NCBI RefSeq assembly: GCF_900177615.1
Contig: NZ_FXAP01000002.1
Location: 558,001-622,000 of the forward strand
Source of the DNA: Plantibacter flavus
GTDB taxonomy: Bacteria; Actinomycetota; Actinomycetes; Actinomycetales; Microbacteriaceae
Direction: 5' to 3'
DNA length: 64,000 bases
Shown here: piece after piece, positions 1 to 64,000 of the stretch
Layout of the letters: each line of letters starts with the position of its first letter
Numbering within the stretch: the first letter of the stretch is position 1
Notes under the pieces: generated by a model
What the model was told of the DNA's origin: nothing
Seen by the model: only the letters and a program-made list of their open reading frames with translations
Database searches by the model: none
Program-made: the position numbers and the translations under genes

Positions 1-1081
1 GCAGGATGCCGAGGTCGCGGAGGCTCGTTGCGATCTGCTCGTAGGCCGTGTTCCGCATGTCGATGAACGACCGGCCGGGGCCGACCTGCGACATCGCGGC
101 ACGATGGGCCCGCTCGACGTGGTCGTGGACCTCGCGCTGGGCCGCGGTGTACGACCCGCTCGCGGGGAAGGTCCTCGTGACGTCGGCGGTGTACAAGGAG
201 CGGGCTTCGACGCCGGCGTCCATGAGGATGAGGTGCTCGGGGAGGACCGGACCGTCGCAGCGCGTCCAGTGCAGCGTGGGAGCGTGCGGCCCGCTGCCGA
301 TGATCGTCGAGTACCCGACACCGTTGCCGAACGTGCGGGCGTGGCGCTCGAAGGTCGACTGCAACCAGCGTTCTCCGCCGAACTCGATGGCGGCGGGCAG
401 TTCGCGCACGACCGAGCGGAACCCGCCGACCGTGGCGTCCACGGCGGCGCGGAGCTGCGCGATCTCCCAGTCGTCCTTGACGAGCTTCGCGGCGGACAGG
501 GCGATGAGGAGCGCTCGCGACGCCGCGAATCGACCGTCGACCCGGGGCTCCGGGGCGCCTGCGCGGAGCGCGTCGGCGGGCACGATGGCGAGGGACTCGT
601 CCAGCACCTCGAGGGAGCGGACCTCGATGCCGAGCGCCTCCGCCCACTGGGGGAGTCCGGCGGATGGGCCGATCCAGAGCTCGCCGCGCATGGCGTCGGC
701 GTAGAACGCCTCCTCACCAGGACCGACGGGTTCGGCGAGGTACAGCGTCGCGTCGTGGCCACCAGCGGTCGGCCGCATGACGAGGACCGCGCCCTCCGCC
801 TGACAGGAGGTGAGCCACACGAAGTCGCTGTCGGGTCGGAACGGGAACTCGGTGTCGTTCGCGCGCGTCACGGCGCGTCCCGCGGTGACCACGAGCCAGT
901 GGCCGGGGAACTGCGCGCTGATGACGTCGCGGTGACGCCCGGCGGCTGCGCCGGCACCCTCGGCGAGGTCGACGGAGCGGTCCACCGCACCCCAGCCCGT
1001 CGCGAGGTACTCGCGGAAGGCGCCGTCCCGGGGGAGTGGCTGGGTGCGGGGGTCGCGGAACTGCAGGCTGTCTGGACACAT
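1..1081 (-). CDS. pepP: Xaa-Pro aminopeptidase (peptidase M24B), 3' end outside window
   Basis: Removes an N-terminal residue that precedes proline from peptides; a cytoplasmic dimetal hydrolase. The reverse-strand frame is open from an ATG at 1081 to the window edge (about 360 residues). The N-terminal half has the aminopeptidase P N-domain pattern (GHWLVVTAGR, then FPFRPDSDFVWLT). The pita-bread domain follows, with the first two metal-binding aspartates visible in LMDAG and TADVTRTFP. The later His and Glu ligands lie beyond base 1. No strong ribosome site precedes the ATG. The family assignment is firm; the truncation is only the window edge. Confidence 0.9.
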   Translation of the reverse strand, partial: MCPDSLQFRDPRTQPLPRDGAFREYLATGWGAVDRSVDLAEGAGAAAGRHRDVISAQFPGHWLVVTAGRAVTRANDTEFPFRPDSDFVWLTSCQAEGAVLVMRPTAGGHDATLYLAEPVGPGEEAFYADAMRGELWIGPSAGLPQWAEALGIEVRSLEVLDESLAIVPADALRAGAPEPRVDGRFAASRALLIALSAAKLVKDDWEIAQLRAAVDATVGGFRSVVRELPAAIEFGGERWLQSTFERHARTFGNGVGYSTIIGSGPHAPTLHWTRCDGPVLPEHLILMDAGVEARSLYTADVTRTFPASGSYTAAQREVHDHVERAHRAAMSQVGPGRSFIDMRNTAYEQIATSLRDLGIL

Positions 1082-1262
1082 GGAGATCAGTAAGCCACCC
1101 GCTGTGGACGCCGTCAAGCTGCGAGGCCCGGAGTCAGCGGAACATCTCGTCGATGTGGTCTGAACCGTCGTTTCGTCCTGTACGACCGGCACTCACGGCG
1201 GAGGGGATGGACGGATCGTCGGCAGGTTGACACCTGTTCGGACGCCTCCGCAGAATGACGGC

Positions 1263-1646
1263 ATGACAGGAACCGCCGACACCGGCACCAGCGCCACGCT
1301 CGACTTCAACCTCGATGCGAAGGTGTTCGACATGGTGTCGTCGTCCGCGAGCGTCGTCGACGCCGACGCGCCCACGCGATTCGTCTACCACGAGACGCAC
1401 GGCGTGCTGTGGGGCGAATACGTCGGTGACACCGTCTCCGTCGGACGGTTCTGCGGGGTGCGCACCGGCGAACGCATCGACATCTCGTTCGTGCACCGCA
1501 ACCGTGCCGGCGACCTGACGACGCGCGGCGAAGCGAGCTCGATCATCTCCCGCGCCGAGGACGGCTCGTTCATCCTCACCGAGGACTTCGTCGGCCCGGA
1601 CGGACAGGCCCACGTCAGCGTCTGTCGGGAGATCGCCGCCGCCTGA
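1263..1646 (+). CDS. small conserved protein, annotated elsewhere as N-acetylglutamate-synthase-like
   Basis: A 127-residue acidic cytoplasmic protein without signal peptide or membrane segment. It consists of short beta-strand-rich units (FVYHETHGVLWGEYVGD, then VGRFCGVRTGERIDISF), a layout I associate with a small beta-repeat family sometimes labelled N-acetylglutamate synthase; it shows no acetyltransferase acetyl-CoA motif, so an enzymatic role is doubtful. An in-frame TTG at 1227 would add 12 residues; the ATG at 1263 is preferred because the extension is proline-rich and unlike the rest. It stands alone and converges on the Lrp-type regulator. Confidence 0.6.
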   Translation: MTGTADTGTSATLDFNLDAKVFDMVSSSASVVDADAPTRFVYHETHGVLWGEYVGDTVSVGRFCGVRTGERIDISFVHRNRAGDLTTRGEASSIISRAEDGSFILTEDFVGPDGQAHVSVCREIAAA

Positions 1647-1679
1647 GTCGTTCAGGGCCGGCGCGCCACCGTCGCCGGG

Positions 1680-2240
1680 TCAGCGTCCGCGTCGCTCCGG
1701 CACCCGCTGGGCGCGCTCGTCGCTCGTGCGGACGAACCGCGTCATGCCGAAGCGCTCGCCGGAGTCCTCGACGCTCGTGCGTTCGGACCTCGTCATGCGG
1801 AGCGACACGTTCGACCGCTCCTCGTCCATGAGGAAGACGGTCGTCGTCGCCTTGATGGACGGCCACTGTGCGAGTCGGGTGGCGACCAGTTCGTGGATCG
1901 CCGCCACGTCGGGGGCCCGGATCAGCATCATCGCGTCGTGCTCGCCCGTCGTGACGGCGAAGTACTCCAGCTCCGGGACCGAGGACAGCCGCGCGCGGAA
2001 GTCCGCCCACTGGCTCTGGCGCAGTGTGATGAAGACCATGGCCGCGACACCGAGCCCGACCGTGGCCGGCTCGATCTCCGCGTGGACCCCCTTCAGGACG
2101 CCGGCACGGAGCATCGCCTCGTAGCGCGAGTAGGCGTTCGAGCGGGAGATCCCGAGCTCCTCCGCGAGTGCGGCGACCGAAGCCCGCCCGTCCTCCCGCA
2201 GCAGCTCCAACATGCGGATGTGGGTGTCGTCGAGTTGCAT
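1680..2240 (-). CDS. Lrp/AsnC-family transcriptional regulator
   Basis: A 186-residue DNA-binding protein. Residues 1-60 form the AsnC-type helix-turn-helix (MQLDDTHIRMLELLREDG, then VAALAEELGISRSNAYSR). The C-terminal half is the ligand-sensing RAM domain (VFITLRQ, FAVTTGEHDAMMLI). The ATG at 2240 matches the usual family start; an upstream in-frame extension to 2324 has no family resemblance. It is divergent from the peptide ABC operon starting at 2415, so it probably regulates that operon and itself through the AT-richer stretch between them. Lrp-type proteins usually respond to an amino acid; which one cannot be read here. Confidence 0.88.
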   Translation of the reverse strand: MQLDDTHIRMLELLREDGRASVAALAEELGISRSNAYSRYEAMLRAGVLKGVHAEIEPATVGLGVAAMVFITLRQSQWADFRARLSSVPELEYFAVTTGEHDAMMLIRAPDVAAIHELVATRLAQWPSIKATTTVFLMDEERSNVSLRMTRSERTSVEDSGERFGMTRFVRTSDERAQRVPERRGR

Positions 2241-2349
2241 CGATTGCTCCAAACGTCCAGATTCGGCGGTGGTCCTGGCGGTCGATTGAGAGGATATGGC
2301 AGATTCGCCGCGAAATCGAGACAATTCTTCTTTGGTAACGGCTTGTGGA

Positions 2350-2379
2350 TTGACGAATGATCGCGTATCGCACTACTTT
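2350..2379 (+). promoter_or_regulatory. putative sigma-70-type promoter of the peptide ABC operon
   Basis: TTGACG at 2350-2355 is followed after 18 bases by TACTTT at 2374-2379. It lies about 35 bases upstream of the TTG start of the binding-protein gene, in a locally A/T-rich gap shared with the divergent Lrp-type gene. Assignment is by consensus only. Confidence 0.45.
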
Positions 2380-2414
2380 CAGCTCATCCCTCCAACCAGA
2401 TAAGGAGCTCCACC

Positions 2415-3998
2415 TTGTCACGATCCTTCAGCCGCACGAGCCGGCGCGGCATGGCGGCCCTCGGCCTCGCCCTCGCCGCCGGCCTCGCGCTCAGCGCCTG
2501 CTCCCCCTCAGGTGGCTCCGATGACAGCGCGGGCAAGTCGCTCGTCGTCGACGCGTCCTTCGACCTCAAGACCGCCGACCCGAACCGCGAGTACGAGACG
2601 ACCGGCTCGATCGTCGCGAAGGCGCTCTACGAGACCCTCCTCACCTTCCAGGGCGACGACGTCACCGCCCCGGTCGACGGCCTCGCGAGCTACGAGATGA
2701 ACGCCGACAACACGGTGATGACCCTCACGATGAAGGACGGCAAGAAGTTCTCCGACGGCTCCGACGTGACCGTCGACGACGCGGTGTTCTCGCTGCAGCG
2801 CGTCCAGGGTGTGAAGGGCAACCCGTCCTTCCTGCTCGACGGCGTCACGATCGAGAAGACGTCGGACACGACCCTCACGCTCACCTCGGCGACGCCGAAC
2901 CCCGCCCTCCCGTTCATCCTTCCGAACCCGGCCCTCGGCGTCGTGAACAAGAAGGTCGTCGAGGAGAACGGTGGCAGCGCGACCGCCGACGACGCGGCCG
3001 AGTCGTTCCTCAACACCACGTCCGCGGGCTCCGGCCCGTACAAGCTCGAGTCCTTCGACGCCGCCTCGCAGGTCGTCTTCACGGCGAACCCCGAGTACAC
3101 GGGGACCAAGCCCGCGTACGAGCGCGTCGTCCTCCGCAACGTGCAGGGCCCGACCCAGAAGCTCAACGTCGAGGCCGGTGACTCGCAGGTCGCCCTCGAC
3201 CTGAACCCCGATCAGGTCTCCGAGCTCGACGACTCGAAGGTGAAGATCATCGCGAACCCCTCGCGCTACATGATCTTCCTCATGCTCAACCAGGACCCCG
3301 CGATCAGCGACATCACGAGCAACCCGAAGTTCCTCGAGGCCGTCAAGCTCGGCATCGACTACGACAAGATCGTCGACCTCGCCGGCGACGGTTCCGTCCG
3401 TCCCGGTGGCTTCATCCCCTCGATCTTCAACGGTGCGCTCGACGCCGCCGACGGCAACCAGTTCGACGCCGATGCGGCGAAGGCGGCCCTCAAGGAGTCC
3501 GGTTACGCCGGCGAAGCCGTCACGTTGAACTTCCCGAACGACATCACGGTGCAGGGGCTCTCGCTCCAGAGCATCGCGGAGTCGGTCCAGGCGCAGCTGA
3601 AGTCGGTCGGCATCACCATCACGCTGGCCCCGGCTCCGGTCGCCACCGAGCTGGACGCCTACCGCGACGGCAAGGAGACCGTGGGTCTCTGGTACTGGGG
3701 TCCGGACTTCCCGGACCCGTCGAACTACCTCGCGTTCACGCCGGGTGAGCTCGTCGGCCTCCGCGCGGGCTGGCCGGCAGGCGCCGACCCGACCGTGACC
3801 GACCTCGCGAACGCGGCGCTCGCCGCGACCGACACGGACGCCCGTGCCGCCGCGTACCAGGACCTCCAGAAGGCGCAGAACGCGAGCGGACCGTTCATCC
3901 CGCTCCTGCAGCCGGCGCAGAACGTGGTCACCGCGACCACGATCACCGAGGTTCCGCTGAACCCGACGTGGACCGTCGATCTTGCCGGAATCAAGTAG
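2415..3998 (+). CDS. peptide ABC transporter substrate-binding lipoprotein (SBP family 5)
   Basis: A 527-residue extracellular receptor delivering oligopeptides to the permeases encoded next. A signal peptide ends in the lipobox LSAC, with the lipidated cysteine at about residue 29. The mature protein follows the DppA/OppA fold, with a motif such as KLNVEAGDSQVALDL and the typical tail (VKLGIDYDKIV, ADEPPLNPTW-like ending). Translation starts at TTG 2415, supported by AAGGAGC seven bases upstream. It is the first gene of a five-gene operon and overlaps the next gene by 17 bases. The ligand class (peptide) comes from family and neighbours, not from a binding residue. Confidence 0.9.
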   Translation: MSRSFSRTSRRGMAALGLALAAGLALSACSPSGGSDDSAGKSLVVDASFDLKTADPNREYETTGSIVAKALYETLLTFQGDDVTAPVDGLASYEMNADNTVMTLTMKDGKKFSDGSDVTVDDAVFSLQRVQGVKGNPSFLLDGVTIEKTSDTTLTLTSATPNPALPFILPNPALGVVNKKVVEENGGSATADDAAESFLNTTSAGSGPYKLESFDAASQVVFTANPEYTGTKPAYERVVLRNVQGPTQKLNVEAGDSQVALDLNPDQVSELDDSKVKIIANPSRYMIFLMLNQDPAISDITSNPKFLEAVKLGIDYDKIVDLAGDGSVRPGGFIPSIFNGALDAADGNQFDADAAKAALKESGYAGEAVTLNFPNDITVQGLSLQSIAESVQAQLKSVGITITLAPAPVATELDAYRDGKETVGLWYWGPDFPDPSNYLAFTPGELVGLRAGWPAGADPTVTDLANAALAATDTDARAAAYQDLQKAQNASGPFIPLLQPAQNVVTATTITEVPLNPTWTVDLAGIK

Positions 3999-5055
3999 CG
4001 TCGCACCGACGACGTCCAGCGCGCGAGCGGGTCTCCACCCGCTCGCGCGCTACCTCGGCATCCGGCTCGGACTCACGGTCCTCCTGATGTTCGGGGTGAC
4101 GCTCGTCACCTTCACGCTGACCAACCTCGTCCCCGCGGACCCCGTGCAGGCGGCGCTCGGTGAGCAGGCCGCAGCGGATCCGACGATCGTCGCGCAGTTC
4201 CGCGAGAGCGCCGGCCTCGACAAGCCACTGCCCGTCCAGTACGTCACCTACGTCGCGAACCTGTTCCAGGGCGACCTCGGGACCTCGCAGCAGACCCGCG
4301 GCGCCGTCGCGGACGAACTCGGTCGCGCCTTCCCGGCCACGGCCGAACTGGCGCTCACCGCCATCGTCATCTCGATCGTGATCGGCGTCGGCCTCGGCAT
4401 GTGGGCCGCGCTGCGCCGGAAGACGATCACCGACCAGGTCATCCGGGTCGTGAGCCTCATCGGCATCTCGGTGCCGTCGTTCTGGCTCGCCCTCGTCGTC
4501 TACTTCGTGTTCTTCTCCCAGCTGCACTGGTTCCCGGGCTCCGGGCGACTCTCGCCCGCGGCGATCCCGCCGCCGAAGGTCACCGGGATGTACACGATCG
4601 ACGCGTTGCTCGCCGGCCAGTGGTCGACCTTCGGCGACGCCATCGCCCACCTGATCCTGCCCGCCTCGGTCCTGGCGCTCTACACGATCGGCCTGCTCAC
4701 CCGGTTCGCTCGGTCGGCGATCCTCGAGGTGCTCGACCTCGACTACGTGCGTGCAGCGCGGGCGAAGGGCCTTCCCGGCCACGTCGTCGTGACCCGGTAC
4801 GTCCTCCGCGGGGCGCTCGTCCCCATCATCACCGTGCTCGGCGTCGCCTTCGGGTCGTTGCTGTCCGGGACGGTGCTCGTCGAGAAGGTGTACTCGTGGC
4901 ACGGTCTCGGCGAGTACGCGTACTCCGCGGCGACCAAACTCGACCTGCCCGCGATCATGGGCGTCGGGCTCATCGTCGGCTTCGTGTACATCGGCCTGAA
5001 CTTCCTGGTCGACGTGCTGTACGGCTTCATCGACCCGAGAGTGAGGGTGGCATGA
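3982..5055 (+). CDS. peptide ABC transporter permease, DppB type
   Basis: A 357-residue inner-membrane subunit with six predicted membrane segments. After the first segment it shows the family pattern FTLTNLVPADPVQAALG and the loop DKPLPVQYVTYVANLFQGDLG. The ATPase-docking EAA loop is in LDYVRAARAKGLPG. It ends in GFIDPRVRVA, typical of DppB. The start is a TTG inside the end of the binding-protein gene; no later start fits better before the first helix. Its stop overlaps the ATG of the next permease (ATGA). Confidence 0.88.
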   Translation: MPESSSVAPTTSSARAGLHPLARYLGIRLGLTVLLMFGVTLVTFTLTNLVPADPVQAALGEQAAADPTIVAQFRESAGLDKPLPVQYVTYVANLFQGDLGTSQQTRGAVADELGRAFPATAELALTAIVISIVIGVGLGMWAALRRKTITDQVIRVVSLIGISVPSFWLALVVYFVFFSQLHWFPGSGRLSPAAIPPPKVTGMYTIDALLAGQWSTFGDAIAHLILPASVLALYTIGLLTRFARSAILEVLDLDYVRAARAKGLPGHVVVTRYVLRGALVPIITVLGVAFGSLLSGTVLVEKVYSWHGLGEYAYSAATKLDLPAIMGVGLIVGFVYIGLNFLVDVLYGFIDPRVRVA

Positions 5056-5933
5056 CCGACGTCCTCGCCGTCCAGACCAAGCGCAAGGGCCGCCTCCGCA
5101 TCTCGAAGCAGCTGCGCACCCCGCTCGCCGTCGCGGGTGGCGTCATCGTGCTCTTCTGGCTGCTCGTCGCGGTGCTCGCGCCGTGGATCCGGCCGTTCGA
5201 CCCGCTCGCCCAGGACTTCGACCGGCTGCAGGCCCCGAGTGCCGCGCACTGGTTCGGCACCGATCAGGTGGGCCGCGACGTCCTGTCCCGGGTCGTCAGC
5301 GGCGCGCAGGTCTCGATCCCGCTCGCCCTCATGCTCGTGATCTTCGCGATGCTCATCGGATCGCTCCTCGGGGCGATCGCCGGCTACTTCGGCAAGGCCC
5401 TCGACGAGACCATCATGCGGATCGCCGACCTCGTGTTCGCGTTCCCGACGATCATCCTCGCGATGGTCATCGCCGCAGCGCTCGGCCCGAGCCTCACGAA
5501 CGCCGTCATCGCGATGCTCATCGTGTCGTGGCCGGCCTATGCCCGCGTGACGCGTTCGCTCGTCATCGGAGCCAGGGGAGCCGAGTACGTCATCGCCGGT
5601 CGTCTGCTCGGCAACGGGCCGTTCACCTCGCTCGGCAAGGACATCCTGCCGAACGTCGTGTCGCCGGTCGTCGTGCTCGCCACCCTCGACGTCGGTACGG
5701 CCATCCTGCTGCTGTCGGGTCTCTCGTTCCTCGGCCTCGGTGCCGTCCCGCCGACGCCGGACTGGGGTGCGATGGTGTCCGACGGGGTGCAGAACTTCTC
5801 CTCCTGGTGGATCGCGGTCTTCCCGGGACTCGCCATCCTCACGGTGGTGCTCGCCTTCAACTTCCTCGGCGACGCCCTCCGCGACGCCCTCGACCCCCGG
5901 TCGCAGGAAGCCGTGCAGGGGCGCGCGCTGTGA
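5052..5933 (+). CDS. peptide ABC transporter permease, DppC type
   Basis: A 293-residue membrane subunit pairing with the preceding DppB-type protein. The N-terminal arm and first helix are followed by the DppC hallmark HWFGTDQVGRDVLSR. The EAA loop reads AEYVIAGRLLGNGPF; the conserved SFLGLGAVPPTPDWGAMV and a terminal DALDPR complete the family pattern. The ATG overlaps the previous stop by four bases, implying translational coupling. Confidence 0.9.
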   Translation: MTDVLAVQTKRKGRLRISKQLRTPLAVAGGVIVLFWLLVAVLAPWIRPFDPLAQDFDRLQAPSAAHWFGTDQVGRDVLSRVVSGAQVSIPLALMLVIFAMLIGSLLGAIAGYFGKALDETIMRIADLVFAFPTIILAMVIAAALGPSLTNAVIAMLIVSWPAYARVTRSLVIGARGAEYVIAGRLLGNGPFTSLGKDILPNVVSPVVVLATLDVGTAILLLSGLSFLGLGAVPPTPDWGAMVSDGVQNFSSWWIAVFPGLAILTVVLAFNFLGDALRDALDPRSQEAVQGRAL

Positions 5934-5971
5934 GCGGCGCACGCGGTGCGAGCGACCCGAAAGGACGCGAC

Positions 5972-6793
5972 ATGACCCAGTCAGCAGGCGGCACCGGTGG
6001 CGGGATCGTCATCGAGGGGCTCACGCTCGGCTTCGGTCGCGGTGCCGCGACCAAGCAGATCCTCCGCGGCATCGACCTCGAGGTCCCCGCCGGTCGCATC
6101 ACCGGACTGGCCGGTGAGTCGGGGTCAGGCAAGACCATGACCGGGCTCGCGATCTGCGGGCTCCTGCCGGCCGGCGCGGACCTCGGCGGCAGCATCCGCT
6201 TCGACGGCACCGAACTCGTGGGGCTCAAGCAGCGCACCATGAACCGGTACCGCGGCACGGAGATCGCGATGATCTTCCAGGACCCGACCGCGAGCCTGCA
6301 CCCCATGCTCACGGTCGAGGCCCAGCTCGTCGACCACTACCGGCACCACACGGGAGCCTCGAAGGCGGCCGCCCACGCGCGGGCGCTCGAGATGCTCGGC
6401 CTCGTCGCCGTCCCGAACCCGGAGGCGGCGCTGCGCAAGTACCCGCACCAGTTCTCGGGCGGACAGCTGCAGCGCATCGCGATCGCCTCGGCGCTCATGT
6501 GCGAGCCCTCCGTGCTCATCGCCGACGAACCGACGACCGCGCTCGACGTCACGGTCCAGGCCGGCATCCTCCGCCTGCTGCGGAAGCTGTGCGACGAGCT
6601 CGGGATCGCGATCATCCTCGTCACCCACGACCTCGGGGTGATGTCGGCGCTCGCCGACACGATCGCGGTCATGCGGCTCGGCGAGATCGTCGAGCACGGC
6701 AGCCGGTACCAGGTCATCACCGATCCGCAGCACGAGTACACCAAGGCGCTCATCGACGCGCTGCCCGACACGGGAACGGAGGCGGCGTCATGA
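5972..6793 (+). CDS. peptide ABC transporter ATP-binding protein, DppD type
   Basis: A 273-residue nucleotide-binding subunit. It has Walker A GESGSGKT (about residues 48-55), the Q-loop IFQDP, the signature FSGGQLQRI, Walker B VLIADEP and the H-loop histidine in LVTHD. The ATG at 5972 follows GAAAGGA at good spacing; an in-frame GTG at 5930, overlapping the previous stop, would add 14 residues that do not resemble the family. It lacks an obvious C-terminal cysteine-rich iron-sulfur motif. Confidence 0.9.
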   Translation: MTQSAGGTGGGIVIEGLTLGFGRGAATKQILRGIDLEVPAGRITGLAGESGSGKTMTGLAICGLLPAGADLGGSIRFDGTELVGLKQRTMNRYRGTEIAMIFQDPTASLHPMLTVEAQLVDHYRHHTGASKAAAHARALEMLGLVAVPNPEAALRKYPHQFSGGQLQRIAIASALMCEPSVLIADEPTTALDVTVQAGILRLLRKLCDELGIAIILVTHDLGVMSALADTIAVMRLGEIVEHGSRYQVITDPQHEYTKALIDALPDTGTEAAS

Positions 6794-7569
6794 CGCTGCT
6801 GCACCTCGACGACGTCCACGTGACGTACAAGCTGCCCGGTCGCGGCACGCTGAACGCGGTCGACGGCGTGAGCTTCGACCTCGAACCGCGACAGGTGCTC
6901 GGCCTGGTGGGGGAGTCGGGCTGCGGCAAGTCGACCCTCGCGCGAGCGGTCTGCGGGCTGGAACCGACCTCGGGTGGCGCGATCACGTTCAACGGGACGC
7001 CGATCGGCAAGCTGGGCCTCCGGAAGCGCGCACCCGAACTGCTGCGGATCCAGATGGTCTTCCAGAACCCCTATGCCTCCCTGAACCCGCGCCGCACGAT
7101 CGGGAGCCAGATCGAGGACGGCCTCCGGGTCAACCCGGTCCGCGACGCGTGGGACGTCGGTCAGTTGCTCGAACACGTCGAGCTCGACGCCAACAGCCGC
7201 ACCCGCTACCCGCACCAGTTCTCGGGCGGCCAGCGGCAGCGCATCGCGATCGCCCGGGCCATCGCGGCGGGTCCGGAGCTGCTCATCGGCGACGAACCGA
7301 TCGCCTCGCTCGACGCCTCCCTGCAGGCACGGGTGGCGAAGCTCATGCGGAAGCTGGCGGTCGAGACGGGCGCGGCGCTCCTCTTCATCAGCCACGACCT
7401 GTCCGTCGTGCGGGTCATCGCGGACGACGTGGCGGTCATGAGCGCCGGTCGCATCGTCGAACACGGTCCGGTGGACCGCGTCTGGTCCGACCCGCAGGAC
7501 GCCTACACGCAGCGGCTCCTCGCGGCGATCCCGGTCGTCGACGGACTCGGCACCCTCCCCGGCGCCTAG
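6790..7569 (+). CDS. peptide ABC transporter ATP-binding protein, DppF type
   Basis: A 259-residue second ATPase of the heterodimer. Walker A is GESGCGKS (about residues 43-50); the Q-loop VFQNPYASLNPRRT is the classic OppF/DppF form. The signature FSGGQRQRIAIARAI and LLIGDEPIASLDAS follow, and SHDLSVV supplies the H-loop. The start overlaps the previous stop (ATGA). The gene closes the operon and is followed by a long inverted repeat. Confidence 0.9.
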   Translation: MTLLHLDDVHVTYKLPGRGTLNAVDGVSFDLEPRQVLGLVGESGCGKSTLARAVCGLEPTSGGAITFNGTPIGKLGLRKRAPELLRIQMVFQNPYASLNPRRTIGSQIEDGLRVNPVRDAWDVGQLLEHVELDANSRTRYPHQFSGGQRQRIAIARAIAAGPELLIGDEPIASLDASLQARVAKLMRKLAVETGAALLFISHDLSVVRVIADDVAVMSAGRIVEHGPVDRVWSDPQDAYTQRLLAAIPVVDGLGTLPGA

Positions 7570-7586
7570 CCGGACCCCTGCTCCGT

Positions 7587-7657
7587 CCCTGTCTCAGGAG
7601 CGTCTCGGCGTGCCGGGTCCCCCGCGCTCGACACGCCGAGGCGTTCCTGAGTCAGGG
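7587..7657 (+). terminator. long imperfect inverted repeat after the peptide operon
   Basis: Two 26-base arms (7587-7612 and 7632-7657), complementary with few mismatches, could form a long stem. There is no T-tract. It sits between convergent genes, so it could end transcription from either side. Confidence 0.5.
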
Positions 7658-7663
7658 AACCGG

Positions 7664-8431
7664 TCAGCGGAGGGTCGGCGGGGCGACCGGGCCGGGGGAG
7701 TCGTCGATGAACGGGCGGTCGATGGTCTCCCGGACGAGCAGTTCGAGGAGGCGGAACGCCCCGACCGCTGCGAGCTGCACGAGGAGCAGGGGACCGAGGA
7801 GCGCGCCCGCGTACTGCAACCAGACGAGGAGTCTCCGTTCCTCCCGCCAGCACACGGCGAGGACCGCGGGTGCCACCGCGAGGCCGAGCCACCCGGGCGT
7901 CGGAGCGCCGAGCACGGGCGTGACGAGTCCGATCGTCGCGACCCAGACGGCCAGGACCCCGAGGACCGACTGCCCGATCAGCACGGCGGCGACGCCTGGA
8001 GCGTGCCTGACGTACCGCTCGACCGACACGACGGCCCACATGAGCCAGGCCCGGAGGAGCGGCACCCGCTGCTGGCGGAGTCCGACACGGAACTGTCGAT
8101 CGTCCTCGAACCGCTGCTCGAGTGCCTGGTCCGGCGGGAGCCCGAGTGCGAGGAGCGCGCGGTGGTCGTGCACGACGGCCGGCGCGGACTGCCGGCCGTA
8201 GCTGCCGATGAAGCTCCACAGGATGCCCGGGACGGACGCGAGGTCGGTCCATCCCTCCGCCCGGGCGCCGTCGTACCCGTCGTCTGAGGCCGGTGCCCAC
8301 ACGACGGGACCGTCCGGGGCGTGCTCCTGGAAACCGATCCGCCGCTCGAGCCGGAACCGGCGTCCGGTCGGGGGGATCTGCGCCAGGTCGATCCGCTGCA
8401 GCGGCTGCTCATCGTCGTCGAGGTAGGGCAT
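7664..8431 (-). CDS. DUF1353-domain membrane protein
   Basis: A 255-residue protein of unknown function. Residues about 20-110 carry the DUF1353 pattern: TDLASVPG, then an aromatic-rich WSFIGSYGR and the VVHDHRALL stretch. About two to four hydrophobic segments follow (around LMWAVVSVERYV, VAAVLIGQSVLGVLAVWVA and LQYAGALLGPLLLV). DUF1353 is common in phage and toxin-like settings as a stand-alone domain, so fusion to membrane helices is worth noting. It is convergent with the peptide operon and has no obvious partner. Confidence 0.65.
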   Translation of the reverse strand: MPYLDDDEQPLQRIDLAQIPPTGRRFRLERRIGFQEHAPDGPVVWAPASDDGYDGARAEGWTDLASVPGILWSFIGSYGRQSAPAVVHDHRALLALGLPPDQALEQRFEDDRQFRVGLRQQRVPLLRAWLMWAVVSVERYVRHAPGVAAVLIGQSVLGVLAVWVATIGLVTPVLGAPTPGWLGLAVAPAVLAVCWREERRLLVWLQYAGALLGPLLLVQLAAVGAFRLLELLVRETIDRPFIDDSPGPVAPPTLR

Positions 8432-8610
8432 GCGGACATCCTCCCGCAGCCCACCGTCAGGTGTGAGTCCCCTGGATGTCGGCCCCTGACCTTGCTCACG
8501 AGTTTCCCGCGTCGTAGCGTGGCGTTCCGTCGCCGTTCAACCGAGTCTGGTCAGATGGTCAAACAGCTGCGATGCGGTTCGGAGAGCATCGCTCGAACGA
8601 GAGTTGTCAC

Positions 8611-9549
8611 GTGAGTCTTCGCACGGCCGAGTACCCGAGGCCCGATCACTTCCTGCTCCATGTGAGCGACACGCACCTCCTCGCCGGCGGGGGGAGCCTC
8701 TACGACAGCGTCGACAGCGAGACGCACCTGCGCCGTCTGTTCGCGGAGTTCGAGGCGTCCGGCGGTCGGCCCGAAGCGATCGTCTTCACGGGAGACCTCG
8801 CCGACAAGGGCGAACCCGACGCATACGACCGCATCCGCTCCATCGTCGAGCCGGTCGCCGAGCGCCTCGGATCGCAGATCATCTGGGTGATGGGCAACCA
8901 CGACGACCGCCAGGCGTTCCGAGCCGGGCTGTTCGGCGAGGTGCCGACCACCCGCCCGGTCGACCGCGTCTACGACGTCAACGGCCTCCGCGTCATCACC
9001 CTCGACTCGAGCGTTCCCGGGCACCACCACGGCGAGGTCTCGGACGAACAGCTCGACTGGCTCGCCGAGGAACTTTCGACGAAGGCCCCGCACGGCACGA
9101 TCCTCGCCATGCACCACCCGCCCGTCCCGAGCGTGCTCGACCTCGCCGTGAGCGTCGAGCTGCGCGACCAGGCGAAGCTCGCCGAAGTACTCGAGGGGTC
9201 CGACGTCCGCAGCATCATCGCCGGGCACCTGCATTACTCGTCGACCGCGACCTTCGCGGGCATCCCGGTGTCGGTCGCCTCGGCCACGTGCTACACGCAG
9301 GACCTCAACGTGCCCGTCGGCGGGACGCGTGGTCGCGACGGCGCGCGAGCGTTCAACCTCGTCCACGTCTACGGCAAGACGGTCCTGCACTCGGTGGTGC
9401 CGCTGGGCGAGACCCCGCCGCTGCACTACATCGACGCCGAGGAGAGTGCGCGCCTGCTCGCTCGCGACGGCATCGAGCTGCCCGTGTCGGACACGGTGCC
9501 GGTGCAGCCGGAGCCGCCGCTGACGATGCCGATCGGCGTCCTGGTCTAA
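8611..9549 (+). CDS. metallophosphatase, class III cyclic-nucleotide phosphodiesterase-like (CpdA/Rv0805 type)
   Basis: A 312-residue calcineurin-like dimetal phosphoesterase. All the metal motifs are present in order: HVSDTHL (D-x-H), FTGDLADKGE (GD), GNHDD, LAMHHPP and GHLHY. This order and length match bacterial 3',5'-cAMP phosphodiesterases of the CpdA/Rv0805 group, so cyclic-nucleotide hydrolysis is the best guess; other phosphodiesters cannot be excluded. GTG 8611 is chosen because family homology begins just after it; ATG 8572 would add 13 unrelated residues. Confidence 0.82.
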   Translation: MSLRTAEYPRPDHFLLHVSDTHLLAGGGSLYDSVDSETHLRRLFAEFEASGGRPEAIVFTGDLADKGEPDAYDRIRSIVEPVAERLGSQIIWVMGNHDDRQAFRAGLFGEVPTTRPVDRVYDVNGLRVITLDSSVPGHHHGEVSDEQLDWLAEELSTKAPHGTILAMHHPPVPSVLDLAVSVELRDQAKLAEVLEGSDVRSIIAGHLHYSSTATFAGIPVSVASATCYTQDLNVPVGGTRGRDGARAFNLVHVYGKTVLHSVVPLGETPPLHYIDAEESARLLARDGIELPVSDTVPVQPEPPLTMPIGVLV

Positions 9550-9563
9550 GGCGGCACCTCCCC

Positions 9564-9662
9564 GCTCCCTGAGTTCGCCTCCGGTCCCTGAGCTCACCTC
9601 CGGTCCCTGAGCTCACCTCCGGTCCCTGAGCTTCCCCCGGGTCCCTGAGCCTGTCGAAGGGC
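9564..9662. repeat. short tandem array of a CCCTGAGC repeat
   Basis: Five imperfect units, most beginning GGTCCCTGAGC, follow at about 19-base spacing; the last carries the longer form ending CTGTCGAAGGG. It fills the gap between the phosphodiesterase and reductase genes. The same unit recurs at 10829-11145, 22855-22925 and 23340-23410. Confidence 0.85.
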
Positions 9663-9742
9663 CGCAGCCCGGCAGGGTACCGCAGCCCGGCGGGTCCGCC
9701 GTTCCGGGAGCCTCTCCAGACCGACGCGCCTATCGTGGACGG

Positions 9743-10822
9743 ATGACCTCCCCAGAAGCACCCCGCACCGCACTCGTCGTCGGCGCCAGCGGCATCACCG
9801 GTTCCGCGATCGTGTCGCAGCTCCTCGAGGAGGGCGGCTGGCGGATCCTCGCCCTCTCCCGCCGCGCGCCGGCGGCCCACCCGCAGGTCGAGCACGTCGC
9901 GGCCGACCTGCGGGACGCGGACGACCTCGCGCGCGCCCTCGGCGGCACCGGCGTCACCCACGTGTTCTTCACCGCCTGGTCACGTCAGGACACCGAGGCC
10001 GAGAACATCCGGGTCAACGGCGGCATGGTCCGCGACCTGCTGGCCGCCCTCTCCACCGAGCCCGTTCAGCACGTCGCCCTGGTCACCGGCCTGAAGCACT
10101 ACCTCGGCCCGTTCGAGGCCTATGCGGCCGGCGAGATGCCCGACACCCCGTTCCACGAGGACGAGGAGCGCCTGGACACGCCCAACTTCTACTACGAGCA
10201 GGAGGACGAGCTCTTCGCCGCGGCTGCGCGAGCGGGGTTCACCTGGTCGGTACACCGTTCCCACACCGTGATCGGACACGCGGTGGGAAACGCGATGAAC
10301 ATGGCGTCCACGCTCGCGGTGCAGGCTGCGCTCTGCAAGCGGCTCGACCGACCGTTCGTGTTCCCCGGCTCAGAGACCCAGTGGAACGGCCTCACCGACA
10401 TGACCGACGCCGGACTCCTCGCCGAGCAGATGCTCTGGGCGGCGAGCTCACCGGCCGGTGCGGACGAGGCGTTCAACATCGTCAACGGCGACGTCTTCCG
10501 CTGGCGCTGGATGTGGCCGCGACTGGCCGCGCACCTCGGCGTCGAGCCGGAGGGCTTCGACACCGAGCCGCGTCCGCTCGAGCAGCAGATGGCGGGCGTC
10601 GAGGGCACCTGGGTCGAGTTGGTGGCCGAACACGGTCTCGTCGAGGCCGACCTCTCCCGCGTGGCGTCGTGGTGGCACACCGACGGTGACCTCGGCCGGG
10701 ACATCGAGGTCGTCACCGACATGAGCAAGAGCCGACTCGCCGGCTTCACCGGCTACCGGCGGACGCTGGACGCCTTCACCGCGATCTTCGACCGCCTCCG
10801 CGAGGAGCGCATCGTCCCCTGA
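9743..10822 (+). CDS. PRISE-type SDR (progesterone 5beta-reductase/iridoid-synthase-like NADPH reductase)
   Basis: A 359-residue atypical extended short-chain dehydrogenase. The dinucleotide fold shows VVGASGITGSAIV near the N-terminus. The PRISE fingerprints are clear: VTGLKHYLGPF, then FYYEQEDELF supplying the active-site tyrosine, then WSVHRSHTVIGHA. PRISE enzymes reduce the C=C bond of enones with NADPH, but bacterial substrates are mostly unknown. The ATG at 9743 has a weak ribosome site. It stands alone, flanked on both sides by arrays of the CCCTGAGC repeat. Confidence 0.82.
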   Translation: MTSPEAPRTALVVGASGITGSAIVSQLLEEGGWRILALSRRAPAAHPQVEHVAADLRDADDLARALGGTGVTHVFFTAWSRQDTEAENIRVNGGMVRDLLAALSTEPVQHVALVTGLKHYLGPFEAYAAGEMPDTPFHEDEERLDTPNFYYEQEDELFAAAARAGFTWSVHRSHTVIGHAVGNAMNMASTLAVQAALCKRLDRPFVFPGSETQWNGLTDMTDAGLLAEQMLWAASSPAGADEAFNIVNGDVFRWRWMWPRLAAHLGVEPEGFDTEPRPLEQQMAGVEGTWVELVAEHGLVEADLSRVASWWHTDGDLGRDIEVVTDMSKSRLAGFTGYRRTLDAFTAIFDRLREERIVP

Positions 10823-10828
10823 CCGGCC

Positions 10829-11145
10829 CCCGGTCCCTGAGCACCCTTCCGGTCCCTGAGCGCCCTTCCGGTCCCTGAGCACCCTTCCGGTCCCTGAGCT
10901 TGTCGAAGGGTGGCGACCGTGTCGGTCCCTGAGCTTGTCGAAGGGTGGCGACCGTCTCGGTCCCTGAGCTTGTCGAAGGGTGGCGACCGTGTCGGTCCCT
11001 GAGCTTGTCGAAGGGTGGCACTTCGACAAGCTCAGTGACCGGGTTCGGCTCAGTGACCGGGTTCGGCTCAGTGACCGGGTTCGGCCCCCGGGTACCCCTT
11101 CCGGTCCCGGAGTGCCCCTTCCGGTCCCTGAGCCTGTCGAAGGGC
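10829..11145. repeat. composite repeat array with 35-bp and 18-bp tandem periods
   Basis: Units beginning GGTCCCTGAGC fill the whole gap. Four copies of a 35-bp unit (GGTCCCTGAGCTTGTCGAAGG core) start at 10889, 10924, 10959 and 10994, near-identical. They run into an inverted copy (ACTTCGACAAGCTCAGTGACC), then three 18-bp copies of GCTCAGTGACCGGGTTCG from 11030, 11048 and 11066, and finally a forward copy ending near 11145. The forward and inverted copies could fold into long hairpins between the convergent genes. Confidence 0.9.
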
Positions 11146-11147
11146 GG

Positions 11148-12788
11148 TCAGCTGAGCTTGGCCGGCTCGATCTCGAGCGCGCTCGGCACGGCGGCCTCGC
11201 GCTCCCACGGTGCCGGGAACGGGAAGTACCGCTCGAGGAAGTCGATCACGGCGGTGGTGCGCTGCTCCACCGAGATCTCCGGCCGGCTGCCGTCGTTCAG
11301 GCAGAACATGTCCTGGTCGCGTCGCTTGAGGAGTCGCTCCATCTGCCCGAGCGACTGCTTGAGCGTCGTCTCGATGTAGCGGACCTTCGCCTGGGTCTGC
11401 TGCACCGCGCGACCCGTCATGAGGCCGTAGTAGTGGTAGAACGAGTTCGTCACCGAGATGTTGTCGGCCGCGCGGAAGGCGCTGTGGGAGGTCGCGCGGA
11501 ACTCCTCGGCGAACTCCTGCTCCATCTCCGCCATGATGCTCCGGCGGAGGGGCGCGGCGCAGTGCTCGAGGTGACGGGTGGTGACGCGTCCGAAGCGCTC
11601 GTGCAGGAGCCGACGGTTCACGCGGGCCGCGTTCTCGAAGCCGCTGCGCGAGGGGTCGTTCGCCCCGAGGCCGATGCGGGTGGTCGCCTCCACGAACTTG
11701 CTGATGCCGCCCGGTGAGAAGAACAGTTCGGGACTGATCGGTCGGCCGAGGAACATGTCGTCGTTGGAGTAGAGGAAGTGCTCCGACAGCCCCTCGATGC
11801 GGTGGAGCTGGCTCTCGACGGCCATGGAGTTGTGTGTCGGCAGGGCGTCGAGGTCGCCGAAGAACTCCTCGCTGCGAACGATGGTGACCTTCGGGTGCTC
11901 GGCCAGCCATTCGGGTGCGGGGGAGTCGGTCGCGATGAAGATGCGTCGGATCCACGGGGCGAAGGTGTGCACGCTGCGGAGGGCGTACTTGAGCTCGTTG
12001 ATCTGGCGGAAGCGGGCGTCGGAGTCGTCGCCGTCTCCGACGACGTAGCTCTGCATCCGCTTGGCGCGGGCCCGCTGGAACTCCTCGGAGGAGCCGTCCA
12101 CCCACGAGAAGACGAGGTCGATGTCGAAGGTGACGTCGCTCGCGAGCGCGCCGAACATGTGCTCGAGCGTCCGCCAGCTGCGGCCGTAGCGTTCGACGGT
12201 CGTCTCGACGGCCTCGGTGCGGGGCATGTACGTCCTCATGAGGACGTTCTCCACGGGAGCGGTGATCTCCTCGTCGCCGAAGCGCCAGAGTTCGAGCTGC
12301 AGGGCGGTCTCCATGCCGTAGCGGAGGCGGCCGAGCGGTTCGATGCGCGGCCGGTACAGCCGGAAGACCTCGGCCTTGCGGGCACCGGTGAGCAGTCCGT
12401 CGGAGAGGAGGTGCGGATCGCCGGCCGGCTTCACCGTCGACATGCGCGCTTTGAGCGGCACGCTGTAGAAGGGCTCGTCGGCGAACGCCTCCGCGAGTGC
12501 GGTCTGCAGGCGCTTGCGCAGGGAGCGGTCGATGACGATGACGGGGCGGTCATGCTCACCCCGGATGAGGAGGTACTCGATCTCGGCCGCGTCGAGGACG
12601 TCGGCGACGGCGAGGAGGTCCTCCACCATCGACTGCTGTGGGGTCAGGTGACCGTTGATGAGGGTGTAGACGCCTTTGCGCTGCACCACGTCGGGGCGGT
12701 CGAAGCGCTGCGATCGGGAGCCACCGGTCACGAGGACGAGCTCAGGGGCGGTGGTGAACGGGAGTTCCGGCGGAATGGGGTCCTTCAC
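11148..12788 (-). CDS. Stealth-family sugar-phosphate phosphotransferase
   Basis: A 546-residue cytoplasmic enzyme of the Stealth family, which transfers hexose-1-phosphate from a nucleotide sugar to build phosphodiester-linked surface polysaccharides. The conserved blocks appear in order: CR1 in DIDLVFSWVDGS, CR2 in ELKYALRSVHTFAPWIRRI, CR3 in the block ending FLYSNDDMFLGR, and CR4-like SVTNSFYHYYG. The start is GTG 12788; the frame is open further upstream but offers no better start and no ribosome site. No other capsule gene is next to it, and its 3' end abuts the repeat array. Confidence 0.85.
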   Translation of the reverse strand: MKDPIPPELPFTTAPELVLVTGGSRSQRFDRPDVVQRKGVYTLINGHLTPQQSMVEDLLAVADVLDAAEIEYLLIRGEHDRPVIVIDRSLRKRLQTALAEAFADEPFYSVPLKARMSTVKPAGDPHLLSDGLLTGARKAEVFRLYRPRIEPLGRLRYGMETALQLELWRFGDEEITAPVENVLMRTYMPRTEAVETTVERYGRSWRTLEHMFGALASDVTFDIDLVFSWVDGSSEEFQRARAKRMQSYVVGDGDDSDARFRQINELKYALRSVHTFAPWIRRIFIATDSPAPEWLAEHPKVTIVRSEEFFGDLDALPTHNSMAVESQLHRIEGLSEHFLYSNDDMFLGRPISPELFFSPGGISKFVEATTRIGLGANDPSRSGFENAARVNRRLLHERFGRVTTRHLEHCAAPLRRSIMAEMEQEFAEEFRATSHSAFRAADNISVTNSFYHYYGLMTGRAVQQTQAKVRYIETTLKQSLGQMERLLKRRDQDMFCLNDGSRPEISVEQRTTAVIDFLERYFPFPAPWEREAAVPSALEIEPAKLS

Positions 12789-12976
12789 GGTACTGGTGAA
12801 GGCCGTCGGTGCCTGAGTGCCGACGGTTGGCCGCTGGTCGTCGAGTTCGTTCGTGATCGTGTCCGCCTCTGGTCTGCTGGGGAGTGGGTTCCTCGTTATT
12901 GTACGGCCGTCGCGCAGGAGCGCTCACGGCTTGACGGCGACGGGGTGGCAGGCGGCGTCCGGGTACGATTGACCCC

Positions 12977-14428
12977 ATGGTGAGCGTGGCGGAATCCTTG
13001 GTGCGCCTGCAGGACCTGGCCTCGTCGCCCGTGGTCGCTCGGGTGGCGTCGGCGTTCGCCGAAGCCGGGTACGAACTGGCCCTCGTCGGCGGCCCCGTTC
13101 GCGACGCGATGCTCGGTCGCACCGTGAGCGACCTCGACTTCACGTCGAACGCCTCGCCCGACCAGATCCTCGCGGTCCTCAAGCCGATGGCGAGCGCCTG
13201 GTGGGATGTCGGCCGCGACTTCGGCACGATCGGCGCGAAGGTCGCCGTCACCGACGACGACGGCGTCGAGCACGCCGACACCGTCGAGATCACCACGTAT
13301 CGTGCCGACGCCTACGACGGCGTGACCCGCAAGCCGGTCGTCGCGTTCGGCGACACCCTCGAGGACGATCTGCGTCGGCGCGACTTCACCGTCAACTCGA
13401 TGGCGCTCCGCATCCCCGAGATCACCCTCGTCGACCCGTCCGGCGGCGTCGAGGACCTCGTCGCCCACCTGCTGCGGACGCCGAGCTCGCCCGAGGTCTC
13501 CTTCGGCGACGACCCGCTGCGCATGCTCCGGGCCGCGCGGTTCGCCTCCCAGCTCGACTTCCGGCCCACCGACGACGTGATCGAGGCGATGGAGGAGCGT
13601 CGCGAGACCATCTCCATCGTGAGCCCGGAGCGCATCCAGGCCGAGCTCGGCAAGCTGCTGGCGACCGACCACCCGCGCGCGGGTCTCGAGCTGCTCGTCG
13701 ACACCGGCATCGCCGACCTCGTGTTGCCCGAGCTGCCGGCACTCCGGCTGGAGCCCGACGAGCACCACCACCACAAGGACGTCTACCAGCACTCGCTGAC
13801 GGTGCTCGAGCAGGCCATCGGTTACGAGCACTCCCGACACCCCGGCGAGGCACCCGACCTCGTCCTGCGGTGGGCAGCGCTGCTCCACGACATCGGCAAG
13901 CCGGCGACGAAGAAGACCGGCCCCGGCGCAGCCGTCACCTTCTACCACCACGACCTCGTGGGTGCGAAGCTGGCGAAGAAGCGCCTCACCGCACTCCGCT
14001 ACGACGGCGACACGATCAAGAGCGTCGCGCGGCTCGTCGAACTGCACATGCGGTTCTTCGGGTATTCGGAGGGCGTGTGGGCGGACTCCGCGGTGCGACG
14101 CTACGTCCGCGACGCCGGTCCGCTGCTCGAGCGGCTGCACATGCTCGTCCGCGCCGATGTCACGACCCGCAACCGGCGCAAGGCCGACCGCCTCGGCTTC
14201 GCCTACGACGACCTCGAGCAGCGCATCGTGGAGCTCCAGGAGCAGGAGGAGCTCGAGTCCGTCCGGCCCGACCTCGATGGCAACCGCATCCAGGAGGTGC
14301 TGGGCATCGCACCCGGGCGCGAGGTCGGCGAGGCGTACCGCTGGCTGCTGGAGCTGCGCCTCGACGAGGGCCCGCTCGGCGAGGAGGAGGCCACCCGCCG
14401 CCTCCTCGACTGGTGGTCCTCCCGTTGA
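12977..14428 (+). CDS. cca: CCA tRNA nucleotidyltransferase with HD domain
   Basis: A 483-residue enzyme adding or repairing the 3' CCA of tRNAs. The class II nucleotidyltransferase head shows GGPVRD (residues 38-43) and the metal-binding DLDFTS (52-57), followed by RRRDFTVNSMAL and the RAARFASQLDF neck. A central HD domain has LLHDIGKP and HHHHKDVYQHS. The length and HD domain match the actinobacterial type. ATG 12977 is the first start in frame. A long inverted repeat follows the stop. Confidence 0.93.
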   Translation: MVSVAESLVRLQDLASSPVVARVASAFAEAGYELALVGGPVRDAMLGRTVSDLDFTSNASPDQILAVLKPMASAWWDVGRDFGTIGAKVAVTDDDGVEHADTVEITTYRADAYDGVTRKPVVAFGDTLEDDLRRRDFTVNSMALRIPEITLVDPSGGVEDLVAHLLRTPSSPEVSFGDDPLRMLRAARFASQLDFRPTDDVIEAMEERRETISIVSPERIQAELGKLLATDHPRAGLELLVDTGIADLVLPELPALRLEPDEHHHHKDVYQHSLTVLEQAIGYEHSRHPGEAPDLVLRWAALLHDIGKPATKKTGPGAAVTFYHHDLVGAKLAKKRLTALRYDGDTIKSVARLVELHMRFFGYSEGVWADSAVRRYVRDAGPLLERLHMLVRADVTTRNRRKADRLGFAYDDLEQRIVELQEQEELESVRPDLDGNRIQEVLGIAPGREVGEAYRWLLELRLDEGPLGEEEATRRLLDWWSSR

Positions 14429-14440
14429 CAGCCCCTCCTG

Positions 14441-14505
14441 CCCGCGAACTGTCACAAACGCACAGTCAGACGGCGTCACACTGACCGTTTCTGACAGCTC
14501 GCGGG
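14441..14505. repeat. palindromic element, CCCGCGAACTGTCA type
   Basis: Arms 14441-14460 and 14486-14505 are complementary at 18 of 20 positions (CCCGCGAACTGTCACAAACG against its partner). The same CCCGCGAACTGTCA core makes the inverted repeat at 25532-25600. It begins 12 bases after the cca stop and probably also works as a terminator, although there is no T-tract. Confidence 0.75.
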
Positions 14506-14557
14506 CGTTCAGACTGAACTGCTAGCCTCCCTGAGGTTCACGGAACGAAGGATTCTC

Positions 14558-15874
14558 ATGCTCAAGCGACACGCCGCCCTCGCGATCGCGGCCGCCTCCG
14601 CCCTGATGCTGAGCGGTTGCGCCGCCGGATCCACGGAGCGCACGACGGTCACGGTGCGCGTCTGGGATTCCGCCGTCGCCGACGCCTACGAGACCTCGTT
14701 CGCCGCCTTCGAGCGCGAGAACCCCGACATCCGCGTCCGCGTCGACGTCGTCGAATGGGCCGACTACTGGACGAAGCTCCGCACCGACGTCGCGGCGGAA
14801 ACCGCTCCCGACGTCTTCTGGTTGAACAACTCCTACCTCGCCGGGTACGCGGACAGCGGCAGCGTCCTCGACGTCGGGCAGACGCTCGGCAAGGACGCGT
14901 CGAAGGACTGGGCGCCGAGCGTGGTCAGCCAGTTCACCCGGAACGACAAGCTCTGGGCCGTTCCGCAGCTGTCCGACGCCGGCATCGCGGTCTACTACAA
15001 CGCCGACCTCCTCGACGCGGCCGGCGTGAAGCCCGCCGAGCTCGAGGAGGCGACCTGGTCGCCCGACGCGACGAAGGACACCTTCCTGCCTCTGGCGAAG
15101 AAGCTGACGAAGGACGCGGCCGGGGTCTCTGCCGACCAGCCCGGCTTCAACCCGGCGGCGCCCGCGACCTACGGCACCGGCCTCGGGTACGACCTGCAGG
15201 CCGTGCTCCTGCCCTTCATCGGCTCGAACGGCGGGAAGTACCAGGACGGCGACGACTTCGCGTTCAACGACCCGAAGACGAGCGAGTCCGTCAGCTACCT
15301 CGTCAACGCGATCAACGGCGCCAAGGTCGCCCCGCCGGCCGCCTCCACGAACGCCGACGGCGACTTCGCCCGCGACGCCTTCCTCCAGGGCAAGGTCGCC
15401 ATGTTCCAGTCGGGGCTCTACAGCCTGAAGGCCGTGCACGACGGCGCCGACTTCCGCTGGGGCGTCGCCGAGCTCCCGGCCGGCCCTGCGGGCAAGGTCA
15501 GCGTCACGAACGGGATCGCCGCAGCGGGCAACGCGGCCACGAAGCACCCCGACCAGGTGAAGAAGGTGCTCGCCTGGTTGGGCAGCGCCGAGGGAAACGC
15601 GCCCGTCGGTGCGTCCGGCTCGGCGGTCCCCGCCGTGACCGCAGCCCAGAAGCAGTACTTCGACTACTGGAAGGGCCAGGACGTCGACGTGCAGCCCTTC
15701 TTCGACGTGATCGCCGACGACGCGAAGACGATCGCGCCCCCGACGGGTGCTGGTTACGCGAAGGGCCTCGCCGCCTACGACCCGATCTTCAAGGAGATCT
15801 TCGCCGGCACGACGCCCGTCGCCGACGGCCTCAAGAAGGCGCAGGAGGCGGCCAACGCCGCCATCAACGACTGA
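14558..15874 (+). CDS. sugar-type ABC transporter substrate-binding lipoprotein (SBP family 1), orphan
   Basis: A 438-residue extracellular binding protein. The signal peptide ends at lipobox LSGC with the lipidated Cys at residue 21. The mature part shows the MalE-like pattern: TVRVWDSAVADAYETSFAAFERENPDIRV, then PDVFWLNNSYLA, the IAVYYNADLLDAAG hinge region and the FLQGKVAMFQSG block. No permease or ATPase gene adjoins it; the next gene is a 2-hydroxyacid dehydrogenase. It probably docks with permeases encoded elsewhere. Confidence 0.87.
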   Translation: MLKRHAALAIAAASALMLSGCAAGSTERTTVTVRVWDSAVADAYETSFAAFERENPDIRVRVDVVEWADYWTKLRTDVAAETAPDVFWLNNSYLAGYADSGSVLDVGQTLGKDASKDWAPSVVSQFTRNDKLWAVPQLSDAGIAVYYNADLLDAAGVKPAELEEATWSPDATKDTFLPLAKKLTKDAAGVSADQPGFNPAAPATYGTGLGYDLQAVLLPFIGSNGGKYQDGDDFAFNDPKTSESVSYLVNAINGAKVAPPAASTNADGDFARDAFLQGKVAMFQSGLYSLKAVHDGADFRWGVAELPAGPAGKVSVTNGIAAAGNAATKHPDQVKKVLAWLGSAEGNAPVGASGSAVPAVTAAQKQYFDYWKGQDVDVQPFFDVIADDAKTIAPPTGAGYAKGLAAYDPIFKEIFAGTTPVADGLKKAQEAANAAIND

Positions 15875-15912
15875 CCCCGGACGCAGGGCATCGCAGGGCA
15901 TGATGGACCATC

Positions 15913-16932
15913 ATGCGGATCCTCATCGCGAGCCACCTCGAGCCTGAGCACGTCGAGGCGATCAGCGCCTCCCACCCCGATGTCGAGGTGCTGTACGACC
16001 CGGCCCTCGTCGCGGCACCGCAGTACGTCGCCGATCACCGCGGGCCGGCACCCGAGCTGTCCGCAGCGGACCAGCAACGGTGGGAGGACATGCTCGCCCG
16101 TGCCGACGTCGCGTTCGACTTCGACTGGCAGGACCCGGCGGCGCTCCCGGAGCGCGCCCCGAACCTGAGATGGATCCAGGCGACGAGCGCCGGCATCGGC
16201 GCGTTCATGCGTCGCACCGCACTCGACCGCAGCGGCATCGCCGTCACGACGGCGGGCGGCGTGCACGCCGTCCCACTCGCCGAGTTCGCCCTCGCCGGAG
16301 CGCTCTTCGTCGTGAAGGGCGTTCCCTTCCTGCAGCGCCGGCAGCGGGAGCGCCGGTTCGAGCGGTACACGACCAGACAGCTGGCCGGGATGCGGGTCAC
16401 CGTCGTCGGCGTCGGCGGCATGGGGTCGAACGTGGTGCGGACCTTCGACGCCATCGGCGCACGGGTGACCGCGGTGGGGCGGGTCGGCGGCACCTATGAG
16501 CTCCCCGACGGCGTCGAGCTGAGCGATGTGGACCGGCTCGACGAGGTGCTGCCGGGCACCGACGTGCTCGTCCTGTGCACGGCGCTCACGCCCGAGACCG
16601 ACAACCTCATCAGTGCCGACCGGATCGCGCTCCTGCCCGACGGCGCCGCCATCGTCAACATCTCCCGTGGGCAGGTCGTCGATGAGGACGGGCTCATAGA
16701 GGCGCTGCGCTCGGGTCGGCTGGGTGGCGCGGCGCTCGATGTCTTCCGCGAGGAGCCGTTGCCCGCGGACTCACCGCTGTGGGACCTCGACAACGTGCTC
16801 ATCTCGCCCCACTCGGCGTCCACGGTGGAGAGCGAGAACGCGACGCTCACGGCACTGTTCATCGAGAACCTGGCCCGCTACCGCGCAGATGAACCGCTGC
16901 TGAACCGGTTCGACGCCGAGCGCGGGTACTGA
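15913..16932 (+). CDS. D-2-hydroxyacid dehydrogenase (NAD-dependent)
   Basis: A 339-residue oxidoreductase interconverting a 2-keto acid and a D-2-hydroxy acid. The Rossmann motif is VGVGGMGSNV near residue 160. The catalytic triad is visible: Arg in NISRGQVVDEDG, Glu in DVFREEPLP and His in ISPHSAST. It starts 38 bases after the sugar-binding lipoprotein gene, so the two may share a transcript. A CCCGGGCC inverted repeat at 16945-16964 follows. Substrate cannot be predicted. Confidence 0.85.
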   Translation: MRILIASHLEPEHVEAISASHPDVEVLYDPALVAAPQYVADHRGPAPELSAADQQRWEDMLARADVAFDFDWQDPAALPERAPNLRWIQATSAGIGAFMRRTALDRSGIAVTTAGGVHAVPLAEFALAGALFVVKGVPFLQRRQRERRFERYTTRQLAGMRVTVVGVGGMGSNVVRTFDAIGARVTAVGRVGGTYELPDGVELSDVDRLDEVLPGTDVLVLCTALTPETDNLISADRIALLPDGAAIVNISRGQVVDEDGLIEALRSGRLGGAALDVFREEPLPADSPLWDLDNVLISPHSASTVESENATLTALFIENLARYRADEPLLNRFDAERGY

Positions 16933-16944
16933 CGGACCCTGAGC

Positions 16945-16964
16945 CCCGGGCCACTGGGCCCGGG
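16945..16964 (+). terminator. short GC hairpin after the hydroxyacid dehydrogenase gene
   Basis: CCCGGGCC and GGCCCGGG are separated by four bases, 12 bases past the stop. There is no T-tract, so function as a terminator is a guess. Confidence 0.4.
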
Positions 16965-17070
16965 ATCCCGGTGGCGTCCGCACCGGGCGAAACGCGCGGT
17001 CATTGCGCTGCAGATGTCGCTCGCGCACGTTTCGTGCTCGTAACGAATCAGCACCGGAAGCCTTCTCGGT

Positions 17071-17100
17071 TTGAGGGTTTTGTTCGGAGCGTGCTGTAAT
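17071..17100 (+). promoter_or_regulatory. putative promoter of the second peptide ABC operon
   Basis: TTGAGG at 17071-17076 and TGTAAT at 17095-17100 are 18 bases apart in an A/T-richer stretch, 74 bases before the start codon. Consensus match only. Confidence 0.4.
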
Positions 17101-17174
17101 CCTCTACAAGCACGTGCGAAGAACCTGCACACAGCCGTGCCGTCTCTCACACACAGAAAATGAGGTCGACATCA

Positions 17175-18803
17175 ATGTCATCCCCACGTAGTGGATTCCG
17201 GAAGAGCGCCGTCGCGCTCGCGGGTCTGTCCATCACCGCCCTCGCCCTCGCCGGCTGCGCAGCCGGTGGTAGCGGCTCCAGCAGCGGTGCCAGCGGCACG
17301 ATCGTCATCGGCACGACCGACAAGGTCACGACGCTCGACCCGGCCGGATCCTACGACAACGGCTCCTTCGCCGTCATGAACCAGATCTACCCCTTCCTCC
17401 TGAACACGCCGTACAACAGCCCGGACGTCGAGCCCGACATCGCCGAGTCGGCAGAGTTCACCTCGCCGACCGAGTACACGGTGAAGCTCAAGAAGGGCCT
17501 CAAGTGGGCCAACGGCAACGACCTCACCTCCTCCGACGTGAAGTTCAGCTTCGACCGTCAGCTCGCCATCGCCGACGACAACGGCCCGTCGTCGCTCCTC
17601 GGCAACCTCGAGAAGACCGACGCACCCGACGACCTCACCGTCGTCTTCACGCTGAAGACCGAGAACGACCAGACCTTCCCGCAGGTGCTCTCGAGCCCCG
17701 TCGGCCCGATCGTCGACGAGGACGTCTTCTCCGCCACCGAGCTCACGCCCGACAACGACATCGTGAAGGGCAAGGCGTTCGCCGGTCAGTACACGATCGA
17801 CAGCTACAAGTTCAACGAGCTCATCTCGTACAAGAAGTACGCCGACTACCAGGGCCTCCTCGGCGAGGCGAAGAACGACACCGTCAACGTGAAGTACTAC
17901 ACCGACGAGTCCAACCTGAAGCTCGACGTGAAGCAGGGCAACATCGACGTCGCATCGCGCAGCCTCTCCGCGACCGACATCGAAGACCTGAAGAAGGACA
18001 AGAACGTCAAGGTCGTCGACGGCCCCGGTGGCGAGATCCGCTACTTCGTCTTCAACTTCGACACGATGCCCTACGGAGCGACCACCGCTGACGCCGACGC
18101 CGCGAAGGCGCTCGCCGTCCGCCAGGCCGCTGCCGACCTGATCGACCGCGCTGCGATCGCGAAGGACGTCTACAAGGACACCTACACGCCGCTCTACTCC
18201 TACGTGCCCGCCGGCCTGACCGGTGCCACCGAGTCCCTCAAGGGCCTCTACGGCGACGGCGACGGCGGCCCGGATGCCGCCAAGGCGAAGGAGACGCTCG
18301 AGGCAGCCGGTGTGACCGTTCCGGTCGCGCTCAACCTCCAGTACAACGGTGACCACTACGGTTCCGGTTCCGGCGACGAGTACGCGCTCATCAAGGACCA
18401 GCTCGAGGCCGACGGCCTGTTCACCGTCAACCTGCAGCAGACCGAGTGGGTGCAGTACTCGAAGGACCGCACGACGGACGTCTACCCGGCCTACCAGCTG
18501 GGTTGGTTCCCGGACTACTCCGACGCCGACAACTACCTGTCGCCGTTCTTCGCCACGGACAACTTCCTCGCGAACCACTACGACAACCCGGCCGTCAACG
18601 ACCTGATCAACGAGCAGCGCTCGACGACGGACGCCGATGCACGGACGAAGCTCATCGAGCAGATCCAGGACACGGAGGCGGCTGACCTGTCGACCATCCC
18701 GCTGCTCCAGGGCGCTCAGGTGGCGGTCGTCGGCAAGGACATCGAGGGCACCGTTCTCGACGCGTCGTTCAAGTTCCGCTACGCGCCCATCACCAAGGGC
18801 TGA
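17175..18803 (+). CDS. peptide ABC transporter substrate-binding lipoprotein (SBP family 5)
   Basis: A 542-residue surface receptor. The signal peptide ends at lipobox LAGC with the lipidated cysteine at residue 28. Family-5 features include DKVTTLDPAGSYDNGSFAV, the LKKGLKWANGNDLTSSDVKFS block and the FVFNFDTMPYG stretch. GAGG nine bases upstream supports ATG 17175 over the in-frame ATG 17160. A strong hairpin separates it from its permease genes, as in the sugar-type operon at 25.7 kb, consistent with higher receptor than permease expression. Confidence 0.9.
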   Translation: MSSPRSGFRKSAVALAGLSITALALAGCAAGGSGSSSGASGTIVIGTTDKVTTLDPAGSYDNGSFAVMNQIYPFLLNTPYNSPDVEPDIAESAEFTSPTEYTVKLKKGLKWANGNDLTSSDVKFSFDRQLAIADDNGPSSLLGNLEKTDAPDDLTVVFTLKTENDQTFPQVLSSPVGPIVDEDVFSATELTPDNDIVKGKAFAGQYTIDSYKFNELISYKKYADYQGLLGEAKNDTVNVKYYTDESNLKLDVKQGNIDVASRSLSATDIEDLKKDKNVKVVDGPGGEIRYFVFNFDTMPYGATTADADAAKALAVRQAAADLIDRAAIAKDVYKDTYTPLYSYVPAGLTGATESLKGLYGDGDGGPDAAKAKETLEAAGVTVPVALNLQYNGDHYGSGSGDEYALIKDQLEADGLFTVNLQQTEWVQYSKDRTTDVYPAYQLGWFPDYSDADNYLSPFFATDNFLANHYDNPAVNDLINEQRSTTDADARTKLIEQIQDTEAADLSTIPLLQGAQVAVVGKDIEGTVLDASFKFRYAPITKG

Positions 18804-18847
18804 GTAGCCTGACCAACTGATATCCGACTATGGTGAGTCGGACGTCG

Positions 18848-18881
18848 CGATCGGGGTGGCTCCACAGAGCCGCCCCGATCG
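18848..18881 (+). terminator. hairpin between receptor and permease genes
   Basis: Arms CGATCGGGGTGGCT (18848-18861) and AGCCGCCCCGATCG (18868-18881) pair over 14 positions with one G-T pair. It lies 44 bases after the binding-protein stop and has no T-tract, so partial termination or 3'-end protection of the receptor mRNA is likely. Confidence 0.6.
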
Positions 18882-18927
18882 TCTGTCCGGGCTCTACCGA
18901 GTCGGTGATCGAGGAGGATCCACTGCA

Positions 18928-20001
18928 ATGACGGCAGCTGTCGCAACCCCACCCCCCAAGGCGGCCAGACGTTCCGGAGGTGGCGGACTCTGGCGGTACC
19001 TCGTCATCCGCTTCCTGTTGATCATCCCGACGGTGTTCATCCTCGTCACCATGGTCTTCTTCCTGATGCGCCTGACCGGTGACCCGATCACCGCGGCGCT
19101 CGGAGGCCGTCTCCCGGCCGATCAGCTCGCGGAACGCATCAGCGCCGCCGGCTACGACCGGCCGCTCTTCGTCCAGTACTTCGAGTTCCTCGGACAGATC
19201 GCGGTCGGCAATTTCGGCACGACGATCTCCGACAACCGGCCGGTCATCGAGGTCCTCCTCACGTATGGCTCCGCGACTCTCGAACTCGCGATCTACGCCC
19301 TCATCGTCGCGTTCATCGTCGGCATCCCGCTCGGCATGCTCGCCGCTGCCCGCCGCGACCGCTGGCAGGACGCGGGCCTGCGCGTCTTCGCGATCCTCAG
19401 CTACGCCACCCCGGTGTTCTTCGCCGGCCTGCTGCTCAAGCTGATCTTCTCCGTGTGGCTCGGGATCCTCCCGGTCGCCGGTCGAGCCAGCACCGGCACC
19501 GAGCTGACGCTCCAGACCATCTCCGATCCGTCCGGCATCTACCTGATCGACGCGATCCGCCTCGGCGATCCGACGGCGATCAGTGACGTCCTCGCCCACG
19601 CGGTGCTCCCGGCGATCGCCCTCGGCCTGCTGACGGCCGGCGTGTTCCTGCGGCTGGTCCGCACCAACGTCATCGGCACGCTCGGTTCCGGCTACGTCGA
19701 TGCGGCCCGGTCGCGCGGCGTCAGCGAGTTCCGGCTCGTGACGAAGCACGCCTACCGTCCGGCGCTCATCCCGATCATCACGGTCATCGGCCTGCAGATC
19801 GCGCTCCTCCTCGCCGGTGCGGTCCTCACCGAGACGACGTTCGAGTGGAAGGGCCTCGGCTTCATGCTGAGCGAGTACCTCAAGGCGCGAGACTTCGTCG
19901 CCGTCCAGGGGATCGTCGCGCTGCTGGCCGTCATCGTCGCCCTGACCAACTTCATCGTCGACATCATCGCGGCGATCATCGACCCGAGGGTGAGGTACTG
20001 A
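18928..20001 (+). CDS. peptide ABC transporter permease, DppB type
   Basis: A 357-residue membrane subunit. The first helix (LVIRFLLIIPTVFILVTMVFF) is followed by the DppB signature FFLMRLTGDPITAALGG. The EAA loop is in YVDAARSRGVSEF, and the protein ends IIDPRVRY. ATG 18928 follows a GAGGAGG ribosome site nine bases upstream. An insertion around GRASTGTELTLQTISDPSG makes the periplasmic loop longer than in the first operon's permease. Confidence 0.88.
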   Translation: MTAAVATPPPKAARRSGGGGLWRYLVIRFLLIIPTVFILVTMVFFLMRLTGDPITAALGGRLPADQLAERISAAGYDRPLFVQYFEFLGQIAVGNFGTTISDNRPVIEVLLTYGSATLELAIYALIVAFIVGIPLGMLAAARRDRWQDAGLRVFAILSYATPVFFAGLLLKLIFSVWLGILPVAGRASTGTELTLQTISDPSGIYLIDAIRLGDPTAISDVLAHAVLPAIALGLLTAGVFLRLVRTNVIGTLGSGYVDAARSRGVSEFRLVTKHAYRPALIPIITVIGLQIALLLAGAVLTETTFEWKGLGFMLSEYLKARDFVAVQGIVALLAVIVALTNFIVDIIAAIIDPRVRY

Positions 20002-20003
20002 GC

Positions 20004-21128
20004 ATGAGTGCTCCGACAGCCACCACCGCCGTGCAGACCGCGCCCGCGAAGCGACCGTTGCGCGAACGTCTCCCCGTCGTCAAGCAGTTCCGCCAGTCCG
20101 TCGGGCTGCAACGGGCGATGCTCGTCATCGGTCTCGTCGTCACGGGCGTGTTCGTGCTCATCGCGATCCTCGCGCCGCTCGTCGCGCCCTACCGGTTCAA
20201 CCAGCTGCGCGGCGACGACGGTTCGTTCGGTACGCAGCAGGCGCCGAACGCGACGAACCTCCTCGGCACGACCGTCGGTGGGTACGACGTCCTGTCCCGG
20301 GTGCTCTGGGGTGCCCAGACCGCGCTCTTCGTCATCGTGTCGGCGATCATCCTGTCGATCTTCATCGGCGTCCTGCTCGGGCTCGTCGCCGGGTACTTCG
20401 GTGGCTGGCTCGACCGCGTGCTCGTGGTCGTGTGCGACGCGGTCTACGCCTTCCCGTCGCTGCTGCTCGCGATCGTCATGTCGATCGTCATCAGCCGCGG
20501 GCAGTCGAGCCTCTGGGGCGGCATCCTCGCCGCCGCGATCTCGATCACCGTGGTCTTCATCCCGCAGTACTTCCGGGTGATCCGCTCCGAGGTCGTGCGC
20601 ATCAAGAGCGAGGCGTTCGTCGAGTCGGCGAAGGTCATCGGTGCATCGAGCTCCCGCATCATGTTCCGTCACGTGCTGCGGAACGCGACCCGGACGCTGC
20701 CGCTCATCATCACCCTCAACGCCTCCGAGGCCATCCTCACGCTCGCGGGGCTCGGCTTCCTCGGGTTTGGCATCGAGCCGACCGCAGCCGCAGAGTGGGG
20801 CTACGACCTCAACCGGTCCGTCTCGGACGTCACGAGCGGCATCTGGTGGACCGCGCTGTTCCCCGGCCTCGCGATCGTGCTCGTCGTGCTCGGCATCACG
20901 CTCGTCGGCGAGAGCCTCAACGACCTGTCCGACCCGCGTCTGCGCAGCCGTCGTCGGGTCGGCGCGTCGAGTGGATCGGTTGCAGCGACGTCGAGCATCA
21001 CGACGACCGGTGGCACGCCCGACAGCCCCGGTGGCGCCGGGATGATGGACGCCGAGTCGCTGGGTGCCGTGAGCGACGCCGCGGCCGACAGCGATCTGGA
21101 GAACCGACGAGAGGACGAGCGCTCATGA
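20004..21128 (+). CDS. peptide ABC transporter permease, DppC type, with long C-terminal tail
   Basis: A 374-residue membrane subunit with the DppC core (TNLLGTTVGGYDVLSRVLWGAQ, SFVESAKVIGASSSRI-like EAA loop, GLGFLGFGIEPTAAAEWG). After the usual DPRLRSRRR end it carries an extra tail of about 55 Ser/Thr/Gly/Asp-rich residues, probably disordered and cytoplasmic. The ATG is two bases after the previous stop; its own stop overlaps the next start. Confidence 0.87.
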   Translation: MSAPTATTAVQTAPAKRPLRERLPVVKQFRQSVGLQRAMLVIGLVVTGVFVLIAILAPLVAPYRFNQLRGDDGSFGTQQAPNATNLLGTTVGGYDVLSRVLWGAQTALFVIVSAIILSIFIGVLLGLVAGYFGGWLDRVLVVVCDAVYAFPSLLLAIVMSIVISRGQSSLWGGILAAAISITVVFIPQYFRVIRSEVVRIKSEAFVESAKVIGASSSRIMFRHVLRNATRTLPLIITLNASEAILTLAGLGFLGFGIEPTAAAEWGYDLNRSVSDVTSGIWWTALFPGLAIVLVVLGITLVGESLNDLSDPRLRSRRRVGASSGSVAATSSITTTGGTPDSPGGAGMMDAESLGAVSDAAADSDLENRREDERS

Positions 21129-22846
21129 GCCAGTCGACGCCGACCACCGGTCCACGCGACCTCGGCACCAAGGACATCGTCAGCATCCGCGACCTCGGGG
21201 TCTCGTTCTCGACCGACGCCGGCGCCGTGAAGGCGATCAACGACATCTCGCTGTCGGTCGCGCCGCGCGAGATCGTCGCGATCGTCGGTGAGTCCGGCTC
21301 GGGCAAGACGGTCACGGCCAAGACCATCCTCGGTCTGCTCCCGGAGACGGCGACCGCCTCGGGTGCCGTCGTCCTGCGCTCCCGCGACGGTTCGACCGAG
21401 CAGGACGTCGTCACGGCGTCGGCGGAGCAGCTGCGGTCCATCCGCGGCAGCGACGCGGCGATGGTGTTCCAGGAGCCGTCGACGGCCCTCAACCCCGTCT
21501 ACAAGGTGGGCTGGCAGATCGCCGAAGGCCTCCGCGCGCACGGGTCGTACACGAAGGCCGAGGCACGGGCCAAGGCCATCGACATCCTGCGTCGCGTCGG
21601 CATCCCGGAGCCGGAGGAGCGGGTCGACTACTTCCCGCACCAGTTCTCCGGCGGGCAGAAGCAGCGCATCGTCATCGCGATGGCGCTCGTGCTCGACCCG
21701 GGCCTCATCGTCGCCGACGAGCCGACGACGGCACTCGACGTCACGGTGCAGGCGGAGATCCTCGACCTCCTGCGTCGGTGCCGCGACGAGTTCGGGACGG
21801 CCATCGTCCTCATCACGCACAACATGGGCGTCGTGGCCGACCTCGCCGACCGCGTCGTGGTCATGTACCAGGGCGACATCGTCGAGGAGGCTCCCGTGCA
21901 GGAGCTGTTCTCCTCGCCGAAGGCCGAGTACACGAAGAAGCTGCTGTCCTCGGTGCCGCACGTCGGCCGCGGTAAGAGCTCCGCACCGGCAGAGGTCGAG
22001 CGCGGCAAGCAGCTGCAGCTCGGCGAGCCGGTGGTGGTCGCGAAGGGACTCGAGATCGAGTACCCGGGTCGCTTCGGCCGTGCCGGGTTCCGGGCGGTCA
22101 AGGGCGTCGACTTCACGATCCACGCGGGCGAGGTCCTCGGCCTGGTGGGTGAGTCGGGGTCGGGCAAGACGACGATCGGCCGCGCGATCGCCGGGCTCAC
22201 CAAGGTGACCGGCGGCTCGCTGTCGGTGCTCGGTGTGGAGATGAACCGGGTGAAGGAGCGCGAGTTCGCTCCGAAGCGTCGTGAGATCGGGTTCGTGTTC
22301 CAGGACCCGGCGACGAGCTTCAACCCGCTGCTCACGATCGCGGAGTGCGTGGCGGAGCCGCTCATCGTGCACGGGCGCTTTGGCGACGCACGCGCGGCCC
22401 GGCGTCGGGTGGACGAACTACTCGAAGCGGTCCAGCTGCCGAAGGCGTTCGGCGACCGGTTCCCGCACGAGCTCTCCGGTGGGCAACGGCAGCGCGCTTC
22501 GCTCGCGCGGGCGTTGGCGCTCGAACCGGCACTGCTGGTCGCTGACGAGCCGACCTCGGCACTCGACGTGTCGGTGCAGGCCCGCGTGCTGGAGCTCTTC
22601 GCCGAGCTGCAGCGTGAGTTCGGGTTCGCGTCGCTGTTCATCAGCCACGACCTCGCGGTGGTCGACATCCTCGCCGACCGCATCGTCGTGCTGTACCGCG
22701 GCGACATCGTGGAGGAGGGGCCCGGCTCAGCGGTGCTCGGTGCGCCGAGCGACGTCTACACGCGTCGACTCCTCGCGTCGCTCCCCGTGCCAGACCCGGC
22801 CGAGCAGGCCGTGCGTCGCGAGGAGCTCAAGCGCCTCCGCGCCTGA
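21125..22846 (+). CDS. fused double ATP-binding protein of peptide ABC transporter
   Basis: A 573-residue protein with two complete nucleotide-binding domains in one chain. Domain 1 (about 20-270) has GESGSGKT, VFQEPSTALNP, FSGGQKQRI and VADEPTTALDV. Domain 2 (about 310-565) has GESGSGKT, VFQDPATSFNP, LSGGQRQRASLARAL and VADEPTSALDV. It replaces the separate DppD and DppF subunits used by the operon at 2.4-7.6 kb and overlaps the preceding stop (ATGA). Confidence 0.92.
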   Translation: MSQSTPTTGPRDLGTKDIVSIRDLGVSFSTDAGAVKAINDISLSVAPREIVAIVGESGSGKTVTAKTILGLLPETATASGAVVLRSRDGSTEQDVVTASAEQLRSIRGSDAAMVFQEPSTALNPVYKVGWQIAEGLRAHGSYTKAEARAKAIDILRRVGIPEPEERVDYFPHQFSGGQKQRIVIAMALVLDPGLIVADEPTTALDVTVQAEILDLLRRCRDEFGTAIVLITHNMGVVADLADRVVVMYQGDIVEEAPVQELFSSPKAEYTKKLLSSVPHVGRGKSSAPAEVERGKQLQLGEPVVVAKGLEIEYPGRFGRAGFRAVKGVDFTIHAGEVLGLVGESGSGKTTIGRAIAGLTKVTGGSLSVLGVEMNRVKEREFAPKRREIGFVFQDPATSFNPLLTIAECVAEPLIVHGRFGDARAARRRVDELLEAVQLPKAFGDRFPHELSGGQRQRASLARALALEPALLVADEPTSALDVSVQARVLELFAELQREFGFASLFISHDLAVVDILADRIVVLYRGDIVEEGPGSAVLGAPSDVYTRRLLASLPVPDPAEQAVRREELKRLRA

Positions 22847-22854
22847 CCCTTCTT

Positions 22855-22925
22855 CGGTCCGTGAGCCACCCACCCGGTCACTGAGCTTGTCGAAGTGCGC
22901 CCTTCGACAGGCTCAGGGACCGGGG
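22855..22925. repeat. CCCTGAGC-type repeat in head-to-head arrangement
   Basis: A forward copy (GGTCACTGAGCTTGTCGAAG from 22878) faces an inverted copy (CCCTTCGACAGGCTCAGGGACC), giving a hairpin with short loop between the convergent ABC ATPase and YbjQ genes. It is the same family as the arrays at 9.6 and 10.9 kb and could double as a bidirectional terminator. Confidence 0.8.
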
Positions 22926-22942
22926 TGGCTCAGGCCCCGTGC

Positions 22943-23257
22943 TCAGCCGAGCTTGACGGCGGTGCCGTAGGCGACGACCTCCTGGTAGTTCTGGCCGACC
23001 TCGGCCGCGTCGAACCGCATCGCGAGCACCGCGTCGGCACCGAGGGCGGTGGCCGCCTCGATGAGTCGCTGCTTCGCTTCCTCGCGGCTCTCCGCGAGCT
23101 GCTTGGTGAGCCCGGAGAGCTCACCGCCCAGCAGTGCCTTGAAGTTGGCGCCGAGTTGCACGCCCGCGTTACGTGCACGGACCGTGAGTCCGGTCACCTC
23201 GCCCAGCACCTCGGTGACCTGGCGGCCGGGGACATCGTTCATCGTCGAGATCAGCAT
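22943..23257 (-). CDS. YbjQ/UPF0145 family protein
   Basis: A 104-residue putative heavy-metal-binding-fold protein. The family pattern is clear: a start like MLISTMNDVPGRQV, then EVLGEVTGLTV, the EARQRLIEAA-type helix, and the closing LGADAVLAMRFD and YGTAVKL. Function is unknown. ATG 23257 matches the family start; the frame extends further but upstream sequence is repeat-derived. Confidence 0.85.
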   Translation of the reverse strand: MLISTMNDVPGRQVTEVLGEVTGLTVRARNAGVQLGANFKALLGGELSGLTKQLAESREEAKQRLIEAATALGADAVLAMRFDAAEVGQNYQEVVAYGTAVKLG

Positions 23258-23339
23258 GCTCGCAGTCTGGCACCGCTGCGCCCACCCCCATAGGGGGGAT
23301 GTCCCGGCATCCAGGGCCTGACCCCGCTCACCGACCTTT

Positions 23340-23410
23340 CCCCGGTCACTGGGCTTGTCGAAGTGGAAGCACAGAGGCGCCTCACCCTTCGACAGGCTCA
23401 GGGGCCCCCG
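23340..23410. repeat. inverted pair of CCCTGAGC-type repeats
   Basis: GGTCACTGGGCTTGTCGAAGTG near 23344 faces CACCCTTCGACAGGCTCAGGGG near 23385-23406. Same family as the other arrays, with about 20 bases between arms. Confidence 0.75.
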
Positions 23411-23467
23411 ACATCGTGCGCCGAGGATGTCCAGACGGTCGACACGAGGGCGATCTAACATATCTGC

Positions 23468-23698
23468 ATGTCAGACATCGAACCCCCGGTCACCAGAGCC
23501 GGCCCACAGCCGCTCCAGATTCGCCAGGGTCTCACGGCCGGATCGATCGTCGCCGCGTTCCTGACGGTCATCGTCGGCGTCCGAGCGGGCTTCGGCGTCG
23601 CCGAGTACTTCGGCTCGGCGCTCTGTTTCGCCGAGCTGGTTCTCGCGGCGTACCTGGTCATGACGCGGGTGAACCTGGCCCGCGGCCGGAGCCGCTGA
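23468..23698 (+). CDS. small two-helix membrane protein, unknown
   Basis: A 76-residue protein with a short polar N-terminus and two hydrophobic segments (around TAGSIVAAFLTVIVGVRAGF and FAELVLAAYLVM), ending in a basic tail (NLARGRSR). I recognise no family. The ATG is the first in frame, and a hairpin follows at 23717-23759. Confidence 0.5.
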   Translation: MSDIEPPVTRAGPQPLQIRQGLTAGSIVAAFLTVIVGVRAGFGVAEYFGSALCFAELVLAAYLVMTRVNLARGRSR

Positions 23699-23716
23699 AC
23701 GCCCGAGTGCTGCCCG

Positions 23717-23759
23717 CACGAGACCCGGAGGGAACGCGTGATTCCGTCCGGGTCTCGTG
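23717..23759 (+). terminator. perfect 13-bp hairpin
   Basis: CACGAGACCCGGA (23717-23729) and TCCGGGTCTCGTG (23747-23759) are exact complements, 18 bases after the small membrane protein stop. There is no T-run. Confidence 0.6.
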
Positions 23760-23811
23760 TCTCCAGCGAGAGGTCGCGTCGGGCGAGGTCGGCGGGTGAC
23801 GGCAGACTGGG

Positions 23812-25533
23812 GTGGTGCACATCGTCCTCCAGCAGCTCGACGGCGCCCGCGTGCGCGTCGTGCACCTCGAGGACCGCCCCACTTCATCCGGCGAGCCACC
23901 TCCGGTCTCCGAAACCACCATCCCGCGCGCCGACCTCGCGGCCTTCGTCCGGCGTCTCGAAGCCGAGCCGAACCCGCCGCGCTGGGTGTGGGACGACACC
24001 ACGCTCTGGTACCCGGCGCTCCTCGCTGTGGGTGTCCGGGTGGCCCGCTGCGTCGACCTCCGGCTCTCCCACAACCTCCTCCGCAACGCCGCCTTCACCG
24101 CCGACTCCGCCCTCGCGACGGCTCCGGCCGGACCGTGGGACGAGGTCCTCGACCCCCGCGTCGCCCAGCGCGCGGAGGCCGTCGGGACCCTCTTCGACCT
24201 CGACCTCCCGGGTGGCGAGCGCGATCCCGTCGCCGAGTTCACCCTCCAGCGCGACGCCGTCGACGGCGCGACACCACAGGGACGCTCGCAGCTCGGACTC
24301 CTCCTCGCCGCCGAGTCCGCCGGTGCCCTCATCGCCACGGAGATGACCTTCGCCGGTCTCCCATGGGACGCCGAGGCTCACGACCGCATCCTCGCCGACG
24401 CCCTCGGTCCCAAGGTGCCGCCCGGGGTCCGCCCGGCGAAGCTGGCCGCAGTCCTCGAGGAGGTCAAGGCCGCCCTCGGGGTGCAGGAGCTCAGCCCCGA
24501 GTCACCGGGCGAACTCCTCAAGGCGCTCCAACGTGCCGGCATCAACGCGACCTCCACTCGGCAGTGGGAGTTGCAGGAGATCGAGCACCCCGTCATCGAG
24601 CCGCTGCTCCGGTACAAGAAGCTGTCCCGCCTCCTCACCGCGAACGGTTGGACGTGGGTCGAGACCTGGGTGAAGAACGGACGCTTCCGTCCCACCTACG
24701 TGCCCGGCGGGGTCGTCACGGGCCGTTGGGCCTCCGACGGTGGCGGTGCCCTCCAGCTCCCGCACCAGGTCCGCGGTGCCGTCCTCGCGGACGAGGGGTG
24801 GCGTTTCGTCGTCGCCGACGCCGCGCAGCTCGAACCACGGATCCTCACGGCGATGTCCGGCGACCGCGCGATGGCCGATGCCGGACGCGGCGTCGACCTC
24901 TACCAGGGCATGGTCGACGTCGGCGCGGTCGACACCAGGCCACACGCGAAGATCGCGATGCTCGGTGCCATGTACGGCGCGACGACGGGGGAGAGCGGGC
25001 GCCTCCTGCCCCGACTCACCCGAGCGTTCCCGCGAGCGATCGAGTTCGTCGAGACGGCCGCCAGGGCCGGTGAACGCGGCGAACGGGTCAGCACCCGGCT
25101 CGGCCGCACCTCACCGCTGCCCGGCGAGACCTGGCGGGAGATCCAGTCGGCCGCATCGATGGAGGGTGCCAACGCCGCCGCGACCCAGCGTGCCCGCATG
25201 GAGGCTCGCAGCTGGGGCCGCTTCACCCGCAACTTCGTGGTGCAGGGCACTGCCGCCGAATGGGCGCTCTGTTGGATGGCCGGGCTCCGGACGCGGCTGC
25301 AGGCGCTCGCCGCAGAGACGGTCGGTCCGGCGGCTGCGCTCACCGAGTCGGCCCACCTCGTCTTCTTCCTCCACGACGAGATCGTCGTCCACTGCCCCGA
25401 GCACCAGACCGAGCGGGTCGTCGCCCTCGTGCGTGAGGCGGCGGCCGAGGCCGGTCGTCTGATCTTCGGCACCGCGCCGGTCGAGTTCCCGGTCACCACC
25501 GCCGTCGTCACCTCCTACGCCGACGCCAAGTAG
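23812..25533 (+). CDS. family-A DNA polymerase-like protein (actinobacterial 3'-5' exonuclease/polymerase type)
   Basis: A 573-residue PolA-like protein. The polymerase motifs are present: motif A as ADAAQLEPRIL (Asp kept), motif B as RPHAKIAMLGAMYG (Arg, Lys and Tyr kept, Phe replaced by Leu) and motif C as FLHDEIV. The N-terminal domain has the WVWDDTTLWYPALL stretch of the actinobacterial group, but no clear DxE exonuclease motif, so proofreading may be lost. There is no 5' nuclease domain. Start GTG 23812 or 23815. The stop lies in an inverted repeat. The group's biological role is not established. Confidence 0.8.
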   Translation: MVHIVLQQLDGARVRVVHLEDRPTSSGEPPPVSETTIPRADLAAFVRRLEAEPNPPRWVWDDTTLWYPALLAVGVRVARCVDLRLSHNLLRNAAFTADSALATAPAGPWDEVLDPRVAQRAEAVGTLFDLDLPGGERDPVAEFTLQRDAVDGATPQGRSQLGLLLAAESAGALIATEMTFAGLPWDAEAHDRILADALGPKVPPGVRPAKLAAVLEEVKAALGVQELSPESPGELLKALQRAGINATSTRQWELQEIEHPVIEPLLRYKKLSRLLTANGWTWVETWVKNGRFRPTYVPGGVVTGRWASDGGGALQLPHQVRGAVLADEGWRFVVADAAQLEPRILTAMSGDRAMADAGRGVDLYQGMVDVGAVDTRPHAKIAMLGAMYGATTGESGRLLPRLTRAFPRAIEFVETAARAGERGERVSTRLGRTSPLPGETWREIQSAASMEGANAAATQRARMEARSWGRFTRNFVVQGTAAEWALCWMAGLRTRLQALAAETVGPAAALTESAHLVFFLHDEIVVHCPEHQTERVVALVREAAAEAGRLIFGTAPVEFPVTTAVVTSYADAK

Positions 25534-25600
25534 CCCGCGAACTGTCAGTTGATGCGGGTGTTCGCGGCCCGCACTGTTCCGAAGTGACAGTTCGCGGGCT
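25532..25600. repeat. perfect 16-bp inverted repeat, CCCGCGAACTGTCA type
   Basis: AGCCCGCGAACTGTCA (25532-25547) and its exact complement (25585-25600) flank a 37-base loop that holds another GCGGGTG/CCCGC pair. The left arm overlaps the polymerase stop codon. It shares its core with the element at 14441-14505, so it is one member of a dispersed palindromic family. Confidence 0.8.
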
Positions 25601-25628
25601 GGGACGGGAGAATGAGCCACCGACTGCC

Positions 25629-25696
25629 GTATACGTATTCAATCGAATACGGCCCGTGGAATAAGGCTTCCCTAAGTCCACTGCATACGTATACCA
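25629..25696 (+). promoter_or_regulatory. LacI-type operators upstream of the sugar ABC operon
   Basis: Two palindromes sit just before the gene. GTATACGTAT at 25629-25638 joins GTATTCAATCGAATAC (25635-25650, arms of six). TGCATACGTATACCA at 25682-25696 centres on ATACGTAT and ends only seven bases before the ATG. The same ATACGTAT core occurs at 32390-32397 and, with one change, at 33595-33602. The central CG is typical of LacI-family sites; the likely binder is the regulator at 32521. Confidence 0.75.
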
Positions 25697-25703
25697 TCGG
25701 CGC

Positions 25704-27011
25704 ATGGTACTCATCAGATATCGGGCGACGCCGATGATCGCACTGGCAGCGGTGGGCGTTCTCGCCCTCACCAGCTGTGGCGCGGGCAGTCGCACCGGCA
25801 ACGCGAATGCGACAACGGTGTCGTGCGGATACACGGCTCCCGAGGGCAAGACCACGGTCAACGTCCTCGCCTACAACTCGTCGGCCATCGACCCCTTCAC
25901 GGACACGATGGTATCGAGTTGCTCCACCGACGACGTCACGTTGAAGCACGACCCGATCGACTTCGGCGGACAGGTGACGAAGACGACCGCGACGCTCGCG
26001 GGCGACACCGGGACGTACGACATCATCGAGACGTACGGCTTCGTCATCCCCGGCCTCGCCGAGGACGAGAAGCTCGTCCCACTCGACGACCTCTACGACG
26101 AGCTCGCCGAGGAGTACGACCTCGACGCCCTGAGCGAGTCGATGCGCGCAGGCATGTCCTACGACGGCAAGCTGTACGCCCTGCCCATGCAGGCGCAGAT
26201 GTTCGTCACGGCCTACCGCACCGACGTCTTCGACGACCTCGGCCTCAAACCGCCGACCACCTTCGACGAGATGATCACGGCGGCCGAGGCCATCAAGCAG
26301 GCCGGTGTCATGGAGTACCCGATCGCCCTGCCGTGGCTCGCCACTGCGGACGTGTCGACGAGCTACCAGGCCGCGATGAACTCGCTGGGCGCGGACTTCG
26401 TGTCCGCCGACGGCGAGGTCACCCTGGACACGCCGGAGGCCAAGCAGGCCCTGGAGGCGATGCTGTCGCTCAAGCCGTACATGGATCCGCAGGTCACGAC
26501 CTTCGACCAGCCGAAGGTGCAGCAGCAGATGTTCAACGGGACGGCGGCCATGTCGATCATGTTCTCCGGCCGGATGAACGACCTGACGCTGCCGGCCAAC
26601 TCGAAGCTGTCGGACTCCTTCGGCTTCGCGGGGGCTCCGAAGCTCACCGCGGACGCGCCCTACTCCTACAACCGCCTGTCCATCGACGGCTGGTCGATCC
26701 CCTTCAACACGAAGCTCGACAAGAAGATGCTGTTCACGATGATGGCGTCGGCGGTCAGCGAGAAGGCGTCCAAGGCCTCCGTCCCGGCCGCCTACCCGGC
26801 TCGGGCCGACATGGTCACGGACGAGAACTCGCCCTACGGGGCGGCGGCCAACGACTCGATCGACTCGGCCATGCCGCCCGTCGTATCGCCCTACCTGGCC
26901 GACATGACCAATGAGATCCGTCCGATCCTCGTCGAGGTGCTCAACGGCAACCTCTCCGTCGACGACGGCCTGGCACAGATGCAGGCCGCCGGCGAGAAGA
27001 TCGCCGGCTGA
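25704..27011 (+). CDS. sugar-type ABC transporter substrate-binding lipoprotein (SBP family 1)
   Basis: A 435-residue extracellular receptor. The lipobox LTSC places the lipidated cysteine at about residue 25. The mature protein has TVNVLAYNSSAIDPF, the YDIIETYGFVIPGLAEDEKLVPLDD block, LYALPMQAQMFVTAYRTDVF and the FNGTAAMSIMFSG segment typical of MalE-like proteins. The ATG lies almost on top of an operator, so repression should be tight. A strong hairpin separates it from the permeases. Ligand unknown. Confidence 0.88.
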   Translation: MVLIRYRATPMIALAAVGVLALTSCGAGSRTGNANATTVSCGYTAPEGKTTVNVLAYNSSAIDPFTDTMVSSCSTDDVTLKHDPIDFGGQVTKTTATLAGDTGTYDIIETYGFVIPGLAEDEKLVPLDDLYDELAEEYDLDALSESMRAGMSYDGKLYALPMQAQMFVTAYRTDVFDDLGLKPPTTFDEMITAAEAIKQAGVMEYPIALPWLATADVSTSYQAAMNSLGADFVSADGEVTLDTPEAKQALEAMLSLKPYMDPQVTTFDQPKVQQQMFNGTAAMSIMFSGRMNDLTLPANSKLSDSFGFAGAPKLTADAPYSYNRLSIDGWSIPFNTKLDKKMLFTMMASAVSEKASKASVPAAYPARADMVTDENSPYGAAANDSIDSAMPPVVSPYLADMTNEIRPILVEVLNGNLSVDDGLAQMQAAGEKIAG

Positions 27012-27034
27012 TCCACCGAGTGCAGGATCCGATG

Positions 27035-27067
27035 GGTGCGGCCCGGACGAACGGTCCGGGCCGCACC
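27035..27067 (+). terminator. hairpin between receptor and permease genes
   Basis: Perfect 14-bp arms GGTGCGGCCCGGAC (27035-27048) and GTCCGGGCCGCACC (27054-27067) enclose a five-base loop. There is no T-tract. It resembles the hairpin at 18848-18881 in position and likely lowers permease relative to receptor expression. Confidence 0.65.
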
Positions 27068-27087
27068 GTCTCCGAGGAGGGATGTCG

Positions 27088-27960
27088 ATGAAGACACGCG
27101 AGTTCTGGGTGCTGTTCTTCCCCAGTCTGCTGGTGATGGGGGCGCTGCTCGTCCTGCCGCTCGTGCGGACGGTGCAGTGGAGTTTCGAGCAGGTCCGCTA
27201 CGGCGTGCCGGGGGAGTTCGTCGGCTTGGCGAACTTCGTCGAGGCGCTCACCGACGTCCGGTTCGGGCGCGCCGTGCTCTTCACGGTGAGTGTCACGGTG
27301 GTCACCACGATCATCCTGCTCGTCGGCGGGTACATCATCGCCACGGCGGTGAACCGGCTCACCATCACGCGACCGCTCGTCCTCGGCATCATGCTCGTCT
27401 CGTACGTGCTGCCGAACCTCGTCGGGGCCGTCGCGTTCTCCTGGTTGTTCGACGACAGCTTCGGCGGGTTGGCGAACCGGATCATCGAGGCCTTCACGGG
27501 CAATCAGGTGCTCTGGTTCACCGATCAGGTGCCGAACGGCATCCTCGTGATCGCCAACACCGTCTGGAGCATGATCCCGTTCGCGATGCTCATCATCCTG
27601 GCGGGTCTGCAGGGAGTGCCGTCCGAGTTGAAGGAGGCCGCCCGCATCGACGGGGCGAGCTCGTTCCAGACCCACCTGCACGTCATCATCCCCACGATCC
27701 GCGGGGTACTCGGCTTCGTCACGCTCATCACGATCATGGACGTGCTCCGCATGTTCGACAACCTCATCCCGTTGTCACCGCAGGCGCAGTCGATCGGCAA
27801 CGAGTCGATCATGCTCTACGTCTACTCGGTCGCCTTCGCGGACGGTGCTCAACGCCTCGGTCTCGGCAGCGCGATCAACGTGCTCACCATCCTCCTCATC
27901 CTCATCATGCTCATCCCGTTCATCCGGGGGATCTTCAAGGAAGCGAAGGCCGAACGATGA
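27088..27960 (+). CDS. sugar ABC transporter permease, MalF/UgpA type
   Basis: A 290-residue membrane subunit with six helices. The EAA loop reads ELKEAARIDGASSFQTHLHVIIP, the normal CUT1 form. GAGGAGG seven bases upstream fixes ATG 27088; the ATG at 27082 is too close to it. The stop overlaps the next start (ATGA). Confidence 0.9.
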   Translation: MKTREFWVLFFPSLLVMGALLVLPLVRTVQWSFEQVRYGVPGEFVGLANFVEALTDVRFGRAVLFTVSVTVVTTIILLVGGYIIATAVNRLTITRPLVLGIMLVSYVLPNLVGAVAFSWLFDDSFGGLANRIIEAFTGNQVLWFTDQVPNGILVIANTVWSMIPFAMLIILAGLQGVPSELKEAARIDGASSFQTHLHVIIPTIRGVLGFVTLITIMDVLRMFDNLIPLSPQAQSIGNESIMLYVYSVAFADGAQRLGLGSAINVLTILLILIMLIPFIRGIFKEAKAER

Positions 27961-28841
27961 CCATCAAGCCGCTCGACCTCTCCACCCGCGCGATCACGAC
28001 GGGTGGCGCGCCACGGCGGAAGCCGACACGTCGGCGACCGCTCACCGGCATCCTGCTCGGTCTGCTGTGCGTCCTCATGCTGAGCCCGTTCATCTGGATG
28101 ACGCTGTCGGTCACGAAACCGACCGACGTCGCGTTCGCGAACCCGCCGGTGTTCTCCGGGTACACGCCGACGCTCCAGGCCTTCGTCGACCTGTGGCAGA
28201 CGACCTACTTCGCCGACTACCTCGTGAACACGCTCGTCGTGGCCGTGGTCTCGACGGTCCTCGCGCTCGTCATCGGCATCCCGGCTGCGTACGCGCTGTC
28301 GCGGTTCCCCAGCTACGTCTCCGCGCTGCTGCTGGTGCTCGCCCTCGTCTTCCGCGCGCTTCCCCGCTTCGCCGTGGTCCTGCCGATGTACGACATCAGC
28401 AAATCGCTCGGTATCTACGACACCACCTTCGCGCTCGCGCTCGCCCTCGTCGCCATCAATCAGCCGTTCACGATCTGGCTCCTCCGGAACTTCTTCGCGG
28501 AGATCCCCCGTGAGCTCGACGAGGCGGCGATGATCGACGGGTGCAGTCGGATCGGCATGCTGCGTCGGGTCATGATCCCGCTCATGGGTCCGGGCATCCT
28601 CACGGCCGGGATCTTCGTGTTCCTCTTCGCGTTCCAGGAGTACCTCACCGCGCTGGTGCTCACCGACTCGTCCTCGAAGACGGTGCCGGTGTTCATCGCG
28701 ACCCAGCTCGGGCAGACCCTCCCGATGCTGCAGCAGGCCGGGGCGGCTTCCATGCTGCTCACCATCCCGGTGGTCGTGATTGCGTTCATCGCGCAGAAGT
28801 ACCTCGTCGCGGGCTTGAGCGACGGCGCCGTCAAGGGGTGA
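27957..28841 (+). CDS. sugar ABC transporter permease, MalG/UgpE type
   Basis: A 294-residue membrane subunit pairing with the preceding protein. After a basic N-terminus and first helix come LSVTKPTDVAF and the EAA loop ELDEAAMIDGCSRIGMLRRVMIP. No ATP-binding gene adjoins; CUT1 systems in actinobacteria often share one ATPase (MsiK type) encoded elsewhere, which is the likely case. The stop overlaps the GTG start of the hydrolase. Confidence 0.9.
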   Translation: MTIKPLDLSTRAITTGGAPRRKPTRRRPLTGILLGLLCVLMLSPFIWMTLSVTKPTDVAFANPPVFSGYTPTLQAFVDLWQTTYFADYLVNTLVVAVVSTVLALVIGIPAAYALSRFPSYVSALLLVLALVFRALPRFAVVLPMYDISKSLGIYDTTFALALALVAINQPFTIWLLRNFFAEIPRELDEAAMIDGCSRIGMLRRVMIPLMGPGILTAGIFVFLFAFQEYLTALVLTDSSSKTVPVFIATQLGQTLPMLQQAGAASMLLTIPVVVIAFIAQKYLVAGLSDGAVKG

Positions 28842-29557
28842 ACGGGTCGGCCGTGCGACCACCGCTCGTCCTGCTTCCCGGGATGAACTGCACCGGCGAC
28901 CTCTGGGCGGACGTCACCGTTCCGGGCTCGATCCGATGGCCGCTCGCCGAGCGGTCGGTCGCCCGGCAGGTGACGGAGCTGCTCGACGGCCTCCCGGAGC
29001 GCTTCGTGATCGCCGGACTGTCGCTCGGTGGGGTGATCGCCATGGAGACGGCCCTGGCCGCACCGGACCGGGTCGCGGGGTTGTGCGTCATGTCGGTGAA
29101 CGGGAGGGCGACGACCGCGGTGCAGCACGAGGCGTGGCGCGCGTGGCGTGACCGACTGGCGGCCGGTGGGACGCCGGCCGAGCTGCAACGGGAGATCCTG
29201 CCGTCGCTGGTGCCGACGGCGGTGCGCGGTGGCCGACCCGACCTCGTCGATCGCGTGCTCGGCATGGGTGCGCAGACGACGGCGGATCGGCTCGACGCGC
29301 AGCTCGCGCAACAGCTCAGCCGACGGCCACTGCTCGACCGGCTCGCGGCGCTCGACCTCCCGACACTGGTGGTCTCCGGAACCGCCGACCCGATCTGCCC
29401 TCCCGTGTTCCACGACGAGATCGCCACCGCGGTGCGCGGTGCGCGACTCGTGTCCGTCGACGCCGGACACCTCCCGCCCCTCGAACGCCCCGATGTGGTG
29501 CGAGCCGTGCTCGACACCTGGTTGGCGGAGGTGGCGGGAGGGCAGCGTCAGCGCTGA
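28838..29557 (+). CDS. alpha/beta hydrolase
   Basis: A 239-residue hydrolase, probably cytoplasmic. The nucleophile elbow is GLSLGG; the other triad members are likely Asp in GTADPICPP and His in DAGHLPPLERP. The oxyanion-side motif is LLPGMNCTGDLW. GTG 28838 overlaps the permease stop, so it is the last gene of the transporter operon and probably opens an ester or lactone of the imported compound. It runs convergently into the aldolase gene, overlapping by 10 bases. Confidence 0.82.
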   Translation: MNGSAVRPPLVLLPGMNCTGDLWADVTVPGSIRWPLAERSVARQVTELLDGLPERFVIAGLSLGGVIAMETALAAPDRVAGLCVMSVNGRATTAVQHEAWRAWRDRLAAGGTPAELQREILPSLVPTAVRGGRPDLVDRVLGMGAQTTADRLDAQLAQQLSRRPLLDRLAALDLPTLVVSGTADPICPPVFHDEIATAVRGARLVSVDAGHLPPLERPDVVRAVLDTWLAEVAGGQRQR

Positions 29558-30291
29558 CCGGTGACGAAGCCGCGCAGCTCCGCCATCAGAGCGTGGGCGA
29601 GGTTCACGACGACGAGACCGGCTCCGGCGGAGAAGGACTCCGCCGCCGCCGTCCGGGTGCCGACGATGTCCATGCGCAGGGCGCCGGACCGGGCCAGTTC
29701 CGCGTGCACGGCGGTGATGGACGCACCGACGGGCGGATCCTCCGGGCCGGTCGACGCGGCGAGGTCCGCCGGGCCCACCAGGATGCCGTCGAGCCGCGGG
29801 GTCGCCACGATCTCGCCGACCGCTGCGACGCCGGCAGGCGACTCGACCATGCCGATGAGGAGCGTGTGCTCGAGGAACCACCGGCTGTGCTCCTCCGGCG
29901 TGTTGAGGCCGAAGCGGCCGGCGCGGCTGTAGGTGGCGAAGCCGCGGGATCCGACCGGCGGGTACATCGCCGCATCGACGACGGCTGCGGCGTCCGCGGC
30001 CGAGTCGAGGTGCGGCGCGACGATGCCCTGGGCACCCTGGTCGAGGATGCGCAACACCTGCGCGGTGTCGTGCTGCGCGACCCGGACGATGACCGGGACG
30101 CCGTGGATCGAAGCCAGCGCGATGTGCTGTCGGAGGGCGACCACGTCGGCCGGCCCGTGCTCGGTGTCGATCAGGATGAAGTCGAAGCCCGCGACCGCCG
30201 CCATCTCCACGAGCTCCTCCGCCGGCATGCGCAGGAGGACTCCGAGGAGGCGGTCCCCGCGCCTGGCCCGCTCGCGCAGCGAGGCGCTCAC
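29548..30291 (-). CDS. HpcH/HpaI-type class II aldolase
   Basis: A 247-residue metal-dependent aldolase that would cleave a 4-hydroxy-2-keto acid to pyruvate plus an aldehyde. Signature positions are visible: LIDTEHGP, the metal-binding Glu in IGMVESPAGV and Asp in GILVGPADLAAS. It is third in the reverse operon and starts on a GTG overlapping the SDR stop. It is probably the carbon-carbon cleavage step of the cluster. Confidence 0.85.
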   Translation of the reverse strand: MSASLRERARRGDRLLGVLLRMPAEELVEMAAVAGFDFILIDTEHGPADVVALRQHIALASIHGVPVIVRVAQHDTAQVLRILDQGAQGIVAPHLDSAADAAAVVDAAMYPPVGSRGFATYSRAGRFGLNTPEEHSRWFLEHTLLIGMVESPAGVAAVGEIVATPRLDGILVGPADLAASTGPEDPPVGASITAVHAELARSGALRMDIVGTRTAAAESFSAGAGLVVVNLAHALMAELRGFVTGQR

Positions 30292-31046
30292 GCGATCATC
30301 CCCGCGGACAGGTCCACGTCGGAGCCGCACAGACCCGGCATTGCGAGCATGGCGAGGACGGCGGCGCCGACCTCCTCCTCGGTGACCATGCGCCCGAGCG
30401 CGGCCCGGGAGACGAAGGCGGCTTCGGCGGCTTCGACGCTCGCCCCCGAGCGTTCGGCCTCGAGCCGGAAGTTGCGTTCCATACGAGGCCCGCTCACCGG
30501 GCCGGGGGAGAGGGTGTTGACCCGGACGCCGGCCGGACCGACCTCGAAGGCGAGGGTGGACGTGAGGCCGATGACGGCCATCTTCGAGGCGCAGTACGGC
30601 GTGCGGTGCGCGAGCGGGCGTTTGCCCGACACCGATGCGATGTTGACGACGTCGCCGTCGCCGCGAGCGGTCATGCCGGGCAGGAACGCCCGGCAGAGCA
30701 GGTAGGTGCCGCGGACGTTGACCGCGAACACCTCGTCCCAATCCGCCGGCTCGATGTCGGTGAGCGCGGCGACCGGGCCCGGGACGCCGGCGTTGTTGAC
30801 GAGGATCGAGACCTCCGTGTCGGCGAGGGCGTCGCGGAGTTCGTCGACGGACGCGGGCGTCGCGACGTCGCAGACGGCGGTGCGGGTCCGACTCCCCAGC
30901 CGGTCCCGCACCGCGTCCAGTCGCCGCTCGTCCCGCCCGACCAGGACGAGGTCGGCGCCGGCGGCGTGCAGCGACGTCGCGATCGCCGCGCCGAGACCGC
31001 TTCCGCCACCCGTGACGAGCGCGGTGCGGCCGCGGAGGTCGGTCAC
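30288..31046 (-). CDS. short-chain dehydrogenase/reductase
   Basis: A 252-residue classical SDR. The cofactor motif is TGGGSGLG, NNAG follows, and the active site is Ser in NIASVSGK with YCASK. An Asp after the beta-2 strand (GRDERRLD) leaves cofactor preference open. GTG 31046 is chosen because it overlaps the dehydrogenase stop (GTGA) and begins right at the family start; earlier starts add unrelated residues. Confidence 0.87.
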   Translation of the reverse strand: MTDLRGRTALVTGGGSGLGAAIATSLHAAGADLVLVGRDERRLDAVRDRLGSRTRTAVCDVATPASVDELRDALADTEVSILVNNAGVPGPVAALTDIEPADWDEVFAVNVRGTYLLCRAFLPGMTARGDGDVVNIASVSGKRPLAHRTPYCASKMAVIGLTSTLAFEVGPAGVRVNTLSPGPVSGPRMERNFRLEAERSGASVEAAEAAFVSRAALGRMVTEEEVGAAVLAMLAMPGLCGSDVDLSAGMIA

Positions 31047-32371
31047 GGCGCGGCCGTCCCAGCGGTCTGCGCCTCGTCGATCCACGGGAAGTCCGTTCCG
31101 CGGTGTCGCCAGACGCGGGCATCGCCGGAGCGCGCGTGTCCTTCGAACAGTTCGACGCGGGCCGCTCGTCCGCAGACCTCGCCGAGGTCGGCCGACGAGG
31201 ACGGCTCGACGATCTCCTGGTAGGTCACCGTCCGCAGGTACTTGCCCACCCAGAGCCCACCCGTGTAGCGGGCCGCGCCGAGGGTGGGGAGCACGTGGTT
31301 CGTGCCGATGACCTTGTCGCCGTAGGACACACAGGTGTCCTCGCCGAGGAAGAGCGCGCCGTAGTCGTGCATCCGGGTCAGGGCTTCCCGCGGGTGCTCC
31401 GTGAAGACCTGGACGTGCTCGAACGCCAGGCTGTCGGCGATGCGGTAGGCCTCGTCGAGGTCCTCGGCGACGATGACCTGCCCCCAGTCCCGCCAGGCCG
31501 GCTCGGCGTAGTCGCGCGTCGGCATCCCGGGGAGCAGACGCTCGATCCAGTCCATCACCTGTTCGCCCAGCGTCTGCGAGGTCGTCACGAGGACTGCGGG
31601 CGACTCGGGGCCGTGCTCCGCCTGGGAGAGCAGGTCGACGGCGGTGAAGAACGGGTCCGCATGCTCGTCGGCGACGATCAGGATCTCGGTCGGGCCGGCG
31701 AACAGGTCGATCCCGACCTCTCCGAACAACTGGCGCTTGGCCTCGGCGACGTAGGCGTTGCCCGGTCCGGCGATGAGGTTCACCGGCCTGATCGTCTCCG
31801 TGCCCACGGCCATCGCCGCGACGGCCTGGACGCCGCCGAGCAGATAGATCTCGTCGGCCCCGGCGAGCTTCATGGCCGCGATCGTTGCTGCGGGGATCTC
31901 ACCTCGGATCGGCGGCGTGCAGGCGACCACCCGCGGGACGCCCGCGACCTTCGCCGTGATGATCGTCATGTGAGCGGACGCGGTGAGCGGGTACTTGCCG
32001 CCGGGGATGTACGCGCCCGCGGCCTGAACGGGCACGTGCTTCTGGCCGAGGAGGACACCCGGCAGCGTCTCGACCTCGATGTCGACGAGTGAGTCCCGCT
32101 GCGCCTGGGCGAAGCGGCGGACCTGTGCCTGCACGAACTCGATGTCGGCGATGACCTGCGGGTCGAGCGTCGCCATGATCTCGTCGACCTGCTCGTCCGA
32201 CAGGCGGTACGAGTCGCGGCTCGAGCCATCGAACTGCTCGGCATAGCGACGGACCGCGGCGTCACCGTCGGTCCGGACGTCGCCGATGATGCCGCGCACG
32301 CGTTCGGCGACATCCAGTTGTGCGGTGTCGGCGAAGGTCTTCGTCGGCGCGTTCTTCAAGTGCAGGGGCAT
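31043..32371 (-). CDS. histidinol-dehydrogenase-family oxidoreductase, probably not for histidine
   Basis: A 442-residue zinc-dependent NAD enzyme with the HisD fold. The zinc ligands appear conserved (LLSQAEHGP for Gln and His, SYGDK for Asp, FEGHARSG for His), as does the catalytic Glu-His pair in SLAFEHVQV. The YGDKVIGTNHVLPT and TGGLWVGKYLRTVTYQE stretches resemble the HisD-like alcohol dehydrogenases such as HpsN rather than true HisD. It is first in the reverse operon behind a LacI-type operator and next to no his genes. It likely oxidises an alcohol stepwise to an acid. Confidence 0.8.
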   Translation of the reverse strand: MPLHLKNAPTKTFADTAQLDVAERVRGIIGDVRTDGDAAVRRYAEQFDGSSRDSYRLSDEQVDEIMATLDPQVIADIEFVQAQVRRFAQAQRDSLVDIEVETLPGVLLGQKHVPVQAAGAYIPGGKYPLTASAHMTIITAKVAGVPRVVACTPPIRGEIPAATIAAMKLAGADEIYLLGGVQAVAAMAVGTETIRPVNLIAGPGNAYVAEAKRQLFGEVGIDLFAGPTEILIVADEHADPFFTAVDLLSQAEHGPESPAVLVTTSQTLGEQVMDWIERLLPGMPTRDYAEPAWRDWGQVIVAEDLDEAYRIADSLAFEHVQVFTEHPREALTRMHDYGALFLGEDTCVSYGDKVIGTNHVLPTLGAARYTGGLWVGKYLRTVTYQEIVEPSSSADLGEVCGRAARVELFEGHARSGDARVWRHRGTDFPWIDEAQTAGTAAP

Positions 32372-32383
32372 CCCGTCTCCTTT

Positions 32384-32403
32384 GACTGCATACGTATGTC
32401 AGT
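32384..32403. promoter_or_regulatory. LacI-type operator between the dehydrogenase and regulator genes
   Basis: TGCATACGTATG centres on the perfect palindrome CATACGTATG at 32389-32398, flanked by GACT and TCAG. It lies 18 bases upstream of the dehydrogenase start and 118 bases upstream of the regulator start, so it can control both divergent transcripts. Confidence 0.75.
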
Positions 32404-32520
32404 AGTATGCCCGCGTATGCACAAGTGGTCAAGGCGGTACAATCCGAAGGACTCCGGAACCGATCCCATCGGTCGCCTTACCCAGGCGGTTCCGGAAGGA
32501 CGGACGCACGGAGGTACCCG

Positions 32521-33522
32521 ATGGTCGTGACCAGCCGAGACGTGGCGCGACTCGCCGGCGTCTCCCAGCCCACCGTCTCGCGGGCTCTGCGCGACGACAT
32601 CCGCGTCTCGGAGCAGACCAAACAGCGTGTCCGGGAGGCTGCTCAGCTTCTCGGATACATCCCGAGCGAGGCCGGCCGAGCGCTCTCGTCGGGGCGCACG
32701 CGACGCATCGGGATGCTCCTGACGGATCTCGACAGCCAGTTCTACTCGCACATCATCGCGCCGGTGCACCGCGAGCTCGAGCGACTCGGCTACCAGCTCA
32801 TGCTCCACACCGAGACGGCCGACAACGACACCATCGTCGAGCGGTTGCTCGCCAACGGACTGGACGGCGTCATCCTCGCCACGACGACGATCGACTCCGC
32901 GGCGCCGCTCCGGCTCCGCGACCGGGGTCTCCCGTTCGTGTACTTCAACCGCACGGGATCGCTCGTCGACGCCGATGCGACCGTGGTCGACGCCGCTCCC
33001 GGATACCGCGAGGCGGTCCGGGCGGCGGTCGACCTGGGGCACCGGAACGTCGCCGCCGTGCTCGGCCCGAGCAACACGAGCACGGCGCAGCACCGCGAGC
33101 AGGCGCTGCGGGCCGCGCTCGGCGAGCACGGCATCGTGCTGGACGAGCGCCTGGTGCGGCGGGTGCCATACTCCTCCGCAGCCGGGGAGATCGCGGCTCG
33201 CGAGCTGCTCGAGTCGGCCGGTGAGCCTGCGCCCACCCTCGTGTTCTGCGGGAACGACGTCGTGGCCTACGGCGCCCTGAACGCCGCACATCGGCTCGGC
33301 CTGCGGGTGCCGGACGACCTGTCCGTCGTCGGCTTCGACGACCTGCCGGAGGCCGCCTGGCCGATCATCGACCTCGCGACCGTCGGATTCGACATCGCCG
33401 GGATGGCGAGCGCGTCCGCCAACCTGGTCGTCCGTCGCATCGAGCGCCCCGGCGATGAGCTCGAGCGCGCCGTCTTCGCCTCGTCGTTCCACCTTCGCCG
33501 CACCCTCGGTCCCGCTCGCTGA
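32521..33522 (+). CDS. LacI-family transcriptional regulator
   Basis: A 333-residue repressor. The helix-turn-helix occupies residues about 3-24 (TSRDVARLAGVSQPTVSRAL), followed by the hinge helix AGRALSSGRT and a periplasmic-binding-like effector domain (IGMLLTDLDSQFY, LDGVILATTT, VFCGNDVVAYGAL, VVGFDDLPEA). A GGAGG stretch supports ATG 32521. Its position between divergent catabolic genes, and three matching operators nearby, make it the local regulator. The effector is probably the transported compound or an intermediate. Confidence 0.92.
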   Translation: MVVTSRDVARLAGVSQPTVSRALRDDIRVSEQTKQRVREAAQLLGYIPSEAGRALSSGRTRRIGMLLTDLDSQFYSHIIAPVHRELERLGYQLMLHTETADNDTIVERLLANGLDGVILATTTIDSAAPLRLRDRGLPFVYFNRTGSLVDADATVVDAAPGYREAVRAAVDLGHRNVAAVLGPSNTSTAQHREQALRAALGEHGIVLDERLVRRVPYSSAAGEIAARELLESAGEPAPTLVFCGNDVVAYGALNAAHRLGLRVPDDLSVVGFDDLPEAAWPIIDLATVGFDIAGMASASANLVVRRIERPGDELERAVFASSFHLRRTLGPAR

Positions 33523-33591
33523 TTCCGGCGCCGCGCTCCGGTCCGCGGTTGTGACACCGTGTGTTCTCGGTCAGGCTCTTGCATGGCGCTG

Positions 33592-33606
33592 TGCATACGC
33601 ATACAC
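33592..33606 (+). promoter_or_regulatory. LacI-type operator upstream of the SnoaL/bicupin genes
   Basis: TGCATACGCATACAC at 33592-33606 matches the other sites with one change in the core (ATACGCAT). It sits 66 bases before the ATG at 33672, in the gap after the regulator gene. Confidence 0.65.
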
Positions 33607-33671
33607 TGCATCTACCGCTTGGTCGGTTCAGACGAAGACCAGCGGGTGCTGACGACGAAGGAGTGACCTGC

Positions 33672-34652
33672 ATGCCTCTCGACCCGGTGGCCTATCGGCC
33701 GTACCAGGATCCCGACGACTTCATCCGGGAGGTCACCGACCTCATCTGGGTGGATCGGTCCATCAGTTTCATCCGGGACAACTACGAGCCGGACTCGATC
33801 GTCCACGGCGCCTACGGCACGTCGACGACGCGTGAGGAGGTCATCCAGGGCACGCTCATGCGCATCTCCGCGACCCCCGACCGCACCGGTCAGGCCGAGG
33901 ACGTGATCTGGGAGGCGCGTGGCGACGATGCGTTCCTGAGCTCGCACCTCGTGTTCTCCGGGCACCTGCAGACCTCCGAGTACAGCCGGACGATCGCCAA
34001 CTGCCTCTACCGTCGAGGCCGCATGGTCGAGGAGTGGGTCGTCCGCGACACCCTCGCCGGCGCGCTCCTCCACGGTGCCGACGTCGAGGAGTTGGCCCGG
34101 GTGCAGGCGTTCCGCGGCTACCAGGGCTCCTGGACCGAGGCTGCGCCCGTCGACCCGATCGCCGTCGGCGACTCCGGTCCGCGCCCCGACGACCACCACG
34201 CCGAGGTGAGCACCGTCCTCGAGATGATCCAGACCATCTGGAACGAGCGCGACCTGCAGAAGGTCGAGAAGTTCTTCGAGCGCGACCTCACCCTCCTCAC
34301 CGTGGGGAACCGCATCGTCATCCGGCCCGAGGGGTACCGCCGGGCGCTCCTGCGCCTGCTCGAGTCCTTCCCGGGCGGCCTGTTCGAGATCCGCGACATC
34401 CAGGCGCACTACGACGTCCGGTACGCCGGGCACCGGGTGGCCGTCACCTGGAAGTTCGTCGGCGACTACACCGGCGTCCCGAACTACGGTCCGCTCACCG
34501 GGCAGCCGGTGGACCTGCTCGGGATCTCGCAGTTCACGCTGCACAACGGGGCCATCGTCAAGGAGGTCCGGCTCTGGGACGACATCGCCCTGCGGGCGCA
34601 GATCGCCGCCACACGAGGGGACGAGCCCGTCGGGCCGTCCAACATCTACTGA
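33672..34652 (+). CDS. tandem SnoaL-like (NTF2-fold) protein
   Basis: A 326-residue cytoplasmic protein made of two SnoaL-like halves, about 1-150 and 170-326. The first has DLIWVDRSISFIRDNYEPDSIVHG, the second EMIQTIWNERDLQKVEKFF and a matching end (VDLLGISQFTLHNGAIVKEVRLW). NTF2-fold SnoaL proteins include cyclases, dehydratases and hydrolases of small cyclic compounds; the activity here is not predictable. GGAGT upstream supports ATG 33672. It is operon-partner to the bicupin and lies behind an operator. Confidence 0.75.
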   Translation: MPLDPVAYRPYQDPDDFIREVTDLIWVDRSISFIRDNYEPDSIVHGAYGTSTTREEVIQGTLMRISATPDRTGQAEDVIWEARGDDAFLSSHLVFSGHLQTSEYSRTIANCLYRRGRMVEEWVVRDTLAGALLHGADVEELARVQAFRGYQGSWTEAAPVDPIAVGDSGPRPDDHHAEVSTVLEMIQTIWNERDLQKVEKFFERDLTLLTVGNRIVIRPEGYRRALLRLLESFPGGLFEIRDIQAHYDVRYAGHRVAVTWKFVGDYTGVPNYGPLTGQPVDLLGISQFTLHNGAIVKEVRLWDDIALRAQIAATRGDEPVGPSNIY

Positions 34653-34672
34653 CACACCGAAGGAGCATCACC

Positions 34673-35821
34673 ATGAGCGACGTCATCGTCGACACGCGCG
34701 AGATCGAACGCCGGACCATCCGGCGCTCCGACTGGGTGGCCTGCAACGCCGCCTTCATCGACTGCCGGACGCCGGGGTCGGACCGCAAGGAGAACTACGC
34801 CTTCATCGGCGCCGGGGTCTCGCAGAATCCGAACCAGGTCGTGAACCTCACCGAGAACCACGGCTTCAACACCGGCGCCGCGGGCATGCCGAACGGCATT
34901 TCGAACAACCTGCACCTGCACTTCACCGCCGAGGTGTTCATCAACCTGGGCGGCGAGTTCCGCCTGCGGTGGGGTGTGGACGGCAAGGAAGGCGAGTACG
35001 TCAGCCACGACGGCGACGTCATCTCCATCCCGACCTGGATCTTCCGCGGCTTCACCAACGAGGGCCCGGACGAGGGCATCCTGTACACGGTGCTCGGGCG
35101 CGACGTCACCGGCGGCATCATCTGGGGGCCGTCGGTCCTCAAGGAGGCCGAGTCCTACGGGCTCCACCTCACGGCCGACAACCAACTGATCGACACGGTG
35201 GCCGGTGACGAACTGCCGACCGACGTCGCGCTCATCACCCCGATGAAGCAGCGGTACATCGACGAGCTGACGAGCTACTCCGTCGAGGAGCTGCGGTCCC
35301 GCGTCGTCCAGCCCGGCGACCGCGTCTACTCTTCGTCGGCGCTGCTGTGCACGGCGGTCGACGGTGGCGCGGCCGATCTCGCGCTCGTCATCGGCTACGG
35401 CATGTCGGAGAACCGCCGTCAGGTCCCGTCGATCCACGAGCCCCACTCGTTCAACCTCGCGTGGGTGCGCGCGGCTGCCGGGCAGGGCGTGCTCCGGCAC
35501 CGCCACCAGCAGACGCAGGCGCTCCTGGTGAAGTCGGGGCGTTGGGACGTCACGCTGAACGGCGACCCGTCGACGACGGTCACGATCGGTGCCGGCGATT
35601 CCTTCTCGGTGCCGCAGGGCAGCTGGCGCTCCTATGTCTGTGTCGACGGCGGCGAAGCCGGTGCGGGCGAGATCCTCGTCATCAACGGCGGCGACGACCG
35701 GGTGACGCTCGAATGGGCTCCCGAGGTCGTTTCGGCCGCGGCGGACGCCGATTGGACGATCGACCCGAACGGCTACCTCGCGCCGCTCGGCGTCATGCTG
35801 ACGGCGACCGAGGACGACTGA
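34673..35821 (+). CDS. bicupin protein
   Basis: A 382-residue protein with two cupin barrels. The first, about residues 75-130, has the metal motif NLHLHFTAEVFINLGG (His, His, Glu). The second, about 265-330, has LRHRHQQTQALLVKSG, with Gln where Glu is usual, and GDSFSVPQGSWRSYV. It may be a dioxygenase, isomerase or lyase of the cluster; bicupin dioxygenases such as gentisate dioxygenase have a related layout, but I see no specific match. AAGGAG precedes the ATG. Its 3' end overlaps the convergent membrane gene by 29 bases. Confidence 0.75.
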   Translation: MSDVIVDTREIERRTIRRSDWVACNAAFIDCRTPGSDRKENYAFIGAGVSQNPNQVVNLTENHGFNTGAAGMPNGISNNLHLHFTAEVFINLGGEFRLRWGVDGKEGEYVSHDGDVISIPTWIFRGFTNEGPDEGILYTVLGRDVTGGIIWGPSVLKEAESYGLHLTADNQLIDTVAGDELPTDVALITPMKQRYIDELTSYSVEELRSRVVQPGDRVYSSSALLCTAVDGGAADLALVIGYGMSENRRQVPSIHEPHSFNLAWVRAAAGQGVLRHRHQQTQALLVKSGRWDVTLNGDPSTTVTIGAGDSFSVPQGSWRSYVCVDGGEAGAGEILVINGGDDRVTLEWAPEVVSAAADADWTIDPNGYLAPLGVMLTATEDD

Positions 35822-37130
35822 CCCTCCCAGCTCGCTCCCGCGGGGTCCCGAGTGGCTGGTGCGGCCCGTCTGCTGCCCGCCGTTCGGGGCCCTTCGCGGC
35901 GACCGTGAGTGCCCGGCCGGCCGCGTGGACGAGGGTCTCGAGCGGACCACGACGCTTGGTGAGGGCGATGATCCAGCCGAGGAGGAGCGCGCCGGCGACG
36001 TGGACGAGCCAGAGCTGCGGACTCGAGATCAACCACGCGGTGTCCGCATACGTCCCGGCGATCGCGGCGATCAAAGCACCCACCGACGCCATGAAGACGT
36101 GCGCCGAGTAGACGGTGAGCGGCGCGGCCCCGGCGCCGGTCGCCGGCAGGAGCGCGAGCGACCAGCCGCGGTTCAGGACCGTGCCGAGCGCCAGACACAG
36201 GCCGATGACGACCGCCGCGATCCCGATCGTGAAGAGGAGGTCGAGTGTGGTGCCCGAGTGCGGGGCGCGGGCGACGAGCCACCAGAAGGACTCCGTGGGG
36301 CTCGTGCCGTACATCCCTTCGGCGAGGGCGTCCTCGACGGCGGTGATCGTCGTCGGATCGGGCTCGAGGCCGCCGGTCCAGGCGCGTGCGATGCCCTGCA
36401 TGCCGCCGACGGGGCCGAGGAGCAGGGCGGCGAGGCGATCCGCGGCGATGGCGACGACGAGTCCGATCGCCGCGAGCCGGAGTGCGAACCGTCGCAGGGT
36501 CCCGTTCGCCCGCGCATCCATGAGCAGCCGGCCGACGGCCATCCCAACGAGGACGTAGACGATCCAGGTGAGCGCCGGGTACACGCCGGTGAGGAGCAGC
36601 CCTCGGGCGAACCCGCCGCTCGAGACGTCGAACCAGGACGCGCTACCGATCTCGGGGGAGTCCACGCCGCTGAGCGGCACCCGGAGCGCCTGCGAGCAGA
36701 TCGGCCAGACCACCGCCCAGACGGCCGCGACGACCAGCAACGTGCGTGGACGCCACGTGACGGCCGGGATTGCGAGCCAGAAGGTCACGCCGTAGTAGGC
36801 GATGATCACGTAGATGCCGCCGGGCAGGACGCCGAGGGTGAGGCCGAGGACGAGCAAAGCGAAGCCGCGTCCGAAGAGGTTGAGGCGCGCTGCTGCGGGA
36901 GAACCGGCAGCGAGGTCGCGACGGCTCGTGAGGACGATCCCGATGCCGGCCAGCACGGCGAACAGGGCCGCGGCCTTCCCCGACAACACCTCCGTGATCG
37001 GCGTGTGTCCACCGGTCGCGATGTCGAAGGCCCAGACGTGCGTGGCCATCATGCCGATGAGCGCGAGGAAGCGCGCGAGGTCGAGACCGATCAGTCGGTC
37101 GGCGCGCTGTCGGCTGGCTGGGCTGCTCAT
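35793..37130 (-). CDS. multi-pass membrane protein, DUF1624/HGSNAT-like or DUF418-like
   Basis: A 445-residue protein with about ten hydrophobic segments. The N-terminus has RLIGLDLARFLALIGMMATH, the start pattern of heparan-alpha-glucosaminide acetyltransferase-like and related acyltransferase membrane families; the C-terminus has LTVYSAHVFMA and a last helix pair. It may transfer acyl groups across the membrane to a surface glycan. Start ATG 37130; another ATG at 37142 would add four residues. It does not look tied to the LacI cluster except by overlap of 3' ends. Confidence 0.7.
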   Translation of the reverse strand: MSSPASRQRADRLIGLDLARFLALIGMMATHVWAFDIATGGHTPITEVLSGKAAALFAVLAGIGIVLTSRRDLAAGSPAAARLNLFGRGFALLVLGLTLGVLPGGIYVIIAYYGVTFWLAIPAVTWRPRTLLVVAAVWAVVWPICSQALRVPLSGVDSPEIGSASWFDVSSGGFARGLLLTGVYPALTWIVYVLVGMAVGRLLMDARANGTLRRFALRLAAIGLVVAIAADRLAALLLGPVGGMQGIARAWTGGLEPDPTTITAVEDALAEGMYGTSPTESFWWLVARAPHSGTTLDLLFTIGIAAVVIGLCLALGTVLNRGWSLALLPATGAGAAPLTVYSAHVFMASVGALIAAIAGTYADTAWLISSPQLWLVHVAGALLLGWIIALTKRRGPLETLVHAAGRALTVAAKGPERRAADGPHQPLGTPRERAGRVSRPRSPSA

Positions 37131-37313
37131 CGGGTCCAGCATCCCACGCGTGGCGGCTGCGCGACAGGCCCGCGGTGGCGGTACGGGCTCCCGTCCGGTA
37201 CGCTGTGAAGGTTGCCCGGGTGCGTCCGCTCTGTTCTCATCCGATCGCAACGATGCTTACACCCTCCTGCCACAGAAAGTCTGTGGCCGTTCGAGTCCGA
37301 AGGAGGTGGGTTA

Positions 37314-37742
37314 GTGACGCATCAGTACGAACTCATGGTCATCCTCGACCCCGAGATTGACGAGCGCACGGTTGCACCGAGCCTCGACAAGTTCCTCAAC
37401 GTCATCCGCAACGATGGTGGAACCATCGACAAGGTCGACATCTGGGGCCGTCGTCGTCTCGCTTACGAGATCAACAAGAAGACCGAAGGCATCTACGCCG
37501 TCGTGGACTTCACTGCATCGAGCGCTGCCACGCAGGAGCTCGACCGCCAGCTGAAGCTCTCCGAGGCCGTCATGCGCACCAAGGTGCTGCGTGCCGAAGA
37601 GGCCATCGCTCAGGTCGCCACCGAGACGAAGCGCAGCGAAGAGAAGGCCGCCCGCAAGGCTGCCGCCAAGCCCGCTGCTGCTGTCGCCGCGGCTCCCAAG
37701 GCAGACGCGGCTCCGGCTGCGGCTGAGACCAAGGAAGCCTAG
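37314..37742 (+). CDS. rpsF: 30S ribosomal protein S6
   Basis: A 142-residue small-subunit protein. It starts [16 protein letters not shown] and has [18 protein letters not shown], the hallmark S6 region. It is longer than usual because of an Ala/Lys-rich tail of about 35 residues. GTG 37314 follows a strong AAGGAGG. It heads the rpsF-ssb-rpsR-rplI operon. Confidence 0.97.
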
Positions 37743-37747
37743 GGCTC

Positions 37748-38269
37748 ATGGCCGGCGAGACCGTCATCACCGTGGTGGGCAACCTGACCAGCGATCCGGA
37801 ACTGCGTTTCACGCAGAACGGCCTGGCTGTCGCCAACTTCACCATCGCTTCCACGCCGCGCAACTTCGATCGCGCGACGAACGAATGGAAGGACGGCGAA
37901 GCGCTGTTCCTGCGCGCGAGCGTCTGGCGTGAATTCGCCGAGCACGTGGCCGGATCGCTCACCAAGGGAAGCCGCGTCATCGCGACCGGGCGTCTCAAGC
38001 AGCGTTCCTACGAGACGAAGGAAGGCGAGAAGCGGACTTCGATGGAACTCGAAGTCGACGAGATCGGCCCTTCGCTCCGGTACGCGACCGCGACCATCAG
38101 CCGTGCACCCTCGGGTGGCGGCGGCGGTGGTCAGCAGCGCGGCGGCGGAGCTCCGCAGGTGCAGCAGAACGAGCCCTGGGCTCAGAGCGCACCCGCAGCT
38201 TCCGGCGGCAACGGCGGTGCAGATGCCTGGAACACTCCGGGTAGCTACAGCGACGAGACCCCCTTCTAA
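37748..38269 (+). CDS. ssb: single-stranded DNA-binding protein
   Basis: A 173-residue replication and repair protein. The OB fold covers about residues 1-110 ([33 protein letters not shown]). A Gly/Gln-rich linker follows, and the acidic tip SDETPF is the interaction tail for partner proteins. It begins five bases after rpsF. Confidence 0.96.
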
Positions 38270-38334
38270 ACAGATTCGATCGGTCCGGTTCTGCCGGCTA
38301 GCCGATCACTCCATTCACACGCAAAGGAACAACC

Positions 38335-38598
38335 ATGGCTGGAAAGTCGAGCGGCGACCGCCGCAAGCCTGCCCGCGGTGCTAAGGGCGGCAAGAACGTC
38401 GCTCCCGCGAAGGCGATCCGCGTTGGTGTCATCGATTACAAGGATGTCGCCACGCTTCGCAAGTTCATCTCCGAGCGGGGAAAGATCCGCGCTCGTCGTA
38501 TCACCGGTGTCAACGTCCAGGAGCAGCGACTCATCGCACGTGCGGTCAAGAACGCACGCGAGATGGCGCTCCTGCCCTACGCCGGCTCTGGCCGCTAG
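38335..38598 (+). CDS. rpsR: 30S ribosomal protein S18
   Basis: An 87-residue basic protein binding next to S6. It has [21 protein letters not shown] and [20 protein letters not shown], both characteristic of S18. No CXXC zinc motif is present near the N-terminus, so this is the zinc-free form. AAAGGA supports ATG 38335. Confidence 0.97.
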
Positions 38599-38610
38599 GA
38601 GGCGCCGCAC

Positions 38611-39063
38611 ATGTCGAAAGTGATTCTGACGCACGAGGTCTCCGGCCTCGGCTCCGCTGGTGACGTCGTCGACGTCAAGAACGGCTACGCTCGCAACTTC
38701 CTCGTGCCCCAGGGTTTCGCGACCCCGTGGACCCGCGGTGGCGAGAAGCAGGTCGAGCAGATCAAGTCGGCCCGCGCTGCGCGCGAGCACGCCACGATCG
38801 AAGAGGCCCAGGACCTGAAGGCTCGCCTCCAGGCCACCAAGGTCAAGCTCACGGTCAAGACGGGTGGCGAAGGCCGTCTGTTCGGTTCCGTGAAGCCTGC
38901 CGACATCGCGAAGGCCGTGGCGGAAGCCGGGCTGGGCGAGGTCGACAAGCGCAAGATCGAGATCCACACCCCGATCAAGTACGTCGGCGAGCACGAGGCC
39001 ACCATCAGCCTCCGCGACGAGATCGTCGCCACGATCACCCTTCAGGTGGTCGCGGCCAAGTAG
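38611..39063 (+). CDS. rplI: 50S ribosomal protein L9
   Basis: A 150-residue large-subunit protein: the N-domain with [18 protein letters not shown], a long connecting helix ([10 protein letters not shown]) and the C-domain ending [19 protein letters not shown]. It closes the operon; a clear intrinsic terminator follows. Confidence 0.97.
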
Positions 39064-39121
39064 TACCCGCCGTGCGGTGTCGGGCCTTCGGGTCCGACGC
39101 CACATGCACGTCGTGATGAGC

Positions 39122-39163
39122 GCGATGGCGGTGGACCGAGAGGTCTACCGCCATCGCGTTTTT
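39122..39163 (+). terminator. intrinsic terminator of the rpsF-rplI operon
   Basis: GCGATGGCGGTGGACC pairs with GGTCTACCGCCATCGC over 16 positions with one mismatch, then GTTTTTC follows. This is a textbook Rho-independent structure. Confidence 0.9.
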
Positions 39164-39632
39164 CTGTGCCTGGAACAGGGGTGATGTGTCGTCCCGATAG
39201 CTGTGCGCTACACCCGTTTCGCCCTCTGCGTCAAGCAAGTTGTACACAGGTGACCCCCGTTCTCCCCAACGTTCGACACAGGATCGAAAGAACTTTCCAC
39301 ACACAGCCTGTGGAATCAGAATCTCCTGGTCAGAGCCGTGTTACACGACAGAAAAACTTCTCTCTCCACAGGGTTTCCCACAGCTTGTGCACACGACACG
39401 CGGCGTTTCCCCCGATCTCTCCACAGAGTTATCCACAGGCAGAGTTGGTTGTGGAGACGAGTGGCCCTATCGTGAGTCATCGGCGTCTCGGAACAGCCGG
39501 ACGAGCAGGCTGAGCAGCCCTCGTCCGTAGCCCTCGAGCGCCCCGCAGGTCCCGTGCGTGTCGCATGCTCCTGCTACACCTGAGTCGTCACCACCCGCAC
39601 CACCCGAGTCCACATCGAGAAGGGATGTCCAC
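39164..39632. promoter_or_regulatory. dnaB upstream region with clustered DnaA-box-like 9-mers
   Basis: This 470-base gap has no gene. One exact DnaA box TTATCCACA lies at 39429-39437. Close variants include TTGTACACA (39240-39248), CTTTCCACA (39293-39301), GATTCCACA on the reverse strand near 39309, CTCTCCACA (39362-39370 and 39417-39425), TTTCCCACA (39374-39382), TTGTGCACA (39385-39393) and a reverse copy near 39449. It is A/T-richer than its surroundings. It may control dnaB by DnaA, or act as a DnaA-titration or origin-related site; dnaA and dnaN are not in the window. Confidence 0.6.
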
Positions 39633-41012
39633 TTGTCGATCGCTCACCTGGGCCGCTCCGAAGGCGGCGGATCGTACGACGAGCCGCGCGGCAATGAGCG
39701 GGTCCCTCCGCACGACCTCCTCGCGGAGCAGAGTGCACTCGGCGGCATGCTGCTGTCGAAGGACGCGGTCGCCGACGTGGTCGAGACGCTCCGTGGGGTG
39801 GACTTCTACATCCCCAAGCACGAGGTCATCTACGACGCCCTCCTGACGCTGTACTCGCACGGTGAGCCCACCGACGTCATCACCGTCACCGACGAGCTCG
39901 TCAAGACGGGCGAGCTGTCGCGCGCCGGTGGTGCTGACTACCTCCACACGCTCACGAGCCTCGTGCCGACCGCGGCGAACGCCGGCTACTACGCCCGCAT
40001 CGTCGCGGAGCGCGCGCTGCTGCGTCGTCTCGTCGAGGCCGGCACCCGCATCGTGCAGATGGGGTACGCGGCCGAGGGTGAGGCCGTCGAGCTCGTCAAC
40101 TCCGCTCAGGCGGAGATCTACGCCGTCTCGGGCAACCAGGAGGTCGAGGACTACGTCCCGCTGACCGACGCGGTGAGTGCGGCGATCGATGAGATCGAGG
40201 CCGCCAAGCACACCGACGGTTCCATGACCGGCGTCCCGACGGGCTTCCGCGAGCTCGACGAACTGACGAACGGTCTGCACCCGGGTCAGCTCATCATCGT
40301 CGCCGCCCGACCCGCTATCGGTAAGTCCACGCTCGCCCTCGACTTCGCACGTGCCGCTTCGGTCCACTACAACCAGCCGTCGATCTTCTTCTCGCTCGAG
40401 ATGGGGCGCAGCGAGATCGCGATGCGTCTCATGAGCGCTGAGGCGTCCGTGCCGCTGCAGCTCATGCGTAAGGGAACGGTCGACTCGCAGGACTGGACGA
40501 AGATCGCACAGGTGCGCGGCCGCATCAACGACGCTCCGCTCTACATCGACGACAGCCCGAACATGACGCTCGTCGAGATTCGCGCGAAGTGCCGTCGACT
40601 GAAGCAGCGCGTGGGTCTGAAGATGGTCGTCATCGACTACCTGCAGCTGTTGACGTCCGGCAAGCGGGTCGAGAGCCGTCAGCAGGAGGTCTCGGAGTTC
40701 TCCCGTGCGCTGAAGCTCATGGCGAAGGAGCTCCAGGTCCCCGTCATCGCGCTGTCGCAGCTGAACCGTGGTGCTGAGCAGCGTGCCGACAAGATGCCGG
40801 CACTGTCCGACCTCCGTGAGTCGGGCTCGATCGAGCAGGACGCCGACATGGTGGTGCTCCTGCACCGTGAGTCCGCCTACGAGAAGGACAGCCCGCGAGC
40901 GGGCGAGGCCGACCTCATCATCGCCAAGCACCGTAACGGACCGACGCGCACGATCACCGTCGGCTTCCATGGGCACTTCTCGCGCTTCGCCGACATGGCG
41001 CCGGGGATGTAA
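39633..41012 (+). CDS. dnaB: replicative DNA helicase
   Basis: A 459-residue ring helicase unwinding DNA at the fork. The N-terminal primase-interacting domain (AEQSALGGMLLSKDAVADV) is followed by the RecA-like core: Walker A-type ARPAIGKST, SLEMGRSEIAMR, Walker B-like MVVIDYLQLL and the LSQLNRGAEQR loop. No intein is present. TTG 39633, with GAAGGGA upstream, gives the usual start SIAHLG; an upstream in-frame ATG (39558) would add a Pro/Ser-rich leader. The C-terminus (FADMAPGM) is intact, and a Tn7-like element begins 21 bases after its stop. Confidence 0.96.
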   Translation: MSIAHLGRSEGGGSYDEPRGNERVPPHDLLAEQSALGGMLLSKDAVADVVETLRGVDFYIPKHEVIYDALLTLYSHGEPTDVITVTDELVKTGELSRAGGADYLHTLTSLVPTAANAGYYARIVAERALLRRLVEAGTRIVQMGYAAEGEAVELVNSAQAEIYAVSGNQEVEDYVPLTDAVSAAIDEIEAAKHTDGSMTGVPTGFRELDELTNGLHPGQLIIVAARPAIGKSTLALDFARAASVHYNQPSIFFSLEMGRSEIAMRLMSAEASVPLQLMRKGTVDSQDWTKIAQVRGRINDAPLYIDDSPNMTLVEIRAKCRRLKQRVGLKMVVIDYLQLLTSGKRVESRQQEVSEFSRALKLMAKELQVPVIALSQLNRGAEQRADKMPALSDLRESGSIEQDADMVVLLHRESAYEKDSPRAGEADLIIAKHRNGPTRTITVGFHGHFSRFADMAPGM

Positions 41013-41028
41013 GTGTGAACGCGCCACG

Positions 41029-41082
41029 CAAAGTGTCGCTTGCTCAAATAACTTGTCGTTTCGTGGCCGCGGCGACACTTTG
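41029..41082. repeat. inverted repeat at dnaB 3' side, overlapping the putative transposon end
   Basis: CAAAGTGTCGC (41029-41039) and GCGACACTTTG (41072-41082) are exact complements, with a GCCACG/CGTGGC pair also available nearby. It could be the dnaB terminator, a member of the palindromic family seen at 14.4 and 25.5 kb, or the transposon end with TGTCG-type sites. Confidence 0.7.
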
Positions 41083-41127
41083 GGTGACAACTGGGTCGTG
41101 AGACTCGTGGGTCCGAGTGTCTCGGAC

Positions 41128-41343
41128 TCAGTCTTCGTCGAGAGGTCCGATCCACTCGTGGATGGTGGACACCGGTTGGTCGACTGCCCTGGCGATGTCC
41201 TCCACGGGGACGCCATTCAGGTGAGCGATGCGGGTGAGGTTGTTGCGTTTATTCACCCACCGCTGTGTGCGCTGTTCGGCGTCTCGCACCACTTCATTGG
41301 CGCCCAGCACTCCTTCCAGGAGTGCGTCATACAGCCTGGTCAT
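41128..41343 (-). CDS. small helix-turn-helix protein
   Basis: A 71-residue protein. The C-terminal half reads like a DNA-binding helix-turn-helix (NNLTRIAHLNGVPVEDIARAVDQPVSTIHEWI), and the N-terminus is an amphipathic helix. AAAGGGA just upstream supports ATG 41343. A perfect palindrome TTGTTTGCAAACAA lies 75 bases upstream, a possible autoregulatory site. It lies between the transposon end and tnsA, so it is cargo or a transposon regulator. Confidence 0.55.
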   Translation of the reverse strand: MTRLYDALLEGVLGANEVVRDAEQRTQRWVNKRNNLTRIAHLNGVPVEDIARAVDQPVSTIHEWIGPLDED

Positions 41344-41417
41344 TGCTCGTCCCTTTCTGTCGTTGCCTTCCCGCGGTGGGCATGGCAAGCTTTCAGCAGG
41401 GACGAGCCTGGGTCGTG

Positions 41418-41431
41418 TTGTTTGCAAACAA
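41418..41431. promoter_or_regulatory. 14-bp perfect palindrome upstream of the small HTH gene
   Basis: TTGTTTGCAAACAA is self-complementary over all 14 bases and stands out in a GC-rich setting. It could be the operator of the divergent or local transcripts. The remainder of the gap 41344-41579 shows nothing else. Confidence 0.5.
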
Positions 41432-41579
41432 GACCTGTTATCTGCCTGGCGTCTGAGAAACGCCTTGCCGAGACCGAACATGAGCGGCGGGAACCGCAGC
41501 GTTCGGTGCACTGTGCAGTAACACCTTGGGAGCAGCGTAACGCTGCGCCCGTGGAATGGCTACTGATCGCGCCTGGAGT

Positions 41580-42650
41580 TCAGTGTGTCTCCCAGTAGCT
41601 CTTGGCCCACTTCCGGAGCGATTGCACCTCCGCTGGGTTCTGTTGCGGTCCGTGGGTCAGCTCCCACGCGGTGATCAGCGGATCTGTCCGATGCCCGTTG
41701 TCCCACTGGGCGGCGGTTGTGAGGATGGTCGGATCGGCCGGTTGCACGAGCTGCACGGTCGCATCCGCGGGAGCGCATCGAACGTAGGGCAGGCTCCGCA
41801 GACGCAAATTGATGAAGGCGCTGTAGAGGATGACTGGTCCGTGGATATCGAACCGGTGTTGCTCCTCATATCGGTTTCTCGGGGTGGTGTCTTTGAGGGG
41901 GGCCTCGATGCCGTCGTGACCGGACCGCAGGATCCTTGCAGCCTTGCGGTCACCGACGTGGACGACCGCGGCGTCGCCGATGAGTTTGGTCAGCTCCCTC
42001 AGCTGTGTGCTGCGCGTTCGGTCACTGCGCCATGAGAATCGCATGCCGCCCGGCCCCGGGTAGTTCGTCAGATGCCAGTCCCACAAGTCGTCGAAGTCGT
42101 CGACGACCCACCCGGCTGACTCTCGTTTCACACATCCGGCCGGAAGAAGGCCGAGCAATTTGCTGACTCGGGATTGGCTGATGCCTAGACCCACGCCAGA
42201 ACCCATCAGGGGTGGTTCGTCGCCAGAGGGCGCGGGTGCCGCGAAATCCCCTTGCCGGAACGGTGTCGATGTCACCATGAGATGACGCACCAGCGGAAGC
42301 AGTGACCGGTGTTTCGTCGTCACCTCGACCTGGGGCGGCGGCCACAGGGCACCACCGACACAGCACACGCGATCGCGGAGACCGACGTAGGCGATGCGGC
42401 CATCGGCAGCGATCTCCTCAAGCGCAGGCGTGACACGGTCGACCAGGTACAGCACGTGGGTCGCAGCCCCAGTGAGGCCGCCGAGATCGTCGAGGATCCG
42501 CTTAACCGTGTTGATCCGAGCTGCGGTGAAAATCTGGTAGCAAGCCGTCTCCCGCCAGGTATTGAGCCACACGGTGTCTCCGAGGCTCGCCATCACGTCC
42601 ACCCACGCCGCATCGAGGATGTCGTACGCGATCTGTCTGTTCGCCGCCAT
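41580..42650 (-). CDS. AbiEi-like helix-turn-helix protein (putative antitoxin/regulator)
   Basis: A 356-residue protein with a helix-turn-helix around GISQSRVSKLLGLL in its middle. The following TNYPGPGGMRFSW, the VHVGDRKAARIL stretch and the closing RTDPLITAWELTH resemble regulators that accompany AbiEii-type nucleotidyltransferase toxins. No nucleotidyltransferase gene lies beside it, so if this is right it is an orphan. It is read away from tnsA. The match is by remembered pattern only and could be wrong; a plain DNA-binding regulator is the fallback. Confidence 0.4.
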   Translation of the reverse strand: MAANRQIAYDILDAAWVDVMASLGDTVWLNTWRETACYQIFTAARINTVKRILDDLGGLTGAATHVLYLVDRVTPALEEIAADGRIAYVGLRDRVCCVGGALWPPPQVEVTTKHRSLLPLVRHLMVTSTPFRQGDFAAPAPSGDEPPLMGSGVGLGISQSRVSKLLGLLPAGCVKRESAGWVVDDFDDLWDWHLTNYPGPGGMRFSWRSDRTRSTQLRELTKLIGDAAVVHVGDRKAARILRSGHDGIEAPLKDTTPRNRYEEQHRFDIHGPVILYSAFINLRLRSLPYVRCAPADATVQLVQPADPTILTTAAQWDNGHRTDPLITAWELTHGPQQNPAEVQSLRKWAKSYWETH

Positions 42651-43003
42651 GTCCGCAGCCTAGAACCCAAGCGGTCGTTTTCGGTACTCGGGGTTCTGCG
42701 CCAACAGTGATCTTCTGCTGCGATTCGGCAGACCGCCATGCCATTTCGACGGATCGCTTTCGACTCGTTTACGAGTTGATGTTCGGAGCCAATTGACTCG
42801 TCATCCCTCTCGTGGAGCCGGTCAGAGTCGCTCCTTGGTGGATCAATTTCTCACGAGAACTGTGCGCAGGCAGCTGCTGCGGCCTACGGTTTCGATCAAC
42901 GACCACGCCGCGATCAGAGCGCGCGGTTCGTTCATCTCGTCGCCCCTCGTCCGAGTATCCCCGGGGCAGCTTCGTCATGCCCGGATGCGGCAGAAAGGTC
43001 ATC
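42651..43003. promoter_or_regulatory. divergent control region upstream of tnsA
   Basis: No convincing gene lies in this 353-base gap. It holds the perfect palindrome ACTCGTTTACGAGT at 42763-42776 and related short words GGTCGTTTTCGG (about 42673) and GGATCGCTTTCG (about 42750). These could be regulator or TnsB-binding sites between the reverse AbiEi-like gene and tnsA. Confidence 0.4.
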
Positions 43004-44002
43004 ATGAGCGCCCGCACTCTTCGCGCGTCACAGCACAACATTCCTCAGTCACGCACTGAGCCGTCCAGCTCTCCGGCGCACGCCCCGGCCGAGCTGCCGG
43101 CGCCGTCATCGTGGGAGTCAGCGCTGCCCCCCAGTGAGCACCCCGACACGGTTCCGCCAGAGCTGCAGTCAGCATTGGAGAAGTTCCGGCTGGCCGGCAT
43201 GCTCGGGGAGGGCACGCGTGTGCGACTGTTCAGGCCGATCCGTGGACCCCGTCGACTTCGGCTGCCGCAACGGTCTCCGGGTGACGTCGGGGTGAGGGTC
43301 TTACTTTCCCGCGACGGGCGCACAGGCTACGCTCGCCGCCTCAACCAGGTCAGCCTGGCCGACCTGGTGCACAGCCACCCGATGCGCGACTTTTCCAGAC
43401 GCCGGGCACAGAGTAACAAGCCGGTCGCGTTCTTTAGCCGGACCGTCGGTGACATGATCGCTTGCGAATCCCAACACGAGCGCCGCTTCGCGCTGATCGC
43501 CGACTGGCATCCGAGCGTGGCGTTCATCGCCGCGCAACCATTCACCATCGACTTCCCCGCCGGCAACGACATTGACAGCCACACACCGGACTTCGCGCTC
43601 ATCACCACCAGCGGAACCGTGGTCGTCGTGGATGTGAAGTGGCCATCCCACGCCGTCGACCCCGACACGGTCCGTCGCCACGAGCTGATCGAGCGCACCC
43701 TCGCGCGTGCGGGAATGCAGCACGCAGTGTGGACCGGCGCCCCCATGTCGCTCACGCAGAACCTCGCCAACTTCGCGGCCGCCCGGGTACCGGAACACAA
43801 GATGCGTGAGCTGGAACCAAAGCTCCTCGCCGCCCACCGGCCCGGACGCACCGTCTCCCAGGTGCTGGAGGACGCCGCTGACACCTGTCAGGTGCCCTGG
43901 CTGGAAGGACTCGTCGTGGTGCGCCGGATGCTTTGGGACCACCGCCTCACCGTCGACATGGCGGTCCCCTTCACGGTCGATTCCGAACTGTTCCGATCGT
44001 GA
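43004..44002 (+). CDS. tnsA: TnsA-like transposon endonuclease
   Basis: A 332-residue protein that in Tn7 nicks the 5' ends of the transposon, enabling cut-and-paste. The restriction-endonuclease-like core shows E155 in ACESQHERRF, D196 in THTPDFALI-type context and K212 in VDVKWP, matching the E...D...VK catalytic set of TnsA. The Pro/Ser-rich N-terminus (about 60 residues) is not conserved. ATG 43004 follows AAAGG. The stop overlaps the tnsB start (GTGA). Confidence 0.87.
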   Translation: MSARTLRASQHNIPQSRTEPSSSPAHAPAELPAPSSWESALPPSEHPDTVPPELQSALEKFRLAGMLGEGTRVRLFRPIRGPRRLRLPQRSPGDVGVRVLLSRDGRTGYARRLNQVSLADLVHSHPMRDFSRRRAQSNKPVAFFSRTVGDMIACESQHERRFALIADWHPSVAFIAAQPFTIDFPAGNDIDSHTPDFALITTSGTVVVVDVKWPSHAVDPDTVRRHELIERTLARAGMQHAVWTGAPMSLTQNLANFAAARVPEHKMRELEPKLLAAHRPGRTVSQVLEDAADTCQVPWLEGLVVVRRMLWDHRLTVDMAVPFTVDSELFRS

Positions 44003-46164
44003 GCGACATTCGATGGATTCGGCCAGGGATCGAACTCGACTGGCACAGCACTCGCATGATCATCCAGCACGTCGGCGCCTATGTCGTCCTCACCCGGCTC
44101 GACGGCACCCAACCCACTGAAGTGCCCGTGACCGACATCGCACGCGCGCTGCGTGGCAACAAGGCACCCCAGGATCTCGCGCATCTGCATGACATCGAAG
44201 ACCGTCTCACGGAACGCTCCAAGGCGCGGCTGGATCACGACTCCGACCTGCTCCACATCATGCTCACCGGCCGGCGCGCACACCAACCCGACACGGATGC
44301 TCCCGCACCCAACCTCGATCCAGCCCGCGTCCCCGAAGGGCTTCGCCGGCGCAGACTCGCCAAACTGCTCGCGGAACAGACACGCGACCGCGGCTCAATG
44401 AAGGGATTCAACGTGCTCCACAAGAGCGAGATGCGAAGACTGCAGCGGATCATGAAGCGGTGGCGCGACGGACAGAACCTCCTCGACGGCAGGTACCGTA
44501 AACCCCGAGCCTGGCGAACCGATGATGAGGTCATGGACGCCCTGCTGAGCTTCATGAACGACCAAGCCGTGCGCTCGACGAAGTCCGACAGTGCACTCGT
44601 TCGGGCATTCCAGATCCACGCGACCACAGCCCACCCGACGTTGCAACTGCCCTCAACTGCAACCCTTCGTCGGAGGGTGCAGGAGCGGCGCGGCGCCTGG
44701 TCACACCTCGGGGCGACCGCGAAGAACCGCATCTCCCAGACCAACGTTCCGAAAGCCTCGGGAGTGACGCGCCTGGCGACCCGTCCCGGGGAGCTGGTGT
44801 TGTTCGACACCACGAAGTCGAATGTCTGGGTGAAAGACCCCAGAACCGGTCGCGTCGTCCGCCTCGATGTCACGCTCGCCATCGATCTCGCCACCCGATG
44901 TGTGGTGGGACTGGCTATCACGTACAACACGACGAAGTACGCGATCGGACTGTGCCTGGCCGATGTGCTGCGACCCAAGACCGCGGCCCTGGCATCCGAG
45001 TGGGCAGAGGATGAAACCTCCATCGCCGACCAACCGTTCATCGGCAGACCCGGCGCGTTCGTGTCGTTCCACTCGACCGCGTTCCACCCCGAGGGTGTCG
45101 TCGTCGACAACGGCAAACAGTATGTGTCCACGTACATGACGGCGCAGATGGCGCGGCTCGGGATCCACTACGAACCGCAACGCTCTTACAACCCGACCGA
45201 CAAGGCGCAAGTCGAGCGCGTGTTCCGCACGATCAAGGACATGTTCGAAGCACTAATGCCGGGCTTCACGGGCGGATCTGTCCACGAACGAGGCACCGCA
45301 CCAGAAGCCGAAGACCTGATGACACCAGGCGAATACGAACGACGGCTGCGCCAGTGCATCGACCTGTACAACCACCGCACACATGAGGGCCTGGTCCTGC
45401 CCGAGGACCCGTTCGTGCGGTTGAGCCCCTACGTGATGTTCAGCATCCTGGCCGAGAAGATCGGAGCTTTCGCAGACGTCGAGTACCAGTACGACTGGGT
45501 GCGGTTCCTTCCCTCGATCACGGCGAAGATCGAGCCGAGCCGAGTTCGCGTGCGACTGCTGAACTACAAGAGCCCGATCTTGCGAGAGCTCCAGGGCGAC
45601 CCGGTCGTGATGAAGACCGGAAACCTGCGGGTGTTCTACGACCCGTTCGACCTCCGCATCGCCTGGTGCTTTGACGCCGATGGCACGCTGCACCCGCTGC
45701 GGTGGCACTACTTGAACGAACACACTCCCCGGTTCGGGGAGATGCACACCACCCACGTCGTCGAGAAATACGCCGGCAAGAAGGTCAGCCGAAACGACGT
45801 CGAACGCATCCTGCTCGAGATCTTCGCAGGCAAACACGACCAGGGTATGCCGGAAGGGATCCGACACGACGAACTCGCCAACAACCTCATGCAAGCACGA
45901 ACGGACCGACTCACCGAATCCCAACGAGATGCAGCCCTCCAGGAAGAACCCGACGCAATACACGAACAGCGCCCGCCTGCGTCCGAACCTCGACCCCACG
46001 ATCGCGGCGTCGGCGACAGTGCCAACACGTATGAACCGCCGCCCGTCGAACCATTCGAGCCCGATGACACTTCCGAAGCGCAGGACGAGCAGGGCCCGCA
46101 GCGCTCCGCGCGACGTCCGCGAGGTCTGCGCCCGTGGTGGCACCGTGACCGGCCCGAATCGTGA
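43999..46164 (+). CDS. tnsB: TnsB-like DDE transposase
   Basis: A 721-residue strand-transfer transposase of the Tn7/Mu-type rve superfamily. The catalytic triad is D270 (VLFDTTKS), D370 (VVVDNGKQY) and E406 (QVERVFRTIK), a D...D-35-E spacing. N-terminal DNA-binding helices precede the core (ARRRRLAKLL-like segment and TLRRRVQER), a beta-barrel domain and an acidic, Pro-rich tail follow, the latter likely to contact TnsC. GTG 43999 overlaps the tnsA stop. Confidence 0.9.
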   Translation: MSDIRWIRPGIELDWHSTRMIIQHVGAYVVLTRLDGTQPTEVPVTDIARALRGNKAPQDLAHLHDIEDRLTERSKARLDHDSDLLHIMLTGRRAHQPDTDAPAPNLDPARVPEGLRRRRLAKLLAEQTRDRGSMKGFNVLHKSEMRRLQRIMKRWRDGQNLLDGRYRKPRAWRTDDEVMDALLSFMNDQAVRSTKSDSALVRAFQIHATTAHPTLQLPSTATLRRRVQERRGAWSHLGATAKNRISQTNVPKASGVTRLATRPGELVLFDTTKSNVWVKDPRTGRVVRLDVTLAIDLATRCVVGLAITYNTTKYAIGLCLADVLRPKTAALASEWAEDETSIADQPFIGRPGAFVSFHSTAFHPEGVVVDNGKQYVSTYMTAQMARLGIHYEPQRSYNPTDKAQVERVFRTIKDMFEALMPGFTGGSVHERGTAPEAEDLMTPGEYERRLRQCIDLYNHRTHEGLVLPEDPFVRLSPYVMFSILAEKIGAFADVEYQYDWVRFLPSITAKIEPSRVRVRLLNYKSPILRELQGDPVVMKTGNLRVFYDPFDLRIAWCFDADGTLHPLRWHYLNEHTPRFGEMHTTHVVEKYAGKKVSRNDVERILLEIFAGKHDQGMPEGIRHDELANNLMQARTDRLTESQRDAALQEEPDAIHEQRPPASEPRPHDRGVGDSANTYEPPPVEPFEPDDTSEAQDEQGPQRSARRPRGLRPWWHRDRPES

Positions 46165-47318
46165 ACGCCTCCCGGTTCTCTGTCACCCCAGACGACGACC
46201 CCAACGAGTTACTCACCGCCGAGGACCGCGCCTGGATCAGTGACGTGTACGCCGACGATGTCCTCGACCCTGGGCGCGTTACTCCCGCACAACTGGCGGC
46301 GATGAACGCTCGCGACCGAGAACGCTACCGGATGCAGCGCACCCGGTATCTGCGCATGGTGCCGTTGCTGGAGACCAGCGTCGTCAGGGACGTCATGGGC
46401 AAGCTGCGCCTCATCGCCAACTCCGCCATCCGCTCGGACCTGCACCAGCAAGACATCCCGATCCTGAACGGAGAGCCCGGTGTCGGGAAAACGATGATGC
46501 TGAAAACGCACGCGGCGGAGGAGATGATGCGCCTGGCGTTGCACCGCAGCATTGAACTCGAGGACGGCACCGCCAGGGCGCTCACCACGTTCCGGCCTGT
46601 CATCTACGCCCACCTGAAGAGCACCATGACCCGCTACGACGTCATCCGGCTGTTGTGTGATGAACTCGGCTGGCCCTCTGACCGGAACCCGCAACGTGCG
46701 TTCGAACGAGCCGTCGCGCAGTGCGGTGTCCAGCTGGTCATCATCGACGAGATTCAGCACGTCAACTTCGATGGCAAGACCGGGCGACATGTGCACAACA
46801 TCATTCGTTGGATGTCGAACTTCGGCCTCCGGGTCGTCCTCGGCGGCACCGACGCCGATGGGGTGCTGAGCGGGGTGGGGGCTCCTGCTGTTGAGGTCGC
46901 CGCACGAAACTCCCGCGGCCGTTGGATCCGTGTCGACGTCCCGAAGATGGAGATCGGAGGACGGCGGGAACTTACCGCTTGGGTTGACCTGATCTTCTCC
47001 TTCGAATCCAGGCTCCGGTTAACGCAGGCTCCGCTGGAGGAGGGCTGGCTGGCCGACAACTTCGCCGAGTACATGTGGGCCAGAACCCAGGGATACCTGA
47101 ATTCTCTCGTGTTGCTGATCAATCTTGCCGCCGCGACAGCCATCGAGACCGGTGCTGAGACCATCGATCGGAAGATCCTCGACAGCGTCGAACTGGAAGA
47201 CGAAGTCGAACGTCAACGCCCGCAACGCATGGCGAAGTTCGAAGCGGACAATCCTGCACCACGGCGTGCTGAAGGTGACGATGACGGGCCGGATCTGCAG
47301 GACCGTCAAGCATCGTGA
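46161..47318 (+). CDS. tnsC: TnsC-like AAA+ ATPase
   Basis: A 385-residue ATPase linking target recognition to the transposase. Walker A is GEPGVGKT (residues 104-111) and Walker B is VIIDEIQH (D196, E197). The sensor region has VVLGGTDADGVL. It is closer in size to TniB/TnsC of Tn7-like elements than to the 555-residue Tn7 TnsC. GTG 46161 overlaps the tnsB stop. Confidence 0.88.
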   Translation: MNASRFSVTPDDDPNELLTAEDRAWISDVYADDVLDPGRVTPAQLAAMNARDRERYRMQRTRYLRMVPLLETSVVRDVMGKLRLIANSAIRSDLHQQDIPILNGEPGVGKTMMLKTHAAEEMMRLALHRSIELEDGTARALTTFRPVIYAHLKSTMTRYDVIRLLCDELGWPSDRNPQRAFERAVAQCGVQLVIIDEIQHVNFDGKTGRHVHNIIRWMSNFGLRVVLGGTDADGVLSGVGAPAVEVAARNSRGRWIRVDVPKMEIGGRRELTAWVDLIFSFESRLRLTQAPLEEGWLADNFAEYMWARTQGYLNSLVLLINLAAATAIETGAETIDRKILDSVELEDEVERQRPQRMAKFEADNPAPRRAEGDDDGPDLQDRQAS

Positions 47319-49342
47319 CCGTCGTACTGGATACGCCGATGCGACTTGGTACGCCCGTGCGGCTGCTCGAGGGGGAATGGTTGCATAGCGCCATCAGCCG
47401 GTGGGCTCACTCGTTCCGTGTTTCGCGAGCGGCCATGTTCGACGCGTTCGGGTTGCAGAACCTGCTCGCAGCTGCGGTCACCAACATCGGAACCCAGTTG
47501 CACCCGGCGATCGCCGCGAATATCTCCTACGCCACCGGCATCGAGGAGGCGCGACTTCGTGCGGCGACGATGGAGGTGTTCGACGGCAGCCTGCTCGTGC
47601 TCCGCGATCGGAGGAAGGGACAGCCGGCAGCGGGGATATCGAAACGTGGACCGTGGTCATGGCAGGCCGGCACGAGGTACTGCCCCGACTGTCTGCGAGA
47701 CGAACCGGGAGTGTTCCGCAGCCTCTGGCGCAGCCCCTGGATATACGCGTGTGTCGCACACCGCCGCATCCTCCTCGATGCCTGCCCCACCTGCCAAGGG
47801 GAGGTCGTTGAGATGCGCGGACGGAACACTGATCTGTTCAACCCCTCCAGCTGCCGGGCCCACATCGGACTGCGCGGCGCAACGCGACGAACCTACTGTC
47901 GGGCGCCGCTCGAGGACACCTGGGAGCACCTGCGTCTTGCGCCAGGATCAGCGCCATTGGCTGCGCAAGAAGCGATCTTCGCTCACCTTCGAGCAGGCAC
48001 CGGCGAGCACATCGTCACGCTCCTCCAACCCGTCGCAACGGCGCTTCGCGGCGCCGGTGCATTCGATGACGTCAGCTCGTTGAGTGGCCTCGATGAGCAA
48101 GAACTGCGTGGTCTGTTCGACGAGGAGAAACACGTCGGCATCAGCGCGCCGAAGAATGCCTACGCGATGGCCGGGCTCATCGGCGCGGCATGGGCCCTCG
48201 TGAATATGGGCGAGTTCGTCAGTGCCCCGGTGGTTCGACGGACCACGTTCGCCCGGCCGCCCGCCCACGTGCCCAGGGGCGCCGGATATGGGCCGGGAAG
48301 CCCCACCGAGCTCCTCACCCGCTGGCCGGGTGCGTCGGATGAGCTCCGAGGGTGGGTGCTTCGCGCTCACGACCAGGACCTCACACTCACCCAGCGCATC
48401 CTCTGGGACACCGCCATCACCCCGGCAACCATGGACGCCCACCGAGCTCGGACCGTGTATTTCCAGACGCGGAGGGACCGCATCCCGGAACTGCTCTGGC
48501 CGGCCTGGTGCAGCCGCTTCGACCTTGGTGGCAACGTCGACGCCACGACACTGGCGCACGCGCTCACCATCGCTGTGCGCGCGGTCGGGTTGAACGATCA
48601 AGCACGCGACCACGAAGAGAGCAACCTCGCGGCCGTCCTGCGAGCGAACATGCTGGGCACGCCCGCGCAGACAACTGCGCTCCTCGCCGGCATCAGCGAG
48701 CTTGCGCGCACGATCGATGACGGTCCCAACCCCATCAACTATCGCCGCCGATTGGAACTGCCCACGGCGGAAATGTTGCCACGGACACACTGGGAGACGC
48801 TCGCCGACAGCGTCCACACCGACCCTGGCGGAGCACCGCGACTGCGGCACGCCCGCCGCTACCTGTGGCAGCGCCTCAGCGCGACGTCCTCGGACCAGTT
48901 GCCCGCAGAGCTGCAGCTCGGGTTCACCCACGATGACGTCGCCCAGTACACCGACTTCCGAACGCGGATGACGCTCGAACTCCAAGAAGAAATTGACCGA
49001 TACGGGCAAGCATTCCTCCAAGCGCACCAGATCTGGGAGCCCGTGACGGCAACCCCAGCAGTGAGCGCCCACCTCAACTGGCCAGGCACGGAAATCCTCG
49101 AACTCAACATCGAACTTCTGCACGCAATGTTGGACGACGGCATCCGCACCCACAGAACCTTCGCCCAGGCACTCGGCGTTTCGACCCGTCAGGTAGTTCG
49201 AGCAATCGATGCTTGTCCCCCATCGACAAGCAGAGCCGTCACCTCTGTGGAGTGGGAACAGCTACTCGTACCGGTCCCGCCCAACCCGCTTTCCTCGTTC
49301 TTCGTCAGCGAACCCGAATCAACGTGGAGCGAGCCATGCTGA
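47315..49342 (+). CDS. tniQ: TniQ/TnsD-like target-selection protein
   Basis: A 675-residue protein with the TniQ start pattern (RLLEGEWLHSAISRWAHSF) and two CxxC pairs at about residues 123/126 and 157/160 that form the zinc-binding region (RYCPDCL, ACPTCQ). The large size and long C-terminal region, which contains helix-turn-helix-like stretches, match TnsD-type proteins that bind a chromosomal attachment site rather than short TniQ partners of CRISPR effectors. No Cas gene is present. The likely target is the dnaB 3' end. Confidence 0.85.
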   Translation: MTVVLDTPMRLGTPVRLLEGEWLHSAISRWAHSFRVSRAAMFDAFGLQNLLAAAVTNIGTQLHPAIAANISYATGIEEARLRAATMEVFDGSLLVLRDRRKGQPAAGISKRGPWSWQAGTRYCPDCLRDEPGVFRSLWRSPWIYACVAHRRILLDACPTCQGEVVEMRGRNTDLFNPSSCRAHIGLRGATRRTYCRAPLEDTWEHLRLAPGSAPLAAQEAIFAHLRAGTGEHIVTLLQPVATALRGAGAFDDVSSLSGLDEQELRGLFDEEKHVGISAPKNAYAMAGLIGAAWALVNMGEFVSAPVVRRTTFARPPAHVPRGAGYGPGSPTELLTRWPGASDELRGWVLRAHDQDLTLTQRILWDTAITPATMDAHRARTVYFQTRRDRIPELLWPAWCSRFDLGGNVDATTLAHALTIAVRAVGLNDQARDHEESNLAAVLRANMLGTPAQTTALLAGISELARTIDDGPNPINYRRRLELPTAEMLPRTHWETLADSVHTDPGGAPRLRHARRYLWQRLSATSSDQLPAELQLGFTHDDVAQYTDFRTRMTLELQEEIDRYGQAFLQAHQIWEPVTATPAVSAHLNWPGTEILELNIELLHAMLDDGIRTHRTFAQALGVSTRQVVRAIDACPPSTSRAVTSVEWEQLLVPVPPNPLSSFFVSEPESTWSEPC

Positions 49343-49388
49343 ACCTCCCTGTCGTTCCCCGAGCCCATCGGCTGCCGCTGGTGCGATC

Positions 49389-49904
49389 ATGACCCGCGAA
49401 GCGGATCCAGGTGATGGTGCCCTGTCCGCGGTACAGATCGCGTTCCTCATCGAATCAGGTACGTTCACGGCCGAACGTCTCGCCGAGGTCTCAGAGAGGG
49501 TCGCTCGAGGTGACCTCGAAGCACGCGAGCGAAAGACCCGCCAGGACACGATCGACGCGTCGCTGAGCGCAAACGTGGTGGCCGAACGGCTCGGTCTCGA
49601 TATAGCCGAGCTGCGACGACTGCGCAGCACAGGCAACCTGTATGCCTTCCGCTCGCGGGGGCGGTGGCGATACCCGTGTTGGCAGTTCACCGACGACAGG
49701 CGGCAGCTGCTGCTGCCCCACCTGGCATTCCTGATCGCGTCGATTCCGGTCGACATGCACCCGGCGACGGTGCTCGGCTTCATGGAGACTCCGCAACGAA
49801 GCGCCCAGGTCGACGGCAGACGGGTGACGCCTGGTGAGTGGCTACTTCGCGGCGGGGACCCGCAGGTGCTGCGCGACATCTTCGAGGCATTCCTGATGAA
49901 CTAG
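49389..49904 (+). CDS. small HTH protein following tniQ, unknown
   Basis: A 171-residue protein. The middle (LSANVVAERLGLDIAELRRLRSTGNLYAF) looks like an excisionase/MerR-type helix-turn-helix, followed by RWRYPCWQF. The C-terminus (VTPGEWLLRGGDPQVLRDIFEAF) resembles the toxin-binding end of Xre/MbcA-type antitoxins, but no RES-type toxin adjoins. It starts 47 bases after tniQ in the same direction, so it may be a fifth transposition gene that regulates or modifies target choice. Confidence 0.55.
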   Translation: MTREADPGDGALSAVQIAFLIESGTFTAERLAEVSERVARGDLEARERKTRQDTIDASLSANVVAERLGLDIAELRRLRSTGNLYAFRSRGRWRYPCWQFTDDRRQLLLPHLAFLIASIPVDMHPATVLGFMETPQRSAQVDGRRVTPGEWLLRGGDPQVLRDIFEAFLMN

Positions 49905-50664
49905 CGACATTCGCCCACCAGTCTCGCGGGATCGAGGCGAAGTGGTCCGGCGCAGCGGATCTTGCGGAGCCGCTCGCTGCGAAGGCCGTCTGGGCCTCGC
50001 CCCAAGCGCGAGTGTTGAGGGCTGAGCGGGTGCGGTACTCGAGACTCGAATACCTGCGGTTGCGAGACTCGCGTTGGGTTGCCGGCACTTTGCTCGGGGA
50101 TTCTTGCGGCCAGAGACTCAAAATAGGCAGTGGACTCGTCGAATACTAGGAACCCTAGGTCGAAGCCGGGGCGCTGTGCTCGGTAAGCGCTGATCTTATG
50201 CGAATGCTTGACCACGACGGTTGCAAAGTGATCCACGTAGGCGCGGTAGTTGTGGTCCTGTTCCGTTGGTAGCCCGCTGTCAACCGCGGCCAGTAGCGAA
50301 GCGTTGGGAGTCATCTGCTCGAACCCTGCCTCGCGCAGTTCTCGGAGAATGGCCGCTTCGCGGGCACGCGTCGCATCCTTCCTACCGGGCCGCGGGTGGT
50401 CGTCAACGATCATCACCTCGAGGAGGAGACGATGGGTTAGGTCCTCGAAATCAGGACGTTCCCGCTGCACGAGTGTTTCTCCACGAAGTGAAGCAAGCGC
50501 GTGCGGTAACCGTCCGCAGCGATCGCGTGGTCCCACAGCCGCCAGTACATCGGCCCGTCCTTGACGGCATCGAACAGATCCGACCCCTCGATCACCACGA
50601 ATGAGCAAGAAGTGTCACGATGACGCGGCCAGTGGTTAAAGAGCCGACGATGGCTGATGTCCAT
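49901..50664 (-). pseudogene. frameshifted gene of unrecognised family
   Basis: Coding-like reverse-strand sequence is split between two frames. One frame runs from ATG 50664 through SFVVIEGSDLFDAVKDGP and YRTRLLHFVEK, then stops at 50437. A second frame takes over near 50475 with ETLVQRERPDFEDLTHRLL and continues through VMIVDDHPR, NYRAYVDHFATVVVKHSHK and LGFLVFDESTAYFESL to a stop at 49901; its last 60 residues look poorly conserved, suggesting another shift. A one-base frameshift near 50475 explains the split. No family is certain. It lies inside the proposed transposon end. Confidence 0.5.
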
Positions 50665-50670
50665 GGGCGG

Positions 50671-50697
50671 GGCGGCTTCCGAGCCGCCCTGTTTTCC
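50671..50697 (+). terminator. hairpin plus T-run near the right transposon end
   Basis: GGCGGCT and AGCCGCC are separated by TCCG and followed by CTGTTTTCC. It is a good intrinsic terminator for forward transcription, which would keep transposon transcripts from entering the flank. Confidence 0.55.
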
Positions 50698-50794
50698 TTC
50701 CCGCCGAGCCGCCCGCCTGTTGTGACACAAAGTCTCGCCCGGTTAGGTTGGGAGCATTCCTGGTCAAATCGATCAGATGGGGAGGAATACATAT

Positions 50795-51361
50795 ATGTCT
50801 ATCCGGAAGGCTTTCGGGGGGATTGCGGCGCTCTGTGTCGCATTGGTCATCACCGGCGCAGCGACAGCACCCGCGGGTGCCGCGGAGAACGACGGCACCG
50901 GCGACGGCGACGTCGTGCAGCTGGAGTTCAACGGCCAGACGGATTTCACGGACATGGGTCCGGTGCACATGGTCATCGACGCCGAGACCAACACCATCAC
51001 GAGCGTGACGCCGATCGAGGGTGTCTCGTATTCATCGCGGCAGGGTGAGGCGCGCTTCGTCGCCCCGAGCGAGGAATCCGCCGCTGATCCCGTCGCCGCA
51101 CGTGCGCCGTCAGTCGGCACGACCTGCTCGGGCGGCAACGTTGCCTGCTGGCGCGGTGTCAACCTCGCGGTGGACCGTTCATTCGTCGGCACCGGAACCG
51201 CGACGGGCAACTGGCCCGGCCGTGGCTCCTACTACTCGGGTGGATACTCCGGTTCGGTCTGCTACCTGAGTCCGGCGACCACGTGCAGCGGGACCGTCCC
51301 CGCGGGCAGCCTCATCTCGATCGCGGGTCCACTGACGGGGGTCAGGGTCACCCTGGGTTAA
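50795..51361 (+). CDS. small secreted protein, unknown
   Basis: A 188-residue exported protein. The signal peptide is clear (MSIRKAFGGIAALCVALVI, ending near PAGAAEND). The mature part is Gly/Ser/Tyr-rich with four cysteines (TTCSGGNVACWRG, SVCYLSPATTCSG) that may form two disulfides. No family recognised. GGGAGG nine bases upstream supports ATG 50795 over the in-frame ATG at 50777. A clear terminator follows. Confidence 0.65.
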   Translation: MSIRKAFGGIAALCVALVITGAATAPAGAAENDGTGDGDVVQLEFNGQTDFTDMGPVHMVIDAETNTITSVTPIEGVSYSSRQGEARFVAPSEESAADPVAARAPSVGTTCSGGNVACWRGVNLAVDRSFVGTGTATGNWPGRGSYYSGGYSGSVCYLSPATTCSGTVPAGSLISIAGPLTGVRVTLG

Positions 51362-51382
51362 CAGCTGCTGACCTGACACGGA

Positions 51383-51415
51383 GAAGGGGCCCGGACATAG
51401 TGTCCAGGCCCCTTC
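51383..51415 (+). terminator. intrinsic-type hairpin after the secreted protein gene
   Basis: GAAGGGGCCCGGACA and TGTCCAGGCCCCTTC enclose three bases, followed by a short TTC stretch. Strong stem 22 bases after the stop. Confidence 0.75.
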
Positions 51416-51713
51416 TTCACGTTCTGACAGTTGGCACCGGCGCCCCAAGCGCAGCGCTTGCACTCGGGTGTGCGAGCACGTGAGATGGGGACGAATCGTC
51501 TACGAACAGCCCGGGTGGACGCGCCGCTGAACTACACCGACTGGTCGTCTACGCGCAGAGACAGCTCCGTGGCGGACGGGCGGGTGATTGCTGAGAGCTT
51601 CACCTAGCTAGCGCTACGAGCGCTCACAGTCCCGATCCGTTGTTCAGACCAAAAGGCGGCGCAACGCGTCTGCCAGAGTTTTCGCTGTCGGTGCGTGCCT
51701 GTACGGTCGCGGC
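51416..51713. other. gap without a recognisable gene
   Basis: I see no convincing coding frame, repeat or RNA in this stretch. The last 40 bases probably hold the promoter and ribosome site of the next small gene. Confidence 0.4.
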
Positions 51714-52019
51714 ATGAATACCTCCGCTCGGAACACCGCGCACACACTCCTCGACTTCTACTCTGGATACACCGGGGCCGAGTCGGATGACGCCAGAACG
51801 CGTGCTTTCAACACATCGATGGAAAAGCTCAACCACGACGGGGCGATCAGCGCAGAACTGGGCGACCAGGACGAGCTGTCCTTGGACGTCTTGCCGCTGC
51901 TGCTTGCATCCTCAGTCAGCTACGAGTGGTTGTTCTCCCAGCTCACTGCTGCCACGGGCAAGGATGCAGCCGAGCTGAGCTTCGAACTGAGGGCTTTCAT
52001 CGACTCACTGCAGGACTGA
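51714..52019 (+). CDS. small hypothetical protein
   Basis: A 101-residue acidic, helical, cytoplasmic protein (LDFYSGYTGAESDDARTRAF, LSLDVLPLLLASSVSYEW, FELRAFIDSL). Its codon pattern is coding-like and it has an ATG, though no clear ribosome site. No family recognised. Confidence 0.5.
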   Translation: MNTSARNTAHTLLDFYSGYTGAESDDARTRAFNTSMEKLNHDGAISAELGDQDELSLDVLPLLLASSVSYEWLFSQLTAATGKDAAELSFELRAFIDSLQD

Positions 52020-52195
52020 TTCGTCATCCCACCGAGTTCGAACGGCGTTCAGCGGCGTAGCTCTCCGAGGTGCCGGGCAATCGCCCGCAACGTATGAACT
52101 GAGTTCTGGGCTGTCACAGCAGGATCGTCGCGCTTGCCCTGTGCAGTAGACCCGGCAGCCGGCATAGGAATGAGCTTGGCGTACTCCGAGAGGTC

Positions 52196-52741
52196 CTAGC
52201 GAAGGTGCTCTACGTAGTGGCGCTCGGGCTCGTTTCCCCCTGGCTCCCATACGTACGCCGCGCGAAGCTCGCCAACCGCAGGAGCACCGAGACTCCCTCC
52301 AGGCGTACTGTTTTCGTCATCCGGAAAATGCCAAAAGACCCGTCGGCGTGCACCCGGAGCCAAATCAAACGGGACGGCGAACAAGCGCCCAAGCGCTGGC
52401 CCAATGGCGTCTTGATCGGACTGCGCCTCGAACTCGCGTTCTACGATCGACAGCACAATGCGGCGAGCGGTCGTGCGTCCGAAGTTCGCGATCACCAGGT
52501 CAAACGCAGGGGACCCGCCGACACTCGTCACGACATCGAGACCGACGTACGGCCGCGTCTGATCCTCGCTGTTCTGCGACTCGCGCTTCGCGGAATCACG
52601 AATTTGAATCGAGGTGAGTCTGAGTTGACGGTATGTCAAAGCAATCGCCACGATCGCCACCAGCGCGCCGACCGCGGCGGCGATCGCACCGATCCACCCG
52701 GGAACTAGTTCAACTGCGCTGGCATGCTCGGTTATCCACAT
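52196..52741 (-). CDS. single-helix membrane protein, unknown
   Basis: A 181-residue protein with one N-terminal membrane helix (GWIGAIAAAVGALVAIVAIAL), then a coiled stretch (YRQLRLTSIQIRDSAKRESQ) and a soluble beta-rich domain starting RPYVGLDVV. This layout is common in small proteins of unknown function in accessory regions. ATG 52741 is chosen; a TTG six bases upstream is possible. It overlaps the upstream reverse gene by about 32 bases. Confidence 0.6.
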   Translation of the reverse strand: MWITEHASAVELVPGWIGAIAAAVGALVAIVAIALTYRQLRLTSIQIRDSAKRESQNSEDQTRPYVGLDVVTSVGGSPAFDLVIANFGRTTARRIVLSIVEREFEAQSDQDAIGPALGRLFAVPFDLAPGARRRVFWHFPDDENSTPGGSLGAPAVGELRAAYVWEPGGNEPERHYVEHLR

Positions 52742-53315
52742 GACCAAACGCTATTGCAAGCAGTCGCGGGTCCAGGAGAGTTGCAGCGGGCCCTGATCCG
52801 ATTGGCCTCTGGCGAGCGGGTTCAGACGTAGCAATCCCCAGATCAATCACTCGAACTGTCATGAGAGATATTATCAGCTCAGTAAGACCATGAGTTGCGT
52901 TAGATGCAGGATCTCGCGACCGATGGCTTTTCCCGCGATTCCGCGCGACGCCGACGCCCCTGCATGAGACGTTGTGACGGTGCTCCGGAGGGGTTGACCC
53001 GAGATAGCGCGCGACCTGCGCAGACGAAGAACGAAGGCGGCCGCCGGTAGGAGTACCGACGACCGCCTCTAATTCTGCTGATAGCGACCATGCCGGGGCG
53101 CGCCTCTCAGCGCCCGTCGCCGACGCGACCGCGAGGCGAACGGTAGCCTTGGCGCGTCGAAAGTACTCCGCAAGATCAATCGCGCCGCGCGGGTAATTGG
53201 TGACGTTCTCGACGTCCTCACGAGTTGCCTTGAACCCTTCGTGCCAGCCAGCTGCGAGCGACTGACGCACGCTATTGCGCTGTGTCTCATCGAGCTGTGC
53301 GAAAGCTCCGGCCAC
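52710..53315 (-). CDS. hypothetical protein with antitoxin-like N-terminus; C-terminal half doubtful
   Basis: GTG 53315, behind GAGGAG, opens a 201-residue frame. The first 60 residues (FAQLDETQRNSVRQSLAAGW, TREDVENVTNYPRGAIDLAEYFRR) resemble the small antitoxin-like proteins often paired with Fic-type or other toxins. After about residue 70 the sequence loses coding character, and a hairpin lies at about 53034-53072 inside the frame; another frame stops at 53069 just before it. A frameshift near the end of a short real gene is likely. Confidence 0.4.
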   Translation of the reverse strand: MAGAFAQLDETQRNSVRQSLAAGWHEGFKATREDVENVTNYPRGAIDLAEYFRRAKATVRLAVASATGAERRAPAWSLSAELEAVVGTPTGGRLRSSSAQVARYLGSTPPEHRHNVSCRGVGVARNRGKSHRSRDPASNATHGLTELIISLMTVRVIDLGIATSEPARQRPIGSGPAATLLDPRLLAIAFGHVDNRACQRS

Positions 53316-53519
53316 TGCTCCTCGACGGTGAACCGCTAAGTCATAGCCGCGCCTTCTTTCAAGAGGGATACTCCGGAGCTACACGCCAGGCGTAGATCGT
53401 ATCGGCCAATGGGATCCAGTCGTCGCGCGCCAGGATCCGCCCGTTCGACGATCGGCTACCGGACGGGTCATAGGCCGCTCCGCAGTTGCTGCCAACGGAC
53501 CCCTTCCGCGCAGATGCAG

Positions 53520-54386
53520 TTACAGCGCGAATCCGCCGTCCGACGTGAGTACTTGTCCTACGACCCAGCTTCCCGCTGGCGTTGCCAGCCACCCGATGAG
53601 TTCCGCTGGGTCCCCTGGTGTGCCGACGCGACCGAATGGTGTGCTTGCGAGGTACTGGTTGAAGTTCTCGAAGGAGCGATCGGTGGTGTCGGGGTCCATG
53701 TATCCGGTGTTGACCGGACCGGGGTTGATCGTGTTAAGGACGATTCCAAGCTCGAGGAGCTCGGCGGCGACTGTAGCGGTGACCCCGGCGAGTGCTGCCT
53801 TGCTTGTGGCGTAGGCGACCTCTCCGCGCATAGCTCCATGAATCTGTCCGGACGTCATCCAGAACACGTGACCCTGCGCCTCGGCGTATGGCGCGTTGCC
53901 GGTGATCCGGTCTCCAGGCCGGCGCGGTTCGTCAGTTCGAGGTGCACGGAGCCGTGCGAACTCGGCGGTAAGCAGCAGGGTGGATCGGGTGTTGACTTCC
54001 CAGAACGCGCTCAGCCGCTCCGGTGTCATGTCGAGAATGCTGCCGTCGTTCCCGCTCTTCGCGTGGTTGCAGACGAGGACGTCGAGCCCTCCGGCGAGGC
54101 CGGCGGCGGCGGCGATGAGGTCGGGGACGGTGGAAGGGTCCGACAGGTCTGCGGGGACGTCTGCGAACTGGGCGCCCTCTGTGAGGTGGGCACGGACTTC
54201 GGCGCGGACCGCGTCGATGTCGTCTCCGCCCCAGGGGAGGTCGAGGTCGTGCGGGCCGTGATGGTGGATGGCGACGTTGGCGCCGAGTGAGGCGAGCTTC
54301 GTGGCGACGGCGAACCCGATGCCGCGTCGTCGTGAAACGCCGGTGACGAGGGCGGTCTTGCCGTGCAAGGGCGGGGAAGTGGACAT
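53520..54386 (-). CDS. short-chain dehydrogenase/reductase
   Basis: A 288-residue SDR. The cofactor motif is TGVSRRRGIG, and the catalytic residues lie in WMTSGQ and the following YATSK. It resembles the 3-oxoacyl-ACP-reductase-like oxidoreductases (GKTALVTGVSRRRGIGFA), with an insertion around RTDEPRRPGDRITG. ATG 54386 has no strong ribosome site. No operon partner is obvious. Confidence 0.82.
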   Translation of the reverse strand: MSTSPPLHGKTALVTGVSRRRGIGFAVATKLASLGANVAIHHHGPHDLDLPWGGDDIDAVRAEVRAHLTEGAQFADVPADLSDPSTVPDLIAAAAGLAGGLDVLVCNHAKSGNDGSILDMTPERLSAFWEVNTRSTLLLTAEFARLRAPRTDEPRRPGDRITGNAPYAEAQGHVFWMTSGQIHGAMRGEVAYATSKAALAGVTATVAAELLELGIVLNTINPGPVNTGYMDPDTTDRSFENFNQYLASTPFGRVGTPGDPAELIGWLATPAGSWVVGQVLTSDGGFAL

Positions 54387-54803
54387 GGTGAACCTTTCGA
54401 TCGCCCCGAAGAGGGCGTGCTGGGTAGGAATCGAAGAAGGTTCAGGACTTCATAACTCACATGCTAGTAGGGCGAATTGCAGGAAACGACTGTCAGCCAA
54501 CGCCGTCTAGGTTAGCCGGTCGTTCAGTGGGCGATTTTCAGAGAGTGCAGGCAGGACCTTCGCGCCCGAGCTGGCCTGGATCGCCGAGGAGCCTTGTGTC
54601 TCGTAAACCTATAGGTTTCCGAGACGTTAAGCAGCCTGGCGGGAATCCGTATTGCGTGTACTACCAACCTCTTTTTGGGCTGAGCGGGGCACTGGGCCCG
54701 TCTTCTAACTCGGCGGTACTACGACGTGCCAACCGGGAGGACTGAAACCGCTAGCTGCGCACCACGCCGCGTCTGAGGGTCTGGCTTATGGGTGCTGGAG
54801 CGG
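54387..54803. other. gap without a recognisable gene
   Basis: This 417-base stretch holds no coding frame I can defend. It contains only scattered A/T-richer words that may serve as promoters for the SDR on the reverse strand. No repeat or RNA structure was recognised. Confidence 0.35.
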
Positions 54804-55106
54804 TTACGTGTCAGCGAGATTACGTAGCGCTGCAATGTGTCCGTCGAATGCAGCTCGTCCACGGGGGGTAAGCGAAACGGTAGTGGTGCGACGGGAATCT
54901 GACCGTTCGAGTGATGCCTGCTTCGAGGTCTGCATGTAGCCGATCTCGATGAGGTTGCGAATTGTCTTTGACAGGTTCGCGTCGCTCACTCTGAGGGTGC
55001 TGACGAGGGTGCCGAAGTCGGCGGTGTCCAACGGTCTCAGTAGCGCGCAGAGCCGCAACCGCGTCAGAGCGTGGATTGCCTCATCGAAGCGTGGTTCAGG
55101 GGGCAC
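54804..55106 (-). CDS. winged-helix transcriptional regulator (MarR/HTH_34-like)
   Basis: A 100-residue winged-helix protein (LRLCALLRPLDTADFGTLV, LRVSDANLSKTIRNLIEIGY, SLTPRGRAAFDGHI). These short one-domain regulators usually pair with a neighbouring membrane protein of unknown role. It starts on GTG inside the end of the membrane protein gene (11-base overlap), so the two are cotranscribed. Confidence 0.82.
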   Translation of the reverse strand: MPPEPRFDEAIHALTRLRLCALLRPLDTADFGTLVSTLRVSDANLSKTIRNLIEIGYMQTSKQASLERSDSRRTTTVSLTPRGRAAFDGHIAALRNLADT

Positions 55107-55566
55107 GTCGCAGGTCCCGGGCGTAGCACCTGTCGTAAATCGCGACGCCCATAAGCATGATTATGAACCCGGCGGATGCCAACGCGATGATCCAAGAGAG
55201 TTCGCCGTTTGTTGCGAGAGTGAGGGAGGCGGCAAAAGCTGCGACTGTCATGGCGCACAGCACGATCAGCACCATCAGACTTGCCGGGCCGGCTGGACGG
55301 TTGGTCGCGATCCCGGTCCGCTTTCGAAAGTTGTACTCAATGCCGAATAGGGCGAGAGCAGCAAGTCCGGTTACGACGTTCATCGGACCGGCAATGCCTG
55401 CGGCTGGGGCGGCGATTATCGCGGCGACTGAGAAAGCCTGTGCCGGAGCAACCCACCAGGTTTCAGCAGTCACTCGTTCAGCCAGTCGGGAGCGATCTGC
55501 AACGATCACGCCAAGCGTGTCGCGAGCGAACGCTGCGCCATCCGGGTTTGAGGGGGACCTGTCCAT
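55096..55566 (-). CDS. four-helix membrane protein paired with winged-helix regulator
   Basis: A 156-residue protein with four membrane segments (around FSVAAIIAAPAAGIAGP, VVTGLAALALFGIEY, LMVLIVLCAMTVAAFAASL and WIIALASAGFIIMLMGVAIY). ATG 55566 is chosen over an in-frame TTG at 55629. It forms a two-gene operon with the downstream regulator. Function unknown. Confidence 0.65.
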   Translation of the reverse strand: MDRSPSNPDGAAFARDTLGVIVADRSRLAERVTAETWWVAPAQAFSVAAIIAAPAAGIAGPMNVVTGLAALALFGIEYNFRKRTGIATNRPAGPASLMVLIVLCAMTVAAFAASLTLATNGELSWIIALASAGFIIMLMGVAIYDRCYARDLRRAP

Positions 55567-55837
55567 GCGACCAATTAGAACACTTGACTCATAGTTAAGC
55601 AACTTCGTGCGTCGTAGTAATTTCCACAAGGAATGCGTTGGGCCGGTGAAGCTGGACCCGTGCGGTCGGCGAGAGGGGCGGGATGCGTCCAGGGTTGGCG
55701 CGCCTCGCCGCTAGGTCTAGCTAGCTCCACAGCATTTCCGATTCAGCCTCGGGAGACTCCAGATGACTTCGTGTAGCGAGACGGCGCACGTCGACAAGGC
55801 GGAGGTTCCCCGATCATGGCGGGGCTTGATCTGCGAA
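55567..55837. other. intergenic stretch before the GntR-type operator
   Basis: Divergent promoter region for the regulator/membrane pair on the reverse strand and the next operon on the forward strand. No gene seen. Confidence 0.4.
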
Positions 55838-55859
55838 GGTAGCACAAACATGTGCTACC
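55838..55859. promoter_or_regulatory. GntR-type operator palindrome
   Basis: GGTAGCACA (55838-55846) and TGTGCTACC (55851-55859) are perfect complements around AACA. It lies 55 bases upstream of the membrane protein gene whose downstream partner encodes a GntR/YtrA-type regulator, the usual arrangement for autoregulation. Confidence 0.7.
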
Positions 55860-55914
55860 GTCGCAGTACAAACGGCCGCTGTCTTTGGGGTCGATCTGAC
55901 TGGAGGAGGCCGCA

Positions 55915-56925
55915 TTGCTCTTGACGTTCCTGCTGACTATCGAGAACCTGCTGCCTCTCGAGGTGGCACTGACGTTTGGATTTGCCCTCTTCGCCCTCTC
56001 CTGGCTCTATCCGCGTCGCATCCTCTCGGTGCCTCAAGTCGAACGCCGCCGGTCTACCTTGCTCTGGGTGGGGGTAGTAGGGCCACTTCTCGTGGTAGTG
56101 GCAGCGACGGTGGCCAGTGCTCTCGCGGCGTCAACTTGGGACTGGTCCGGGTATGACGGCTGGTGGAGACGCCCTCTGCCGCTACTCGTGGCGGCAGTCG
56201 TCGTTGCAGCCGCCGGATTCACTCTGGGTCGGTCGCCGCAGCCTAAACCCACGGATCGTGCTGTCGCTCCGCAGCGGTCCTGGTCCGCGTTCGCACCGCA
56301 GCGTCTCCTGGTCGTAGCGGCCGCCTGCGCGGCCGTGATCGTGATCGTGGCGGGTTGGCAAGTGTCGATCGCCGTCTCGGCGCCGGCGGACGGGCCGTTC
56401 TTCGGTCAGGTGCCCCACTACACGACGTTGCCGATCTACATGAGCTTCAACGGCTTCGGCTACGTGCCCGGCGCTGGCTGGCCGAACCACGCCGCCACAT
56501 TCCTCGTTCTCGGTATTGCGGCCGCCATGCTCGTCGTCACCCTCCGAGCGGATGCTAATCGAGCGCTCCCGGTCCGCTCTGCCGCGCCGACTGCGACGGT
56601 GGACAGGAAGGCGGCTGCGCGATTGCTCACTCTCATCCTGTTGGCGGGACTCGTTGCGACGCTCGGCGCCGTGCTCATGCACGTGGGCACTTCCGGCCTC
56701 TCGACGGTCGGGCTCGACGAGGAGTGGGTCTCCGAGAACGTCTCGATCACCAAGCTCTCAATCACTGGCGGCTACAGGGCGATTGCAGAACCCCTGAATC
56801 TCACCGGATATGCACTGCAAGGCGCAGGCGTCGCCTTGGCATTGAGGATCGCCGCGGACACTTTGCGATCAAGACGCCGCATCGCCCGCACTGCCGCAAC
56901 TGATACCGCCGGAATGCTCCGGTGA
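55915..56925 (+). CDS. multi-pass membrane protein cotranscribed with GntR regulator
   Basis: A 336-residue protein with about seven hydrophobic segments and a loop containing FFGQVPHYTTLPIYMSFNGFGY. GGAGGAGG upstream supports a TTG start at 55915. It resembles the unnamed membrane partners of YtrA-type regulators; no transport motif is visible. The GntR gene overlaps its stop (GTGA). Confidence 0.65.
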   Translation: MLLTFLLTIENLLPLEVALTFGFALFALSWLYPRRILSVPQVERRRSTLLWVGVVGPLLVVVAATVASALAASTWDWSGYDGWWRRPLPLLVAAVVVAAAGFTLGRSPQPKPTDRAVAPQRSWSAFAPQRLLVVAAACAAVIVIVAGWQVSIAVSAPADGPFFGQVPHYTTLPIYMSFNGFGYVPGAGWPNHAATFLVLGIAAAMLVVTLRADANRALPVRSAAPTATVDRKAAARLLTLILLAGLVATLGAVLMHVGTSGLSTVGLDEEWVSENVSITKLSITGGYRAIAEPLNLTGYALQGAGVALALRIAADTLRSRRRIARTAATDTAGMLR

Positions 56926-57311
56926 AGGCGGCCGCCAACTGTGGTCCAAGCTCAGCTGAGGAGATTGTGGAGCTGTACCGCGGAGCGATCCGATCCGGCC
57001 TTCTCGGAGACGGCGAACGTCTGCCTACGGTGCGGCAAACTGCACGTGATTACGCCGTAGCACAGGCCACTGCGGCAAAAGCGTATCGAACACTCGAACA
57101 GGAAGGCCTAGTGATCACCCGCACCGCCGCCGGCACCCGCGTCGCCCCCGGCGCGTCCCGAGCGCCGCAAGCCGTCGTCGAACGTATCCGAGACTTGGTC
57201 GAGGTGAGCGCTGACTCGGACGTCTCCCTCGAGGACGTCCTTGCCGTCCTCCGCACTCTCTGGACTGAAAGAGGTCCCGCCGCTACGCCGCAACCCGAGA
57301 AGCCGACCTAG
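56922..57311 (+). CDS. GntR-family regulator, YtrA type
   Basis: A 129-residue regulator. The GntR winged helix has EIVELYRGAIRSGLLGDGERLPTVRQ and AYRTLEQEGLVITRTAAGTRV. The short C-terminal part (about 40 residues) lacks a large effector domain, typical of the YtrA subgroup. GTG 56922 overlaps the membrane protein stop. It likely binds the palindrome at 55838-55859 and represses its own operon. Confidence 0.88.
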   Translation: MKAAANCGPSSAEEIVELYRGAIRSGLLGDGERLPTVRQTARDYAVAQATAAKAYRTLEQEGLVITRTAAGTRVAPGASRAPQAVVERIRDLVEVSADSDVSLEDVLAVLRTLWTERGPAATPQPEKPT

Positions 57312-58233
57312 TAGCAGGCCAGCCCCGATCGGTCTCGCATGACGGCGCTGGCGTATCCTGGATCACGGCAGAGCCATGGACGGGAGAGGTCTCGAAAGCA
57401 CAAGCAGCATGCCTCCCGAGCAAGTGCGGACGCTGCACTCCAAGGAGATCGAGATCGCTGAGGATGCGCTTGGCCCATACCTGGACGGTCTGAAGCCTCG
57501 ACCCTTCTTGAGGTGGAGGACCATCGAGCCTGGGAACGACCCGTCACACTTGCGGCATTGCGCGCACTTCTCGGCGTGAAACCACCTCAGAGTTTCCGAT
57601 ACCTCGACTCTGAACAGGTCGATGTGATCACAAAGAGCGGCTCAAATGCGACGTAACTAGACACACGGCTTCCCCTCCCGTCGAGCTGATTCAGGGAGTA
57701 CGCCGATTCCTTGAGTCCCTCTGAAACACGGTGTATTGAGCCCAATCCGAGCTATCCCACGGCACTCCATTGGCACCTGTCCAAAGTTCTCCGCGGTGCA
57801 GTGCAGGTCTTTGACGAGAATGGCCTGCGCCGTCAGCTTGCCCCAGCGGGATATCTCGTCTTCTACACCACACTGGCCATCTCGCAGAAGTGGCATTCAG
57901 CACGCCGTCTCGACACGAGCCAGCTAGAAAATCCGGTAGCTCGACATAGCGCGTTCGGTCCGCCGCTGAGCTTGCTGCCCCTCGCCCAGGGATGGACGCT
58001 CTCCTCGGATCAATTAGTCAGCCTCTGAGTCGTCCGCGTCGCTGACGAGTGAGGCGGGCGGACGTCAACCCTGATGACCGTCTGGCCTCAACAATGCGAG
58101 AGTCGACCTCATCGAGCGGATCGGCTCTATGGCGATCGTAAGATCCCTTATGCCTCCGCAACGCGGCAGCTGCCGGAATATACGCCTCCATCAGGACAAT
58201 AGAGCGATCAAGCGGACTCATATCTAGTGACGA
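57312..58233. other. degraded or non-coding stretch
   Basis: This 900-base stretch has lower GC and weak coding signal. Fragments that look protein-like include a forward frame 57711-58028 (105 residues, LVFYTTLAISQKWHSARRL) and a reverse frame 57657-57896 (GKLTAQAILVKDLHC), which cannot both be real. I recognise no family. Remnants of one or more decayed genes are most likely. Confidence 0.35.
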
Positions 58234-59478
58234 TCAGGGGTGAGTCAGACGCCACCAAGGGTCTGGGTACGTTATTCCCGACGTCACGTGAAGGGGGACG
58301 TCCACGGTCCGCGCTCCGCCCGATGATGCAGCCGGAAGTGAAAATGTCAGTGTGCCCACGCGGGTGTCTTGCGTGACAGTGGTGATAGGACTCGTCTCCG
58401 CGGTGGTCGTGACGGTGGCGTCCTGCCACAGCAGTACGGAAACCGATTCAGTTGCTACGAGATCGGCGCGCTGCCCCCATGGTGTTTGATAGGTGCCCAC
58501 GACCTCGCCGGCGGTGATGAGCGGGGCCTCGTGAAATCCCGCCGATATGCTTCGCACCACCCCAAGAGCTGCGCTGTCCCGCTCGGCGCGGGAATCCGCT
58601 CCGAGGATCACGCCCACGACCGTGACGCTTCGAGTCCCGACTGGGATGGTCGCCGCGAAGAGGATACACGCCCCTGATTCGTCGTCCGTTCCAGTTTTGA
58701 TACCGAAGATTCCCTCGATTCCGAGGAGGGTGTTGAGGTTGCGGATCGTGCCTGCGCCGGGAAGCTGGGATTCGGTGAGGGCGGTCACTTCGGACAGTAC
58801 AGGGTGAGCCAAGGCGAGCGATCCGAGGGCGACCAGGTCCTGTGTGGTGCTGGTATTGCTCGGGCCAATTCCGCTGGTATTGGTGACCGTTGTGCCGGTG
58901 AGGTTATGTGCCAGCAACCATGCATTGGCCGCTTCCAGGTACCGCTCAACTGATCCGAATGCCCATTCGGCGAGTGTGACGCTGTAGTTGTTGGCCGAGG
59001 GCAGCATCATTGCCTCGAGGAGCTGGCGCTCGGTCAGTACGGTGCCAGCGACCACTGGGGCGTTTGACCCGTTCTCAGCAATCGCTTCGAAGTAGTGGTC
59101 GACGTCAGCCTCGGTCATCGTGATGTCTGGTCCGTCTTCGCCCGCCTTCAGCGGTGCCACGCTGAGGACAACGAGGGCGGTGATGACTTTCGTGATACTC
59201 GCGATGGGGAACGAATCGGTAGGCCCGTGGCTGTCCAGAATGCCGTCGAAGCCGAGCGCGCCGACGGCGCCTCTGCCGAATTCCGGCCACTGCACCGCGG
59301 TCGGGTTGGCAGCGGACATGGACGGCAAGGCCACGATGGCGGTTGCCGCGGGTGGCGGCCCGGCGAGGGTGAGTGACGTGTAGATCGACGAGGTCAGGAC
59401 CGTGGCGAGTAGGATCCCCGCGGCCAGTCGGCGTGGTGTGCGGCGGCGCGGGGTGGCAGGTGCGGGCTGCATGGTCAC
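58234..59478 (-). CDS. D-alanyl-D-alanine carboxypeptidase (peptidase S11)
   Basis: A 414-residue penicillin-binding serine carboxypeptidase that trims the pentapeptide of peptidoglycan outside the membrane. An N-terminal anchor (LAAGILLATVLTSSIYTSLTL) is followed by all three active-site motifs: S94-ITK97, SAN (161-163) and KTG (261-263). GTG 59478 overlaps the preceding lipoprotein gene (GTGA). A C-terminal domain of about 100 residues is beta-rich. It is third in the reverse cell-wall operon. Confidence 0.85.
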   Translation of the reverse strand: MTMQPAPATPRRRTPRRLAAGILLATVLTSSIYTSLTLAGPPPAATAIVALPSMSAANPTAVQWPEFGRGAVGALGFDGILDSHGPTDSFPIASITKVITALVVLSVAPLKAGEDGPDITMTEADVDHYFEAIAENGSNAPVVAGTVLTERQLLEAMMLPSANNYSVTLAEWAFGSVERYLEAANAWLLAHNLTGTTVTNTSGIGPSNTSTTQDLVALGSLALAHPVLSEVTALTESQLPGAGTIRNLNTLLGIEGIFGIKTGTDDESGACILFAATIPVGTRSVTVVGVILGADSRAERDSAALGVVRSISAGFHEAPLITAGEVVGTYQTPWGQRADLVATESVSVLLWQDATVTTTAETSPITTVTQDTRVGTLTFSLPAASSGGARTVDVPLHVTSGITYPDPWWRLTHP

Positions 59479-60563
59479 CGCAAAGCTCCGAGGACTAGGT
59501 CGGCGAGAGCAGGGATGGCCGCTTCGTTGGCACCGGCGGGAATGCGGAGGCGAATCCAGTGATCTCCATCGGTGAGATGGACGGTCGGCTGGGAGCTGCG
59601 GTCGAGGATGCCGCGACCGCGGTCGAACGTCATCGGTTCACCCTGCGCGGTCTCCAGTGGTGATTCGGCACCGAATACCCAGGCGCCGGCTGGCACGAGC
59701 TGATACGACACCGCGGCTGCCTTGCCGCTTACGCCGAGTTCGCAGGAAGTACCGCCAACGCGATGGATGGAATCAGCTGCGAGGGTATAGGCGACGGCCG
59801 TGGGCGGCGCGAATGTCCATGGTTGAGGCCCTTCCGCGTCCAGGATGCGTCTGATCTCCGCGACATCCATCAGTTCCTCGCAACGTGCCTTCCGAGACGG
59901 AGGGGTCTGGGTTGTCGGCTGCGGCACTCGTCTCGCAACGATCTGAGCGAGAGCGCTGAGCGCTTCGCCTGGTTTGTTGTGCGACGCGGAGGATCCCTTC
60001 GCGACCAGCTCGACGAAGGTGTCACCGACCCGCATGTGAAGCTCGCACCGTCCCTCGTATGTCGGCTCTCCAGGGGTCTCGCAGGTCAAGCCAGAGATGT
60101 CACCCACTTCGGTCGACCATTCGGTGTGCGCGTACGCGGAGTTGAAGTTCGCCCAATGGTCGCCGCCATTGGGTGCGACACGGATGTCGAGGGACTGCCC
60201 GCCTGCGGCGAAGCGGCAGCTGAGACCTCCCTCGATCAGCACTGCTGCGTCACCAATGTCGGCCGGCACGGCAGGAAGCGCTTTGCCGAACAGTGCCGCC
60301 AGGTGATCATCATTCACAGCCGAACCGCAGCTGATATCCGGCAGGAGCGACACCGGAGCCGAGACGGCATCTGCTGCCGGAGCATCCAGGCTGGAGCTAC
60401 CGGAAGATGCGACGGGAGCAGACGTGCTGCAGGCGGAGAGCCCGACCACCGCAATGAGCAGTCCGAGGCCGCGTACCGAGGGTACTTTGGATCGGGGGCC
60501 GTTTCGGCGAGTTTGGGCCGCGGTCTCTGGTTTCCAAGGGTTGAATGGCGTCGGGATGCTCAT
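59475..60563 (-). CDS. cell-wall cluster lipoprotein, unknown
   Basis: A 362-residue protein with a cytoplasmic basic stretch, a hydrophobic segment and the lipobox LSAC at Cys45, followed by a Ser/Ala-rich linker. The outer part has paired cysteines (LPDISCGSAV, SCRFAAG, TCETPGE, RCELHM, RCEELM, SCELGV) in a repeated two-domain layout. ATG 60563 overlaps the stop of the upstream PBP gene. No family name is certain; its place between a transpeptidase and a carboxypeptidase suggests a helper in wall assembly. Confidence 0.65.
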   Translation of the reverse strand: MSIPTPFNPWKPETAAQTRRNGPRSKVPSVRGLGLLIAVVGLSACSTSAPVASSGSSSLDAPAADAVSAPVSLLPDISCGSAVNDDHLAALFGKALPAVPADIGDAAVLIEGGLSCRFAAGGQSLDIRVAPNGGDHWANFNSAYAHTEWSTEVGDISGLTCETPGEPTYEGRCELHMRVGDTFVELVAKGSSASHNKPGEALSALAQIVARRVPQPTTQTPPSRKARCEELMDVAEIRRILDAEGPQPWTFAPPTAVAYTLAADSIHRVGGTSCELGVSGKAAAVSYQLVPAGAWVFGAESPLETAQGEPMTFDRGRGILDRSSQPTVHLTDGDHWIRLRIPAGANEAAIPALADLVLGALR

Positions 60564-62023
60564 GAGGAGATCCCCGCCGCTTCGAGCACCTCGCGGGCGA
60601 TGGGTGCAGCGATTTCGCTCCCGGAGCCGGCTTGCCCGCGTCCTCCGCCGTCCTCGATGAGAACGGTGATGGCGATGCGCGGAGCGTGAGCGGGCGCGAA
60701 GCCGGTGAACCACAGACTGAACGGATCGTCCGGACCATTTTCTGCCGTCCCAGTTTTGCCGGCGACATCCACACCCCGGATCGCAGCGTTCATTGCTGCC
60801 CCTGACGTGACGCCGGTCAACATCATTTCAGTGAGGGCTGCACTGGTCGATGGACTGATCGGTCGGGAAAAGATGCTGGGCTCAGTGGGTGAGGAGCGGC
60901 CGTTGACAGGATCGATGACGGCGTCGACGAGGCGAGGCGTCATCAGGACGCCGCGGTTTGCGATCGCGGCGCTCACCATGGCGATCTGCAGGGGGGTGGC
61001 GCGCACGTCATCTTGACCGAATGCGGACAATGCCACCTGCGCCTCAGACATCCCGTCCCGCATGCTGCTCGGTGTCACGTCTAGCGGGATCTCGATGTTC
61101 CGGTCGAACCCGTATGCCTCCGCCATGGCACGTAGTGTCGATTCGCCAAGCGCAGGTCCGAGTTGCACGAAAGGCACGTTGCACGATTGGGCGATGGCTC
61201 GGGCGAGGGTGACCTCATCCCCGGGCCCGCACGCGAGGCCTGTTGCGTTGCGAACCACACTCTCGCTCCCGGGAAGTCCGATCCGTGCCGGGTTTGCGAA
61301 CAGTGACTCCGGATCGTACTCCCCGCTCTCCAGCGCCGCGGAAGCGGTGACGAGCTTGAACACGGACCCGGGCGGGTTCAGCGACCCCCCAAGCGCTCGA
61401 TTCACAAGCGGCTCCGCAGGGTCAGCTTCGAGGTCAGCGTAGGTTGCAGAAACAGCATCAGGGTCATGGCCTGCAAGCGCGCCCGGGTCATACGACGGCG
61501 TTGATACCATCGCCAGAATTCTCCCCGTTGAGGGTTCCATCGCCACAACCGAACCAGTCAGACCTCGATCGGTCAATGCGTCATAGGCTGCCTGCTGCAC
61601 AGTCGAGTCGAGCGTCAACTCAACATCGTTCGTCATCACGTCGCCTCCACTGAAAACTCGCTCCAGCCGCCGTACCCATTGCGACTCGCCCTCGCCGGTC
61701 AACTCGGAACCGTAGGCCCGCTCGACACCCGTTGCGCTGGGCAAAATACTTAGGTACCCCGTGACTGGTGCGTAGACCGGGCCGGCGGTGTAGACCCGCT
61801 GATGCCGGTATGGATCTTCGCTGGGGACGGACTCCGCGATGGGAACACCGCCGACCAGTATCCGCCCGCGCGGTGCTTCCAGCTGCGTAAGCGCCGTTCG
61901 GCTGTTCAGCGGCGATGCGTTGAGCTCATCCACCTGCAACACCTGAATCGAGGAGACTGCCGCGAACAGCGCCACGAACATCGCTGCGGTCACAACGCCT
62001 ACGCGAGACACTTCCTTTTGCAC
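60560..62023 (-). CDS. class B penicillin-binding protein, PbpA-like transpeptidase
   Basis: A 487-residue peptidoglycan transpeptidase. An N-terminal membrane anchor is followed by the PbpA-like dimerisation part (NSRTALTQLEAPRGRILVGG, YAPVTGYLS). The active site has S220-VFK223, SCN (280-282) and KTG (423-425). It resembles actinobacterial PbpA, normally encoded beside rodA/ftsW and pknAB, none of which lie here. GTG 62023 is preferred because of AAAGGTGG upstream; ATG 62053 is an alternative. It is divergent from the next PBP with little space between. Confidence 0.87.
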   Translation of the reverse strand: MQKEVSRVGVVTAAMFVALFAAVSSIQVLQVDELNASPLNSRTALTQLEAPRGRILVGGVPIAESVPSEDPYRHQRVYTAGPVYAPVTGYLSILPSATGVERAYGSELTGEGESQWVRRLERVFSGGDVMTNDVELTLDSTVQQAAYDALTDRGLTGSVVAMEPSTGRILAMVSTPSYDPGALAGHDPDAVSATYADLEADPAEPLVNRALGGSLNPPGSVFKLVTASAALESGEYDPESLFANPARIGLPGSESVVRNATGLACGPGDEVTLARAIAQSCNVPFVQLGPALGESTLRAMAEAYGFDRNIEIPLDVTPSSMRDGMSEAQVALSAFGQDDVRATPLQIAMVSAAIANRGVLMTPRLVDAVIDPVNGRSSPTEPSIFSRPISPSTSAALTEMMLTGVTSGAAMNAAIRGVDVAGKTGTAENGPDDPFSLWFTGFAPAHAPRIAITVLIEDGGGRGQAGSGSEIAAPIAREVLEAAGISS

Positions 62024-62096
62024 TTTCCACCTTTCACTGTTACCCGTTAGCATTCTAGATGGTTTTACTTTTAGAGTGCTGAGTGGGGGAAGGCGG

Positions 62097-63866
62097 ATGG
62101 CGTCACGGAGGTTGCTACGCGGTCGGGCGAGTTGGGTACTGATCGCGGTTTGGGCCCTCACCATCCTGTTGGCGCTGCGGTTGATCGAGGTGCAGATTGT
62201 TCGTGGACCGACGCTTGTCGCGGACGCGCAGGAGAAGCTACGCAGTGGGTCGACGACCTTTGGGGCTCGAGGTAGCATCCTGGACCGCTCGGGTCGTGTC
62301 CTTGCGTTGTCGGTACCTCACTTCGAGGTCACTGTGTCGCCTGCGGACGCTGCGGACTTTTCGCGCATTGTCGACGGAGACGAGCAAGTGATCGAGCTCA
62401 AAATCGCGGCCGCGGAGATCGGAGAGGTGATGCAGATGTCGGGGCAGCAGGTCTTGGCCATCATCGACGGAGCTCTCGCGGTCGACCCACACTCAAACTG
62501 GGCTCGGCTGTCGGAGGCAGTGAGCTTTGCGCAGTTCAGGGCGCTCGATGCGCTTGACGTGCCCTGGTTGTATTTCGCTGAACGAGCGGGCCGCAGCTAC
62601 CCCCTCGGCGCAGTGGCGGGCAACCTCGTCGGCTTCCTGGGCGACGATGGAACGGCATTGGCTGGGGTGGAACTGCTAACCGATGACTGTCTGCGCGCGG
62701 CGAACGGGTTCACCCGCTACGAACGGTCCCGTCAGGGAGTTCCGCTGCCCGGCACCACGCAGACGCATCTCGCGCACGCTGGCGGTGACGTAACCCTCAC
62801 CATCGATGCCGATCTGCAATGGTTCGCCCAACAAGCCCTCGCGGAACGTATTGAGGCGGTAGGAGGGAGCTGGGGTGCCGTGACGATCGTCGAAGCCGCA
62901 ACAGGCAAGTTGCTGACGGTCGCGGAGTATCCGAGCGTCGACCCCGGAAACGTCGACGGCACGCCCGTCGAACACCGCGGATCGCGCGCGTTTACTGCTC
63001 CATTCGAGCCGGGCTCAACGTACAAGACGCTGACTATGCTTGCGCTGCTCGAAGAGGGCAAAGCGACACCCTCATCCCGCGTTCTCGCTCCCTACCGCTA
63101 TCTCGCAGACAACGGCGCGGACATCAACGACACTGCCCCACACGACGATCAATCACTGACGCTTACGGGAGTGATGGTGCATTCCTCCAATACGGGCATC
63201 GCCCAGCTCGCCGAACGTCTCACGAACCGTCGTCGTTTCGACTACTTCCAAGCACTCGGTCAGACCTCTCCAACCGCTGTCGGATTCCCCGGTGAGTCGG
63301 GCGGCATCCTGGCGGATGTTGAGGAGTGGGACAACCAAACTGTCTATGCGACGATGTTCGGTCAGGGCCTAGCAACTACTGCGGTACAAGGCGCGAGCCT
63401 CTATCAAACAGTTGCGAACAACGGGGTACGAATGCCCCTGCAGCTCATCGAAGCCTGCGAATCTGTCGACGGCACAGTCCTAAAGACGCGGCAAGAGGAT
63501 GGCGAACGAGTATTCTCCGAACGAACAGCGAAGGATGCGGCCGACATCCTCGAGACCGAAGACCGTGCTAGCTGGGTCGCCGGTGATGTCGAGGTTGAGA
63601 ACTACCGAGTTGCGATGAAGACTAGTACCGCGCAACAGCCCGACGGGTTTGGCGGGTACAGCGATAGCTACCTTGTGTCGATGAGCGGGTTCTTTCCCGC
63701 CGAGGCGCCGCAATACGTCGTCTCCGTCAACATCGCCGATCCAGTCCTCATGAACACCTCCGGTGCAGCCTCTCCCGTGTTCCGCGACGTCATTATGCAG
63801 ATTGCGAAAAGCTACCGGGTACTGCCCTCGGAACATCCTCCAACGATCCTACCGCTCGAGTATTGA
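62097..63866 (+). CDS. class B penicillin-binding protein, FtsI-like, with KTS instead of KTG
   Basis: A 589-residue transpeptidase. The membrane anchor (ASWVLIAVWALTILLALRLI) and FGARGSILDRSGRVLA match FtsI/PbpB-type proteins. The active site has S307-TYK310 and SSN (363-365), but the third motif is K508-T-S510 where glycine is nearly invariant. GGGGAAGG supports ATG 62097. It is divergent from the PbpA-like gene. An accessory, possibly beta-lactam-tolerant FtsI is a plausible reading. Confidence 0.85.
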   Translation: MASRRLLRGRASWVLIAVWALTILLALRLIEVQIVRGPTLVADAQEKLRSGSTTFGARGSILDRSGRVLALSVPHFEVTVSPADAADFSRIVDGDEQVIELKIAAAEIGEVMQMSGQQVLAIIDGALAVDPHSNWARLSEAVSFAQFRALDALDVPWLYFAERAGRSYPLGAVAGNLVGFLGDDGTALAGVELLTDDCLRAANGFTRYERSRQGVPLPGTTQTHLAHAGGDVTLTIDADLQWFAQQALAERIEAVGGSWGAVTIVEAATGKLLTVAEYPSVDPGNVDGTPVEHRGSRAFTAPFEPGSTYKTLTMLALLEEGKATPSSRVLAPYRYLADNGADINDTAPHDDQSLTLTGVMVHSSNTGIAQLAERLTNRRRFDYFQALGQTSPTAVGFPGESGGILADVEEWDNQTVYATMFGQGLATTAVQGASLYQTVANNGVRMPLQLIEACESVDGTVLKTRQEDGERVFSERTAKDAADILETEDRASWVAGDVEVENYRVAMKTSTAQQPDGFGGYSDSYLVSMSGFFPAEAPQYVVSVNIADPVLMNTSGAASPVFRDVIMQIAKSYRVLPSEHPPTILPLEY

Positions 63867-64000
63867 CGCCAACAGCTGCTCCATGTGTCCGATTCTTGCT
63901 CAGTCACAGGCGCGTGAAAGAGTCTGCGCCGTGCGTTGCAGGGCGCGTTCAACGCCTATCACCCGAGTTGCCCACAATCAGCTCTTGAACTGACGAGTCT

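Follow-up and report, generated by a model that had tools for sequence, protein, structure and literature searches.

DnaA Sites Upstream of Replicative Helicase Genes

The binding of DnaA in front of dnaB is already known from mycobacteria, and DnaA control of dnaB is known at the level of the regulon from Caulobacter. In Mycobacterium tuberculosis, IDAP-seq detected five DnaA-bound regions, one of them "upstream of dnaB", and ChIP-seq in M. smegmatis recovered the same five regions, including the homologous dnaB one (PMC7738170). According to the same paper, the DnaA I282T mutant combined weaker binding upstream of dnaB with lower dnaB expression. For Caulobacter crescentus, PMC8203912 cites Hottes 2005 for the membership of dnaB in the DnaA regulon.

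We investigated a window of 64,000 nucleotides from Plantibacter flavus (contig 2, positions 558001–622000; the genome comprises 4.3 Mb in 11 contigs), in which a cluster of DnaA boxes had been predicted directly upstream of dnaB. The M. tuberculosis site before dnaB (Rv0057) is like this cluster in gene, side and box type; however, DnaA binding was measured in mycobacteria, whereas it is predicted for the P. flavus array (PMC7738170). The two sites hold equal positions before dnaB, and the counterpart is also present in intermediate lineages. Homology to M. tuberculosis and M. smegmatis supports the expectation that DnaA would bind the predicted array. The Caulobacter locus is similar in that DnaA boxes lie upstream of the replicative helicase gene and DnaA controls it (PMC8203912). 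However, Caulobacter belongs to a distant phylum, and common descent of the sites finds no support in our analysis.

The DnaA-Box Cluster between rplI and dnaB

The replicative DNA helicase gene dnaB occupies 39633–41012 of the plus strand (Pfam DnaB_C, 2.5 × 10−103; DnaB, 3.3 × 10−30). Its longest open reading frame runs from GTG 39558; however, the probable start is TTG 39633, because the protein start is conserved there in the alignment and a Shine-Dalgarno-like GAGAAGGG is found at 39617. The gene upstream is rplI (ribosomal protein L9, Pfam Ribosomal_L9_N and _C; 38611–39063, plus strand), the last gene of the rpsF-ssb-rpsR-rplI operon, whose first three genes were also assigned by Pfam. 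An intrinsic terminator follows rplI (39119–39167, plus strand), with a stem of about 20 bp, the loop GAGA and a T run; its RNA fold reaches −42.5 kcal/mol (z = −8.0), a 20-pair hairpin then a T tail. This predicted terminator would separate the ribosomal operon from dnaB transcription. A search of 38900–39800 against Rfam returned no RNA family. A mobile, phage or plasmid origin of the segment was rejected, since no similar DNA occurred in phage or plasmid collections.

A match search of the window found TTATCCACA once exactly (39429–39437), together with eight two-mismatch matches, in 39240–39458. Seven of these start at 39240, 39260, 39293, 39362, 39374, 39385 and 39417 on the plus strand, and the eighth at 39450 on the minus strand. 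The count thus agrees with the one exact and about eight near-matches of the original prediction, and the stretch is A/T-richer as described (GC of the rplI–dnaB gap about 60% vs roughly 64–70% in adjacent 5-kb blocks); its end at 39456 has to be corrected, since the last near-match reaches 39458, two bases further.

The upstream part of the cluster (39240–39317, plus strand) was delimited by a weight matrix trained on oriC boxes and by mismatch matches. It contains TTGTACACA (39240), TTCTCCCCA (39260) and CTTTCCACA (39293) on the plus strand and GATTCCACA (39309) on the minus strand. The core array (39362–39437, plus strand), defined by matches, spacing and conservation, holds codirectional boxes in an 11–12-bp register, namely CTCTCCACA (39362), TTTCCCACA (39374), TTGTGCACA (39385), CTCTCCACA again (39417) and the exact box. 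Inside the array lies a conserved block that is not a box, CGGCGTTTC (39401–39409, plus strand), a run of columns kept in 29 Microbacteriaceae; it is perhaps a degenerate box plus the site of another protein.

We compared the cluster with the background around the origin, where 341 matches with up to two mismatches to TTATCCACA occur in 382 kb, or 0.19 per 217 bp. Nine matches in 217 bp have a Poisson probability of about 9 × 10−13, and no other 217-bp stretch of the 382 kb reaches this number. The observed box score of the rplI–dnaB gap was reached by none of 100 dinucleotide shuffles. The weight matrix, for which the oriC boxes of relatives were the sole training data, recovers the boxes of the dnaB array, and the box family upstream of dnaB is that of the genome's own oriC. 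Because words resembling TCCACA occur frequently between actinobacterial genes, the cluster might be ascribed to chance or to the composition of an AT-richer gap. This reading is ruled out, its probability being negligible, by the Poisson and shuffle results together with the conservation across families and the deficit of substitutions given below. The predicted cluster upstream of dnaB is therefore real.

Conservation across Actinomycetes

DnaB loci were drawn from GTDB genomes and from whole-genome sets of the family, order, class and phylum. The box score before dnaB exceeded all 100 shuffles in almost all loci of Microbacteriaceae, Arthrobacter and Streptomyces, and the array is also conserved before dnaB in Nocardioides. 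With the oriC-trained weight matrix, an excess of boxes before dnaB was found in most other sampled families of the class Actinomycetes. Boxes upstream of dnaB are also present in family f22 (loci L189, L243 and L244), which its DnaB inteins suggest to be Mycobacteriaceae. Lack of conservation had been named as a result that would speak against the original prediction; among the relatives the array proved to be conserved.

The boxes before dnaB are absent in families f12 and f7 and in Rothia, all of the same order, in which dnaB is kept. Six loci of f7 and f12 (L146, L147, L151, L153, L307 and L308) lack boxes before dnaB, although DnaA boxes persist in the dnaA regions of these relatives. Since some lineages of the order have lost the boxes before dnaB yet keep the gene, its control by DnaA is dispensable. 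In other classes of the phylum (L190–L198) box arrays before dnaB are mostly absent, and weak ones occur in family f29 (L207–L210), outside the class Actinomycetes.

The position of the array was compared with its neighbours. In Streptomyces, about 2 kb separate the end of rplI from dnaB, and the boxes are still found 250–600 bp before dnaB. The array is kept at dnaA–dnaB distances between about 17 and 453 kb; in genome G001 (locus L111), which has the largest distance, the array consists of seven sites, two of them exact. On these comparisons, the cluster follows dnaB, not rplI or oriC.

The same data bear on a DnaA titration or datA-like inactivation site, which would lower free DnaA, would be doubled early in replication and would stand before dnaB incidentally. 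The datA site of Escherichia coli and the box clusters of Streptomyces coelicolor and Bacillus subtilis likewise lie outside the origin, mostly near oriC, and act by titration or ATP-DnaA hydrolysis; for the S. coelicolor and B. subtilis clusters, a restraining effect on initiation has been reported (work cited in PMC5742627). The dense boxes here lie 91 kb from oriC and from dnaA (contig 2 506406–506891), and typically about 20 kb away in relatives, which would suit such a site. However, distance to the origin rather than a promoter should then matter, whereas the array tracks dnaB even at the 453 kb of G001 and ends in a fixed register with the dnaB promoter. Titration is thus a tentative possibility, and it may also operate alongside control of dnaB.

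Spacing and Orientation of the Boxes

The spacings between codirectional boxes fell into classes of 10–13, 20–24, 32–35, 42–46, 53–57, 64–68 and 75–79 bp, with almost none between them, and several classes were found in different families. In total, 757 of the 977 boxes point towards dnaB. The vector strength was 0.77 at 11.0 bp in 173 loci (jitter null 0.06, at most 0.125) and 0.70 with one locus per family (null maximum 0.25); the sampled loci are homologous, so that these statistics are not fully independent, and the one-per-family test reduces this dependence but does not remove it. The oriC regions of relatives gave 0.71 at 10.8 bp. In E. coli oriC, the low-affinity boxes face one direction with 2-bp gaps, so that the unit of the array is 11 bp (a 9-bp site plus 2 bp; PMC4451416). 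That array is like the present one in its codirectional boxes and its 11-bp unit beside a strong box, an arrangement that suits cooperative filling; however, it faces an unwinding element there and a promoter here (PMC4451416).

The box type and the 11-bp phasing shared with oriC might suggest a second or former replication origin beside dnaB. However, the genome has a complete oriC between dnaA and dnaN, 91 kb off, which includes boxes as well as an AT-rich stretch. The boxes at the dnaB array are nearly all of one orientation, whereas those of oriC take both, and the array abuts a promoter. Its form is also unchanged whether dnaB lies 17 kb or about 450 kb from dnaA. The minimum GC content over 30 bp was 0.40 at the dnaB array vs 0.30 at the genome's own oriC, a suggestive difference that falls short of significance in relatives (p = 0.06). 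Cumulative GC skew over the 382 kb was noisy, too much so to place the origin alone. Because the boxes nearly all face one direction, a promoter adjoins them and oriC lies elsewhere, a second origin is very improbable, and the earlier suggestion of an origin-like element separate from dnaA finds no support.

The Predicted dnaB Promoter and Its Register with the Array

The elements of the dnaB promoter were identified by conservation. The predicted −35 element TTGGTT (39445–39450, plus strand) stands 7 bp past the last strong box, with its TTG conserved and its register fixed, and the predicted −10 element TATCGT (39468–39473, plus strand) follows after a 17-bp spacer, with TA..GT conserved. 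Transcription of dnaB would be expected to start near 39480. A sigma-70 scan requires a match to 9 of 12 consensus bases and for this reason found no promoter.

In the alignment of 29 Microbacteriaceae, the conserved boxes are followed by the conserved TTG and TA..GT. The pattern TTG-N-TAnnnT occurred within 60 bp past the last box in 46 of 66 Microbacteriaceae loci, compared with 1.8 in shuffles, and the distance from the last box to TTG was exactly 7 bp in 34 loci and 8 bp in 6. Among the other loci, the pattern followed the last box in 65 of 133, with exactly 5 bp in 35 (shuffles, 2.0). Against the congener G050, the array and promoter differ at 4 positions in 186 bp vs 70 in 387 bp for the remainder of the gap (p = 4 × 10−9), and 39232–39302 holds 1 difference in 71 bases. 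The array and promoter are apparently under purifying selection.

The minus-strand near-match GTCTCCACA (39450–39458) lies between −35 and −10. It is possibly incidental, because its columns are not conserved across the Microbacteriaceae alignment. This box would be in place for repression of dnaB by DnaA, resembling the autoregulation at dnaA, whose promoter is often repressed by DnaA itself (PMC8203912). However, every conserved box is upstream of −35, and in M. tuberculosis weaker DnaA binding accompanies lower, not higher, dnaB expression (PMC7738170). We therefore consider repression unlikely.

Proposed Control of dnaB by DnaA

The best explanation of the cluster, with a probability of roughly 0.78, is a regulatory array that binds DnaA at the dnaB promoter and on which a DnaA oligomer would activate dnaB. 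Sequence comparison establishes that the array is present, exceeds chance expectation, is conserved and phased, and stands in register with the predicted promoter. From these features we infer that DnaA oligomerises at the array and that its effect on dnaB is activation rather than repression, because the array lies upstream of the promoter and because of the mycobacterial mutant. In this mechanism, DnaA, probably in its ATP form, would nucleate on the strong box at 39429–39437 and would spread as an oligomer over the codirectional weaker boxes repeating every 11–12 bp, a packing unit that oriC shares. Its downstream end would leave 7 bp before the −35 hexamer, and the centre of the box would lie about 47 bp from the predicted transcription start, where activators typically bind. 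Since the oligomer would end just upstream of −35, the output of the dnaB promoter should follow DnaA activity, which would set it in this way.

DnaA control of dnaB, one of the roles first proposed for the cluster, is thus well supported by class-wide conservation, the promoter register and a mycobacterial counterpart bound in vitro and in vivo (PMC7738170). Because the arrangement is kept in most actinomycete families examined, it suggests that helicase supply, too, is under the control of the replication initiator.

A wider reading, which we find as easy to doubt as to accept, is that a directional 11-bp DnaA array in register with −35 belongs to the dnaB promoter in most of the class Actinomycetes, that an orisome-like oligomer acts there as a class-II-type activator coupling helicase supply to initiator activity, and that oriC, rpmH-dnaA, the crgA flank and this array make up an ancient four-site DnaA network.

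The mycobacterial account, in its available sections, describes no 11-bp register, fixed promoter distance or conservation beyond mycobacteria (PMC7738170). Our literature search likewise found no description of class-wide conservation, the 11-bp register or the fixed promoter distance, although work from 2006 on Streptomyces clusters may cover part of this. What is new here is the class-wide conservation of the dnaB array, the 11.0-bp multiples, the fixed distance from last box to promoter and the near absence of substitutions relative to the congener. The mycobacterial DnaA site thereby becomes an old and widely conserved actinomycete feature that includes Streptomyces and Microbacteriaceae. 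The phased array in its fixed promoter register leads directly to a prediction, namely that the replicative helicase gene is transcriptionally activated by a DnaA oligomer. This offers a way to test whether the activity of the initiator is linked to the supply of helicase in bacteria in which the control of initiation outside oriC is poorly understood.

Other DnaA-Box Clusters in the Genome

The top four mismatch-scored clusters in the 382 kb were the crgA flank (contig 2 492940–493066; L005 12940–13066), oriC between dnaA and dnaN (505394–505643), the dnaB array (597240–597458) and rpmH-dnaA (507284–507470). Exact copies of TTATCCACA number 20 in the genome, 12 of them within contig 2 492970–670534. 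The first cluster lies between crgA and a rhomboid-like gene, which is followed by a ppiA-like gene. We take Rv0011c to be crgA and Rv0009 to be ppiA; by these gene neighbours, the cluster is the positional counterpart of the Rv0010c-Rv0011c site. Four of the five mycobacterial DnaA sites (oriC, rpmH-dnaA, Rv0010c-Rv0011c and dnaB) thus correspond to the four densest clusters here (mycobacterial sites from PMC7738170). Boxes were also found at the crgA flanks of many other actinomycete genomes. The M. tuberculosis counterpart of this cluster has been linked to isoniazid tolerance.

Two further exact boxes, each followed by a near-match, occur at contig 2 512169 and 512489 (L002 12169 and 12489), between rsmG-like and parA-like genes near oriC. 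Another two, on one strand and 65 bp apart, lie at contig 2 670461 and 670526 (L015 8461 and 8526) in a lower-GC island, and might be part of a replication or regulatory region of that island. This stretch of about 80 kb (contig 2 595–680 kb, GC about 0.61–0.65) is probably an integrated island. It includes a row of Tn7-like transposition genes just downstream of dnaB (42812–49342 of the window), namely TnsA-like (a weak Pfam match), TnsB-like (Mu-transpos_C, rve), TnsC-like (AAA_22/TniB) and TniQ.

Follow-up and report, generated by a model that had tools for sequence, protein, structure and literature searches.

This locus raises the question of whether the 3' end of dnaB serves as the chromosomal attachment site of a Tn7-like transposon. 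In the Plantibacter window, by which we mean the whole 64-kb stretch of DNA that was analysed, tnsA-tnsB-tnsC-tniQ lies directly 3' of dnaB, on the dnaB strand, with tnsA closest to dnaB. Gene order and profile matches agree with the preliminary description, which had placed a TnsABC-TniQ set here with tnsA on the dnaB side and had called TniQ long. The genes adjoining dnaB are as follows.

39558..41012, + strand: dnaB replicative helicase, 484 aa, the proposed attachment gene (Pfam DnaB_C 345.3 bits, DnaB N-terminal 104.6 bits)
41128..41343, − strand: 71-aa helix-turn-helix-like protein adjoining the element end (HTH judged by eye)
41580..42650, − strand: 356-aa protein without assigned function (no Pfam match)
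43049..44002, + strand: tnsA, start codon provisional (NCBIfam TnsA_like_Actin 113 bits, cut-off 110)
43933..46164, + strand: tnsB transposase, start codon provisional (Pfam Mu-transpos_C 24.9, cut-off 21.7)
46161..47318, + strand: tnsC AAA+ ATPase (Pfam AAA_22 above cut-off; TniB 24.3, cut-off 22.4)
47315..49342, + strand: tniQ/tnsD-like putative target selector, 675 aa (Pfam TniQ 60.5 bits, cut-off 27)
49389..49904, + strand: HTH_17-like protein, accessory (Pfam HTH_17 21.3 bits, under the cut-off of 27)

As in Tn7-like elements, a TnsB DDE transposase, a TnsC ATPase and a TniQ-domain protein share one operon, and a TnsA endonuclease is present, recognised by its NCBIfam match; the Pfam profile search gave no match for the tnsA product. 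TnsB matched TnsB chains in the PDB with an E value of 6.6e-08.

The preliminary description had also given the element TGT...ACA ends flanked by CAAAG, which proved wrong. CAAAGTGTCGC at 41029 is an inner repeat of the element end, and the terminal TGTGAACG lies 15 bases earlier, beginning at 41014, one base beyond the dnaB stop codon (TAA, 41010-41012). The pattern TGTGAACGN{10,30}GTGTCG had five matches in the 4.3-Mb genome, at C2:599014(+), 668031(−), 668037(+), 676222(−) and C6:24011(−), while its backward control had none. From these matches we therefore derived a single 69,018-bp element, named element A, with GTAAG on each side. The window covers just its dnaB-proximal third; repeat finding within the 64 kb gave no partner end, the distal end falling 46 kb outside.

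41009..41013, + strand: left 5-bp target duplication GTAAG, including the dnaB stop (right copy at C2:668032-668036, outside the window)
41014..41081, + strand: dnaB-proximal element end with the TGTGAACG terminus (from the genome-wide end pattern and the repeats)
41014..64000, + strand: the part of element A inside the window, 23 kb on its dnaB side (the element in full spans C2:599014-668031, 69,018 bp)
50725..50732, + strand: ACACAAAG, formerly taken as the right end, not an end (one in 64 kb against 0.49 expected)
53520..54386, − strand: cargo, short-chain dehydrogenase
58234..59478, − strand: cargo, D-alanyl-D-alanine carboxypeptidase (Peptidase_S11)
62076..63866, + strand: cargo, penicillin-binding protein transpeptidase

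Element A has the TGT...ACA ends of Tn7-like elements, with AAAGTGTCG repeats at either end, and a 5-bp target duplication (GTAAG/GTAAG), likewise found in 10 further genomes. Within the dnaB-proximal end, AAAGTGTCGC repeats at 41030-41039 (+) and 41072-41081 (−) are likely TnsB sites. Ends resembling this one occur in G001, G002, G003, G077 and Leifsonia G399. No Cas families were among the matches of 20 scanned cargo proteins (18 from element A, 2 from element B). We rejected a division of element A into several nested elements, the end repeat being present solely at A's two ends; decayed units may nevertheless be contained in it. Away from dnaB, at C6, a 651-bp mini-element is flanked by GCGGT on each side, which speaks against dnaB as the site.

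Among seven Plantibacter genomes, two filled/empty pairs match the predicted joins. The empty site of G006 reads GGGGATGTAGCCCTCT with one TGTAG, whereas the filled sites of G002 and G003 read TGTAG, the element and then TGTAGCCCTCT. The empty site of G005 reads CAGTAGGGCGAG, and filled G004 ends with CGTTCACA|AGTAGGGCGAG. The comparison of right flanks is limited to six bases past the duplication, because in G005 and G006 these bases run into an end of another type. The empty-site check proposed in the preliminary description thus came out positive for the corrected ends in both pairs, but the literal CAAAG join was absent. A 9.7-kb element with CAAAG duplications is almost certainly not the mobile unit: CAAAG does occur at both positions given for it, but its right-hand ACACAAAG is at chance level, and the related dnaB junctions that were viewed carry TGTGAACG or other ends, which the empty sites fit. 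We rejected this unit on the empty sites.

We then scanned 36 dnaB flanks, mostly picked for a visible end or tniQ, so that the counts are not a frequency; end similarity had to exceed the best of 20 base-shuffled controls per flank. Eleven elements had matching ends above the controls and a perfect 5/5-bp duplication (G000, G001, G002, G003, G077, G110, G115, G204, G327, Leifsonia G399 and Curtobacterium G406), the narrowest margin being that of G110 (20 against a control of 18). G400 was borderline. In 23 of the 36 flanks, G318 among them, there was no convincing partner end, often with only about 19 kb searched, and this counts against the dnaB reading. The best partner end in G318 scored 15, its highest control 14, and starts 31 nt beyond the ATG of the F-x-D-M codons; it was set aside. 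Insertions lie 13-20 nt from the dnaB F-x-D-M ATG (SD 1.9) and 0-11 nt from the stop (SD 4.0); the two spreads differ with a Levene p of 0.035, a naive value for related genomes. Because the duplicated 5 bp either contain the stop codon or come after it, dnaB stays intact. A wider pattern survey matched at least 262 of 398 genomes, a number that includes places other than dnaB and is not a frequency.

The TniQ copies point to the same place. Sixteen of 17 distinct chromosomal copies in Microbacteriaceae, whose members live in soil and on plants, lie 3' of dnaB on the dnaB strand, 6-93 kb downstream, a count that pools 9/10 copies from 398 family genomes with 10/10 loci from nine named genomes (3 shared). 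The naive probability of this placement is below 1e-29; because the genomes are related, the counts are non-independent and all p values naive. Just six of the 16 were placed inside duplication-bounded elements. The exception, in G303, is 239 kb from dnaB, and in G423, from a different family, a TniQ relative lies 538 kb away. The search for further TnsABC-TniQ elements at this spot, suggested in the preliminary description, was thus answered in its favour, G303 apart. TniQ relatives also occur on plasmids (50 records; the best three from Curtobacterium, at 30% identity), which argues against the dnaB reading; a search of the Curtobacterium plasmid stretch for known end sequences led nowhere. 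G371 and G007 have TnsB matches 17 and 46 kb 3' of dnaB on the opposite strand, and the dnaB ends of these two genomes show no end motif by eye in 420 bases.

Taken together, the corrected ends, the filled/empty pairs and the recurrence at dnaB support the site first proposed, and we consider it highly probable that the dnaB 3' end is the chromosomal attachment site of this Tn7-like transposon with TnsABC and a long, TnsD-type TniQ selector. Alternatively, the region might be a mere permissive hot spot for islands, entered without sequence-specific reading. Varied foreign DNA fills the space from dnaB to the next shared gene in G000, G003, G004 and G005, as such a hot spot would have it. The dnaB end, too, is no better conserved between hosts than the stretch preceding it: of the last 45 nt ending at the F-x-D-M ATG, 24 are invariant across 10 genomes, whereas the preceding stretch has 30 of 45 invariant across nine. 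Set against this are the nearly constant 13-20 nt from the same codons beside nine different duplicated sequences, the tandem stacking and the 16 of 17 TniQ copies at dnaB, all 16 on one strand, which make the hot spot very improbable.

If dnaB is read as an attachment site, TniQ would be its reader by analogy with TnsD at glmS. It would most likely bind the last dnaB codons (the F-H/Q-G-x-F/Y-S-R-F-x-D-M region) and, bound there, recruit TnsC; TnsAB would then place the element 13-20 nt beyond the F-x-D-M codons, with tnsABC-tniQ co-directional with dnaB. The best Foldseek match of the TniQ model is the TnsD-TnsC-DNA complex (8v32_J). The first part of the TniQ model, a TniQ domain at the N terminus that is folded much as in TnsD-type proteins, resembles TniQ/TnsD (VIA Z 13.4 for 7oxd and 12.0 for TnsD 8v32_J); whole-chain TM-scores with 8v32_J are low (0.22/0.30), the likeness being confined to this part. 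The C-terminal part (pLDDT 86) has weak fold matches, some to DNA-binding helical domains, and its fold search gave no confident match, the best being the DnaA DNA-binding domain at VIA Z 4.7.

We also considered that dnaB is the attachment site but has another reader, such as the HTH_17-like protein, with TniQ as the bridge (compare TnsF of Tn6022). Its gene adjoins tniQ in the window and lies near tniQ in G002 and G399, relatives occur in the G110 and G406 stretches, and separate selectors bridged by TniQ are known from passages of PMC10293859. However, G204, G286, G318, G248, G092 and G389, all with TniQ behind dnaB, have no relatives of it at E 1e-4. Moreover, TniQ has 675 aa, and passages of the same source take proteins of >400 aa as direct readers in dual loci, a prediction that is itself uncertain. 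We regard a separate reader as improbable and favour TniQ itself.

Tn7 has tnsA on the glmS side and makes a 5-bp target duplication. The present element resembles it in TnsABC with a TniQ-domain selector, TGT ends, the 5-bp duplication, insertion beyond an essential gene and gene-side tnsA. It differs in its target, dnaB instead of glmS, downstream of which Tn7 proper inserts, and the proteins are only remotely similar (Tn7 TnsB 7pik, E 0.00024). According to passages of PMC2918618, the binding site of TnsD is the final 36 bp of glmS, with insertion about 25 bp away, and Tn7 inserts about 20 bp past glmS, whereas the dnaB elements lie 0-11 bp past the stop. Tn7017, a type I-F3 CAST, likewise shows TniQ-directed insertion beside a conserved gene in the sections available of PMC11406308, but the gene is parE and the host group another, against dnaB in Microbacteriaceae here, where no CRISPR-Cas genes stood out. 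Tn6022 likewise combines TnsABC with a TniQ protein and is tied to one fixed gene of the chromosome; in passages of PMC10293859 it inserts in comM with TnsF as a separate reader, whereas dnaB is left intact. The available text of PMC8649781 (Benler 2021) describes an Actinobacteria-dominated clade 2 of Tn7-like transposons, none experimentally characterised, and names no dnaB site in that account; element A shares the host phylum of this clade. A review table, as far as available, has glmS, parE, yhiN, comM and tRNA genes as attachment genes. We found no report of a dnaB attachment site in the searchable article text of the literature, and in the available text of two of three papers naming both Tn7-like and dnaB, dnaB appears in other contexts. 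The element is of a known kind, and its probable attachment site appears to be new. dnaB would be a further essential attachment gene, within actinobacterial elements that a large survey termed uncharacterised, and suggests a protein-only, gene-sparing integration site for trial in Actinobacteria.

Another TnsABC-TniQ lineage, diverged from the first, apparently inserts at this position beside dnaB too. For the Curtobacterium elements we rejected TGTTGTCG as the end, which the target duplications of G110 and G406 put at TGTCG. Behind element A, a tns-less 8.2-kb element is stacked. Newer elements would stack between dnaB and older ones because each insertion rebuilds the site, and tns-less elements among the newcomers probably moved in trans. 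It is a nearly even call, to which we lean, that two or more diverged lineages of TnsABC-TniQ in Microbacteriaceae, with TGTGAACG/TGTCG-type ends at 13-20 nt and TGTAGG-type ends at about 20-28 nt past F-x-D-M, share the dnaB 3' end, plus a candidate in G666 (another family of the same order), and build islands of stacked autonomous and tns-less elements next to the helicase gene. Such a diverged TniQ series with one target would be useful to learn how TniQ reads DNA. The small genes next to the element end have relatives as well: the 71-aa HTH-like protein in G002 (43%), in the mini-element at C6 (46%) and, over part of its length, in G003 (39%), and the 356-aa protein at the equivalent position in G002 (36% identity).

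We consider it highly probable that the 3' end of dnaB is the attachment site of a TnsABC-TniQ Tn7-like transposon, with TniQ most likely binding the last codons. The TnsA, TnsB, TnsC and TniQ operon noted in the preliminary description was confirmed just downstream of dnaB, on the same strand; the element ends proposed there (41029-50732, flanked by CAAAG) were wrong. In the Plantibacter flavus genome of the window (G000; 11 contigs, 4.3 Mb), a 26-bp stretch spanning the dnaB junction recurs nearly unchanged at two other points of its contig, 69 and 77 kb away; reading these copies revealed a terminal TGTGAACG followed by AAAGTGTCG repeats. A genome-wide scan for this end pattern gave five matches, against none for the backward control. 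Two elements on contig C2 were delimited:

Element A, C2:599014 (window 41014) to 668031, 69,018 bp, flanked immediately on either side by GTAAG
Element B, C2:668037-676222, 8,186 bp, starting directly behind the right GTAAG of A

The left GTAAG of element A contains the dnaB stop codon, and within A the end repeat was found at its two ends only. Its tnsABC-tniQ genes lie at most 8.4 kb from dnaB. No tns gene was matched in element B at E 1e-3, and directly beyond B stands TGTAG, the sequence at the dnaB end in sister genomes. A Pfam scan covered 20 of the listed ORFs, 18 from A and 2 from B. The cargo of A includes type IV pilus-type genes (T2SSE, T2SSF, prepilin peptidase), a penicillin-binding protein, a D-Ala-D-Ala carboxypeptidase, a sodium:solute symporter, a MacB-like permease, and an IetA-like AAA ATPase adjoining a DUF6414 protein. 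Away from dnaB, the same genome carries a 651-bp mini-element (C6 ~23361-24011, stretch L013). Its ends are of the TGTGAACG type, degenerate at one terminus, and GCGGT flanks it on either side; it encloses a small HTH-like gene, a second copy of which lies just outside.

Seven Plantibacter genomes (G000 to G006) were compared. TGTGAACG lies within 1 base of the dnaB stop in G000, G001, G002 and G003, and G004 has the same end type at dnaB with a degenerate terminus. The filled sites of G002 and G003 read TGTAG, an element of 31,482 bp or 10,053 bp, respectively, then TGTAGCCCTCT, and the empty counterpart G006 has a single TGTAGCCCTCT. In G004, the element ends with CGTTCACA, followed by AGTAGGGCGAG; its empty counterpart G005 has a single CAGTAGGGCGAG. 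Thus, with the corrected ends, the empty-site comparison called for earlier gave exact joins for G002 and G003 against G006 and for G004 against G005, the right flank being comparable over only six bases past the duplication because a different end type begins there in G005 (TAGGTTCC) and G006 (TGTAGGTTCC). Both are therefore empty for the window's end type only. G001 holds a tandem pair of elements (5,364 and 12,907 bp), and TGTAG stands at each of the three junctions. TnsB (E 1e-15) and TniQ (E 1e-10) were without a match anywhere in the genomes of G001 and G003, yet elements with convincing ends stand at dnaB in both. Just past the right end of the G002 element (C8, L059) lie fragments of another tniQ and of an HTH_17-like gene, probably what is left of an older element at dnaB.

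Further, we scanned 36 dnaB flanks, picked mostly for previously seen end-like sequence or tniQ, for a TGT end close to dnaB whose inverted partner is bordered by the identical 5 bases. In eleven, the score exceeded that of the highest of 20 base-shuffled controls, by margins of 2 to 11 (smallest in G110); G400 was borderline (15 vs 14), and G004 was accepted by eye since its terminal bases differ. G318 (15 vs 14), with a start 31 nt beyond the ATG, was not accepted. With G318 included, no partner end was found in 23 of the 36, many with only ~19 kb fetched; two of these (G171, G262) look empty. The eleven insertions lie 13-20 nt past the ATG of the conserved F-x-D-M codons, compared with 0-11 nt past the stop, and the spread is smaller from the ATG (1.9 vs 4.0; Levene p=0.035, from eleven related genomes). 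Nine different 5-mers are duplicated among the eleven, which would be expected of a reading site located elsewhere. TnsABC and TniQ fall inside the bounds in six of the eleven (G000, G002, G399, G406, G204, G110); G115 showed only a weak TniQ fragment in the stretch searched. TnsB and TnsC had no match in the searched stretches of G001, G003, G077 and G327, whose elements (L076, L077, L108, L128), with good ends and duplications, probably moved in trans.

In Tn7, the TnsD binding site is formed by the last 36 bp of glmS, insertion occurs ~25 bp away, and the insertion point has no sequence requirement (PMC2918618). A Tn7-like spacing would place the TniQ site on the dnaB codons for [IV]TV[GA]F[HQ]G[HM][FY]SRF, a pattern read from 10 of 11 rows. 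Of the 45 nt leading up to the ATG, 24 are invariant (10 genomes), compared with 30 of the preceding 45 nt (9 genomes); this lower conservation speaks against a specially preserved DNA site. The top Foldseek match of the TniQ model (pLDDT 79) was TnsD of a TnsD-TnsC-DNA complex (E 3e-4, whole-chain TM-scores low). Against 17 TniQ/TnsD chains, the model aligned from residue ~10 to 18 out to residues 202 to 465 (VIA Z 8-13). The C-terminal part has a confident predicted fold (pLDDT 86), for which the fold search gave no good match. Judged from the model and by analogy with Tn7, TniQ is the likely reader of dnaB.

A second lineage was found in G389:

G389 C1:194001-213500 (L075), 7466-14277 and 14844-18509, TnsABC-TniQ beside the gene for a 1221-aa protein

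Here a complete and diverged TnsABC-TniQ set, 26-30% identical to the window's proteins, is enclosed by dnaB on one side and, 13.3 kb further, an inverted end on the other, with TGTAGGTTCC-type ends; the 1221-aa protein matches the PADLOC Tmn model. TGTAGGTTCC-like ends come after dnaB in G006, G392 and, in degenerate form, G005; G004 has them behind its first element, and G227 and G058 may have them too. No target duplication was found for ends of this type. These arrangements point to one site at dnaB used repeatedly, second lineage included. That the dnaB 3' end is an attachment site common to at least two diverged TnsABC-TniQ lineages, with stacked islands, has marginally better than an even chance. 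This estimate and that for the attachment site itself were lowered slightly on two grounds: conservation at the dnaB end is unremarkable, and duplications are missing for the second lineage.

A 2024 review (PMC11406308) gives glmS, yhiN, comM, parE and tRNA genes as Tn7-like attachment sites. No report of dnaB as such a site was found in the portions of the literature searched, which included parts of the large surveys, and we rate it as "not found", short of "absent".

The suggestion that related elements share this position held: pooling two sets, 16 of 17 distinct TniQ copies lie downstream of dnaB on its strand. Among 398 family genomes, ten had a TniQ match at E<=1e-10, nine of them 6.3-68 kb downstream of dnaB on the same strand; the exception, G303, lies 239 kb away. 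In nine named genomes (Plantibacter, Leifsonia, Curtobacterium, Frondihabitans), three of them already in the 398-genome count, all ten loci are downstream on the dnaB strand, at 6.3-93 kb. End-like repeats directly follow the dnaB stop in Curtobacterium UNCCL20, MCSS17_008 and C. caseinilyticum (dnaB-side end only). An order-wide search of 297 genomes at E 1e-20 gave two matches besides the window's own: G423, 538 kb from dnaB, and G666, of another family, ~15 kb downstream of dnaB, where TGTCGAG immediately follows the stop and the fetched stretch showed no duplication partner. The G666 dnaB (L122) is interrupted at two places by insertions (inteins or similar), and a TnsABC-TniQ set follows downstream.

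TnsB relatives were found in 23 of the 398 genomes. Seven diverged ones, beyond the TniQ set, were placed relative to dnaB: in four (G108, G185, G238, G281) the two genes are on different contigs, that of G303 is 241 kb away, and two lie downstream on the opposite strand (G371, 17 kb; G007, 46 kb). Curtobacterium VKM Ac-1395 (L102/L101) has tniQ downstream of dnaB, with TnsA, TnsB and TnsC undetected in the 39.7 kb searched. In a stretch of Curtobacterium plasmid NZ_CP106880.1 with no annotated dnaB (47664-79649, L140), a TniQ-family gene (30% identical) follows an AAA ATPase gene, with CBASS-like and restriction genes nearby.
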